In this document: positions 1-36,000 of the stretch, one piece after another | How positions within the stretch are numbered: the first letter of the stretch is position 1 | Layout: every line of letters starts with the position of its first letter | Assembly: GCA_003649615.1 (NCBI GenBank) | Contig: QMSI01000007.1 | Coordinates: 1 to 36,000, forward strand | Reading direction: 5' to 3' | From: Thermoprotei archaeon | GTDB lineage: Archaea > Thermoproteota > Methanomethylicia > Nezhaarchaeales > B40-G2 | DNA: 36,000 bases | Program-made: the position numbers and the translations under genes | Notes under the pieces: model-generated | What the model was told of the DNA's origin: nothing | The model's input: the letters and a program-made list of their open reading frames with translations, nothing else | The model's database searches: none

Positions 1-1
1 C

Positions 2-2206
2 TGGGACATGAAGCTACTTAACCGCTATAAGCCATTCTACGCCCCCTTCTGCGATTTATGCTGTCTCTGCACCTTCGGCAAATGCGACTTAACGGGGGAT
101 AAACGAGGAGCCTGCGGCCTTGACATTAAGGGCCAGACTGCTAGGATTATCCTCATAGCATGCTGTATAGGAGCCTCCACCCACACAGCCCACGCCAGAC
201 ATATGTTGCACTACCTACTCGAGAAGTACGGTCCTGACTACCCCATTAACTTAGGCAGCGAGATAGAGGTGGAGGCCCCTCATATTAGGCTGGTAACTGG
301 CATTAAGCCCAAGACTCTTGGTGACCTCGTCCACGTACTAGACTACTGTGAGGAACAGATAGTTCACTGCGTCGCGGCCATCCACACGGGCCAGGAAGGC
401 AGCTACCTAGACTTCGAATCCAAAGCGCTACACGTGAGTATGATAGACCACGTGGCCATGGAGGTAGCTGACATAGAGCAGATAGTCACCTTCGGGTTCC
501 CCAAGGGAGACCGCGACGCTCCCCTCACCGACATTGGGCTAGGCATTGTAGCCGATGCCACCAAGCCTGTAATCCTGCTCATAGGCCACAACGTATGCTC
601 AGCCGTCGAACTCGTGGACTACATGCGCAAGGTAGGTATAGGTGAACCAGGCGAAACCATAGAAGTAGTTGGAATCTGCTGTACTGCTCACGACATAACT
701 AGGTATACGAATAGAGCCAAGATCATAGGTCCCATATCCTACCAGGTCAAGTTCATTAGGAGCGGGATCGCCGACGTAATAATGGCGGATGAGCAGTGCA
801 TCAGGACCAACATCGTGGACATAGCCGCCGATGTAAAGACCCCGGTAATAGCCGTGTCGGAGAAGGCATGCCATGGCTTACCGGACATGAGCGACGAGCC
901 TGAGGATAAAATAGTGGAAGCCTTGGTGTCGGGTCAGCTTAAGGGAGTACTCATACTGGACTTGGAGAAGGCCGCCTCCGTAGCCGCGAAGGTTGCAGTG
1001 AGGGTAGCTCCGTTAAGGAAGAAGTATAAGGTAATACCTGCGGAAGAGGAGATAGTAAAGGTCGCAGCAAAGTGTACTTACTGCGGCACCTGTTCACGTG
1101 CATGCCCCAACAACCTACCGGTGAGCGATGCGGTAAACGCAGCCAAGAAAGGCGACATAACCAAGCTAGCCATGCTTCACGACGCCTGCGTAGGTTGCTT
1201 ACGCTGCGAGTCGGCCTGCCCACAGGATATACCTGTTCTCAGCTTAATAGAGGCAGCGTCGAGAAAACAGGTATTAACCGAGAAGTTCAAGGTAAGGGTA
1301 GGTAGAGGACCAGTACTAGACACCGAGATACGTGAGGTAGGTAGCCCGATAGTTCTAGGCGAGATACCTGGTGTAGTAGCTCACGTGGGCTGCGGCAACT
1401 ACCCAGGAGCGGGGAGAGACGTAGGTGAGATGGCTTATGAGTTCGCTAAACGAGGCTACATAGTGGTGGCCACCGGCTGCGCCGCCATGAGTATAGCCGA
1501 GTATCGCGACGAAGAAGGGAGGTCGCCCTACGAGGTCTTCCCCGGCGTATTTGACCGTGGAGGCCTATTAAACATTGGAAGCTGCGTCGCCAACTCACAC
1601 ATCACTGGAGCCGCGATCAAGATAGCCAGTATCTTCGCTAGGAGGAAACTAAGGGCTAACTACGAAGAGATTGCTGACTACGTCCTACACCGCGTAGGCG
1701 CTGTGGGAGTGGCGTGGGGCGCCATGTCACAGAAGGCAGCTTCCATCGCCACTGGCTGCAACAGGCTAGGCATACCTGTAATCGTAGGTCCTCACGGATC
1801 CAAGTACAGGAGGCTGTACCTAGGTAGGATTGAGGACGAGGAGAGCTTCAAGGTCTACGACGCTAGGACTGGCCAGAAGGTCTACATCGGCCCAGCACCC
1901 GAGCACCTAATCATGGTGTGTGAGACCAAGGAGGAATGCATGGTCTGGACGGCGAAGCTATGTATTAGGCCTAACGACACCACCAAGGGAAGAATGATCA
2001 AGCTCACCCACTACATAGACCTACACAAGCGCTTCTACGGCAAGCTACCTGAAGACCTACCTCTCCTCGTCAGGACAGAGGCTGATATACCCATCACTTA
2101 CAAGGACGAGGTAATGGAGTTCCTGCAGGCTAAAGGATGGAAGCCTTCAGAGACCCCTGCCATCGACCCGACGCTGCTGGAACGATTGATAAGGGCGAGA
2201 AGGTGA
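2..2206 (+). CDS. cdhA: CODH/ACS alpha subunit (CO dehydrogenase), 5' end outside window
   Basis: Large Ni-Fe CO dehydrogenase subunit of the archaeal acetyl-CoA decarbonylase/synthase complex; it interconverts CO2 and CO and passes CO to CdhC. Numbering from the ATG at 8, a cysteine cluster C15-x2-CC-x-C-x4-C26 (B/D cluster region) is followed by two ferredoxin motifs, CTYCGTC from C356 and CVGCLRC from C394. Candidate C-cluster ligands lie in HVGCG (H459, C462), GCAAM (C491) and GSCVANSH (C526, H531). The frame is open through the window edge, and the residues before M8 (Trp-Asp) continue the family pattern seen ahead of the KLL-x-RY-x-PFYAP motif, so the true start is upstream and about 50-70 residues are probably missing. 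cdhB starts 4 bp after its stop, so the two are co-translated. Confidence 0.97.
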   Translation, partial: WDMKLLNRYKPFYAPFCDLCCLCTFGKCDLTGDKRGACGLDIKGQTARIILIACCIGASTHTAHARHMLHYLLEKYGPDYPINLGSEIEVEAPHIRLVTGIKPKTLGDLVHVLDYCEEQIVHCVAAIHTGQEGSYLDFESKALHVSMIDHVAMEVADIEQIVTFGFPKGDRDAPLTDIGLGIVADATKPVILLIGHNVCSAVELVDYMRKVGIGEPGETIEVVGICCTAHDITRYTNRAKIIGPISYQVKFIRSGIADVIMADEQCIRTNIVDIAADVKTPVIAVSEKACHGLPDMSDEPEDKIVEALVSGQLKGVLILDLEKAASVAAKVAVRVAPLRKKYKVIPAEEEIVKVAAKCTYCGTCSRACPNNLPVSDAVNAAKKGDITKLAMLHDACVGCLRCESACPQDIPVLSLIEAASRKQVLTEKFKVRVGRGPVLDTEIREVGSPIVLGEIPGVVAHVGCGNYPGAGRDVGEMAYEFAKRGYIVVATGCAAMSIAEYRDEEGRSPYEVFPGVFDRGGLLNIGSCVANSHITGAAIKIASIFARRKLRANYEEIADYVLHRVGAVGVAWGAMSQKAASIATGCNRLGIPVIVGPHGSKYRRLYLGRIEDEESFKVYDARTGQKVYIGPAPEHLIMVCETKEECMVWTAKLCIRPNDTTKGRMIKLTHYIDLHKRFYGKLPEDLPLLVRTEADIPITYKDEVMEFLQAKGWKPSETPAIDPTLLERLIRARR

Positions 2207-2210
2207 GAAC

Positions 2211-2762
2211 GTGTCTCTCTTAACTAAACGGGCTTCACCTTGGCAGTGGGGCAACGTCCCTGGACCGAAAATGGCCATGTGCCCCGACAACCCGCCTAGG
2301 ATCTACGCATCGATGATAAAGAGAGCCAAAAACCCCCTACTTATCGTCGGTAGCTACATGTATGAGGTAGAGCTTGGAGGAAAGCCGCTAATAGACTATG
2401 CCATCGAGATATCCAAGAAAGGTAAATGCACCATAATAGCCACCGCTCATACCTTAAAGGGCTTCATAGAGCGCGGGTGTCCAGTCAAAAGCATGAGCCT
2501 CGTAGACATAGTAAATAGGCTCCAAGACCCAACATTCACTGCTGACCCTGCTAAAGCACCTCCCCACGATCTAGTACTATTCCTAGGCATACGTTATGAG
2601 TTCGCCTCTCAAGGGCTAGCTACGCTCAAACACTTCGCTCCGCACCTGAAAACCTTGACGCTATGTAAATGGTACCACCCTAACGCCTCGTGGAGCTTCC
2701 CCAACGTAAAGGACGAGGAGTGGAAGAAGCTTCTAGATGATCTCGTGCAAGCCCTAAGCTAA
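2211..2762 (+). CDS. cdhB: CODH/ACS epsilon subunit
   Basis: Small subunit that pairs with CdhA to form the alpha2-epsilon2 CO dehydrogenase; it has a Rossmann-like fold related to the DHS/FAD-binding family and may bind a flavin or stabilise electron transfer. The 183-residue product carries the family segments PWQ-x-GNVPGPK near the N-terminus, AKNPLLIVGS, ATAHTLKGF in the middle, and YHPNASWSFPN with a following W near the C-terminus. The start is GTG at 2211, with GGTGAG just upstream overlapping the end of cdhA. Length is usual for the family. After its stop there is a spacer of about 150 bp with its own promoter signal before cdhC, so cdhAB and cdhCDE may be separate transcripts. Confidence 0.95.
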   Translation: MSLLTKRASPWQWGNVPGPKMAMCPDNPPRIYASMIKRAKNPLLIVGSYMYEVELGGKPLIDYAIEISKKGKCTIIATAHTLKGFIERGCPVKSMSLVDIVNRLQDPTFTADPAKAPPHDLVLFLGIRYEFASQGLATLKHFAPHLKTLTLCKWYHPNASWSFPNVKDEEWKKLLDDLVQALS

Positions 2763-2858
2763 ATCTTCCATCTATTTTATGTATCATTCCTTATCTTTCT
2801 CCCTAAACCTCAAATCATCTAAAGAGTCCTGTCTCGGCGAAATGAAGAGTAGTTAAAG

Positions 2859-2866
2859 TTATATAG
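2859..2866 (+). promoter_or_regulatory. Putative TATA box for cdhC-cdhE
   Basis: TTATATAG, preceded by an A/G-rich BRE-like stretch (TTAAAG), lies about 52 bp before the cdhC start codon in the only sizeable spacer of the cdh cluster. Archaeal spacing would put transcription start near 2888-2892, leaving a short leader with the strong SD at 2900-2909. Assigned by eye from composition and position only. Confidence 0.4.
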
Positions 2867-2917
2867 TGCATAGCTCTTCAGCAACTCCGGTGTAAATTAA
2901 AGGAGGGGGTAGCGGGC

Positions 2918-4357
2918 TTGTCATCTTTTGAAGGATTTCCCATGGACGTAGGGCCAGTGTACGAAGGCGAAAGAATCAGGAAGGAAGATATGTACATAGA
3001 GTTTGGAGGGCCGAAAGTTGATGTTAAATGCGAGCTAGTGCTCGCCATGCCCATGGATGAGGTGGAGGATGGGAAGGTAGAGATAGTAGGGCCTGACCTT
3101 AAGGATTTGAAGGAGGGTGGAAGCTACCCACTAGCCATAGTAATCTATACTGCTGGAACCAAGGTAGAGAAAGACTTGGAGGCTGTTATCGAGAGGCGTA
3201 TCCACGACTTCACCAACTACGTTGAAGGGTTCATGCACCTCAACCAGCGCTACGATATCTGGATTAGGCTCAGCAAGAAGAGTGTGAAGAAAGGTCTCGA
3301 TAGCTTAAAATGGTGGGGGCTAGCGCTCATAAGGTTATTCAAGAGCGCCATGCCTTTCATAGAGAAGATGCAGGTAACCTTCTACACCGATCCTGCCAAG
3401 GTTAAGGAGGTCTACGAGCAAGCCTTGGAGGTATACAAGGCGAGAGACGCGAGAGTACGTGGACTACGCGATGAAGACGTAGACACGTTCTATGGCTGCG
3501 TTCTATGTCAAAGCTTCGCTCCTCAACACGTATGTGTCATACCACCCAACAGGGTTTCGCTATGCGGAGCGATGAACTGGTTCGACGCCAGAGCTGCTGC
3601 AAACGTCGATCCTAAGGGCCCCAACTTCCCCATACCTAAAGGGAAGCTCATAGACCCTATCAAAGGCGAGTACGAAGGAGTAAACAAGGTGGTAGAGGAG
3701 CGTTCGCTGGGTGCAAACAAGAGGTTCTTCCTGTATAGCGCCTTTGGAAGCCCGCATACTTCATGCGGCTGCTTCGAGTGTATTGCCTTCTACATTCCAG
3801 AGGTGGATGGCTTCGGCGTGGTCGATAGGGGGTTCAAGGAACCCACCGTTAACGGCTTGCCTTTCTCCACCATGGCTGCCCAGACCGGCGGAGGCATCCA
3901 GACCGAGGGATTCCTGGGCGTTGGGATGGAGTACTTCAGGTCTCCTAAGTTCTTCCAAGCCGATGGCGGTTGGGGAAGGATAGTTTGGATCTGCTCCACA
4001 CTTTGGAAGAGAATTGAGGACGCCATACCTGAGGAGCTGAAAGACAAAATAGCTACCGAGAATGATGCCCGCGACATAGAATCGCTGAAGAAATTCCTCG
4101 TCGAGAGAGGGCATCCATTAGCGGTTAGGATAAAGGAAATGGAGGCTCCGGAAGTAGCAGCTGCTGCTCCAGCCGAGGCTGCAGCCCCTGAAGCTGCAAC
4201 TCCCACAGCTGTTCCCGCTCAGGCTGCTGCGCCCATGCCCTTCATGCCTGCGCCTACAGCACCAGGCGCAATAACCATCCCTGCCGTAGGAGGCTTAAGG
4301 GTAGAGCTTAAAGGAGCGAAGATACGCATCGACAAGATAGTGATCAAGAAGCAGTGA
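2918..4357 (+). CDS. cdhC: CODH/ACS beta subunit (acetyl-CoA synthase)
   Basis: Acetyl-CoA synthase subunit that assembles acetyl-CoA from CO, a corrinoid-bound methyl group and CoA at the Ni-Ni-[4Fe-4S] A-cluster. The 479-residue product has the expected Cys motifs: C194-x2-C197 in GCVLC, then C283-G-C285-x2-C288 in SCGCFEC. A Pro/Ala-rich flexible linker covers about residues 408-450. It ends in a short beta-rich tail (GLRVELKGAKIRIDKIVI) that resembles the following small ORF and the N-terminus of CdhD. The start is TTG at 2918, chosen for AGGAGGGGG at 2901-2909; the next in-frame Met is residue 9. It heads the cdhC-orf47-cdhD-cdhE unit. Confidence 0.97.
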   Translation: MSSFEGFPMDVGPVYEGERIRKEDMYIEFGGPKVDVKCELVLAMPMDEVEDGKVEIVGPDLKDLKEGGSYPLAIVIYTAGTKVEKDLEAVIERRIHDFTNYVEGFMHLNQRYDIWIRLSKKSVKKGLDSLKWWGLALIRLFKSAMPFIEKMQVTFYTDPAKVKEVYEQALEVYKARDARVRGLRDEDVDTFYGCVLCQSFAPQHVCVIPPNRVSLCGAMNWFDARAAANVDPKGPNFPIPKGKLIDPIKGEYEGVNKVVEERSLGANKRFFLYSAFGSPHTSCGCFECIAFYIPEVDGFGVVDRGFKEPTVNGLPFSTMAAQTGGGIQTEGFLGVGMEYFRSPKFFQADGGWGRIVWICSTLWKRIEDAIPEELKDKIATENDARDIESLKKFLVERGHPLAVRIKEMEAPEVAAAAPAEAAAPEAATPTAVPAQAAAPMPFMPAPTAPGAITIPAVGGLRVELKGAKIRIDKIVIKKQ

Positions 4358-4377
4358 AAAGCGCTGTGGGGGAGAGG

Positions 4378-4521
4378 ATGGCCGAGGAACTTAAACTCGA
4401 AGAACTTTTACTTTTACTTGATAAGGCTAAGGAGGTTGAGCTGGAGAACGTGGAGCTGGAAGCTGATCTCTTAGTCCTAGAGTTGCCTTCACCAACTAAG
4501 CAAGGTGGTAAGGGTGGCTAA
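4378..4521 (+). CDS. 47-residue ORF resembling the CdhD N-terminus
   Basis: Short ORF between cdhC and cdhD with ATG at 4378 directly after a GGGGGAGAGG SD. The product starts MAEELKLEELL and contains LDKAKEVELENVELEADL, which lines up without gaps with LDEAKELELRDVEILAEE at the start of CdhD; about 15 of 24 positions are identical across the longer segment. The same pattern, E-L-x2-[A/V]-x-[I/L]-x-[A/I]-[D/E]-x-[I/L]-V, occurs in the last 20 residues of CdhC. It ends in a Gly/Lys-rich tail and overlaps the likely cdhD start by 8 bp, so the two are probably translationally coupled. Function is unknown; the inference is a stand-alone docking or linker peptide of the CODH/ACS complex. It could also be a by-product of a local duplication. 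Confidence 0.65.
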   Translation: MAEELKLEELLLLLDKAKEVELENVELEADLLVLELPSPTKQGGKGG

Positions 4522-5815
4522 GGAAAAGTATCCTAAAGAAGTTAAGTCTTTTTTAGATACTCTAGACGAAGCGAAGGAGCTTGAGCTTAGGGACGTCGAG
4601 ATACTAGCTGAGGAACTTGTTTTACATTTAGTTCCTCAGGCAGCGCAGGCTGTACCTCCATCAGTACATCAAGCTCACGCGTACCTCGAGGAGGCAGTTA
4701 AACTACTTAGGCAGGCCTTAGGAATACCAGCGGCACCGCCTTCTGCCCCCTTAGCTCCGCCAAGTCCACCTGCACCTACCGTGCCTGTACCTGAGCTGGT
4801 GAAGACAGCCTTCGAGCCCCCAGTGTTCAGCTACCCAGGTAGCATAGCGGAGGTTCAGATAGGAGCTACGAGCACTGAGGGAGGGACAAGGGGTAAAGTG
4901 ATAAAGGTAGGCGGCGAGAAATGCCCTCCATTTTATAGGTTTGAGTTTGTACCTCCAAATAGGCCTGTAATAGCCTTAGACGTGTTCGACGTTCTCCCTC
5001 CACTCCCAAAGACCATTAAGAGCTACTATAGAGACGTGCTCAAGGACCATGTGGCTTGGGTTAACAGATGCATAGAGGAGTTCAAGGCAGACCTAGTAAC
5101 CCTACATCTCATAAGCACAGATCCTGCCATTGAAAACAGGCCAGCCGCTGAAGCAGCCAAGTTCGTTAGGAAAGTGCTCGACCAGATCGACATCCCCGTA
5201 ATCGTGGGTGGCTCAGGCAACCCAGAAAAAGACCTCGTAGTGTTCGAGGAGGTCTCCAAGGTAACGAGCGGAGAAAGGCTAGTCATGGCGTCGGTTACCA
5301 TAGACATGGATGTAGCTAAGGCGGCTCAGACGATAAGCCAGCATGGACACAACGTAATAGCACTGGCGTTCTTGGACATCAACCAAGTCAAGGAGCTTAA
5401 CAGGAAGCTGTTGGATGCCGGGATGCCTAAGGACCACATCATAACCGACCCATCCACAGGAGGCTTAGGCTATGGCATAGAGTACACGTTTAGCGTCATG
5501 GAGAGGATGAGGCTGGCTGGGCTCATGGGCGATGAAACCATGCAAGTCCCCATCTCCTGCGCCGCCACCAATGCTTGGGCTGCCAGAGAGGCATGGATGG
5601 AGATGGCTGAGTGGGGTCCTAGAGAGTACCGTGGACCACTATGGGAGATAACCACAGGGTTAGTTAACATGCTTGCGGGCGCCGACCTATTTATGATGCT
5701 CCACCCGCTCGCGGCCATGACGCTGAGGAAGATAGCTGAGGTACTAGCGAAGCCCAAAGTAGAGAAAGAATTGAAGGAGATAGCCTACGAGAAATGGGCT
5801 TCTGCTAAGCTGTAG
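4514..5815 (+). CDS. cdhD: CODH/ACS delta subunit (corrinoid protein small subunit)
   Basis: Corrinoid iron-sulfur protein small subunit; together with CdhE it carries the methyl group from tetrahydromethanopterin to the A-cluster of CdhC. The first 40 residues hold the short beta-rich motif shared with the preceding ORF. Next comes a Pro/Ala-rich linker (about residues 72-95) and then a TIM-barrel domain with typical segments such as RFEFVPPNRPVIALDVFD, VIVGGSGNPEKDL, TDPSTGGLGYG and PISCAATNAWAAREAW. Length is normal. GTG at 4514 is preferred because AGGTGG lies 5 bp upstream; GTG at 4505 would add three residues but has no SD. cdhE follows after 11 bp. Confidence 0.95.
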   Translation: MAKEKYPKEVKSFLDTLDEAKELELRDVEILAEELVLHLVPQAAQAVPPSVHQAHAYLEEAVKLLRQALGIPAAPPSAPLAPPSPPAPTVPVPELVKTAFEPPVFSYPGSIAEVQIGATSTEGGTRGKVIKVGGEKCPPFYRFEFVPPNRPVIALDVFDVLPPLPKTIKSYYRDVLKDHVAWVNRCIEEFKADLVTLHLISTDPAIENRPAAEAAKFVRKVLDQIDIPVIVGGSGNPEKDLVVFEEVSKVTSGERLVMASVTIDMDVAKAAQTISQHGHNVIALAFLDINQVKELNRKLLDAGMPKDHIITDPSTGGLGYGIEYTFSVMERMRLAGLMGDETMQVPISCAATNAWAAREAWMEMAEWGPREYRGPLWEITTGLVNMLAGADLFMMLHPLAAMTLRKIAEVLAKPKVEKELKEIAYEKWASAKL

Positions 5816-5826
5816 GAGGTGGCTTC

Positions 5827-7245
5827 ATGCCTAAGCTTCTAAGACCCTTAGACGTCTACCGACACCTACCTGGAACCAACTGTGGAGAGTGTGGCGAAGT
5901 AAACTGTATGGCCTTCGCTGCCAAGCTCATCGAGAGGCAAAAAGGCATAGAGGACTGCAAGCCTCTCTTTAAGCCCGAGTATAAGGCTAAGCTAGAGAAG
6001 CTATTGGAGGTCCTCCGACCGCCAGTAAAGGAGGTTACCATAGGGGTGGGCGATCGCGCTATAACCGTGGGCGGTAAAGTTTGCGTATATAGACATGAGC
6101 TGACTTGGTATAGGCCGACCGCGCTCTTCTTCGACGTAGATGATGAAATGCCCGAAGATGAGGCCATTAAGAAAGTTAAGTACGTTGAGGACTTCGAGCT
6201 TGAACGTATAGGCGTCAAGCTTAAGCTTAATGGCATTGCTGTGCGGTGCGTATCAGGCAGCCCTGAAAAGTTCGCTAAAAGGGTGGCGAAGATAACCGAG
6301 GTTAGTAACCTGCCTTTAATATTATGCTCGTATGATCCCAACGTCATGGAGGAGGCGCTAATAGTCGTAGGCTCCAAGAAACCGTTGATCTACGCCGCCA
6401 CCAAGGATAACTGGTCTGAGATGATAAAGCTGGCTTCTAAGTATAATTGTCCATTAGCCTTATCGGCACCGGGAGACCTTTCCATGCTTAAGTCGCTAGC
6501 AGCTACCGCTAGAAAAGCTGGGCTAGATGACCTGATCCTAGACCCTGGCACCTTCGTTGAGGGGGATTCCTTCGCCGAGACCATAAACATGTTCACAATG
6601 CTTAGAAGGGAAGCCATAGAGAAGGAGGATAAGGACGTAGGCTACCCGCTCATGGGCGTACCAGCAGCAGTATGGCTATCACCTGAAGGGGACGAAGTGG
6701 CCACTAAGATGAAAGAATGTTACGTAGCTAACGCCTTGATAACAAGGTTCGCTGACCTCTTAGTCATGCATACCATCGATATCTGGGCCCTCCTACCAAT
6801 CTTGGTCTGGAGACAGAACGTTTACACTGATCCACGAGTACCGTTATCGGTGAAGGCAGGGCTCTACGAGATAGGCCTAGTAGATGAAAAAACACCTATC
6901 TTCGTAACTGGGAACTCAGCCTTAACATACTTCTTAGTTAGGGGCGACGTGGAGAAGAGCGGTAAAGGCTACTTAATATGCGTGGACACGGAGGGCATAA
7001 GCGTAGAGTCATCAGTAGCCGGTAGGAGGTTTACGGCTGATAAAGTGGTTGAGGCGTTAAAGGAGGCTGGCATAGAGAATAAGGTTAAGCATAGGACCAT
7101 TATCATACCCGGCAAGGCTGCAAGGATAAGCGGCGAGCTCGAGGACCTACTACAGGGATGGAAGGTGTTCGTTGGCCCTAAGGAATCTTCCGGCATCCCT
7201 GACTTCATCGAGAAAGTGTGGAGCAAGGAAGTTAAGTTCGAGTAA
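5827..7245 (+). CDS. cdhE: CODH/ACS gamma subunit (corrinoid iron-sulfur protein large subunit)
   Basis: Large corrinoid iron-sulfur subunit that binds the cobamide and accepts the methyl group from methyl-tetrahydromethanopterin. The N-terminal [4Fe-4S] motif is visible as C19-x2-C22-x4-C27-x16-C44 in the context NCGECG-x2-NC. A TIM barrel occupies the middle (ALSAPGDL, LDPGTF). The C-terminal part (about residue 350 onward, with FVTGNSALTYFLVRGD) matches the corrinoid-binding domain. ATG at 5827 is preceded by GGAGGT at 5815-5820. It closes the cdh cluster; no CooC-type ATPase gene lies between cdhC and cdhD, unlike the Methanosarcina arrangement. Confidence 0.96.
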   Translation: MPKLLRPLDVYRHLPGTNCGECGEVNCMAFAAKLIERQKGIEDCKPLFKPEYKAKLEKLLEVLRPPVKEVTIGVGDRAITVGGKVCVYRHELTWYRPTALFFDVDDEMPEDEAIKKVKYVEDFELERIGVKLKLNGIAVRCVSGSPEKFAKRVAKITEVSNLPLILCSYDPNVMEEALIVVGSKKPLIYAATKDNWSEMIKLASKYNCPLALSAPGDLSMLKSLAATARKAGLDDLILDPGTFVEGDSFAETINMFTMLRREAIEKEDKDVGYPLMGVPAAVWLSPEGDEVATKMKECYVANALITRFADLLVMHTIDIWALLPILVWRQNVYTDPRVPLSVKAGLYEIGLVDEKTPIFVTGNSALTYFLVRGDVEKSGKGYLICVDTEGISVESSVAGRRFTADKVVEALKEAGIENKVKHRTIIIPGKAARISGELEDLLQGWKVFVGPKESSGIPDFIEKVWSKEVKFE

Positions 7246-7254
7246 AACTCTCCC

Positions 7255-7273
7255 GCCTCCTTTTTATGGAGGC
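7255..7273 (+). terminator. Hairpin plus T-run after cdhE that overlaps the next SD
   Basis: GCCTCC (7255-7260) pairs perfectly with GGAGGC (7268-7273) around a TTTTTAT loop and is followed by T6 at 7276-7281. It can act as a terminator for the cdh transcript. The 3' arm also contains the GGAGG that is the SD for the TTG start at 7280, so folding would hide that ribosome site. Confidence 0.45.
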
Positions 7274-7279
7274 CATTTT

Positions 7280-8467
7280 TTGACCAGTACACTAGCTCAC
7301 TTACTCCCCCTCGAAGCCTTAGGGGAAGGCCGCAAGAGAGCTGCGCTTTTTTTCACCACCTTCTTCTTCACCTCCTTAGCCACCTACATGGCCATCGTCT
7401 TTATCCCTCTCTACGCCCTAAAATTAACGGATAGCTTATCCTTAATCAGCCTGCTCACCACCGCTTACTACCTAGCTTTCACAACTAGCCTCCCACTCTA
7501 CGGGAGGCTCTCGGATAGAATAGGGACGTACTTTGCTTTTACAGCCATAGGTGCAGCGGCCACAGGCATCACTTGCATGTTAATACCAACAGTAGGACGC
7601 ATAGAGCAGCTAATGATGCTTAGAGCAGCGCAGGGTGTCTCCTGGGCGTTGGTCGCACCGATGGGAGCAGCCATGGCTTCCATGAGCACCACGAAAGCCC
7701 TAAGAGGTAGGGCCATGGGGGTTTTCAATCTAAGCGTATCTTCAGGCTACTTAGCTGGCTCCATAGTTGGAGGAGCAGTCTCAGAGCTCTACGGCCTAGA
7801 AGCTGTTTTCCTATTAGGAGGCGTTTCAGCGATCCTCGCCGCCTTCATGGCGTTGGGGCTAAGAGGATGGAAAACCCCTGAACCCAGAAGAATCAAGGGG
7901 AAGGTTGAGTTAAGGAAGGTTAAGGTTGTGTATGTAGGCTTCGCTCTCCGTAACATAGGCGCCACAGGAATCTGGGCTTTGCTACCCATTTACCTAGCCA
8001 GTCTAGGGGCCTCAGATCTATGGGTAGGCCTACTATACATGGTAAACCTAGCCTCGCAGACAGCCTTAATGGGGTGTGTCGGGAACCTAACCGATAAAGC
8101 CGGGAGAAAACCTGTTTTCCTTATCGGTCTCTTCGGCTCTTCGTTAGTGTTTATGTTTTATGGCTTGGCCCAAAACCATTTATGGATCATACCCATCCAC
8201 ATACTACTAGGACTTTCATGGTGCTCCCTCATAACCGCCTCCACCTCCTACATAGGCGACGAGTCTCCCGAGGATGCTCATGGGGCTATGATGAGCCTTC
8301 TCTTCACGGTTACCGGTTTATCATGGATAATTGGTTCAAGCCTTGCAGCAGCCACCGTGAGTTTCGTAGGCCTCAGAAACTACATGTTCATAGCAGCTGG
8401 GCTCTCAGCTATAGGAGGGCTCTATAGCGCCTTCAAGATGCAGGAAACCTTAGCAAAAAATCCCTGA
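7280..8467 (+). CDS. MFS transporter
   Basis: Major facilitator superfamily permease of about 395 residues with roughly 12 hydrophobic segments. The typical loop 2-3 motif is present (GRLSDRIGTYF), and its second-half counterpart is GNLTDKAGRKPVF. Substrate is not predictable. TTG at 7280 is chosen because GGAGG at 7268-7272 sits 7 bp upstream and the product then begins with a short cytoplasmic stretch before membrane segment 1. A longer frame reaching back to 7172 would run inside cdhE and is unlikely. It converges on the radical SAM gene with 11 bp between the stops. Confidence 0.88.
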   Translation: MTSTLAHLLPLEALGEGRKRAALFFTTFFFTSLATYMAIVFIPLYALKLTDSLSLISLLTTAYYLAFTTSLPLYGRLSDRIGTYFAFTAIGAAATGITCMLIPTVGRIEQLMMLRAAQGVSWALVAPMGAAMASMSTTKALRGRAMGVFNLSVSSGYLAGSIVGGAVSELYGLEAVFLLGGVSAILAAFMALGLRGWKTPEPRRIKGKVELRKVKVVYVGFALRNIGATGIWALLPIYLASLGASDLWVGLLYMVNLASQTALMGCVGNLTDKAGRKPVFLIGLFGSSLVFMFYGLAQNHLWIIPIHILLGLSWCSLITASTSYIGDESPEDAHGAMMSLLFTVTGLSWIIGSSLAAATVSFVGLRNYMFIAAGLSAIGGLYSAFKMQETLAKNP

Positions 8468-8478
8468 GACCACTTGCT

Positions 8479-9654
8479 TCATGCTGTATTTTCATATTTT
8501 CGAGGTGTCCACCTCTCTAAGCTTGAAGATTCAGGTAATTTGAGTGATTTATAATCTTTGAATTTAAGGGCCTCTGCTTTAGCTAGCAGAGATAAACCGC
8601 AGACGGGAGTTTGAATCCTCTTAGCGCAAGCTAAACAGTTGCCGTTACATCCATTAAGAGGCTTGAAATGCTCGCTAAGAGATTTCCTATAATAAATTGG
8701 GGTTTCCATTCCTTCGCAGCAGGAAGAGGTCATGTAGTCTTCATTGAGGCCCCGATACCAAATTTTCTTCCCCCTTCGCGTCTCCTCGAACTCCATGCAG
8801 AGGGCCATGGTGACCCCGTGAGACGTACATACTTCCTTTGCTGTTTCAAACACCTTCCTCCTGTACTTCACGTTGGCCTCTAACCGGTCTCCGCGTCTCT
8901 CTCTGTACACCTCTCTCCATAGCTTTAAAGCAGAGGGGAAGTGTTTCTCGACTTCGTTCAATGTCCTCTTAAACCAAGCGTCTGCCAAGTCGCAAATACT
9001 GAAAATAATGTGCCTAGCTCCTTCTTTCACTGCTCTAGATACTACTTCCTCTATGGACCTACGGTCATCCGTTATGCCGGGGAACATAGGGTCCATCCTA
9101 ACTACCACGTAGAGGCCACGGTCAGCTGCTCTACGCACAGCCTTAAACTGCTCCTCTACTGTGGATCCTCCTGGGGAGAAGACCTTCCTAACCTCATCGT
9201 CCGCTGAGAGAATGGTAAATTGAGCAAAGCTGTGAGGGTTCTCAGCCATGCGGTCGAGCAGTCTACTAGGCACGTTACTTCCCATCTTAGTGATGAACTC
9301 CACGGGGAGGCCTCGGTCAAGAAACACGTAAGCCGTACGTTCACTGAGACCGTACTTATTTTCGAGGGGGTATTGGAAAGGTTCCGTTATTGGGCTTAGG
9401 TAGCCGCAGGAGGCTACGTAGAGCTGGTCGAGCTCTTCTGCACACTTCGCGTCGAAGCCTTGAAACACCGTGACTATGCCCTTCTGGTTCCAGAGGTCGA
9501 AGTATCCTTTGAAACCTCTAGCATAACACATAGGACAGTTCACGGAGCAGCCGTTGTAAGGGTTCAATAAGATACGCTCAGCAGAACATTCCCGTCTCCC
9601 CCTATCTTTATATCCATAGAACCAGCCGTGAACCACTTCCTTACGCGTAGGCAC
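8479..9654 (-). CDS. Radical SAM protein, SplB-like, with extra C-terminal Cys cluster
   Basis: Radical SAM enzyme of the COG1533 (spore photoproduct lyase-like) group; true substrate unknown. The SAM cluster is C36-x3-C40-x2-C43 in NGCSVNCPMCYA. The barrel follows with SADDEVRKVFSPGG and RMDPMFPG. The C-terminus adds CC-x-GMETP and then CNGNC-x2-C-x6-PVCG, enough cysteines for an auxiliary [4Fe-4S] cluster. That is not a feature of the classic DNA photolyase branch, so a role other than DNA repair is plausible. The start is GTG at 9654 with no clear SD and an A/T-rich stretch upstream, so the message may be leaderless. Confidence 0.85.
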   Translation of the reverse strand: MPTRKEVVHGWFYGYKDRGRRECSAERILLNPYNGCSVNCPMCYARGFKGYFDLWNQKGIVTVFQGFDAKCAEELDQLYVASCGYLSPITEPFQYPLENKYGLSERTAYVFLDRGLPVEFITKMGSNVPSRLLDRMAENPHSFAQFTILSADDEVRKVFSPGGSTVEEQFKAVRRAADRGLYVVVRMDPMFPGITDDRRSIEEVVSRAVKEGARHIIFSICDLADAWFKRTLNEVEKHFPSALKLWREVYRERRGDRLEANVKYRRKVFETAKEVCTSHGVTMALCMEFEETRRGKKIWYRGLNEDYMTSSCCEGMETPIYYRKSLSEHFKPLNGCNGNCLACAKRIQTPVCGLSLLAKAEALKFKDYKSLKLPESSSLERWTPRKYENTA

Positions 9655-9812
9655 TAATATGTGAGGGTAAGGATCTCTCAGCAGCTGGAAACTCTTAACA
9701 CTCCCTCCTACCTGAAACTCTATCTCTAAGCTGCGTCACCCCTGCTTAGCAGAGGAGAAGGGCTATCAAAAAGGTTTAAGGGTAGGTTAACCTCTTTAAG
9801 GAGGGGATTTCC

Positions 9813-9992
9813 GTGTGTGAATTTAAGGTTTTCTTGAGCGGGGAACAAGTATTTAGCGATGTAATCTACGCAGAGGAGAAAACTGGTAGAGTTCTCCTCA
9901 GGACAGTGCTGGGCGAAGAGAAGGTTCTGGAAAACTGTAGGATCACAGAGGTAGACGTGGAGAAGGAGATCTTAAGGTTGGAGAAGACGTAG
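9813..9992 (+). CDS. cooT: CooT-family small nickel-binding protein
   Basis: A 59-codon gene starting with GTG at 9813, 6 bp after a strong AAGGAGGGG SD (9798-9806). The product begins MCEFKVFLSGEQVFSDVIYA, followed by GRVLLRTVLGEEKVLENCRI and EVDV, which matches the COG1532/CooT family: about 60 residues with Cys at position 2 and a small beta-barrel with an E-N-C-R-I motif. Known CooT (Rhodospirillum) is a dimer that binds nickel through Cys2 and helps mature CO dehydrogenase. Location 2.5 kb downstream of cdhE supports the same job here (inference). It stands alone, upstream of the mrp promoter. Confidence 0.85.
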   Translation: MCEFKVFLSGEQVFSDVIYAEEKTGRVLLRTVLGEEKVLENCRITEVDVEKEILRLEKT

Positions 9993-10006
9993 AGCTTCAC
10001 GGAAGC

Positions 10007-10039
10007 TTTATATCGAGGATTTTGTGCCTTTGCACAAAA
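10007..10039 (+). promoter_or_regulatory. mrp promoter: TATA box plus TGTGC-N4-GCACA operator
   Basis: TTTATAT at 10007-10013 is followed 9 bp later by the inverted repeat TTTTGTGC-CTTT-GCACAAAA (10020-10039; 8-bp arms, 4-bp centre). The repeat covers the expected transcription start, the usual place for an archaeal repressor site. The half-sites and 4-bp spacing match the palindromes near 11846, 13902 and 20048-20086. Confidence 0.65.
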
Positions 10040-10057
10040 CTCTGAGGGAGGATTTCG

Positions 10058-10900
10058 ATGAGTGGAGAGGCAAAGTCAAGGCTTCAAGAGTTGGATGAGA
10101 AGATAAGGGCCTGGATGTCTAAAGTAAAACATAAAGTGGTTATACTGAGCGGTAAGGGCGGTGTAGGTAAGAGTACTGTAGCTGCTAATTTAGCGGTGGC
10201 GCTCGCTTGGAAGGGTAGGCCTAATTTAGTGGGCATACTAGATGCTGACATCACAGGTCCCAGCATACCAAAGATATTAGGCGTAAGAGGACAAGGTCTT
10301 ACGGGCGGTCCTCCAGGGATCTTCCCAGTAATGGGCCCGCTTGGGGTGAAGGTAGTTTCCATGGACTTCCTCCTCCCAAGCGACGAGACGCCTGTTATTT
10401 GGAGGGGCCCCATGAAATCTATGGCCATTAAACAGTTCCTCGCAGAGATTGTTTGGGGCAATCTTGAATACCTGCTTATCGACCTTCCTCCAGGCACAGG
10501 TGATGAAGCACTCACAGTGTTCCAAGCAATACCCGGTGTGGATGGCGCAGTAATAGTCACAATACCCTCAGACCTATCCCAACTCGTGGTGAAAAAAGCA
10601 GTCACCTTTACCCGTAACTTACAGACAAGGGTGCTAGGCATAGTCGAGAACATGAGCGGGTTTGTATGTCCTAACTGCGGCCACTACGTCGATATCTTCA
10701 GCTCAGGAGGTGGAGAGAGAATCTCGAGGGAAATGGGGGTTCCATTCTTAGGTAAGGTTCCGCTAGACCCTAGAGTTTGTGAAGCTTCTGATAAGGGAAT
10801 GCCCTTCATAGTCGAACATACAGACACCCCTGTGGCGAAAGCGTTCATGTCCATAGTAGAGAAACTAGAGAACATGTTAGAGAAACAGCGACCTTCCTAG
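10058..10900 (+). CDS. Mrp/NBP35-type Fe-S carrier ATPase
   Basis: P-loop ATPase of the Mrp/ApbC/NBP35 family, which bind and transfer [4Fe-4S] clusters to apoproteins as dimers. The deviant Walker A, GKGGVGKST, is at residues 32-40; Walker B (IDLPPGTGDE) is near 141-150. The cluster-binding CxxC is C204-P-N-C207 in GFVCPNCGH. Length of 280 is typical. ATG at 10058 follows GGGAGG. It is monocistronic, with its own TATA box and palindromic operator, so it probably belongs to the regulon shared with the NifX/MinD genes. Confidence 0.93.
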   Translation: MSGEAKSRLQELDEKIRAWMSKVKHKVVILSGKGGVGKSTVAANLAVALAWKGRPNLVGILDADITGPSIPKILGVRGQGLTGGPPGIFPVMGPLGVKVVSMDFLLPSDETPVIWRGPMKSMAIKQFLAEIVWGNLEYLLIDLPPGTGDEALTVFQAIPGVDGAVIVTIPSDLSQLVVKKAVTFTRNLQTRVLGIVENMSGFVCPNCGHYVDIFSSGGGERISREMGVPFLGKVPLDPRVCEASDKGMPFIVEHTDTPVAKAFMSIVEKLENMLEKQRPS

Positions 10901-11172
10901 CATTGATTAAGGTACACTTCCAAGACCTTTATCATAGAGCTTTCAAGCAGTAGAGGAGACTCCTAATAATAAACTCTATAGTCAACCCCCTTCTTTTACA
11001 AACATTATTTAACGGGCTTCTCCATGATATTAAGAATACATTACAATGGTGGGAGATCAGGGAACCTTTCGCGTACTTCGCGTCTAGGTTCCATTTGCGA
11101 TCGAACCACGGAGGTAAGGGCTTGGTCTGAGAAGGACAATGGACGCGAGTGTTCACTGTATTTTAAGCGTAG
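10901..11172. other. Non-coding spacer with an inverted repeat
   Basis: No convincing gene is seen. The ORFs here lack SD signals and family resemblance. GGAACCT (11061-11067) pairs with AGGTTCC (11086-11092) around an 18-nt loop that contains two copies of TTCGCGT. No tRNA or known RNA fold was recognised. Confidence 0.4.
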
Positions 11173-11741
11173 CTATGCCCTCCCATCTCCTATCACCTCG
11201 AAAATACCGTAGTATACTGTTTCTTCAGGCTCAGGAAACTCCACATAGAAGGTTATCTCGCCATACCTCTCAGCTATACAGACTGTTTCTGTAACGTTGC
11301 ATGTAGTCAGCGCTACAGCTACATCTAAGACCACTCCGTGAGGAGCGAGATCCTGTACTTCTCATAACACAGTCCATAATGTTTCAGCTGAAGGAGCATA
11401 AAGCACGGAGCCTCTTTCCTCGTAGTCTATGATCATAATCCATAATTCCACCAACAGAGAAACCTAGCGTCCTCAAAAGTGTTTGCTTTAATATACCCAA
11501 GAGGTGGAACAAACTTCTCATGAAAATACCTAGTAAACCCCCTCCCCATCCTTAATGTACCTTATCTCGTTTTCACTAATGCTTGCATGTACCCCCCGAT
11601 GAATATGAACTCAGCTTCAGAAGGACGTTTCAAGTGGTTCCTGTCCTACATCAGCTTCAGGTACTTGCTCAGACTCCATAGCAAAGTTTGCGCCGAAGGC
11701 TAAGAGGACTAAGGCCCAAAAACCACGCAGTTAGAGGCCAT
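11173..11741 (-). pseudogene. Decayed secreted-protein gene
   Basis: On the minus strand, coding-like sequence runs through three frames with stops. From ATG at 11741-11739 a signal peptide appears after one frameshift (RGFWALVLLAFGANFA), then SEQVPEADVGQEPLET. A second shift leads to EAEFIFIGGYMQALVKTR, an in-frame TAA (11562-11564), then MGRGFTRYFHEKFVPPLGYI and ANTFEDARF. A third shift leads to IMIIDYEERGSVLYAPSAET, an in-frame TGA (11362-11364), and finally VVLDVAVALTTCNVTETVCI and YGEITFYVEFPEPEETVYYG. At least three shifts and two stops make this a pseudogene rather than one sequencing error. Family not recognised; the ancestor was an exported protein of about 185 residues. Confidence 0.65.
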
Positions 11742-11783
11742 TAAGAAAAAAGATGTTTTAACCCATTGTTAGTTTCTATGGCA

Positions 11784-11804
11784 CTCCTCGACCTGTTCGA
11801 GGAG
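11784..11804 (+). terminator. Perfect 8-bp hairpin followed by a T-run
   Basis: CTCCTCGA-CCTGT-TCGAGGAG forms a perfect 8-bp stem with a 5-nt loop, followed 14 nt later by T7 (11819-11825) and then the promoter of the Trp-rich gene. It may insulate that promoter from read-through. The T-run is too distant for a classic intrinsic terminator. Confidence 0.3.
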
Positions 11805-11833
11805 AAAGGTTAATCATCTTTTTTTGCATAAAG

Positions 11834-11869
11834 TTTATATCCGAGTTTTCTGTGCATATGCACAGAAAA
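11834..11869 (+). promoter_or_regulatory. TATA box and perfect 24-bp palindromic operator
   Basis: TTTATAT at 11834-11840 is followed 10 bp later by the core TGTGCATATGCACA. The full palindrome extends to TTTTC and GAAAA flanks and is perfect over 24 bp (11846-11869). It overlaps the expected transcription start and ends against the SD of the next gene, so occupancy should block transcription. Confidence 0.7.
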
Positions 11870-11884
11870 GGAGGTGATGTCTAA

Positions 11885-12295
11885 GTGGCTTGGTGGGGTT
11901 GGGGTAGAGGATGGGGCTGGATGGGCCCCTGGCCAGGCAGAGGACCCTTCAGCTGGCTGCCTCCATGGATGAGGCCCGGCTGGGTATTTGGTAGAGGAGC
12001 TTGCTGGTGGCTCTTTGGCCCATGGATGTGGAGGTCTTGGTTCCTAGCGCCTTACTGGTGGTGAGGTATCATCGCCTACTATGGTTATGACCCTTGGAGC
12101 ACCACCTCTCAAAGCTATCAGCCTACTAGGTATAGCACAGATTACTACAGCGTCCCTTGGGGCTACTCATGGCTTTTCACGCCGCCCATGTTCCCCTTCA
12201 TGGCTTGGTGGCCCTTCGCAGGGTTCGCTCCATGGCTCTTAACGATGTGGATGTGGCCATACCTTTATCTATGGCCACCGATATGGTATTGGTGA
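11885..12295 (+). CDS. Trp-rich small-protein gene with an in-frame TGA at codon 60
   Basis: GTG at 11885 follows a near-ideal SD, GGAGGTGA (11870-11877). The first 59 codons encode a protein with 16 tryptophans (MAWWGWGRGWGWMGPW at the start, LAPYWW at the end), then TGA at 12062-12064. The same frame stays open for 76 more codons of the same Trp/Tyr/Pro/Phe-rich style (GIIAYYGYDPWS, MAWWPFAGFAPW, YLYLWPPIWYW) to a second TGA at 12293-12295. There is no in-frame start or SD for the second half until a Met near 12190. TGA is one base from the TGG that is so common here, so a recent nonsense mutation, sequence error or read-through are all possible. Composition resembles the Gly/Trp-rich leaders of DUF5320-type proteins that accompany NifX genes. 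It forms an operon with the next gene. Confidence 0.6.
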
Positions 12296-12307
12296 GGGAT
12301 ATAGCGA

Positions 12308-12616
12308 ATGAGCTACGGTTGGCAAAGAGGTAGAAGATGGGGTCCCTGGTGGATGCAGAGTTCACCTACTGGTCAACAAACGCCAACAGATCAGGGCTCT
12401 CCTCCACCACCATCACCGCCGCCCGGCTACGGCCCTCAATGGTGGTATTATCCGCCTCCGCCGCCCTACTACTATCCAACGCCTCCTCCATGGGCTCCGC
12501 CCAGCCCTGAAGAAGAGCTTAAAGCTCTCGAAGAGTACAAGAAATGGTTAGAGGAGGAGCTCAAGAGCGTAGAAGCCAGGATAAACGAACTCAAGAAAAG
12601 CCTAGGAGGCCCATAA
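12308..12616 (+). CDS. DUF5320-like small protein, Pro/Tyr-rich with C-terminal coiled coil
   Basis: 102-residue protein with a Gly/Arg/Trp-rich N-terminus (MSYGWQRGRRWGPWWM), a Pro/Tyr-rich middle (about residues 30-65, runs of P with YYPPPPP) and a charged helix from about 66 to 100 (PEEELKALEEYKKWLEEEL). This layout matches DUF5320-type proteins commonly found beside NifX/NifB-domain and MinD-ferredoxin genes in anaerobes; their function is unknown. ATG at 12308 follows a GGTGAGGG SD, 12 bp after the Trp-rich frame closes. It is probably controlled by the same palindromic operator. Confidence 0.75.
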   Translation: MSYGWQRGRRWGPWWMQSSPTGQQTPTDQGSPPPPSPPPGYGPQWWYYPPPPPYYYPTPPPWAPPSPEEELKALEEYKKWLEEELKSVEARINELKKSLGGP

Positions 12617-12684
12617 AGCCCCCCTTCTTTTATAGCCGTAAACTTATTTTTCATCCAGCTTCCTTTTAGCTAGGAGGACAATCT

Positions 12685-13014
12685 ATGTGGCGGTGGGGGC
12701 CTCGAGGCCGATTTCGTGGAAGGCCTGTGAAGCCTAGGTCCCTAGGCTTTGAGCCTCAGATCTTCCAGTTCATACCTTTCCCGCAAGACACCTCAAGGCC
12801 TCCACCACCCATTTACATGACCCCTGACGAGTTCGAAGCCTATAGGCTTGTGTTCTATGAAGGGTTAACGCAGGAGGAGGCTGCCAAGAGGATGAATATA
12901 TCTAGAGGGACTTTATGGCGCTGCCTAGAGAATGCCCGTAAGAAGCTGGCTACGATGCTGGCTGAGAAAAGACCTTTAATAGTAACACATGAAGTTCCAC
13001 CACAGGCTGTTTAG
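12685..13014 (+). CDS. DUF134 (UPF0251) DNA-binding protein
   Basis: Predicted HTH regulator of the COG1342 family. The N-terminus has the family pattern of basic residues and prolines (RGRPVKPR), then F-x-P, and a helix-turn-helix at about residues 50-90 (LTQEEAAKRMNISRGTLWRC). ATG at 12685 follows AGGAGG. In many anaerobes this family lies beside NifX-type and MinD-ferredoxin genes, as here. It is the nearest regulator gene to two of the TGTGC-N4-GCACA palindromes and so a candidate for their binding protein (inference). Confidence 0.88.
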   Translation: MWRWGPRGRFRGRPVKPRSLGFEPQIFQFIPFPQDTSRPPPPIYMTPDEFEAYRLVFYEGLTQEEAAKRMNISRGTLWRCLENARKKLATMLAEKRPLIVTHEVPPQAV

Positions 13015-13024
13015 GCGAAGAGGC

Positions 13025-13891
13025 TTGACGGAGAACGGAGACCTTGTTAAAGTAGAGGTAGTAGTGTTAGTTGATGATAACGCACAAAGCGGTTTACACG
13101 CAGCTCACGGCTTCGCCGCGTTAATTAACTGCTTTTACAAGAAGGAAGAGGTTAAGATACTGTTCGATACTGGACCTGACACCACGTTATTAAACAATGC
13201 CCTAGCAATGAAGACAGAGCTAGGAAAAGTTGATGTAATCGCGCTGAGCCATGGCCACTACGACCACACAGGTGGACTACTAGACGCGATCAAGACTATC
13301 GGGAGAAGGATACCTATAGTTGTAGATCCTGAAGCCTTCAGTACGAAGCTAGCCTATAAACCTGCCTTAACCTACATAGGAACTCCCTTCCAGCCTTGGC
13401 AAATAGAAGCAGCTGGAGGAACCTTAGTGTTAACAGTTAAACCTACTCTCTTGGCTAGAGGAGTAACGTTGACTGGAAGGATAGAGAGGAGGATAGATGA
13501 GCCCAGCGTTAAAGGGCTTTACGTCGTCAAGGATGGAGTTATTGTGAAGGACGAGGTACCGGATGACCGCGCCCTTATCTTAAATGTTAACGGGAGGATA
13601 ATGATTGTGACTGGATGTGCTCATGCCGGTGTCTTGAACCTGGTGGATGAAGCATTGAGGCTTACAGGAGCAAACTCCATAGCTATCCTCATAGGAGGAC
13701 TACACCTATTCAACGTCCCTAGGAGGAAGGCTGAGGACATCGCCAGGGAGCTTAAGAGGATGAACGTGAGTAAGGTAGCTCCCTGCCACTGTACAGGCGA
13801 AAGAGGGTTAGAGGAGCTTAGAAAAGTCTTCGGCGACTCCTGCATACCTTTGAAAGCTGGTTCCACGTACTGGCTTAGCTTTTTTGCGTAA
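13025..13891 (+). CDS. Metallo-beta-lactamase-fold protein, COG1237 type
   Basis: Metal-dependent hydrolase-fold protein of the group containing the methanogen protein annotated as 7,8-dihydropterin-6-methyl-4-(beta-D-ribofuranosyl)aminobenzene-5'-phosphate synthase. The metal motif S-H-G-H-Y-D-H-T-G-G is near residues 75-84 of this start. Further ligands are likely in GCAHAG and GGLHLF, and PCHCTG is near the C-terminus. Activity here is uncertain: a pterin-related role would suit an organism making methanopterin, but the location beside DUF134 and NifX genes is equally consistent with a redox or metal role. TTG at 13025 (AGAGG close by) avoids the overlap with DUF134; ATG at 12989 would add 12 residues but overlaps by 26 bp and lacks an SD. 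Confidence 0.85.
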   Translation: MTENGDLVKVEVVVLVDDNAQSGLHAAHGFAALINCFYKKEEVKILFDTGPDTTLLNNALAMKTELGKVDVIALSHGHYDHTGGLLDAIKTIGRRIPIVVDPEAFSTKLAYKPALTYIGTPFQPWQIEAAGGTLVLTVKPTLLARGVTLTGRIERRIDEPSVKGLYVVKDGVIVKDEVPDDRALILNVNGRIMIVTGCAHAGVLNLVDEALRLTGANSIAILIGGLHLFNVPRRKAEDIARELKRMNVSKVAPCHCTGERGLEELRKVFGDSCIPLKAGSTYWLSFFA

Positions 13892-13901
13892 TCCTTATAG
13901 C

Positions 13902-13920
13902 TTTCTGTGCATATGCACGT
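13902..13920 (+). promoter_or_regulatory. TGTGCATATGCAC operator ahead of the NifX-MinD operon
   Basis: TTTCTGTGCATATGCACGT matches the palindrome at 11846 with one half-site base changed at the right edge. CTTATAG lies 5 bp upstream. A weaker resemblance, GGTGCGTATGCATG, follows at 13929-13942, and an A/T-rich TATA-like stretch (ATTATTTATTAG) follows near 13958-13969. Which TATA element serves the operon is uncertain. Confidence 0.55.
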
Positions 13921-14009
13921 AAGTAAAGGTGCGTATGCATGCATTCGCGGCCTACGCATTATTTATTAGATCATTCAGCAAGAAAAGAAGTGTTTAGGGA
14001 GGGTTGAGG

Positions 14010-14840
14010 ATGAGGATAGCTGTACCAAGTTATAGCCCTGGCGGTTTAAGTGCTGAGGTATGTCCTCACTTTGGACGCGCAGAAGTGATCACGGTAGTGG
14101 AGGTTGAAGGCGCTAAGCCGGTGAAGGTAGAGGTCGTAGACAGTGGGGGGCAGCATTACGGTTATCCCCGTAGGCCTGCTGAAGCTTTAACGTCGCTAAA
14201 CGTAGACGCCGTCGCAGTTAAAGGACTAGGAGTCAAAGCCCTGGAGTGGCTAAACCAAGCTGGAATCAAGGTCTACCGAGTAACTGCAGATAGGGTCGAG
14301 GAGGCCATCAACCAGATCTTGAGAGGCGAACTTCAGGAAATGACAGCTGAAGAAGCCTGCGCGGGTGGATATGGCTTAGAAGAACAAGGTTTTACCTCGG
14401 CTTGGAGACCTCCCTTCCCAGGGCCTATGAGGCCATGGCCTACCCCTCCAGTAACCCCTCCTCAAGTACCTATGCCAGCTCAGAGACCTCTCGAAGTGTC
14501 AGGTAGAGTTAAGGTAGCGGTAGCGTCGCAGGGTCAGGGAGGGCTTGACGATCTGGTTTCACCGATGTTCGGTAGATGTCCAGTCTTTACGGTGATCGAA
14601 ATCGAAGGTGGAGAGGTGAAGAGCATAGAGACCTTGCCCAACCAAGCTATGTATGCTCCTCACGGAGCTGGGATAGCGGCTGTCCAGGCGATAGCTAACA
14701 TGGGAGTTAGGATAGCGATAGCAGGTAGGTTTGGCCCATGGGCTTATCAGGCTATGACACAGTTCGGCATCCAGCCGATAACCGTGCCTCCAGGAATAAA
14801 GGTTAGAGATGCTATCAATAGGTATGTGCTCGGAAGGTAG
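14010..14840 (+). CDS. Tandem NifX/NifB-type cofactor-binding protein
   Basis: Two dinitrogenase-cofactor-biosynthesis (COG1433, ribonuclease-H-like) domains in one chain: about residues 1-110 (MRIAVPSYSPGG, CPHFGRAEVITVVEVEG) and 163-276 (VKVAVASQGQGGLDD, PMFGRCPVFTVIEIEGGE). A Pro-rich linker joins them (residues about 128-162, with PFPGPMRPWPTPP). Most archaeal relatives are single-domain proteins near 120 residues. Such proteins can bind Fe-S or Fe-Mo clusters; no nitrogenase genes are in the window, so a general Fe-S carrier role is more likely. ATG at 14010 is preferred because GGGAGGG ends 6 bp before it; TTG at 14004 sits on the SD. It forms an operon with the two MinD genes. Confidence 0.88.
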   Translation: MRIAVPSYSPGGLSAEVCPHFGRAEVITVVEVEGAKPVKVEVVDSGGQHYGYPRRPAEALTSLNVDAVAVKGLGVKALEWLNQAGIKVYRVTADRVEEAINQILRGELQEMTAEEACAGGYGLEEQGFTSAWRPPFPGPMRPWPTPPVTPPQVPMPAQRPLEVSGRVKVAVASQGQGGLDDLVSPMFGRCPVFTVIEIEGGEVKSIETLPNQAMYAPHGAGIAAVQAIANMGVRIAIAGRFGPWAYQAMTQFGIQPITVPPGIKVRDAINRYVLGR

Positions 14841-14845
14841 ACGTC

Positions 14846-15745
14846 TTGGAGCTAAGGGAATTAGTAGTGGCTAGTGGTAAGGGGGGTACAGGGAAAACCA
14901 CTGTAGCTTCCTCCCTCGCCTACCTCCTGCACCAAAGGTTAAAGCTAGTCGCCGTAGACGCAGATGTCGACGCCCCCGACCTCATACTAGCGCTTGGAGG
15001 AGGGGAAAAACTTGAAGAGCGTAAAATAGAGGCCTCCGAGAAAGCTAGGGTAAACGACAATCTATGTAATGGCTGTGGAGCCTGCGAATCCACCTGTGTT
15101 TATGGAGCCATCAGGGTAGAGGACGGCATAGCCAAGGTATACGACTTTCTATGTGAAGGTTGCGGCGCCTGTAGCTTAGTTTGTCCTAATGGAGCCATAC
15201 GCATAGAGCCATACGTAACCGGCGTGTTGGTGGCTCAACGCACGCGACACAGGTTCGTAACCATTACCGGTAGGCTGAGGGCTGGTGAACACAACTCAGG
15301 GAAACTGGTATCTGCAGCTAAGGAGATGGCCAGAGAGAGAGCAAAAGTGGAGGGAGCAGAGCTTCTCATTGTTGATGCTGCACCTGGCATAGGCTGCCCA
15401 GTTATAGCTTCACTGTCAGGAGCTAGCTATGTCATAGCGGTGGCCGAGCCTACTCCTACGTCCAAGAGGAACCTTGAGAGGTTAGTGGCGGTAGCTCGCC
15501 ACTTTAACGTACCTGTCGGGCTTGTGCTCAATAAAGCTGAGCTATCAAGTGACTACGCTAGGAAGCTAGAGGAGTGGGCGCTCTTCAACCTAAAGGTCCC
15601 TATATTAGTAGAGCTGCCTGTAGATTATGAAGCAGTGAGGGCACTGGCAAACATGAAGACACCTCCAGAGCTTAATCCCAAAGCTAGGATAAGCGTGGCC
15701 TTGAGAAGCTTAGCTGATCGCGTAGAAGAGATAGTTGGGCTTTAA
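14846..15745 (+). CDS. MinD-superfamily ATPase with inserted 2x[4Fe-4S] ferredoxin domain (copy 1)
   Basis: COG1149-type P-loop ATPase. Deviant Walker A GKGGTGKT is at residues 11-18. A ferredoxin insertion carries C74-x2-C77-x2-C80-x3-C84 and C103-x2-C106-x2-C109-x3-C113. Walker B is LLIVDAAPGIGCPV. These proteins occur in pairs next to NifX-domain genes and are thought to couple ATP hydrolysis to Fe-S cluster or electron handling; biochemistry is sparse. The TTG start lies 5 bp after the NifX stop with GGAAGG upstream. The second copy follows after 12 bp, suggesting a heterodimer (inference). Confidence 0.92.
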   Translation: MELRELVVASGKGGTGKTTVASSLAYLLHQRLKLVAVDADVDAPDLILALGGGEKLEERKIEASEKARVNDNLCNGCGACESTCVYGAIRVEDGIAKVYDFLCEGCGACSLVCPNGAIRIEPYVTGVLVAQRTRHRFVTITGRLRAGEHNSGKLVSAAKEMARERAKVEGAELLIVDAAPGIGCPVIASLSGASYVIAVAEPTPTSKRNLERLVAVARHFNVPVGLVLNKAELSSDYARKLEEWALFNLKVPILVELPVDYEAVRALANMKTPPELNPKARISVALRSLADRVEEIVGL

Positions 15746-15757
15746 GGTGAGAAAAGC

Positions 15758-16654
15758 TTGACGTTTAGGCTGGCAGTTACCGGTGGTAAGGGAGGCACGG
15801 GTAAGACCGTTGTAGCGGTCAACTTAGCGGCAGCGCTAAGCGCTAGGGGCTTTAAGGTGTTATTGGCTGATGGTGATGTGGATGGCCCTTGCACCTCCAT
15901 CCTCATCAACGCTAAGCTTACTGAAAGCAAGCCCGTTAAGATCTTTAAGCCTTTGATAGATCGAGACTTATGTAAACCCTGCGGAAGCTGCGCCAAGGTT
16001 TGCCGTGAACACGCCTTAGCCTTTATGGAAGGGGCTCCTCCGATACTCTTCGAGGAACTATGCTCAGGCTGTAAGGCCTGTCAGATAGTCTGTAGCTATG
16101 GAGCCATTAAAGAAGACTCAAAGACGATAGGGTTCCTCCACAGTGCTCAAGCAGGACCTATCAGGTTAAAGATAGGTGAACTAAACCCTGGGGAAGCCAG
16201 ATCGCCTATTGTAGCGAGGGAGCTTAAACTAGAGGTGGATGAGGAGCTTAAGAGAGGAGACTACGACGTAATGATCATAGACACTTCCCCAGGCCTACAT
16301 AACGCCGTTGTCCAGGCTTTATGGGGAGTCGATTTAGCGCTCGTGGTTACAGAGCCTACCCCTCTCGGACTTAATGATCTCTTCTTAATACTAGACCTAT
16401 TGAGCCAGCTAGGCATAGAAGCCTGGGTCGTCCTCAATAGAGCAGACATCCCTGGAGGAATTAGGGAAAAAATACTGGAAGCCTGTAGACTTAGGGGCAT
16501 TGAGGTTGCCGTAGAGGTGCCCTACGACGAAGAGCTTTTCAAAGCCTACGTCAGAGGCGAGCCCCTCATAAAGTCGTCTATACATACCCCTGCCCGCCAG
16601 GCCCTTATGGACTTAGCTTCAAAGGTAGAGGCAAGGATTAAGCCCTCATCATAG
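15758..16654 (+). CDS. MinD-superfamily ATPase with inserted 2x[4Fe-4S] ferredoxin domain (copy 2)
   Basis: Second COG1149-type ATPase and a clear paralogue of the preceding gene. Walker A GKGGTGKT is at about residues 10-17, and Walker B is MIIDTSPGLHNAV. Ferredoxin cysteines are C72-x2-C75-x2-C78-x3-C82 and C102-x2-C105-x2-C108-x3-C112. The TTG start follows a GGTGAG SD. Its 3' end overlaps the convergent zinc-ribbon gene by 17 bp. The two copies share fold and cluster spacing but differ in loop sequence, consistent with specialised partners. Confidence 0.92.
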   Translation: MTFRLAVTGGKGGTGKTVVAVNLAAALSARGFKVLLADGDVDGPCTSILINAKLTESKPVKIFKPLIDRDLCKPCGSCAKVCREHALAFMEGAPPILFEELCSGCKACQIVCSYGAIKEDSKTIGFLHSAQAGPIRLKIGELNPGEARSPIVARELKLEVDEELKRGDYDVMIIDTSPGLHNAVVQALWGVDLALVVTEPTPLGLNDLFLILDLLSQLGIEAWVVLNRADIPGGIREKILEACRLRGIEVAVEVPYDEELFKAYVRGEPLIKSSIHTPARQALMDLASKVEARIKPSS

Positions 16655-16808
16655 GTGTGCCGCACCTAGGACATAGCTGCTGTCTACAAGGCATGCCAGG
16701 CATATGCGCAGTCCTATAGCCACAGCGTGGACAGATACAATCTCCTGGAGGGCCAACCCTTCTTCCTAAACCTCTACCTGCTCCTCGTCCAAATCCTCCG
16801 CTAGACAT
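16638..16808 (-). CDS. Small Gly/Arg-rich zinc-ribbon protein
   Basis: 56-residue protein: a Gly/Arg-rich N-terminus (GGFGRGAGRGLGRR), then two CxxC knuckles, C-I-C-P-R-C-G and C-P-R-C-G-T-P-M, with MPGMPC between them. This is the zinc-ribbon or rubredoxin-like arrangement of small proteins that recur near NifX/MinD-ferredoxin genes. ATG at 16808 is preferred; a TTG at 16838 would add 10 residues. TTTAAAAAC on the minus strand at about 16852-16860 could be its TATA box. Function unknown; metal binding is likely. Confidence 0.7.
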   Translation of the reverse strand: MSSGGFGRGAGRGLGRRVGPPGDCICPRCGYRTAHMPGMPCRQQLCPRCGTPMMRA

Positions 16809-16927
16809 AAACTTCACGAGAAACTTGTTGTCCCGCAAGATAAAGCTACCGTTTTTAAATGTACATACATTCCTTCAGCCTACATTCCATCGCGCGGTGT
16901 AAAGCCAAGCCATGGAGCCTAGATACA

Positions 16928-17443
16928 TCATGTTAGTCGTTTTTGAGAGCCCACGCCTGACACGGACGATGCTTTAATCAACAATTTACAACTCTTCCAA
17001 GACGATGGGAAGAGCGCTAGCGGCAATAGTCCAAGCACAACGTCTGGCCTTAGCAGGTCCTCAACGACGGAATAATCCGCCTCCTCGCCAATGAGGACGA
17101 CAAGTACACCCACATCTGCTATATTGGCTATGCAGATGAGGAGCTGCAGTACAAGTAGGCTTAAGCCTACAACACATGCCATTAGTAGAGATGCTACACC
17201 TTTAGCCTCGCCTAGGCCCCAGTAGGCCGAGGAAAGGAAGAGAAGAGCAACAGCGAGTAAAGCTAGCCCAAGGCCTAAGTCACATGGTACCAGTAACCAA
17301 ACCATCTCCTCCACGGCTACGAGGCCTAGTGGAAAGGTAGAGACGAACCAGTTATGCAACAAGACTAGTGTAAAGAAAAGGTATGAACAGCCCGCCAATA
17401 GGGAAGCTATCCTTAAAATTTTTTGGCGTGCTTCAACAACCAC
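16928..17443 (-). CDS. Membrane protein at the end of the feo operon
   Basis: 171-residue protein with about four to five hydrophobic segments (for example LLAGCSYLFFTLVLL, LGLGLALLAVALLFL, GLSLLVLQLLICIA and VVLGLLPLALF). No family recognised. The GTG start at 17443 directly abuts the feoB stop codon, so it is translated with the Feo genes and may be an accessory of ferrous iron uptake, possibly a FeoB partner (inference from position only). The last 20 residues are soluble and Ser/Lys-rich. Confidence 0.65.
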   Translation of the reverse strand: MVVEARQKILRIASLLAGCSYLFFTLVLLHNWFVSTFPLGLVAVEEMVWLLVPCDLGLGLALLAVALLFLSSAYWGLGEAKGVASLLMACVVGLSLLVLQLLICIANIADVGVLVVLIGEEADYSVVEDLLRPDVVLGLLPLALFPSSWKSCKLLIKASSVSGVGSQKRLT

Positions 17444-19459
17444 CTAGCCCACCCCGATCAACGCACCTATGCCAACAATCACGAGAGCAACAGTATAGGC
17501 CAACATTAATTCATAGATTACAGCCAAGCCTGCGTACCTCCAACCGAGCTCACTCTTGAGGGTAGCCACGGTTACCAGGCACGGTACATACAGTAGGACA
17601 AAGGCCATGTAGGCGAAGCCGGAAACTGGTGTGAAGTATCCAGCCAAGATCCCTGTCAAGCCCTCTTCACCAACTCCGTAGAGTATGGCCATGGCGCCCA
17701 CCACTACCTCCTTGGCCACGAAGCCGAAGAATAAAGCCGCAGTTTCCCTCCAGCCCCATCCCATCGGGGCGAAGATAGGCTTCAAAGAATATCCAAGGAC
17801 ACCTACCCAGCTCGCCTCTATCAGCTCTGGGTCTTCGAAGGCAGCTGGCCCTAGCCAGCCACCAGGCCCTGTTACACAGAGGACCCACACTAGTATCGTG
17901 GCTAATAATATCACGCCACCAGCCTTGTAGAGGAACCTCTTCGTCCGCTCCCACGTCTTAATGCCGACGTTCTTAACGGTGGGCGCCATATATGGGGGCA
18001 ATTCCATGACGAAGCCTGCTGAAGGGCCCTTAAACAACAACTTCCTGAACAGTAAACCTAGCAGCAGCGCGAAGATGAAGCCCATGAGATACATGCTCAG
18101 CACAGCAGAGCCCTCGTACCCAGTGAATAAAGCCCCAGCTATGACTAGGTAGACAGGTAGGCGAGCGCTACATGAAATGCAAGGCGCCACCAAGGCAGTG
18201 GTCTTGCGGTCGTTTTCATCTTCAATGGGCCTAGCCGCCATGATGGCGGGGATGTTGCAACCTATGCCTAATATCAGTGGAATAATTGAGCGCCCTGTGA
18301 GCTTGAATTTATGCATGATTTTATCAACAACGAAGGCTGCCCGTGCCATGTAACCTACGTCCTCTAAAGCTGAAAACGCCAAGAAGAGGAAGGCTATGGG
18401 CGGAAGGAAGACCATTATAGCGCCTAGCCCCGTCACAACACCATCTGCTAGGAAGGACTGAAGTACCTCAGGCATGGGTACACTGAGTACCGCCTCGTAA
18501 AGTGCACACCCAAAAAACCAATCTATTAAGTCTGAGAGCGGAGCGGAGACGGCGAAAGCAAACTGGAACATCATGTAGAATACTGCCAAGGCGACGGGGA
18601 TCCCTAAGACCTTATGAGTGACCACCATGTCGACGACGTCGGTCATGGTTAAAACTCTTGGCCTAACCGCAGCAATGCAAGCTTGTGCTATCCGTGAGGC
18701 CGCTTCATATCTACGTTCAACAATCCACCCTTCGAGGTCCACCCCCATCTCCTTCTCGAGCTCGGCTTTAAGTTCTCTAGCTAAAGAGACAATTCTCTCA
18801 CCTGAAGGAATCCGTTTAAACCTCTCCTCCACGTTTGCGTCTCCTTCAAACAGCTTGATAGCAGCCCAGCGAGGCTCATATAGTCGTTTAAGGTCAGATT
18901 CCTGCTCAATGAGGGCTCTAAGCTTCTCGATGGCTTCCTCAACCCTACCATAGCTCACCACCCTCCTCTTCTTCGGTGTCTCTTTAGCGACCAAGGTTTT
19001 TTTGAGCTCAGCCAGCCCTTGACGCTTAATAGCCACCGTGGGTATTACGGGGACCCCGAGGAGTTCGGATAGCTTAGCAGAATCGATATTATAGCCTTCA
19101 CTTTCGGCGATGTCAACCATATTTAACGCTACTACAACCCTTACGCCCATCTCAATGAGGGATAAGGTTAGGTATAGGTTGCGTTCTAGGCTGCATGCAT
19201 TGACAATGTTGACTACGACGTCAGGCTTCTCTTCAACTATGAAGTTTCTAGCTATGAGCTCATCAACGCTATAGGCTGTCAGGCTGTAGATGCCTGGAAG
19301 GTCTACAACTTCGACGTCTAACCCGTCGATGCGGGTCTTGCCCACCTTCTTCTCTACCGTTACTCCAGGCCAATTACCAACCCAAGCCCTACCACCAGTT
19401 AGTTCGTTGAAGATCACGGACTTCCCTACGTTAGGGTTCCCTGCAAGTGCGACCTTCAA
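17444..19459 (-). CDS. feoB: Ferrous iron transporter FeoB
   Basis: Fe2+ uptake permease with an N-terminal GTPase domain. G1 GNPNVGKS is at residues 7-14, G2 GVTVE near 32-36, G3 DLPG at 53-56 and G4 NMVD at 113-116. The membrane domain from about residue 285 has the Gate-type segments, including CISCSARLPVYLVIAGA and PCLVTVATLKSELGW. The length of 671 is normal. The start is TTG at 19459, overlapping the feoA stop as TTGA. It sits in feoA-feoA-feoB-membrane protein and is predicted to be repressed when iron is plentiful through the DtxR-like operator at 19999-20027. Confidence 0.96.
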   Translation of the reverse strand: MKVALAGNPNVGKSVIFNELTGGRAWVGNWPGVTVEKKVGKTRIDGLDVEVVDLPGIYSLTAYSVDELIARNFIVEEKPDVVVNIVNACSLERNLYLTLSLIEMGVRVVVALNMVDIAESEGYNIDSAKLSELLGVPVIPTVAIKRQGLAELKKTLVAKETPKKRRVVSYGRVEEAIEKLRALIEQESDLKRLYEPRWAAIKLFEGDANVEERFKRIPSGERIVSLARELKAELEKEMGVDLEGWIVERRYEAASRIAQACIAAVRPRVLTMTDVVDMVVTHKVLGIPVALAVFYMMFQFAFAVSAPLSDLIDWFFGCALYEAVLSVPMPEVLQSFLADGVVTGLGAIMVFLPPIAFLFLAFSALEDVGYMARAAFVVDKIMHKFKLTGRSIIPLILGIGCNIPAIMAARPIEDENDRKTTALVAPCISCSARLPVYLVIAGALFTGYEGSAVLSMYLMGFIFALLLGLLFRKLLFKGPSAGFVMELPPYMAPTVKNVGIKTWERTKRFLYKAGGVILLATILVWVLCVTGPGGWLGPAAFEDPELIEASWVGVLGYSLKPIFAPMGWGWRETAALFFGFVAKEVVVGAMAILYGVGEEGLTGILAGYFTPVSGFAYMAFVLLYVPCLVTVATLKSELGWRYAGLAVIYELMLAYTVALVIVGIGALIGVG

Positions 19460-19758
19460 GCCTCCTTCACCCTGACTAAAACCTTCAAGGCCATGCCAAG
19501 GCTAATCAAAAGCCTCCAAGATCGACCAAAGCCATTAGAGAGAGGCCCTACGAAACAACGACACGAACTTTCCTTAGAGATAGATGAAACCCTCTCTATA
19601 ATTACAGGTCCAGGCCCTGCTCTAACCACCCTCAACACCGAACCCTTTACTATCCCCAGCTCAGCCATCCTACGCTGAATGCCATGACCAGCCTTGACGT
19701 CCTCCACGATGACGTAGGTGCCTTCAGGTGCAAAAGCTAGAGGAAAGCTATGCATCAA
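19456..19758 (-). CDS. feoA: FeoA-like SH3 protein with internal insertion (second FeoA)
   Basis: FeoA-family protein that would act with FeoB. The first half is classic (V-x-AGHGIQRRMAELGIVKGS, GPGPVIIE). The family end motif appears as LISLGMALKVLVRVKE, but about 20 extra residues (RVSSISKESSCRCFVGPLSN and some following) separate the two halves, where relatives have a short turn. It may be a real insertion or a pair of compensating frameshifts. It starts at TTG 19758 or ATG 19755, overlapping the upstream feoA stop, and overlaps the feoB start by 4 bp. Confidence 0.82.
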   Translation of the reverse strand: MMHSFPLAFAPEGTYVIVEDVKAGHGIQRRMAELGIVKGSVLRVVRAGPGPVIIERVSSISKESSCRCFVGPLSNGFGRSWRLLISLGMALKVLVRVKEA

Positions 19759-19982
19759 CTCACTTCCCTCACGATGACGAGTGAAGCTTCATCTTTCCTG
19801 ATAGACAAGTTGTAACCTCTCACTTCAACTTCAATAGGATCGCCTAGGGGGGCAAGTCGAACCACCTTTAGCCTGGTTTTGGAAACTAAGCCTAAGTCCA
19901 TAAACCTCCTCTTTACTGGGCCTGAGCCCTCGACCTTAATGACCTCGTAGTAGCAGCCGGTCTTAGCCTCCGATAGCCTCAT
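19755..19982 (-). CDS. feoA: FeoA
   Basis: 75-residue cytosolic SH3-fold protein required for FeoB-dependent iron uptake. It carries the usual pattern: G-x-G-P-V-KRRFMDLGLVSKTRLKVV, DPIEVEVRGYNLSIRKDEA and a V-I-V-R-E end. ATG at 19982 has a CAGGGGGGC stretch upstream as SD. First gene of the feo operon, transcribed away from dtxR with about 95 bp between the two start codons. Confidence 0.93.
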   Translation of the reverse strand: MRLSEAKTGCYYEVIKVEGSGPVKRRFMDLGLVSKTRLKVVRLAPLGDPIEVEVRGYNLSIRKDEASLVIVREVS

Positions 19983-19998
19983 GACCAGCCCCCCTGTT

Positions 19999-20027
19999 TT
20001 AGGCTAGCCTAACTTAGGCTTGCCTAA
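19999..20027 (-). promoter_or_regulatory. Tandem DtxR/IdeR-like operator of the feo operon
   Basis: TTAGGCTAGCCTAA (19999-20012) is a perfect palindrome, and TTAGGCTTGCCTAA (20014-20027) repeats it with one central mismatch, 15 bp away. Half-sites TTAGG and CCTAA match the known DtxR/IdeR box style. The pair covers the expected minus-strand start site (TATA at 20032-20038), so iron-bound DtxR should repress feo. Confidence 0.7.
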
Positions 20028-20031
20028 CTCC

Positions 20032-20038
20032 TATATAA
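20032..20038. promoter_or_regulatory. Shared TATA box of the divergent feo and dtxR promoters
   Basis: TATATAA (with flanks CTATATAAGC) is near-symmetric and lies midway between feoA and dtxR. Transcription would start near 20009 on the minus strand and near 20060 on the plus strand, and each of these positions lies inside a different operator type. Whether one element serves both directions is inferred. Confidence 0.5.
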
Positions 20039-20047
20039 GCATTATTA

Positions 20048-20086
20048 TGGGCATATGCACAAAACAAAAATATGTGCATATGCACA
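20048..20086 (+). promoter_or_regulatory. Two TGTGC-N4-GCACA operators over the dtxR start
   Basis: TGGGCATATGCACA (20048-20061, one mismatch) and TGTGCATATGCACA (20073-20086, perfect) are 25 bp apart centre to centre. They cover the predicted transcription start and the likely dtxR ATG at 20080. Same motif as at 10020, 11846 and 13902. Confidence 0.7.
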
Positions 20087-20505
20087 GAAAAAATTCAGCC
20101 TTGCCGCGGACCCTTACTCCTAAGCTTGAGAATTACTTAAAAGCGATATATTTCATCCAGCGCAGAGAAGGTAAGGCTACCGTGAAAAAGATAGCCTTGG
20201 CTCTAGGGGTTAAAGTGCCGAGTGCTAGCGAGGCTGTCAAGCGACTTATGAGGGCTGGTATGATAAGGCATGAGAACTATGGCGAGGTCAGCCTCACCGA
20301 AAAAGGCATGAAAGTAGTCAAGGAATTGGAGGAACGCTACCGAAGCATACTCAGCTTCCTGAACGAAGTTTTGGGAATAGACCAAGACCTAGCAGCAAAG
20401 GAAAGCTGTATACTGGAACATCTCATAAGCAAGGAGACAGCGTTAAGGATGGCTTCGCTAACCAGGAAACTAAAGGAGAAGCGTGCTTTAAAGTCGTGCT
20501 CATAG
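20080..20505 (+). CDS. DtxR-family metal-dependent repressor
   Basis: Winged-helix regulator of the DtxR/MntR family; with metal bound it represses iron or manganese uptake genes. The HTH spans about residues 12-75 (LENYLKAIYFI, LGVKVPSASEAVKRL, then the wing HENYGEVSLTEKG). In the dimerisation helices C110-x2-E113-H114 matches the DtxR primary site Cys102-Glu105-His106, but the position of DtxR Met10 is Asn18, and the ancillary ligands His79, Glu83 and His98 are replaced by Tyr, Leu and Ala. There is no C-terminal SH3 domain (141 residues). ATG 20080 lies inside an operator, about 20 nt after the predicted transcription start, without an SD; TTG 20101 is an alternative. Divergent to feo, its probable target. 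Confidence 0.85.
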   Translation: MHRKNSALPRTLTPKLENYLKAIYFIQRREGKATVKKIALALGVKVPSASEAVKRLMRAGMIRHENYGEVSLTEKGMKVVKELEERYRSILSFLNEVLGIDQDLAAKESCILEHLISKETALRMASLTRKLKEKRALKSCS

Positions 20506-20696
20506 ACCTAGACGGAACTACGAGAAATGGAAGCACCATCGCTATCCCCCCATCATTTACAAGATCTCTAACCTTCAAGGGTTCTCCATCGCTAGCCGAG
20601 AAGCTAAAAGGTGCTTTAAATGAACATAGCTCGGTGAGAACTTGTTTGAAGCCGCGAGATTACAGGAGTTGGCTTCAAGGATTGAGGCATTGTTAA
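20496..20696 (+). CDS. Hypothetical small ORF overlapping dtxR and DUF169 genes
   Basis: 66-codon frame from GTG at 20496 beginning MLIDLDGTTRNGSTIAIPPS, then SPSLAEKLKGALNEH. It overlaps the dtxR end by 10 bp and the next gene by 55 bp. The frame is also open upstream of the GTG inside dtxR. Codon style resembles neighbours, but there is no close SD and no family match, so it may be a chance frame or the remnant of a DtxR C-terminal extension. Confidence 0.25.
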   Translation: MLIDLDGTTRNGSTIAIPPSFTRSLTFKGSPSLAEKLKGALNEHSSVRTCLKPRDYRSWLQGLRHC

Positions 20697-21406
20697 GGTC
20701 TAGGTCTAAGCCTGTAGCTCTAGGCTTTCTTAAAGAGAAGCTTGATGGAGCGCTTGAGGCCGATAAGCTGGACGTTAAGGTGTTAAGGCTATGTCAAATG
20801 ATCACGCTTTCTAGGACCCATGGTTGGATAATACAAGCCGATAAGAATACCTTAGCCTATACTTGCAGCTACGTAGCTGGACTCATAGATGAGCTGCCCC
20901 CTGAACTAGCTAACGAATATGCGAAGTATTGGTTTAGAAACGTAGAGGACGGCCTCGTGAAGCTCAAAGAGCTTTATAGAGTGCCTAAGCTTAGACATTC
21001 CGTCGTGATTACCGCACCCCTAGATAAAGCTAGGTTTACGCCCAACCTAATTTTATGGTACTTAAATCCAGCTCAAGCATGTATTGCCCTATCAGCTTTA
21101 CAGTGGCATAGGTATAGGAGGTTTACCTTCACTTACTCTGGAGAGTCGGCGTGCGCCGATTCCATAGCCAAATGTATGGTAACCCATGAGCCCTCGTTGA
21201 CTGTGCCTTGCTTCGGTGAGCGTAGATTTGGCCACTTACAGGACGATGAACTCGTACTTTCCCTGCCCCCTGAAGCCTTAGCCGACATGGCGGAGGGGCT
21301 GCAACAGCTATACATGAGAGGAGTTAGGTACCCTATACCTTACCTAGGTGTACAGGCCGACACTATCATAGGTTTGCCTAAGAAATACCGGAGATTCTAC
21401 GAGTAA
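20642..21406 (+). CDS. DUF169 family protein
   Basis: 254-residue protein of the COG2043/DUF169 family, common in anaerobes and of unknown function. Visible family features are the substrate-like pocket segments SGESACADSIAKC, the CFGERRFGHLQDDELVLSLP stretch and the end motif EGLQQLYMRGVRYPIPYLG. An N-terminal helical region (about residues 1-75) precedes the core. The start is TTG at 20642, preceded by GGTGAG. It lies between dtxR and a histone-deacetylase-fold gene, with no clear functional link. Confidence 0.82.
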   Translation: MFEAARLQELASRIEALLRSRSKPVALGFLKEKLDGALEADKLDVKVLRLCQMITLSRTHGWIIQADKNTLAYTCSYVAGLIDELPPELANEYAKYWFRNVEDGLVKLKELYRVPKLRHSVVITAPLDKARFTPNLILWYLNPAQACIALSALQWHRYRRFTFTYSGESACADSIAKCMVTHEPSLTVPCFGERRFGHLQDDELVLSLPPEALADMAEGLQQLYMRGVRYPIPYLGVQADTIIGLPKKYRRFYE

Positions 21407-21472
21407 CGTAAAACTTTACTGACATGATAGTTAGTTGTAGATGGGTTTCAAGAACCTTCGAGGTGGGCTTCA

Positions 21473-22213
21473 TTGAAGGTTGTGTTCCATGAAAAGTATA
21501 AGGAAGCTTATACATCTGATCCTGCAGCAGCACCTGGACGCATGGAGGCTATAGCTTCAGCCCTCCAGGGCTTATATGAGTTCGTGGAGCCCAAGCCTGC
21601 CACTGATAACGACGTATTGCTTATCCACACGATAAACCATCTAAACTATGTCAAGAGCTTAACGAGGGTCTACGAGGTAGCTCTATTAGCTGTTGGAGGA
21701 GCCCTAAAAGCTGCTGAAATAGCGTTTGAAGGTGAGCCAGCCTTTGCTTTAATAAGGCCTCCAGGACACCACGCAAGCCCAAACGAGTGTTGGGGGTTCT
21801 GCTACTTCAACAACGTGGCGATAGCTGTTGAGAAACTGATGAGAACAGGCAAGGCTAAGAGAGCGGTTATTGTAGATTTTGACCTGCATTTCGGCGACGG
21901 TACCAATGAAGCCTTCAAAAACAGGAGAGATGTGGAATATCATCACCTACCAGCCTTGGACTTCACGTCTGACCTAGAACGCTTCCTCGAGGCCAAGGAT
22001 TTTGACGTAATAGCGGTATCGGCTGGCTTTGACCGAGCGCTCGAGGACTGGGGAGGATTAATGAGCGCTCGGGACTACGAGGAGGTGGGCAAAGTGATAA
22101 GAGAGTTCTCCCAACGTAAATGTGACGGGCGTAGGTTTGCAGTATTGGAGGGAGGCTATAACCACGAGGTACTAGGTAGAAACGTTAAAGCCTTCCTCGA
22201 GGGATTCAAATGA
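21473..22213 (+). CDS. Histone deacetylase / acetylpolyamine amidohydrolase family protein
   Basis: Zinc-dependent deacetylase fold. Catalytic signature residues are all visible: RPPGHHA (H99, H100), DFDLHFGDG (zinc ligands D137, H139), SAGFD (D187) and LEGGY (catalytic Tyr229). At 246 residues it is shorter than most relatives (about 340), because the loop between the DxH motif and SAGFD is reduced. Substrates of archaeal members may be polyamines or acetylated proteins such as Alba; none is proven here. The TTG start at 21473 follows GAGGTGG. Confidence 0.88.
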   Translation: MKVVFHEKYKEAYTSDPAAAPGRMEAIASALQGLYEFVEPKPATDNDVLLIHTINHLNYVKSLTRVYEVALLAVGGALKAAEIAFEGEPAFALIRPPGHHASPNECWGFCYFNNVAIAVEKLMRTGKAKRAVIVDFDLHFGDGTNEAFKNRRDVEYHHLPALDFTSDLERFLEAKDFDVIAVSAGFDRALEDWGGLMSARDYEEVGKVIREFSQRKCDGRRFAVLEGGYNHEVLGRNVKAFLEGFK

Positions 22214-22225
22214 TGAAAAATTGAG

Positions 22226-23431
22226 CTAGCTATAGACCTCTCGTTGACTAAGCTTAACATCCTTAAATATCATGGGAGACAGCGTAGCACCTAATATTAG
22301 GCTGAAGGAGGCTGCCAAAAGTAAGAAGGGTGGATGCACTGAAAATAAGTAGCCTCCAAGCATCGAGCCTATGGCTGCACCTACATAAAGTGATATGTTC
22401 ATAAAACCTTCAGCTCTACCCCTCATAACCGGCTCCACTAATTTGGCTATCAGCGTTCTCTCAATAGAGTAGGTCAAGGCTCCGCAGACATTCAGTAGGG
22501 CTAAGGAAAGAAAGATCATCGGCCTGAGGTTGGTGAGAATGAGAAGAGGGGTTGAAGCTTCCATCACGATAAGAGCTGCATAGATTAAGGGCGGTCTCCA
22601 CCCACTAATGAGTTTACTTAGAGGTAAAGCAGCTAAAAACGCTAGTGAAGCTAAGGCTTGCACCAGCCCCCACTCGGTGAACGACAAAAGGTTTGCATAT
22701 CTGGTAACGTAGAGCACAGCGAAAAGCTCAAGCATAAAGATAGCGGATAAAAGCAGAAAGGAGCGAAGAGCCAGAAGCTTCTTAATGGGGTTACGCAGCC
22801 GCCTAAAGTACTCAACAACCTCCATGTATGCCTTAATGAACATCCCTCTTTTGACCTTCTCGACCCGATCAAGGGTCTCAAACAACATTTTCAACCTGAT
22901 AGCCGAAATAGTCAACGTGACAAGACCAAATAAGGCAAAACCTAGTCTCAGGCCAAAAACACCATAAGTGTCTCTAAGGATACCGCCCACCAAAGGGGAA
23001 GCCATGTAGGGTAAGTGAGAGGCAATGAGCCCTAAGGTGAAAACGTTCAGTAACTCCTCATCCGGGGTGGAGTCCATAATCATGGCATTGAAGGCGGGGA
23101 AGTAGAAGAAGGAAACACCTTCAAAGAGAGCAGCGCAGATCAGTTCATAGGTCGAGGAAGCAGCAGCATATAGCAGCTGGGCGATGCCCAGCAACATGGT
23201 TCCAACCCAGATAAGTCGTTTACGACCAACAACGTCAGCTAAATAGCCACCGAGGATGAAGATACAGACGCACATCACGTTGCGGATGAAAGCTACGCTA
23301 CCCGCTACAAAGGCGCTCCCCGTCAATGCATAGACGTACTCCGAGAAGTATGGGTAAGCTATGCCCATGAAGGCGCTGAGTAAGGCTGAAGTCGATATCA
23401 AGATCTTAACATTCGAGTGTAGATGAACCAT
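22226..23431 (-). CDS. MFS transporter
   Basis: 401-residue major facilitator permease with about 12 hydrophobic segments. The typical loop after helix 2 is GGYLADVVGRKRLIWVG, and GVSFFYFPAFNAMIMDSTPD and EPVMRGRAEGFMN are other family-like stretches. Substrate unknown. ATG at 23431. It converges on the deacetylase gene with 12 bp between stops. The 222-bp region upstream contains an A/T-rich promoter-like stretch (ATAAATTTAT near 23499-23510) and nothing else recognised. Confidence 0.87.
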   Translation of the reverse strand: MVHLHSNVKILISTSALLSAFMGIAYPYFSEYVYALTGSAFVAGSVAFIRNVMCVCIFILGGYLADVVGRKRLIWVGTMLLGIAQLLYAAASSTYELICAALFEGVSFFYFPAFNAMIMDSTPDEELLNVFTLGLIASHLPYMASPLVGGILRDTYGVFGLRLGFALFGLVTLTISAIRLKMLFETLDRVEKVKRGMFIKAYMEVVEYFRRLRNPIKKLLALRSFLLLSAIFMLELFAVLYVTRYANLLSFTEWGLVQALASLAFLAALPLSKLISGWRPPLIYAALIVMEASTPLLILTNLRPMIFLSLALLNVCGALTYSIERTLIAKLVEPVMRGRAEGFMNISLYVGAAIGSMLGGYLFSVHPPFLLLAASFSLILGATLSPMIFKDVKLSQREVYS

Positions 23432-23653
23432 TACAGCACCTCTACTAACTACGAATTACCCCTAGAACGCTAAACGCTGCCAAAATGGGGGAGAACAGCA
23501 TAAATTTATCGACTTCATCTTTATCGCGGAGGAAAAGATTAAATTGCATATTGCCTTGGTCAGACCCGCGGATTCCGGTCACTGATCTCCTCTTCCCTTC
23601 CTCTTCATCCCCTCTTTAGTAGCCAGCAACGCCCCTTACATATTCTTGACGCC

Positions 23654-24301
23654 TTAACGCTCAATAATCTTGCCTAAGGCCTTCTCAAGCTCCTCCAACC
23701 TCACCGCTCCCTCCCTAATCAATAGGGGTTTATCACTGGTAAGATCTATCACCGTAGAGGGCACGCCTATCGGCAACGGTTCTGCATCCACCACTAGGTC
23801 TACGCTGCCATTGAGCTGCCTTAACACCTCTTCAATGGTCCTAGGCGGAGACTGCCCAGAAATGTTGGCGCTAGTACCGATCAGAAAGCCTCCACATGCT
23901 TCAATAATCCTTAAGGCGACTTCATGGTTAGGCATCCTAACTCCAACCTTAGGTAGGTTAGCGGTAACTAGGTCTGGAAGTACAGCCTTCTTTGATAGGA
24001 CTAGGGTTAATGGACCTGGCCAGAACAGTTGGATTAGCTTCCTAGCTTCATCTGTAACGTAAGCGATACGCCCAACGTAATCCCTACTTGACACTAAAAG
24101 AGGCATAGGTTTAGCTTCCCTATGTTTAGCCTCGTACACTCTATTAACCGCAGCCTCGCTGAAGGGGTCGGCCCCTAAACCATAAAGCGTATCAGTGGGA
24201 TACACTATCAATCCTCTATGTTTAACCGTTCGTGCAGCTTCTTCCACTGCTTCCTCTATGTCCTTAGAGTCTAGGACGCGCAGCACCTTGGGCTTAGCCA
24301 A
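23654..24301 (-). CDS. YrdC/Sua5-family threonylcarbamoyl-AMP synthase
   Basis: Makes threonylcarbamoyl-AMP from Thr, bicarbonate and ATP for the tRNA t6A37 modification. YrdC-domain landmarks are YPTDTLYGLGADPFSE (residues about 34-49), AKHREAKPMPLLVS, WPGPLTLVL, VGVRMPNH and GTSANISGQSPP. It is a short YrdC-type protein of 215 residues without the Sua5 C-terminal domain. TTG start. It is 12 bp downstream of the flavoprotein gene and likely co-transcribed. Confidence 0.93.
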   Translation of the reverse strand: MAKPKVLRVLDSKDIEEAVEEAARTVKHRGLIVYPTDTLYGLGADPFSEAAVNRVYEAKHREAKPMPLLVSSRDYVGRIAYVTDEARKLIQLFWPGPLTLVLSKKAVLPDLVTANLPKVGVRMPNHEVALRIIEACGGFLIGTSANISGQSPPRTIEEVLRQLNGSVDLVVDAEPLPIGVPSTVIDLTSDKPLLIREGAVRLEELEKALGKIIER

Positions 24302-24313
24302 GACTAACCCCAG

Positions 24314-25480
24314 CTAAGTCAATATAGCATCTCTTATTCTAAAAATTCTCACCGCAGTGAAGGCTAAGCTAGGTTTCTTGAGAAGTACTTTAAGGAAAGC
24401 CCTGAAGTACCTCCTTCTCCTAAGATCCTCTATCAACCCTTCCCTATCTATAAAAGCCTTGATCTCAGCGCTAGACAGCTTCTCTAGGTCGGCCCTAGCT
24501 CTTAACACTCTTCTATATCCTTTACCGACCGCTTCGTCGCATTTATCCTCATAAACCTTAAGCTCCTCAGCTTTAGGTCTAGAAAGCTTAGATGCAGCCA
24601 CCTCACCCGCTATTAACCCGCACCTGACCGCCCCAACGATGCCAGCCCCTGTCAATGGATTTACATGTCCTGCAGCGTCACCTACCACTAAGAAACCATC
24701 CGCATAGCTAGGTTTAACCGGCCCACCCACCGGAACGCAGCCTCCATAAACCTTGACCACCCTACCTTCACTGAAGAGGCGGCGTACGAAGAGATCCAAG
24801 TAATATTTAGCTGGCTTCTCAGCCTTCCTAACCCCTAGCCCCACTCTAAGCCTTTTACCACCTTCCAATGGGATAACCCAGGCATAGCCACCAGGGGCAA
24901 TAAAGCTGGTGAAGTAAAGATCTATGCGTTCAGGGTCCTCGAGCTCTACACCTTCAAGCTCGTATTGTAAGCAAGAAGCCAATTCCTTTCTAGCCGGAAA
25001 GCCAACCAGCCTAATCGTAGTGCTCCCTACACCGTCGGCCGCTACCAATAATTTACATTCCTCATTTACGTAACCTTGAGGAGCCTTAATACTTAGCCTC
25101 CATCCATCCTCTGCTCGCTCTGCCGACATCAACCGATTTTGCAGCTTAAGCTCTGCCCCTGCCTCTACCGCTAATCTAACCAGCCACTTATCAAACCTAG
25201 CCCTATTCACCACAAGCAAGCCCAGTCTAAAAGGCTCCGTTAAGGGCTGCCCGTAACCGGTGAAGACACATACTCTTCTAATTCGGCTTTCCACCACTTC
25301 TTCAGGTACTTTAAGCCCTGAACGTTCAAAGCTCGGAGGGTGAATGATGCCAGCACAATGTAATGGAAGGCCTACTTCACGGTGTTCTTCTAATAGAAGA
25401 ACCTTCAGACCTCTCTTAGAGGCTGAGAGAGCGGTCGATGAACCTGCTGGACCTGCCCCCACTACCACCACGTCGTACAT
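24314..25480 (-). CDS. Geranylgeranyl-reductase-family flavoprotein
   Basis: FAD-dependent reductase of the group that saturates isoprenoid chains of archaeal lipids. The N-terminal Rossmann motif is V-V-G-A-G-P-A-G-S-S; the mid region has LHCAGIIHP, which resembles the CAG-type motif of the family; VVGDAAGHVNPLTGAGI near residue 275 binds FAD. The length of 388 is usual. ATG at 25480 with GGAGAG upstream is preferred over the TTG one codon earlier. Other substrates (quinone, menaquinone side chains) are possible. Confidence 0.9.
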   Translation of the reverse strand: MYDVVVVGAGPAGSSTALSASKRGLKVLLLEEHREVGLPLHCAGIIHPPSFERSGLKVPEEVVESRIRRVCVFTGYGQPLTEPFRLGLLVVNRARFDKWLVRLAVEAGAELKLQNRLMSAERAEDGWRLSIKAPQGYVNEECKLLVAADGVGSTTIRLVGFPARKELASCLQYELEGVELEDPERIDLYFTSFIAPGGYAWVIPLEGGKRLRVGLGVRKAEKPAKYYLDLFVRRLFSEGRVVKVYGGCVPVGGPVKPSYADGFLVVGDAAGHVNPLTGAGIVGAVRCGLIAGEVAASKLSRPKAEELKVYEDKCDEAVGKGYRRVLRARADLEKLSSAEIKAFIDREGLIEDLRRRRYFRAFLKVLLKKPSLAFTAVRIFRIRDAILT

Positions 25481-25571
25481 CAAGCTCTCCTTTAACTCAG
25501 CCTATTTAAGAAAACTTAAGCCTATCAGCTCTGTAATGAAAAAAGGCGAGTGGTTGAAGCGAGAGCGCTGG

Positions 25572-26600
25572 TTAATGATGAGCGCCGCATGGTTTGTTTA
25601 TCTCAGGTTGCCCGTGTGGATGATGTACATGTCCAGGACCCTGGCACTGACCAGAGCTTTGTCCATGACCAGAGCCTTGGTTGGAGCCTTGTCCATGACC
25701 GAAGCGATGCTGAGCCTCTTCTATAGCACACTGCGCTTCGTTCAGAAGGTCCCCAGCGCCTTGAGGGCCATGAGAGCCGTGAGGGCCAACCCCTTCCTCA
25801 AGCCTCTCCTCTAATCTCTCCTTTACATTCTCTAAATGCTCGATTGCCTCCTCCACCGAGGTTATTGCGGTCTCGCTAGCATTCACGGACTGTAAGTGTT
25901 CAACCACCGACTCTAACCTGTCTATGGCTGTTTCGATCTTTACGGCCGCTACCTCTAATCCATTGGGTGCGTTAGCGGCTGCTTTTAGTTCACATCCTGT
26001 GAAGTTTAGAGCTCTTAACGCGGTGTGGACCATAGCTTTCCTTTTAAGTTGAAGCATGCATTGAGCCATTAGGCTTTTAGCGCTCGTTACATTGCCTTCC
26101 TCAAAAAGTTCTTGAGCCTGCGCGAGGATTTGCGTAATCTCTGTAGCGTTGCTGGCCTCAGCGACGGTCATCAATATGGAGGCCATAGCAAGTCCACGTG
26201 CTTTAACGCCTTGCTGAATCATTTCTTCGCTTAGTTCATCTAATACTTCTTGCACGCACTCACAGCCATAGAGTTGCCTTAAAAGTTGCCTAGTCTCGCT
26301 TAGCAGTTCTATAGCTAAGGTCCAAGCCTCCTCATAGTTTCCTTCCGCTATAAGCGAGTCCAGAGTACTTAGCTCCTGCTTTAACTCATCTATGGCCTGT
26401 TCTACTTCCTCAACGTTAAGCTCCTCTGCTAGAACCTCTGCCCTATATAGGATGCAGGATATAGCCTGTCTAAGAGCTCTCAGTTTCCGGGGGGCACCGC
26501 TCTCTTCAGCCTTAACCGTCACCGCTGGTATAGCTATGGATGTTAACATCAACGCTGTGAAGATAAGGGCAAATACTTTAGCCTTCAACGCGGCCACCAC
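25572..26600 (-). CDS. Secreted helical protein with His/Gly/Gln-rich C-terminal tail
   Basis: 342-residue exported protein. A signal peptide at residues 1-31 (AKVFALIFTALMLTSIAIPA, cleavage likely after VKA) is followed by an almost entirely helical body rich in Glu, Leu and Ala (residues about 35-275, tetratricopeptide- or bundle-like, with several NxS/T sites and a CECV pair). The last 60 residues are low complexity (GHGQGSNQGSGHGQ, then HVHHPHG and CGAHH). The His-rich tail suggests divalent metal binding outside the membrane (inference). Family not recognised. The gene uses tandem GTG codons at the start. It follows the membrane winged-helix gene by 77 bp in the same direction. Confidence 0.75.
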   Translation of the reverse strand: MVAALKAKVFALIFTALMLTSIAIPAVTVKAEESGAPRKLRALRQAISCILYRAEVLAEELNVEEVEQAIDELKQELSTLDSLIAEGNYEEAWTLAIELLSETRQLLRQLYGCECVQEVLDELSEEMIQQGVKARGLAMASILMTVAEASNATEITQILAQAQELFEEGNVTSAKSLMAQCMLQLKRKAMVHTALRALNFTGCELKAAANAPNGLEVAAVKIETAIDRLESVVEHLQSVNASETAITSVEEAIEHLENVKERLEERLEEGVGPHGSHGPQGAGDLLNEAQCAIEEAQHRFGHGQGSNQGSGHGQSSGQCQGPGHVHHPHGQPEINKPCGAHH

Positions 26601-26677
26601 CTAACCCTGCAGGGTTGGGAGTGATAAGAGAAACCATCAAGAAGCATTCGAGAAAAATTCGAGAAAAGCTCGAGAAA

Positions 26678-27466
26678 CTATTCCTTAGCCACAAGTCTTG
26701 ATCCCACCCTCTCAAGCTTTATTAAACCATACCTGGCAAGCTTGGACACTTTTCTATGAGCTGTGCTTCGGGGGAGACTTAACTGGTCAGCTATCTCGCC
26801 TATACTAAGCGGTCCTCTACGCCTAATCAGATCTAAGATAGCCTTGTCAGTATCATCAAGCTCAGGTAGAAGCCTCCTACGTCTCAACAGTTTAATTACC
26901 ACGTAGATAGATAAGCCAGCCACCGCGCCAATGGCCAGGTACATAGCTGAACATAACAGGTTGGTGGTACCTCCTTCCTCCTCAACACTGGGTAGTTCCA
27001 CGAGCACCACATACTCAACCGTATAGGTACCTGGAGGGAGCCATAAGACATACCTATCATCCTCCAGATCTATATCGAGAACCTCTTCAGGCACGCTAAC
27101 AGGTACAACATTTGGCGGAAGCTTAACCTCAACCTCCTCTTCAGAGGAAAAGGTCACCGTCCAAAACCCTTCACTGTAGTTGGCTATGGAGACTGTCGCA
27201 TAGGTTAGAGTGAAGGAGGCATCGGGGTAAAGGACCTTGGCAAACCAGCCTGACACGTTATTGTATACTTCGGTGGAGTATACTTCGCTTTCACTATAGG
27301 CCACTATCTCCTCAGGCTCGCCTAGCAGCTTAATCTCTATGAACTCCGTCATCTCGTGGACCGTTACTTTATGGGTGACTATCGCTGAACCGTCACTCTT
27401 CAAGTCCACGGTCACTCCAGTATTTAGGCTGTTGGTTGAAATGGCGGCGAGAGCCATGAGAGCCAT
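26678..27466 (-). CDS. Membrane-anchored protein with cytoplasmic winged helix
   Basis: An exported N-terminal beta-rich domain (after a leader around residues 1-16; TVDLKSDGSAIVTHKVTVHE, several NxS/T) is followed by one transmembrane helix at about residues 169-192 (MYLAIGAVAGLSIYVVIKLL), a basic stop (RRRR) and a C-terminal winged HTH (residues about 203-262, DDTDKAILDLI, LSIGEIADQLSLPRSTAHRK). This one-pass sensor-regulator layout is known in archaea. The likely target is its neighbour, the secreted protein gene, or itself (inference). The start is uncertain: the frame is open upstream and a basic stretch (KRGRKLRF) precedes ATG 27466, so the leader may be longer. Confidence 0.78.
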   Translation of the reverse strand: MALMALAAISTNSLNTGVTVDLKSDGSAIVTHKVTVHEMTEFIEIKLLGEPEEIVAYSESEVYSTEVYNNVSGWFAKVLYPDASFTLTYATVSIANYSEGFWTVTFSSEEEVEVKLPPNVVPVSVPEEVLDIDLEDDRYVLWLPPGTYTVEYVVLVELPSVEEEGGTTNLLCSAMYLAIGAVAGLSIYVVIKLLRRRRLLPELDDTDKAILDLIRRRGPLSIGEIADQLSLPRSTAHRKVSKLARYGLIKLERVGSRLVAKE

Positions 27467-27598
27467 GAAAGCTACTAGGAACCTCAGTTTCCTCCCCCGC
27501 TTCTCGGCATAGGGATACGATGATTATTAATTCTCTGGTTCAACGCGACGTAGATTTAACGCAAGGTTTAACTCTAAAGGGATGAATTTATTTAGTTG

Positions 27599-28489
27599 AT
27601 GGCTACTGTAGGCGTTTTCTTTCATAGATCCTTTAAGGGTAAACCTTGGCCCATCATAGGAGATAAATTTAGAGCTTTCCCTGAAGCCTTAAACCCGCTA
27701 TTCAAGGAGGGGAAAGCTGTTCTAATAGAGCCTAAGCCTGCTCCTGAAAAACTACTTCTCAAAGTACACACAAAGGAATACTTAAGGGATGTTAAGTCTA
27801 GGTGGTATTATCAAGGTGCCTTGCTAAGCGTAGGAGGATGCATAGAGGCCGCGGAGAAGGTATGGAAAGGGGAACTGACCAGTGCCCTAGTTTTCAGCGT
27901 GGCTGCAGGTCATCATGCAGGGCGCTCATATGCTTGGGGAGGGACATACCTTTCATGTTTTGGGCCTGCCGTGGAGCATCTACTGAAGCTTGGAGCCAGT
28001 AAAATAGCCGTTCTCGATACCGACAGCCACCATGGAGACGGTGATCGAGAAGTCTTCTCAGGCAACTCCTCTATACTACATGTATGCTTTTGTAGCTACG
28101 ATCGTGTAGAGGAGGGGGGGTTAAAGGTAGATGTAAATGTAGGTTGGCGGACTACTGACGACGAGTACTTACGTAAAGTCGAGCTGGAGTTTATTAAACG
28201 AGCCTACGCCTTCGAGCCGGACTTCATCTTCCATTTCTTAGGCCACGATACTTGTCAAGGGGACTATGGAGATCGAGGCTTAACCCCCGACTTCTACCCG
28301 AGGCTGGTGGCTGCTGTAAAGGCCTGTGCTGACGAGCTATGTAGGGGTAGATACGTCATTGTTACCGGCGGAGGATCAAGGGTAGACGTAGCTGAATATG
28401 TGTTTACCACCGCCGTCAAGACCTTAATTAAGCCTAGGAAAACTTCAAGGTTTAAGAAGCCTAAACCACAAGTCGAGGAGTTGGACTAA
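27599..28489 (+). CDS. Divergent histone-deacetylase-fold protein
   Basis: Arginase/deacetylase fold with part of the catalytic set: AAGHHA (H105, H106), DTDSHHGDGD (D142, H144) and GHDT (D217). The LEGGY motif with its catalytic Tyr is replaced by a TGGGSRVD stretch. Zinc binding is likely kept, but activity may differ from true deacetylases. The C-terminus is basic (KPRKTSRFKKPKP). ATG 27599 lies about 25-30 nt after an A/T-rich TATA-like stretch (GGTTTAACTC) without an SD, so a leaderless transcript is likely. Confidence 0.82.
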   Translation: MATVGVFFHRSFKGKPWPIIGDKFRAFPEALNPLFKEGKAVLIEPKPAPEKLLLKVHTKEYLRDVKSRWYYQGALLSVGGCIEAAEKVWKGELTSALVFSVAAGHHAGRSYAWGGTYLSCFGPAVEHLLKLGASKIAVLDTDSHHGDGDREVFSGNSSILHVCFCSYDRVEEGGLKVDVNVGWRTTDDEYLRKVELEFIKRAYAFEPDFIFHFLGHDTCQGDYGDRGLTPDFYPRLVAAVKACADELCRGRYVIVTGGGSRVDVAEYVFTTAVKTLIKPRKTSRFKKPKPQVEELD

Positions 28490-28637
28490 GGGGGCTCGTG
28501 AAGGACTATTCTCATCACGCTTCAGACGCGGCATGCATACTCACTGCCCCTCTAAAAGCTGAGTCGAAGCATAGTTTAAGCCTAGCGCGCCGTCAAGCTT
28601 AACATAGGTAGCCACTAACTAGTTATGGGGAGGAGCC

Positions 28638-29102
28638 TTGAAGCTTTACCTCGTTCAACATGGTGAGGCTGTACCTGAAAGCCAAGATCCTTCAAGGCCC
28701 TTAACTGATAAAGGACGAAGAGAAGCCGAGCGCGTTGCCCAACACATAGCTAAGCTAGGCATTCATATGGATAAGATCCTACATAGCGGTAAGCTTAGAG
28801 CTGCGCAGACAGCTGAAATCTTTGCTCAGCACCTAAAGCCATCTAGAGGCTTCGAACAAGCCGACGCGCTTGAGCCTCTCGCTGACCCTAAAACCTGGGC
28901 TGATAGGCTATTGAACATTAAGGAAGACTTAATGCTGGTTGGCCACCTACCTCACTTAAGCAAGCTAGCCGGCCTCCTACTCACCGGAAGCCCAGATATA
29001 GAGCCCATCAAGTTCAGGATGGCTGGGGTCCTATGCCTTGAAAGAGACGTTAAGGGCAAATGGGCGTTACTTTGGATGTTAACTCCTGAACTGGTCGTTT
29101 AA
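28638..29102 (+). CDS. SixA-family phosphohistidine phosphatase
   Basis: 154-residue histidine phosphatase domain protein. The catalytic N-terminal motif is VQHGEA (His8; the usual RHG Arg is Gln here, as in other SixA-like sequences), followed by RPLTDKGRREAERV and HSGKLRAAQTAE. The second catalytic His is in LVGHLPHLS. It may remove phosphate from phosphohistidine or small phosphoesters. The TTG start at 28638 follows GGGGAGGAG. The 148-bp region upstream shows no gene or RNA recognised. Confidence 0.88.
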   Translation: MKLYLVQHGEAVPESQDPSRPLTDKGRREAERVAQHIAKLGIHMDKILHSGKLRAAQTAEIFAQHLKPSRGFEQADALEPLADPKTWADRLLNIKEDLMLVGHLPHLSKLAGLLLTGSPDIEPIKFRMAGVLCLERDVKGKWALLWMLTPELVV

Positions 29103-29159
29103 CCTTCACCCCTTAAAAAGGAAGCTGTACAAGATATACCTGACCACCCTCCGACGTCG

Positions 29160-29396
29160 ATGGGGCTAGCTATGACCATGCTCTGCAGCCTATGCCGTAC
29201 ACATAAAGCTCAGTTTACCGTGGAGGAGCTGTACGTGACCCAGCACCCTTCAAGGTCCTCTACTGGTACTATGCGCTTCGCTGTTTGTCGTAGCTGCCTG
29301 AATGCTTACCTTGATCGATTAAAGGACAATGAAAAGTTCATCTACATCGAGATAAAGCGCTTGGACCTAACCTCCGCTCCGAAAGCCGTAGAGTAA
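29160..29396 (+). CDS. Small zinc-knuckle protein upstream of radical SAM gene
   Basis: 78-residue protein with two CxxC pairs, C9-x2-C12 (CSLC) and C43-x2-C46 (CRSC), likely binding one zinc; the rest is mixed alpha/beta. No family recognised. ATG at 29160 is taken; ATGs at 29172 and 29178 are alternatives that keep both Cys pairs. It lies 60 bp ahead of a SPASM-type radical SAM gene on the same strand, so it could be a partner or substrate (speculative). Confidence 0.65.
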   Translation: MGLAMTMLCSLCRTHKAQFTVEELYVTQHPSRSSTGTMRFAVCRSCLNAYLDRLKDNEKFIYIEIKRLDLTSAPKAVE

Positions 29397-29456
29397 TATC
29401 ACGACAGAGGGTTGGAGACTAATCTTAAAACCTGCCTGTATGGCTGTTAACTTAGG

Positions 29457-30530
29457 ATGCTGTACATAGTGTTCACCACTGGCCGCTGCAACCTTAACTG
29501 TAAGTACTGTGGCGGTAGTTTCCCCGAGTTTAAGGTGCCCAGTAGACCTAGATATAGTCTAGAGAGCTTGAAGCGCTTCATGAAGGGCGACGAGGAGCCC
29601 ATCATCGCCTTTTATGGTGGAGAGCCCCTGATAAACCCCTCCTTCATTCAAGAGGTGATGGATGAAAAACCCGACGCTAAGTTTGTGATACAAACCAACG
29701 CTACGCTCATCGATGCCCTTCCAGCTAAGTACTGGCGCAAGATGGATACTGTACTCGTCTCTATTGATGGTAGGCGAGAGGTTACTGATGGCTACCGTGG
29801 TCATGGAGTATATGAGGCTGTAGTCCAAGGAGCCAAGAAGCTGAGAGAACAAGGGTTTAGAGGAGATCTCATAGCAAGGATGACGTTGTCTGAAAAAAGC
29901 GACGTATACCTTGACGTGATTCACCTCTTATCCTTAGAGATCTTTGACCATGTTCACTGGCAGCTAGACGTCATATGGAGTCCTAGGTGGCTTCACTTCA
30001 ATGCTTGGGCTAAGCAGTACATTGAAGGTTTAAGGATGCTTATGGACTGCTGGCTCGATGCTTTAAGGAAAGGTAAAGTCTTGGGCATAGTGCCCTTCCT
30101 AGGCGTCTTGAAAACCTTACTTACAGGAAAACCAATAGAGGTTCCCCCCTGCGGTGCAGGGTCGACGGCAGTAGCTATCTCAACTGACGGTAGGGTCCTA
30201 GCTTGCCCTATAGCCGTGGAGGAGGATTGGGCCTACCTAGGAAAACTTGAGGAGACTACTTGGAGGAGTGTCAGAGGTAAGGTAACTATAGGGGAGCCCT
30301 GTTCCTCATGTCGTTATTTTCATCTCTGCGGAGGACGATGCCTCTACAGCCATATAGAACGGTTATGGGGGATGGGAGGATTTAGAGCCGTGTGTAGGCT
30401 CACTTTGGGTTTAATTAAGCCTTTAACCAAGATTAAGCAGGAGGTAACAAACCTTGTACGGAAGGGTATGGTGTCGCTTAGTGAACTTCTCTACCCGCCT
30501 TACAATAACACTACGGAGATAATTCCGTAA
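29457..30530 (+). CDS. Radical SAM enzyme with SPASM-like domain (AF1577-type)
   Basis: The [4Fe-4S]-SAM motif is C11-x3-C15-x2-C18 (GRCNLNCKYCGG). FYGGEPL is the SAM-contact motif. The C-terminal SPASM-like region has a Cys in PPCGAG, then CPIAVEE, and C-S-S-C-x5-C-G-G-R-C, enough for auxiliary clusters. This resembles the archaeal family annotated as putative peptide-modifying radical SAM enzyme, AF1577 family; no substrate is known. ATG at 29457 follows TTAGG only, so the SD is weak. The 3' end is basic. Confidence 0.85.
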   Translation: MLYIVFTTGRCNLNCKYCGGSFPEFKVPSRPRYSLESLKRFMKGDEEPIIAFYGGEPLINPSFIQEVMDEKPDAKFVIQTNATLIDALPAKYWRKMDTVLVSIDGRREVTDGYRGHGVYEAVVQGAKKLREQGFRGDLIARMTLSEKSDVYLDVIHLLSLEIFDHVHWQLDVIWSPRWLHFNAWAKQYIEGLRMLMDCWLDALRKGKVLGIVPFLGVLKTLLTGKPIEVPPCGAGSTAVAISTDGRVLACPIAVEEDWAYLGKLEETTWRSVRGKVTIGEPCSSCRYFHLCGGRCLYSHIERLWGMGGFRAVCRLTLGLIKPLTKIKQEVTNLVRKGMVSLSELLYPPYNNTTEIIP

Positions 30531-30612
30531 CATCCACCCCTCAACAGCTCAAGTATAGGATAAGCGCCAAAATTAAATCCTAGCCGTTTTAAGGTAGGTT
30601 CGGCGCACTTCG

Positions 30613-30831
30613 ATGTGTCTGGCGATCCCAGGCCTCGTAGTAGAGGTGAAGGGGCTTAAAGCCCTAGTTGACTTTGGAGGAGTGCGTAGAGAAGTTGCCT
30701 TAACTCTTCTACCTAGAGAGGTTAAGCCTGGTGACTATGTGCTTGTACATACAGGTTACGCTATTGAAATAGTGGACAAACAAGAAGCTGAAGAGGTCTG
30801 GAGCCTCTTAAAAGAAGTAGGGATAGCTTAA
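30613..30831 (+). CDS. hypC: Hydrogenase maturation chaperone HypC
   Basis: 72-residue HypC/HybG chaperone. The conserved start MCLAIPG with Cys2 binds the iron of the Fe(CN)2CO unit and partners HypD. The rest fits: VDFGGVRREV, PGDYVLVHTGYAIEIVD. A purine-poor leader gives no strong SD. It converges on hypD with 78 bp between stops. No hydrogenase structural gene is in the window. Confidence 0.95.
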   Translation: MCLAIPGLVVEVKGLKALVDFGGVRREVALTLLPREVKPGDYVLVHTGYAIEIVDKQEAEEVWSLLKEVGIA

Positions 30832-30909
30832 GGTGGGATTAACTACCGGTCTACCTTAACTTTTAAGACTGTATCATGATGTAAGGCTACTCTTCATTTC
30901 TGCGAGAGT

Positions 30910-32013
30910 TTACCTTAAGTATTTCTGAGGGTAACCTCTATACCTATACCATATATTGCAGGTTCCTTCACTGGATACCATGCAAGGTCCTTGAGGGGTC
31001 CTGGGCGTACAGGCTTTATCGAAGAGAGGACATTCATTAGGCGTTAACTTGCCTGTCAAGATTAAGTGACATGAGCAGCCTGGCTTAAGGTCTCTAGAAG
31101 CCTTAACCTCCACGTTAAACTTAGCCCTAGCATCGTACTCAACGTAGCTCTCCTTCAACCGCAGAGCAGAGAGCGGCACCCTACCTATACCCCTCCAGTA
31201 CCCATCTACAACTTCAAAGACTTCCTCAAGCAACCTGAGCGCGCGTGGATTACCCTGCTCCTTAACCATCCTTTTATATTCATTGACGAGGTATGCTTCA
31301 TTCCTAGCCACCTGGTCGACAATGTGCTTCACCGCCACCATAATGTCTAGAGGTTCAAAGCCAGCTATGACTGTGGGCATATGGTAGGCTTCTGGGAAAA
31401 GCTTGAAGGGCTTAGTGCCTATGATAGTGGCCACGTGCCCTGGACAGATAAAGCCGTCGAAGTAGGTCTCAGCCACCCCCATCAATAACTCCATGACTGG
31501 AGGGATTAAGCGATGGGAGGTAAGCACGCTAAAGTTCCTCGGAGGACCATTAAACACCTCACTGGCAGTGGTAGGAGCAGTGGTTTCAAAGCCTATAGCG
31601 AAGAACACTACCTGTCTTGAAGGATGCTCCTCCGCCAGCTTAACAGCATCGCTAACACTGTAAACTATCCTCACATCGCCCCCCTGCGCCCTAGCCTCAG
31701 CTAAAGATAGATGGGTGCCAGGAACCCTATACATGTCTCCAAAGGTAGTTAGCATCACCTCGCTTCTCTGAAGCACCAGCGTCACGGCTTCATCGATTTC
31801 TCGAGCTGGCACGACACATACAGGGCAGCCTGGGCCAGCTATCACTTCTACGTTGTCGGGTAGGAGGGATCTCAGCCCGTAATGAGAGATTACTTGTTCA
31901 TGAGTACCGCATACATGCATGATCTTAAGCCTTTGAGGAGGAGCCTCCTTCCTGATAGCTTCAGCTACCTTTTCAACGAGCCTCCTATCTCGATAAGCTT
32001 TGCTGACCTCCAT
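30910..32013 (-). CDS. hypD: Hydrogenase maturation protein HypD
   Basis: Scaffold for the Fe(CN)2CO ligand set of NiFe hydrogenase, acting with HypC. Family residues: HVCGTHE (Cys35), GPGCPVCVVP (Cys63, Cys66), TFGDMYRVPG, FFAIGFETTAPTT, CPGHVATIIG and GFEPLD. The C-terminal [4Fe-4S] region contributes GCSC, ECPLFDKAC, GPCMVSSEG and TCN. The length of 367 is normal. ATG at 32013, divergent from the beta-RFAP synthase gene with an 82-bp promoter region between them. Confidence 0.96.
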   Translation of the reverse strand: MEVSKAYRDRRLVEKVAEAIRKEAPPQRLKIMHVCGTHEQVISHYGLRSLLPDNVEVIAGPGCPVCVVPAREIDEAVTLVLQRSEVMLTTFGDMYRVPGTHLSLAEARAQGGDVRIVYSVSDAVKLAEEHPSRQVVFFAIGFETTAPTTASEVFNGPPRNFSVLTSHRLIPPVMELLMGVAETYFDGFICPGHVATIIGTKPFKLFPEAYHMPTVIAGFEPLDIMVAVKHIVDQVARNEAYLVNEYKRMVKEQGNPRALRLLEEVFEVVDGYWRGIGRVPLSALRLKESYVEYDARAKFNVEVKASRDLKPGCSCHLILTGKLTPNECPLFDKACTPRTPQGPCMVSSEGTCNIWYRYRGYPQKYLR

Positions 32014-32095
32014 CCCCCTCGCCAGCTAGTTTACTAAGCGGCTTAACATATGCCTAGGAAGCTTTAAACGCTAGGGTTTAGCTAGCCCTTCTGAG

Positions 32096-33022
32096 TTGAA
32101 GGTCAAAGTATCTTCGCCGGCTAGACTCCACTTCGGTATCTTAAACCCCTCAGAGCTTGAGGGTAGAGGTTACGGCTCAGTAGGGTTAGCGATAGATAGG
32201 CCTCGCACAGTTGTGGAAGCTGAGCCTTACGGGGAGGTTAAGGCAGAGGGCCTAAGAACCGAGGATGCTGAAAACTTCGCTAGGAAAATAACTTCAACCC
32301 TAGGTTTGCGCGGGGTTAAGCTAAAGGTTTTATCGATAGCGCCTGTCCATGTAGGTTTAGGTTCTTCTACTCAGCTAGCGCTGTCCATAGCGATGGCCAC
32401 AGCAAAGGCTCATAAATTAGACCTCGATCCTCTTGAAGCTTCTATCGTCATGGGTAGAGGTACTAGGTCTGGGGTAGGTACCTATGCTTTCAAGCATGGA
32501 GGCTTCATAGTTGATGGAGGTAGAGGAGCCAACACTTCCTTCCCACCCTTAATCTTTAACCACCCCTTCCCAGAGGAATGGTCCTTCATAGTAGCTATCC
32601 CTAAGGGTCTAGGGCTCCATGGAGGTGGAGAAGCTGAGGCCTTTAGGTCTCTTAAACCTCCCAAGGAACTGATCTATAGAGCTAGCTACGTCATCCTCCT
32701 GAAACTTATACCAGCCTTACTGGAACACGACTTCGAAAGCTTCAGCAAATGGTTAACAGAGTTGCAGCAAATCGTGGGAAGCATGTTCTCCCCTGCTCAA
32801 GGAGGAGTCTACGGAAAACCTTCGCAGGAAGCGATAGAAGCTTTGATGTCGCTGGGCATTAAAGGCGTTGGGCAAAGCTCCTGGGGGCCATCGGTCTACG
32901 GCTTAGTTGAAACCAAGAAAGCGGAGGAGTTACTCGATGAGGCTGAAAGAGCGCTTAGTAAGGCTGAAGTCTTTCTAGCTCACCCCGATAACGTTGGAGC
33001 TAGGGTAGAGGTGGAAGGGTGA
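32096..33022 (+). CDS. Beta-ribofuranosylaminobenzene 5'-phosphate synthase
   Basis: First committed step of methanopterin biosynthesis: joins 4-hydroxybenzoate or 4-aminobenzoate to PRPP with loss of CO2 and pyrophosphate. GHMP-kinase fold: N-terminal SSPARLHFG, glycine-rich loop PVHVGLGSSTQLALS (residues about 84-98), VGTYAFKHGGFIVDGG, and a C-terminal SSWGPSVYG. The TTG start lies 83 bp from hypD. CTTTAAAC near 32061-32070 may be its TATA element. It overlaps the DHPS-like gene by 4 bp (GTGA), so the two are coupled. It supplies the C1 carrier needed by the cdh complex. Confidence 0.93.
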   Translation: MKVKVSSPARLHFGILNPSELEGRGYGSVGLAIDRPRTVVEAEPYGEVKAEGLRTEDAENFARKITSTLGLRGVKLKVLSIAPVHVGLGSSTQLALSIAMATAKAHKLDLDPLEASIVMGRGTRSGVGTYAFKHGGFIVDGGRGANTSFPPLIFNHPFPEEWSFIVAIPKGLGLHGGGEAEAFRSLKPPKELIYRASYVILLKLIPALLEHDFESFSKWLTELQQIVGSMFSPAQGGVYGKPSQEAIEALMSLGIKGVGQSSWGPSVYGLVETKKAEELLDEAERALSKAEVFLAHPDNVGARVEVEG

Positions 33023-33888
33023 GGATCTACGCTAAGCTAGCTGGTGTAGAGGTAGGCGACGGATGCTCAGTCAAGATAGTGGGGGTCATCAACGTGAGCC
33101 CCGAGTCTTTCTATAAAGGTTCGGTTAAAACAGGCCGTGACGAGGTAGCAAGGGCAGCACTTCAACTGGCGGAGGAGGGCGCTAATATCATAGATATTGG
33201 CGCTAAGTCAACCGCTCCTTACCTAGACACAGGCATACCGCTCGAAGAAGAGGCTAGAAGAATGGTGGAAGCTGTGAAAGCAGTGAAGGATGTCGTCGAT
33301 AAACCCGTATCGGCAGATACCACGAGCAGTATAGTGGCTGAAAGAGCGCTGAGCGTTGGGGCGGAGATAATCAATGATGTCTCAGGGCTTAAAGGAGATC
33401 CTCGAATGGCTAGGGTAGTGGCTGATCACCACGCTGCATTGATAATCTCAGCTAGAGAAGCAATACCGACAAGAGGCATGCCGGTGACAAGAGTGATCGC
33501 AGCTCTCAAGGAAAGCCTACAAATGGCTTCGTTGGCAGGCGTAGAGGAGGAAGCAATAGTCGTAGATCCAGCTATAGGTTTCTTTAGACACACGGAGCAT
33601 CCTTGGTATCTATGGGACTGCGAAATTATCGTCGGGCTTAAAAGAATTAGAGAGGAGTTAAAGAGACCTATATGTATCGGAGTGTCGAGAAAGTCCTTCA
33701 TAGGTGCATTGCTAGGTAGAGAAAAACCTGAGGAGAGGCTTTACGGATCCCTCTCCTCCACAGCCATAGCCGTGTATAACGGAGCAGATCTAGTCAGGAC
33801 ACATGATGTAGCAGCCACGCTGGACGCGGTGAGAATGGCTGAGTTTTTAAGAAAAGCTTCACTTGGGACCTCTATAAACCACATATAG
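33019..33888 (+). CDS. Dihydropteroate-synthase-like protein of pterin biosynthesis
   Basis: TIM-barrel DHPS family: GVINVSPESFYKGS (residues about 22-35), IDIGAKSTAP, SADTTSSIVAERAL, IINDVSGLKGDP, VDPAIGFF and IGVSRKSFIG. Archaeal DHPS-like proteins of this type are candidates for condensing the dihydropterin with beta-RFA-P in methanopterin synthesis. The translational overlap with beta-RFAP synthase supports that here (inference). The GTG start lies within the overlap. Length is typical. Confidence 0.9.
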   Translation: MRIYAKLAGVEVGDGCSVKIVGVINVSPESFYKGSVKTGRDEVARAALQLAEEGANIIDIGAKSTAPYLDTGIPLEEEARRMVEAVKAVKDVVDKPVSADTTSSIVAERALSVGAEIINDVSGLKGDPRMARVVADHHAALIISAREAIPTRGMPVTRVIAALKESLQMASLAGVEEEAIVVDPAIGFFRHTEHPWYLWDCEIIVGLKRIREELKRPICIGVSRKSFIGALLGREKPEERLYGSLSSTAIAVYNGADLVRTHDVAATLDAVRMAEFLRKASLGTSINHI

Positions 33889-33929
33889 GTTTAAGCCTTC
33901 GCCCCCTAAATCATCACTGGTGAACTGCC

Positions 33930-34691
33930 TTGGCCGGAAGGCTTGAAGGTAAGGTGGCAATAGTTACAGCCTCAGCAGGTGCAGGTATAGGTCAAGCTAC
34001 CGTTAGAAGGCTGGCTAGTGAAGGAGCATACTTGGTAGTGTCCGACATCCATGAAGGTAGGGCCATGAAGGTGGCTGAGGACTTAAAGTCTAAGGGGTAT
34101 AGGGCAATAGCCATACCCTGTGACGTATCACGCCGCGACCAAGTTGAGGAGTTGGTAAAGGGCACAGTGAAGGAATATGGTAGGGTAGATATCCTAGTTA
34201 ATAACGCCGGGGTGAATAAGCCTAAGCCCGTCTTGGAGATGGACGAAGAGTCTTGGGATTATATAGTTAACGTGAACCTGAAAGGCGTATTCCTTTGCTG
34301 TAAAGCCGTGTTACCCTTCATGCTTAAGCAGCGCTATGGCAGGATCATAAACGTATCCTCGGTGTATGCATGGATGCCTACTAGGCACGGCGATGCTTGC
34401 TACGCAGCCACTAAGGCAGGCATACTCGCCTTTACTCGCTGCTTAGCTCTCGAGGTAGCCGGCACAGGAGTAACGGTAAACGCAGTGGCTCCTGGCTTAA
34501 TACCACATCCATACATGGTTAAAGTATACCCGGAGGAAGTGCTTAGAGAACTTGAATCGCAGATCCCCTTAGGAAGAGGTGGAAGACCTGAGGAAGTAGC
34601 TAGCGTTATAGCCTTCTTAGCTAGTGACGATGCTAACTACATAACAGGAGAGACCATATGCGTTAGTGGAGGATGGTACTTCAAGGCTTAG
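33930..34691 (+). CDS. Short-chain dehydrogenase/reductase
   Basis: Classical SDR of 253 residues. The cofactor motif is TASAGAGIG (residues 13-21, a variant of TGxxxGIG). NNAG is at 91-94; catalytic Ser143 or Ser144, Tyr158 and Lys162 (CYAATKAG) are present; the end has ITGETICVSGG. Asp at the end of strand 2 (VVSDIHEG) suggests NAD(H) preference. Substrate unknown. TTG start. It follows the pterin genes by 41 bp, so a pterin or carbohydrate role is possible but unproven. Overlaps the convergent small gene by 11 bp. Confidence 0.92.
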   Translation: MAGRLEGKVAIVTASAGAGIGQATVRRLASEGAYLVVSDIHEGRAMKVAEDLKSKGYRAIAIPCDVSRRDQVEELVKGTVKEYGRVDILVNNAGVNKPKPVLEMDEESWDYIVNVNLKGVFLCCKAVLPFMLKQRYGRIINVSSVYAWMPTRHGDACYAATKAGILAFTRCLALEVAGTGVTVNAVAPGLIPHPYMVKVYPEEVLRELESQIPLGRGGRPEEVASVIAFLASDDANYITGETICVSGGWYFKA

Positions 34692-35010
34692 CTCCACTCG
34701 CGTAGGCGGTGAGCTTCTTTAAGGCTTCCTTAAACCCCTTGGGCAAGGTTTTGCGGTCAACATTCAGACTTCTACAAATAGAAGATATAATCTGCTCCTC
34801 CAAGAAACTTGAGGCCCCCTTAAAAATCTCAGTAATACAATCAGCTAAACACACAATTTTCTCCGGGTCAGTTAATTCATCACGCTTAACGTTAAACTTC
34901 GCCTCACAATAATAATACACTACCCGATACACGCTCTCCCCGAAGAGCTGTAGGGCATAGTCTATGGCCTTAAGCACGGCTTCGCGAAGATCCTCTTTCT
35001 CTTTGGCCAT
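34681..35010 (-). CDS. DUF3227/NitrOD5-like small helical protein
   Basis: 109-residue all-helical protein: LKAIDYALQLFGESVYRVVY, YYCEAKFNVKRDEL, then EKIVCLADCITEIFKGASSF and EEQIISSICRSLN. This pattern (helical pair, aromatic YYY, then F-L-E-x2-I-I) resembles the archaeal DUF3227/NitrOD5 group, of unknown function. ATG at 35010. A TATA-like AATATTATAATT on the minus strand lies about 25-40 bp upstream, so the transcript may be leaderless. Confidence 0.65.
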   Translation of the reverse strand: MAKEKEDLREAVLKAIDYALQLFGESVYRVVYYYCEAKFNVKRDELTDPEKIVCLADCITEIFKGASSFLEEQIISSICRSLNVDRKTLPKGFKEALKKLTAYASGAKP

Positions 35011-35116
35011 TAAAGTTCTATTCTTAATAACCTGAATTATAATATTTACTGTTTTTTGGTATCTATGAAAGTAACCTTAAATAAAGTTCTCATCTGGCTA
35101 ACGCAGGGGCACAGAT

Positions 35117-35539
35117 ATGAAAAGGGTTTACCCTACCGCTCCTCTCGTAGGAGTAGGTGTTTTAGTTTTAGATGGAGATAGGATCTTGATGATTAGGAGG
35201 AGAGGAGAGCCCGACGTGGGGCTCTGGACCATTCCAGGAGGCCTAGTAGAGCTGGGTGAAAAAGTTGAAGACGCCGCTGTAAGGGAAGTGGAGGAGGAGA
35301 CAGGGATTAAGGTTAAGCTAAAGAGGCTTCTAGACGTGGTCAACAAGATAGTCCTAGATGAAGATGGGAGAGTTAAGTATCATTTCGTCATCGTCGACTT
35401 TCTGGGAGAACCTTTAAACCTTCAGGTAAAACCTTCCCCTGAAGTGCTAGACGCAGCTTGGGTTAAGCTAAGCGATCTACAAACCATGCCTATAACGAGT
35501 ACTCTAAGAGAACTATTAACAAAACATGGCTACCTCTAA
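35117..35539 (+). CDS. Nudix hydrolase
   Basis: 140-residue Nudix domain protein. The box GGLVELGEKVEDAAVREVEE, continuing ETGIKV (residues about 34-59), carries the Glu residues that bind magnesium. The fold start is ILMIRRRGEPDVGLWTIPGG. Likely hydrolyses a nucleoside diphosphate-linked substrate such as ADP-ribose or an oxidised nucleotide. ATG at 35117 has no clear SD and an A/T-rich stretch upstream. The convergent gene begins 12 bp after its stop. Confidence 0.92.
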   Translation: MKRVYPTAPLVGVGVLVLDGDRILMIRRRGEPDVGLWTIPGGLVELGEKVEDAAVREVEEETGIKVKLKRLLDVVNKIVLDEDGRVKYHFVIVDFLGEPLNLQVKPSPEVLDAAWVKLSDLQTMPITSTLRELLTKHGYL

Positions 35540-35550
35540 CCATGAAGCAT

Positions 35551-36000
35551 TTAGGGCTTAAACTCTCCTTTAACTACTCCAACCTCCTCCCTTTCCCTCT
35601 CCGTAGCTTTAAAGACCTCTTCCAGTACCTTTGCCTCCTCTTCACCGAACACTACTCCTCTACGGGAACACATTCGTCTAGCAGTCTCCACCGCGCTTTG
35701 CAACCTAAGCTCTACTGGACGTTTACCTAAGCTCAGAGCCCAGATGGTGAAGCTGGGGACATCTTGAGTTATGAAGCCATGTATATGGGAGCCCACCCCT
35801 ACTTTGACCCCCGTGTAGATATAAGTGCCTATACTAGTCTTTACATGGTCAGCTATGAAGCAGCCTAGCTTGAGCAGCCCTGTATCTACAGGTCTTCCTC
35901 CCTCTTTCACCTTCACCGTCCCGTAGGTATTCTTAAGGTCAGAGTTAGTGGTCCCTGCCGCTAAGTTAACCCATTCCCCTATGTAGGAGTGGCCTAGGAA
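35551..36000 (-). CDS. Sugar nucleotidyltransferase, C-terminal left-handed beta-helix part (5' end outside window)
   Basis: The minus-strand frame is open to the window edge (28 more codons beyond a GTG at 35916), so the gene starts outside. The visible part has LbH hexapeptide repeats in GlmU style: LGHSYIGEWVNLAAGTTNSD, KNTYGTVKVK, DTGLLKLGCFIADHVKTSIG and TYIYTGVKVGVGSHIHG, then a helical C-terminus (ETARRMCSRRG, EVFKATERERE). Related archaeal proteins are bifunctional sugar-1-phosphate nucleotidyltransferases or acetyltransferases. The missing N-terminal half is needed to choose. Confidence 0.85.
   Translation of the reverse strand, partial: FLGHSYIGEWVNLAAGTTNSDLKNTYGTVKVKEGGRPVDTGLLKLGCFIADHVKTSIGTYIYTGVKVGVGSHIHGFITQDVPSFTIWALSLGKRPVELRLQSAVETARRMCSRRGVVFGEEEAKVLEEVFKATEREREEVGVVKGEFKP

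Follow-up and report, generated by a model that had tools for sequence, protein, structure and literature searches.

The junction between cdhC and cdhD in the archaeal ACDS operon analysed here contains, at positions 4289–4636, three copies of one beta motif of about 17 residues in a common register: one at the end of CdhC, one in an intervening 47-aa ORF, and one at the start of CdhD. On balance, we favour the reading that a heterotypic beta-strand clip joins ACS to the corrinoid protein and that the ORF is an extra, strand-only subunit.

Operon context and motif copies at the cdhC–cdhD junction

The window (the whole stretch of DNA analysed, 36,000 nucleotides of a contig from an archaeal MAG of 1.58 Mb) carries cdhA, cdhB, cdhC, the 47-aa ORF, cdhD, and cdhE in this order (Table 1). 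All five cdh genes gave Pfam/NCBIfam matches and stand in the order A, B, C, D, E, which identifies the locus as an archaeal ACDS operon. The ORF, like the other microproteins described below, matched no Pfam family; as it lacks the PF03599 barrel domain, it does not qualify as a member of the CdhD (delta) family. A Shine–Dalgarno-like sequence, GGGGGAGAGG, precedes the ORF, and a second Shine–Dalgarno sequence, AAGGTGGT, was located at 4502–4509, within the 3' end of the ORF and ahead of GTG 4514, which is probably the CdhD start, giving an overlap of 8 nt with the end of the ORF. An Rfam scan of the window returned no match.

Table 1 Features of the cdh operon and its motif copies in the window
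Feature	Position	Strand	Basis
cdhA, CODH alpha subunit, without motif copy	8..2206	+	Pfam/NCBIfam; six-frame scan
cdhB, CODH epsilon subunit, without motif copy	2211..2762	+	Pfam/NCBIfam; six-frame scan
cdhC, acetyl-CoA synthase beta subunit, with Pro/Ala linker and C-terminal motif	2918..4357	+	PF03598 + PF19436
CdhC C-terminal docking motif GGLRVELKGAKIRIDKIVIKKQ, basic copy	4289..4354	+	Profile comparison, charge count
47-aa ORF MAEELKLEELLLLLDKAKEVELENVELEADLLVLELPSPTKQGGKGG: short helix, acidic motif copy, and 10-residue tail	4378..4521	+	Sequence, profiles, dN/dS
Predicted short helix of the ORF LKLEELLLLLDKA, counterpart of the helix preceding the CdhD motif	4390..4428	+	Sequence, alignment, AlphaFold models
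Motif copy of the ORF EVELENVELEADLLVLELP	4432..4488	+	Profiles, charge, shuffle test
cdhD, corrinoid protein delta subunit	4505..5815, likely start GTG 4514	+	PF03599
CdhD N-terminal docking motif ELELRDVEILAEELVLHLVP, acidic copy, followed by Pro/Ala linker	4577..4636	+	Profiles, charge
cdhE, corrinoid protein gamma subunit, without motif copy	5827..7245	+	Pfam/NCBIfam; six-frame scan

The three copies were aligned without gaps as RVELKGAKIRIDKIVIKK (CdhC), EVELENVELEADLLVLEL (ORF), and ELELRDVEILAEELVLHL (CdhD), and profile comparisons with shuffles placed all of them in the shared register of the motif that we propose for an ACDS docking-strand family, [IVL]x[LF]x[NDGE][AV]x[IVL]x[AIVG]xx[VLI]x[IV]. 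The ORF and the CdhD N-terminus matched at 15 of 31 ungapped positions, with a score of 65 compared to a shuffled mean of 27 and a shuffled maximum of 55 (2000 shuffles); the resemblance reported in the first-pass annotation was thus recovered. The match was significant from the window genome alone (p about 0.0005), and a search of that whole genome with the ORF gave no match beyond the ORF itself and CdhD (E 0.011). In the window genome alone, the evidence for the CdhC tail was marginal (p 0.03 against the ORF and 0.08 against CdhD).

When family profiles were compared using hhalign, the ORF scored 30.6 with the CdhC tail and 39.8 with the CdhD N-terminus, the maxima over 60 column shuffles being 11.0 and 16.1, respectively. 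The comparison of the CdhC tail with the CdhD N-terminus scored 16.4, above all 60 column shuffles (maximum 9.4), but with a probability of only 13%. The profiles and shuffles together bear out the threefold beta motif that had been noticed earlier; two details of that description were corrected, namely the probable CdhD start and the short helix, which precedes the motif in the ORF and CdhD copies and is lacking in the CdhC tail. As an independent check, the NCBIfam model NF003375 (delta subunit) was used: only its first 35 positions matched the 47-aa ORF (E 0.028), and its first 80 positions matched a free-standing ORF of GoM-Arc1 (E 1.5e-13).

Distribution, charge, and free-standing copies in archaea

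The comparison covered 80 named archaeal cdhD loci (Bathyarchaeota, Archaeoglobi, ANME-1, Methanosarcinales, Jordarchaeia, and others) and about 90 Thermoproteota genomes, most of the genomes being MAGs. The tail motif was found in 90 of 91 readable archaeal CdhC tails and the N-terminal motif in all 94 readable archaeal CdhD N-termini; the sole CdhC exception, from Methanoliparum (L056), is adjoined by a detached tail gene. Each of the two motifs is separated from its catalytic domain by a flexible linker. Positions 4, 7, and 12 of the motif hold lysine in CdhC and glutamate in CdhD, and in 76/76 loci from which both cores were extracted the CdhC core was net positive and the CdhD core net negative (mean +3.1 and -5.3, respectively). 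Among 19,701 reading frames examined in a six-frame scan of about 100 loci, the motif occurred only at the CdhC tail, at the CdhD N-terminus, and in small ORFs at the junction, and the presence of further copies in CdhA, CdhB, or CdhE was rejected on this basis. The charge of the free-standing copies ranged from -7 to +3, so these copies may not all share one job.

Within the window's class, the 47-aa ORF was present in four of the 13 genomes with CdhD (G000, G001, G010, and G018), that is, in three genomes besides the window's (relative loci L004, L011, and L012), and it was absent from families f2, f3, and f4. Since most archaea lack the ORF, these families among them, it is not essential to the clip. 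Between the window and G001, whose CdhD proteins are 77% identical, 26 of the 47 ORF residues were identical, and dN was 0.326 and dS 1.44, a ratio of 0.23 (bootstrap 0–0.50). The 47-aa ORF is under purifying selection, as are the free-standing copies of Archaeoglobi and Methanosarcinia. The first-pass annotation had held that absence from all relatives or a near-neutral substitution ratio would point to a chance duplication; neither was found.

The survey of cdhC–cdhD junctions that it had also proposed showed that small motif-bearing ORFs recur in Thermoproteota, Archaeoglobi, Methanosarcinia, ANME-1, Methanoliparum, and GoM-Arc1. Directly 3' of cdhC in about 35 of 59 Archaeoglobi genomes lies the gene of a microprotein of 24-40 residues, such as MEEEVKKVKLILKGAQIHIPELIIEEEE (L171-L200), without a Pfam or NCBIfam match; this gene precedes the cooC ATPase gene, not cdhD, and its 27 distinct cores gave pN 0.225 vs pS 0.84. 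Copies resembling the CdhD N-terminus were found just upstream of cdhD in GoM-Arc1 (free-standing in genomes L074 and L083), ANME-1, and several Methanosarcinia, and several methanogens have two such copies in tandem; the number of small ORFs is uncertain in L206 and L215 because masked (N) stretches lie in or beside the tandem ORFs. Among other Thermoproteota, free-standing copies occur at L027, L042, L052, and L103. Short-frame matches in G260 and G291 were rejected as extra ORFs, being CdhD genes cut by contig ends.

Several variants were observed alongside. At L042:3593-3850, a single small ORF between cdhC and cdhD holds an acidic, CdhD-like copy and a basic, CdhC-like copy, forming a natural fusion. 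In the CdhD proteins of L011 and L012, the docking motif is followed by an additional beta-rich stretch, YLRLTLEPLTPGAQKLEFLLEATPYGVRL (residues about 50-85), and a similar stretch was seen at the C-terminus of the L052 small ORF. A second CdhD homologue, shorter and lacking the N-terminal extension, is encoded at L020 (G002:C5:70387-71304), outside the cdh operon.

In 34 of 120 sampled Methanosarcinia genomes, the motif was found in two short frames and in no CdhC frame of about 470 aa. Full-length reading of nine CdhC genes, spread over seven of these genomes, showed in each case a different, winged-helix-like C-terminal stretch, for which Pfam gives only a sub-threshold DUF7343 match. Adjoining eight of the nine is a gene for a small protein that starts with a KLKLKKK-type sequence and has an Ala/Pro linker and a CdhC-type motif, GIKLILKDAKISIDKVVLAK, and seven of these eight loci encode a second small protein ending in a mixed-charge copy, IELRGASIHVAEVVIK. 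Scored against the CdhC-tail model, the detached tail reached 27–43 bits, and its conservation is strong (pN 0.077, pS 0.54). This group is probably Methanotrichales, and CdhC and its tail are split in the same way in Methanoliparum (L056). Tail-less CdhC with a separate tail protein (M..KLKLKKK start), usually followed by the second, mixed-charge protein, was noted at L216-L223, L225, L226, L214, and L215.

Predicted pairing and competing explanations

The first AlphaFold model was built on L139, whose CdhC tail and CdhD N-terminus were read in one frame through the stop codon as an artificial single chain (21 similar rows). Exactly two strands were predicted, at residues 20–37 and 78–95, each 18 residues long and within the motifs, with a local pLDDT of about 78–85; a short helix precedes the second strand, and the linker is disordered (pLDDT <50). 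Because DSSP strands need partners and no others are present, the CdhC and CdhD motifs pair together in this model, whose whole-chain confidence is low (mean pLDDT 59.7, pTM 0.36) and whose joined chain favours proximity by construction. The second model, joining the CdhC tail and the ORF of G001 (from the window's family), also predicted strands in both parts, but their pLDDT was about 60–70, so the pairing of the ORF with the CdhC tail is only suggestive. A Foldseek comparison of the first model with the PDB gave no match at E <= 10, and a profile search of the PDB with the CdhD N-terminus/ORF motif gave one chance match (E 0.5).

In the mechanism that we favour, the basic strand ending the CdhC linker would pair, by beta-sheet addition, with the acidic strand starting CdhD. 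Tethered in this way to the corrinoid protein, the mobile catalytic domain of ACS could move back and forth between CODH and CFeSP while staying in the complex. A two-stranded ribbon would have exposed edges and a hydrophobic face, a likely place for a third strand. The 47-aa ORF, which has a third copy of the motif, a CdhD-type helix, and no catalytic domain, may be a strand-only small subunit that joins the same beta structure, where it would either add a strand to the exposed face or edge or offer the CdhC tails a second acidic partner. The physical pairing of the CdhC and CdhD strands, the stoichiometry, and the role of the ORF are what we infer.

The idea of a docking strand, first raised from the sequence of the window, is well supported by computation, through the near-universal motifs, the charge opposition, the predicted pairing, the linkers that are absent from bacterial homologues, and the detached tails. 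For the ORF as an extra subunit, conservation, purifying selection, and the recurrence of free-standing copies argue in favour, and the low confidence of its pairing model with the CdhC tail argues against. More tentatively, we put forward that three chains may form the clip: one strand of the basic CdhC type, one of the acidic CdhD type, and, across many archaea, a third contributed by an unannotated subunit of 28–80 residues. The strands would be modular, with whole lineages carrying the CdhC tail on a separate protein.

Alternatively, the ORF product might act as an assembly chaperone or competitor, capping the CdhC tail or mimicking the CdhD N-terminus before assembly or conditionally, and be absent from the finished complex. 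A protein of this kind would suit the sporadic occurrence of the copies, the lack of a catalytic domain and long linker, the full acidic charge of the CdhD-like copies in the window and GoM-Arc1, and translation just ahead of CdhD from overlapping genes. We nevertheless judge it unlikely, given that the Archaeoglobi and Methanosarcinia copies are of mixed charge and deeply conserved, more like a structural element, and that, in lineages with a detached CdhC tail, whatever the tail does must fall to the small protein.

Somewhat more doubtful is a scheme of homotypic contacts, tail with tail and CdhD with CdhD, that would build an 8-fold ACDS particle, with the ORF capping oligomers. The strict opposite net charge of the CdhC and CdhD copies disfavours pairing of like with like, and the joined AlphaFold chain predicts heterotypic pairing; the scheme draws on the eight copies each of beta and gamma-delta in ACDS (PMC11474084), on the ability of a beta motif to self-associate, and on the tandem copies in several methanogens.

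It is very improbable that the ORF is a leader or translational-coupling frame for cdhD with an irrelevant peptide, as its overlap with the probable CdhD start could suggest, since its amino acids are constrained (dN/dS 0.23), it contains the motif itself, and the Archaeoglobi ORF precedes cooC. That the resemblance arose by chance, or that the ORF is a duplicate of the cdhD start now in decay, might be allowed by the shortness of the ORF, its few local residue types, and its absence from several close relatives, but is hardly credible against profile scores far beyond the column shuffles, purifying selection, and an arrangement common to four genomes of the class and recurrent elsewhere.

Relation to known complexes

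The cdhABCDE genes of the window encode the complex known from Methanosarcina as ACDS (alpha-epsilon, beta, and gamma-delta; PDB 9c0s/9c0t). Archaeal ACS has a C-terminal extension of about 75 residues, of unknown function and unresolved in the 2024 cryo-EM work, that is expected to play a part in the movement of ACS between CODH and CFeSP (PMC11474084). Among PDB sequences, the CdhC-tail motif occurs in the M. thermophila beta subunit alone, where it (residues 437–472) lies within the stretch 398-472 that those authors did not resolve; the papers found on the Methanosarcina complex describe neither a pairing partner nor a strand-only small subunit. Contact between ACS and CFeSP was stated to be unseen in any organism, and archaeal CFeSP is stably bound whereas bacterial CFeSP is standalone (PMC11474084). 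The same article cites work in which detergent or limited proteolysis was used to isolate two products, a truncated beta and a beta(gamma-delta) subcomplex. A CODH–ACS–CoFeSP structure of C. autoethanogenum is cited in a later bacterial study (PMC12289521), and the structure of intact ACDS is still awaited (PMC11321310).

The bacterial CODH/ACS with its standalone CFeSP (AcsB, AcsC, and AcsD) shares homologous catalytic domains and the methyl-transfer step with the archaeal complex. However, alignments to bacterial chains in the PDB end at query residue ~402 for ACS and begin at ~103 for AcsD, so that these chains lack the CdhC tail and the CdhD N-terminal extension; the C. autoethanogenum system is likewise without both. 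The zeta subunit of ACDS from Ethanoperedens, to which the GoM-Arc1 archaea are related, is also an extra, lineage-specific ACDS subunit, found by structure, but it is a ferredoxin/F420-reductase protein bound to alpha and epsilon, unrelated to the motif (PMC11493965). No description of a strand-only small ACDS subunit was found in the open-access literature.

Catalytic domains are tethered by terminal modules on Pro/Ala linkers in the E2 peripheral-subunit-binding domains and in the docking domains of polyketide synthases. By analogy, the archaeal motifs may be linker-borne tethers of a similar kind, those modules being mostly helical folds and the one predicted here a beta strand of about 18 residues.

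ACDS cleaves acetate in acetoclastic methanogenesis and fixes carbon in many archaea. Two questions about it are stated to be open (PMC11474084): what keeps ACS attached as it shuttles between CODH and the corrinoid protein, and what role its tail has. The charge-swapped strand pair offers a direct, mutable prediction, and the microproteins would be overlooked subunits of a heavily studied enzyme.

Follow-up and report, generated by a model that had tools for sequence, protein, structure and literature searches.

A 22-bp palindrome upstream of iron-sulfur genes is very probably the operator of DUF134, a predicted repressor-like regulator in archaea and bacteria

The ORP operons of Desulfovibrio are among the described systems that come closest to the genes studied here: in both, one cluster encodes Mrp, a NifX/ORP-type protein and a pair of MinD-ferredoxin ATPases. 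In Desulfovibrio, regulation of these operons depends on sigma54, the enhancer-binding protein DVU2106 and IHF (PMC6345978, PMC3897727). In contrast, the genes here lie in an archaeon and carry a predicted DUF134 operator, and no gene for sigma54 or a DVU2106-type enhancer-binding protein was noticed among the open reading frames of the window (the whole 36,000-nucleotide stretch of DNA that was analysed). A second related system is IssA, the thioferrate storage protein of Pyrococcus furiosus (PMC5524996), which shares with our locus anaerobic iron-sulfur chemistry and the association of a NifX-domain protein with Trp/Gly/Arg/Pro-rich sequence. However, IssA has one NifX domain followed by a cationic Gly/aromatic tail, whereas the NifX protein of the window has two NifX domains, a Pro-rich linker and no tail; the window lacks any single NifX-plus-cationic-tail protein, and the Trp/Gly/Arg/Pro-rich sequence lies partly in separate small proteins of the predicted regulon. 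The DtxR/IdeR/MntR and IscR/Rrf2 regulators are likewise autoregulated proteins of repressor type that bind operators and govern genes for iron uptake and iron-sulfur metabolism, but archaeal DUF134 has a different fold, a different operator and no known metal site. The regulator that we propose belongs to the DUF134 family (UPF0251, COG1342; PF02001), which is annotated as of unknown or predicted DNA-binding function only and labelled a hypothetical protein by NCBIfam. The initial annotation of this DNA knew of no described DUF134 binding motif, and our search of the openly available literature agrees, having found no motif or regulon paper and nothing relevant on DUF134, UPF0251, COG1342, DUF5320 or the core GCATATGC.

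The features discussed below are the following, with bit scores of the boxes taken from a 22-column motif model learned upstream of DUF134 genes.

10019 to 10040, plus strand: predicted DUF134 box at the mrp promoter, ATTTTGTGCCTTTGCACAAAAC, 21.5 bits
10058 to 10900, plus strand: mrp, a NUBPL/ApbC-type iron-sulfur carrier P-loop NTPase (PF10609, E = 1e-95; 342 bits to NCBIfam MrpORP over the Mrp part, under the cut-off of 450)
11847 to 11868, plus strand: predicted DUF134 box ahead of the row of Trp-rich, DUF5320 and DUF134 genes, TTTCTGTGCATATGCACAGAAA, 23.5 bits
11885 to 12064, plus strand: Trp/Pro/Gly-rich protein of 59 amino acids (open reading frame)
12308 to 12616, plus strand: DUF5320 protein, Pro/Trp-rich with a C-terminal coiled-coil part (PF17253, E = 8e-8)
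12685 to 13014, plus strand: DUF134 protein, the proposed regulator, with an HTH like sigma region 4 and recognition helix SRGTLWR (PF02001, E = 3.5e-20)
12989 to 13891, plus strand: metallo-beta-lactamase-fold hydrolase, overlapping the end of the DUF134 gene (PF00753)
13902 to 13923, plus strand: predicted DUF134 box at the NifX-MinD-MinD promoter, TTTCTGTGCATATGCACGTAAG, 19.5 bits
14004 to 14840, plus strand: NifX/orange-protein-type protein with two PF02579 domains (Pfam), the sole PF02579 gene found in this genome
14846 to 15745, plus strand: MinD-type ATPase with an inserted ferredoxin domain (Pfam, NCBIfam)
15758 to 16654, plus strand: second MinD-type ATPase with an inserted ferredoxin domain (Pfam, NCBIfam)
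17444 to 19982, minus strand: feoA-feoA-feoB, Fe(II) uptake (FeoB by PF02421; FeoA by position and homology to FeoA in loci L086 and L158)
19999 to 20027, no strand assigned: DtxR-type boxes TTAGGCTAGCCTAA and TTAGGCTTGCCTAA, both to the feoA side of a shared TATATA
20044 to 20065, plus strand: predicted DUF134 box ahead of dtxR and immediately ahead of the feoA TATA, ATTATGGGCATATGCACAAAAC, 20.3 bits
20069 to 20090, plus strand: predicted DUF134 box 25 bp from the preceding one, covering the probable dtxR ATG at 20080, AATATGTGCATATGCACAGAAA, 24.1 bits
20080 to 20505, plus strand: dtxR/mntR-type metal-dependent regulator (PF01325/PF02742; best NCBIfam match MntR, under its cut-off)

Exact copies of the 14-mer TGTGCNNNNGCACA lie at 10023-10036, 11851-11864 and 20073-20086, and one-mismatch copies at 13906-13919 and 20048-20061. 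TTTATAT ends 9 bp before the mrp site (10007-10013) and 10 bp before the site at 11851 (11834-11840), as first noticed in the initial annotation. When all palindromes upstream of 83 DUF134 genes were enumerated, TGTGC-4-GCACA ranked first with 9 loci, against 4 loci for the next different motifs, and many genomes have an exact site some 85-125 bp ahead of their DUF134 gene. We also ran palindromic EM upstream of DUF134 genes clade by clade, unseeded by the earlier motif, and obtained log-likelihood ratios (LLR) of 385 in archaea (shuffles 42-49), 219 in Desulfobacterota (45-51), 213 in Clostridia (39-52) and 132 in other bacteria (34-43). All four motifs share one 22-bp layout, ATTnTnnrCATATGynnAnAAT, whose archaeal form, ATTTTGTGCATATGCACAAAAT, is matched by the window sites. 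In held-out tests, boxes were recovered in 36 of 93 archaeal upstream regions versus 2 of 354 control windows, in 20 of 50 versus 2 of 196 for Clostridia, and in 14 of 28 versus 0 of 112 for Desulfobacterota; the Desulfobacterota model applied to archaea finds 11 of 93 regions versus 0 of 177 controls. In archaea, roughly 60% of DUF134 genes lack a high-scoring box directly upstream, and for some of these the box is at a neighbouring operon.

The DUF134 protein of the window scores 72.8 bits against PF02001 (curated cut-off 27) and has both the conserved R-P-x-K-x-R N-terminus and the SRxT recognition helix. No solved structure of a DUF134 protein was found; in a structure model of the window protein (pLDDT 87), Foldseek superposes the HTH on sigma region 4 at about 0.6-0.9 A (SigR, 5fgm; SigmaE on -35 DNA, 2h27). 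Unlike sigma factors, DUF134 is a stand-alone protein of about 110 amino acids with a predicted two-fold operator and a unique N-terminal arm, and a Pfam search for the core RNAP-binding region 2 of sigma70 gave no match in the 109-amino-acid window protein. The residues of the recognition helix co-vary with the operator: position X1 with half-site base 5 (z 7.0) and position X4 with base 6 (z 9.0), each with 0 of 300 within-clade permutations, although common descent within clades is a partial confounder, and operator and gene may move together where a gene is autoregulated. By our alignment, the co-varying residues are the equivalents of sigma70 E585 and Q589. GT.WR helices in archaea and GT.QR helices in bacteria pair with TGTGC, QT.GN helices with TTGGC or TTAGC, and PT.[ST]R helices with TGAAC; these pairings recur across phyla, and half-sites in Clostridia read TTGACA. 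Together, the shared layout and the covariation support the earlier suggestion that a single regulator serves these promoters. The protein that binds the palindrome is very probably the adjacent DUF134, a repressor-like regulator of iron-sulfur genes.

Taken as a whole, the evidence is best explained, we believe with considerable confidence, by the palindrome acting as the DUF134 operator, at which a DUF134 dimer would repress NifX-MinD-MinD, mrp, dtxR and the operon that encodes it together with the Trp-rich and DUF5320 proteins. At the level of sequence, the data support the operator, autoregulation, the target genes and direct contact of DUF134 with the 22-bp box, the last through helix-operator covariation; repression, dimer state and signal we infer. 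A dimer is suggested because the operator has two-fold symmetry, and it would set one sigma-region-4-like HTH on each half-site of the inverted repeat, while the basic RPxKxR arm conserved at the N-terminus may serve to read the flanks, which are A/T-rich. For the signal, the likeliest candidates are iron, sulfide or iron-sulfur status, which partners of the NifX type might relay; iron-sulfur status is our best guess, and DUF134-NifX fusion proteins support it.

The position of the boxes is as expected for a repressor. In archaea, TATA boxes begin mostly 17-23 bp ahead of the box centre and at most promoters the box sits between TATA and the expected start, where DUF134, once bound, would be expected to obstruct RNA polymerase. 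In bacteria the boxes seem to occupy the spacer between -35 and -10, and one arm overlaps the -10. At feoA the order is the other way round, TATA following the box centre by 15-17 bp in the window and, with matching geometry, in L158; such a position would also suit an activator. DUF134 might therefore be mainly an activator, or have a dual role, repressing from between TATA and start and activating from upstream of TATA at feoA. We consider this unlikely, as most other boxes are downstream of TATA and the bacterial placement is typical of repression.

The initial annotation left the choice of regulator between DUF134 and DtxR. A DtxR that bound the palindrome would autoregulate through the two boxes at its own promoter and control a gene set that does look iron-related. 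However, the TGTGC box is a different palindrome from the DtxR-type operator. The canonical form of the latter, TTAGGCNNGCCTAA, occurs at exactly two places in the genome, each in the interval separating feoA from dtxR, and boxes of this type recur beside a DUF134 box at feoA in L086 and L158. In addition, genomes G007 and G008 have predicted DUF134 boxes at DUF134 or Trp-rich genes and no DtxR match at 1e-12, and the motif tracks the helix residues of DUF134. DtxR as reader of the motif is thus very improbable and was rejected on its distinct feoA-dtxR boxes and the DUF134 covariation, while DUF134 stands on its upstream sites and that same covariation. In the proposed DUF134 regulon, DtxR would work through its own boxes at feoA, so that the two regulators may be wired together at the feo-dtxR promoter. 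The feo promoter region holds two distinct operators, one DtxR-type and one predicted DUF134-type, in three archaeal loci.

As perfect or near-perfect inverted repeats, the sites could instead be mobile elements of repeat type, or could act through a DNA or RNA structure (terminator, hairpin, attenuator) and not as protein sites. We find this barely credible: they are placed close to the expected start or ahead of it and are absent from the rest of the window, and their half-sites vary between loci in step with the local DUF134 helix. Chance recurrence of a loose motif, with which a two-mismatch window count under the shuffled mean would agree, has next to no probability, being contradicted by the exact-motif, model-score and phylogenetic results and refuted at the model level. 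For instance, the five window sites score 19.5-24.1 bits and are the only ones there above 11, which bears out the reported recurrence at metal and Fe-S promoters; in 1.44 Mb of shuffled window no site reaches 17 bits (maximum 13.7). In contrast, the two-mismatch scan that had been suggested as an enrichment check yields no excess (8 copies versus 11 expected in the window), and the loose motif is therefore uninformative. Across the 1.58-Mb genome, the exact 14-mer occurs 4 times (reversed control, 0) and copies with up to one mismatch 11 times (control, 10), 5 of the 11 inside this 10-kb stretch. Outside the window we used pattern searches and then model scores for fetched loci only. The remaining five one-mismatch copies score only -12.7 to 2.9 bits; the fourth exact copy (C53:717) scores 22.7 bits and is 41 bp upstream of another gene for a Trp/Tyr-rich protein. 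Many exact 14-mers within open reading frames of relatives have low model scores and were discarded as chance.

Comparison with relatives supports, from sequence, a predicted regulon core common to Archaea and Bacteria, consisting of DUF134, DUF5320-type Trp/Gly/Pro-rich proteins and NifX, to which mrp, feoA and dtxR would be additions in some lineages only. The 22-bp box is found upstream of the DUF134 operon, DUF5320-type genes and NifX; genes homologous to the 59-residue protein follow boxes in many archaeal loci, NifX has boxes elsewhere in L071, L072, L095, L254 and L262, and in Clostridia boxes precede DUF5320 and NifX genes. The expectation that sites persist in relatives keeping the genes thus holds for this core. 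It is patchy for mrp, with a box in 3 of 19 DUF134-positive genomes examined (its own included) and one Hecatellales record (boxes elsewhere in G016, G043 and L071), and weak for dtxR, whose box is seen in its own genome and as a weak site in G028.

These predictions give a widespread family of uncharacterised function an operator, autoregulation, a target set and a readable specificity code, and, in Archaea and Bacteria alike, link the likewise uncharacterised DUF5320 proteins with iron-sulfur proteins of the NifX/ORP type. Tentatively, DUF134 may be an unrecognised regulator of anaerobic iron-sulfide handling in Bacteria and Archaea that senses iron-sulfur status and reads its operator through a simple helix residue-base code. 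If so, the system would comprise DUF5320-type proteins, NifX/ORP, Mrp and Feo; DUF134 would sense the status directly or by way of fused domains or partners of the NifX type; and the code would be that of a sigma-region-4 helix, extending to the TTGACA half-sites. Among sampled genomes, 145 of 398 in this archaeal phylum and 64 of 148 in the class of Anaerocolumna carry DUF134 genes.

The inverted repeat TGTGC-N4-GCACA, for which the initial annotation proposed one repressor, either the DUF134 protein or DtxR, is present at the places first noted, with exact copies of TGTGCNNNNGCACA at 10023, 11851 and 20073 and single mismatches at 13906 and 20048. TTTATAT does precede the first two palindromes (10023, 11851), by 9 and 10 bp. 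A two-mismatch scan of the window for the 14-mer finds no more copies than chance predicts (8 seen, 11 expected). The exact 14-mer occurs four times in the 1.58-Mb genome, three of them in the window, versus none for the reversed control; with at most one mismatch there are 11 copies versus 10, and 5 of the 11 lie within 10 kb. The genes around the boxes are as follows.

Genes around the boxes, with the basis of each assignment
mrp (box 10019-10040): Pfam
59-aa Trp-rich protein (box 11847-11868): no match in the Pfam search
DUF5320 protein: Pfam
DUF134 protein (12685-13014): Pfam
metallo-beta-lactamase-fold protein: Pfam
protein with two NifX domains (box 13902-13923): Pfam
two MinD-ferredoxin ATPases: Pfam
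feoB, two feoA genes ahead: feoB by Pfam
dtxR (boxes 20044-20065 and 20069-20090): Pfam

No PF02579 gene other than the double-NifX gene turned up in this genome. Directly after the first Trp-rich gene, 12065-12295 (+) is an open frame for a protein of about 76 aa rich in Trp, Tyr and Pro (GIIAYYGYDPW...IWYW) with no ATG, GTG or TTG near its start; a comparable second gene in locus L055 has normal start codons. It may begin at an unusual codon (ATC) or be reached by readthrough at the TGA at 12062, or a sequencing error may be involved. Just upstream of the box region, Cys-rich ORFs at 8-7245 read by eye as a candidate CO dehydrogenase/acetyl-CoA synthase cluster.

We searched independently for the exact box and for DUF134, first in 121 and later in 398 genomes from the same phylum. 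Although the box is rare, with 67 copies across the 121 genomes (by our own count about 0.35 per Mb), it lies at most 250 bp upstream of DUF134 in 13 genomes of five families (G103, G115, G156, G280, G097, G349, G191, G290, G260, G250, G084, G067 and G080), where about 0.01 such cases are expected. Other genomes of this phylum carry it just past the 3' end of DUF134. When every 5-mer palindrome with gaps of 0-14 was enumerated upstream of 83 archaeal and bacterial DUF134 genes, TGTGC-4-GCACA ranked first with 9 loci, including Margulisiibacteriota (L104), Anaerocolumna (L105) and Saganbacteria (L119); the next different motifs had 4. Applied to each clade separately, and without seeding by the initial motif, a symmetric EM motif finder searched the 220 bp ahead of DUF134 and returned ATTtTGTGcatatgCACAaAAT in archaea (LLR 385; shuffles 42-49), aTTATgAGCATATGCTcATAAt in Desulfobacterota (219; 45-51), aTTATtGaCATATGtCaATAAt in Clostridia (213; 39-52) and aTTATGaGCATATGCtCATAAt in other bacteria (132; 34-43), all in a single register. 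On held-out halves, sites were found in 36/93 archaeal (2/354 control windows), 20/50 Clostridial (2/196) and 14/28 Desulfobacterota regions (0/112). The models transfer between domains as well: the Desulfobacterota model, for one, detects 11/93 in archaea versus 0/177 controls.

The DUF134 recognition helix follows the pattern S/A-R-X1-T-X2-X3-X4, and two of its variable residues covary with the operator. Among 75 non-redundant protein-site pairs, with helices permuted within clades 300 times, X1 shows association with base 5 of the half-site, counted from the centre (MI 1.11 vs 0.58, z 7.0, 0/300), and with base 4 (z 5.9, 0/300), and X4 with base 6 (MI 0.61 vs 0.19, z 9.0, 0/300), values that only partly remove within-clade relatedness and that concern an autoregulated gene able to travel with its own promoter. 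Inheritance of one promoter does not, however, account for the boxes at DUF5320 and NifX genes, which match the resident DUF134 class in form. The helix-half-site classes recur across phyla: GT.WR/GT.QR pairs with TGTGC in archaea, Clostridia, Margulisiibacteriota and Saganbacteria; QT.GN with TTGGC/TTAGC in Chlorobi-, Aminicenantes-, Proteobacteria- and Desulfobacterota-labelled genomes; and PT.[ST]R with TGAAC in Omnitrophota, Bacteroidales and Desulfobacterota.

In an AlphaFold2 model (pLDDT 87), the DUF134 HTH (helices 47-58, 63-69 and 74-94) superposes by Foldseek on sigma region 4 (5fgm, 0.7 A; 2h27, 0.9 A) and on the DeoR DNA-binding domain (0.6 A), with modest E-values (0.03-0.2) that reflect the small size of the domain; no solved DUF134 structure was found in the structure collection searched. 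X1 and X4 presumably correspond to sigma70 E585 and Q589, two of the -35 contacts, and the -35 consensus lies within the Clostridial half-site TTGACAT.

Most archaeal boxes of at least 17 bits (on a 22-column model learned upstream of DUF134 genes) precede DUF134, Trp-rich/DUF5320, NifX, mrp or feoA genes, whereas low-scoring exact 14-mers in archaeal loci fall mostly within ORFs. In Clostridia, DUF5320 genes lie 3' of boxes (six tested, E 1e-17 to 1e-30), and one NifX gene is also preceded by a box. Boxes at mrp were found in the present genome, G016 and G043 among 19 DUF134-positive genomes examined, plus locus L071, and in none of 11 DUF134-negative genomes examined; at dtxR, they occur in the present genome, and G028, whose dtxR adjoins DUF134, has a weak site (15.6 bits). 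From this distribution, the predicted core regulon is DUF134, DUF5320 and NifX, to which particular lineages add mrp, feo and dtxR. The single regulon originally envisaged for Fe-S carriers, Trp-rich proteins and the iron regulator recurs in its core, but only patchily for mrp and weakly for dtxR.

The genome's fourth exact box (C53:717, 22.7 bits) precedes a gene for a 117-aa Trp/Tyr-rich protein with the N-terminus THKDC...PVDPN...CP, which box-led genes in L012 and L192 share. Short proteins 3' of DUF134 boxes in L004, L012 and L192 have a common THKxCxxFxxGxCxxxGxPVDPNxPxCPxF N-terminus and no Pfam match, possibly a new small family. In L110 and L112 (Bacteroidales), a candidate tRNA-like sequence (GGGGTGTAGCGCAGTTGG...CACCCCGACC) seems to lie directly ahead of DUF134 genes.

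At the mrp, Trp-rich, DUF5320, NifX and DUF134 promoters, most TATA boxes begin 17-23 bp ahead of the centre of the palindrome, which places the palindrome over the expected start region. In bacteria the boxes seem, by eye, to lie within the -35/-10 spacer with one arm over the -10 (L106, L114, L117). Positions in both domains fit a putative repression by DUF134. Two Desulfobacterota proteins and one Clostridial protein (L234, L241, L196) fuse DUF134 to NifX (PF02579; E 1e-14 to 1e-19), a candidate sensor architecture, and others carry zinc-ribbon-like tails. Because NifX, Mrp and Feo are among the targets, the input is most likely iron, sulfide or iron-sulfur status.

Among the open-access papers searched, we found none that describes an operator or a function for DUF134; an earlier description in subscription papers or regulon databases is possible. 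IssA, a NifX-family protein, stores thioferrate and has a Trp/Gly/Arg/Pro-rich tail (PMC5524996); the DUF5320-type proteins here (Trp/Gly/Pro-rich) are alike in composition, which is a lead only. The Desulfovibrio ORP operons resemble the window in gene content but differ in control, which is by sigma54, DVU2106 and IHF (PMC3897727; PMC6345978).

Between feoA and dtxR lie TTAGGCTAGCCTAA and TTAGGCTTGCCTAA, two exact copies, with no others in this genome, of a box, TTAGGCNNGCCTAA, that we take to be of DtxR type from established knowledge of DtxR/IdeR operators. The DtxR-type and TGTGC palindromes are different operators, since each has its own boxes, on either side of a shared TATATA. Three archaeal loci have both at feoA: the window (19999-20065), L158 and L086. 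The order in the window and L158 is DUF134 box, TATA, DtxR box, with the DUF134 box centre 15-17 bp upstream of TATA, and the effect of DUF134 at feoA may therefore differ from that at other promoters. Boxes often come in tandem at a distance of 24-25 bp, dtxR being one example. The second dtxR box (20069-20090) overlaps the probable ATG (20080); with transcription starting about 25 bp after the dtxR TATA, the leader would be very short or absent. This genome has a second DtxR-family gene, 42% identical, at L352 (G000:C26:8322-8684); roughly 134 bp upstream of the match there is a DtxR-type box, TTAGGTTAACCTAA.
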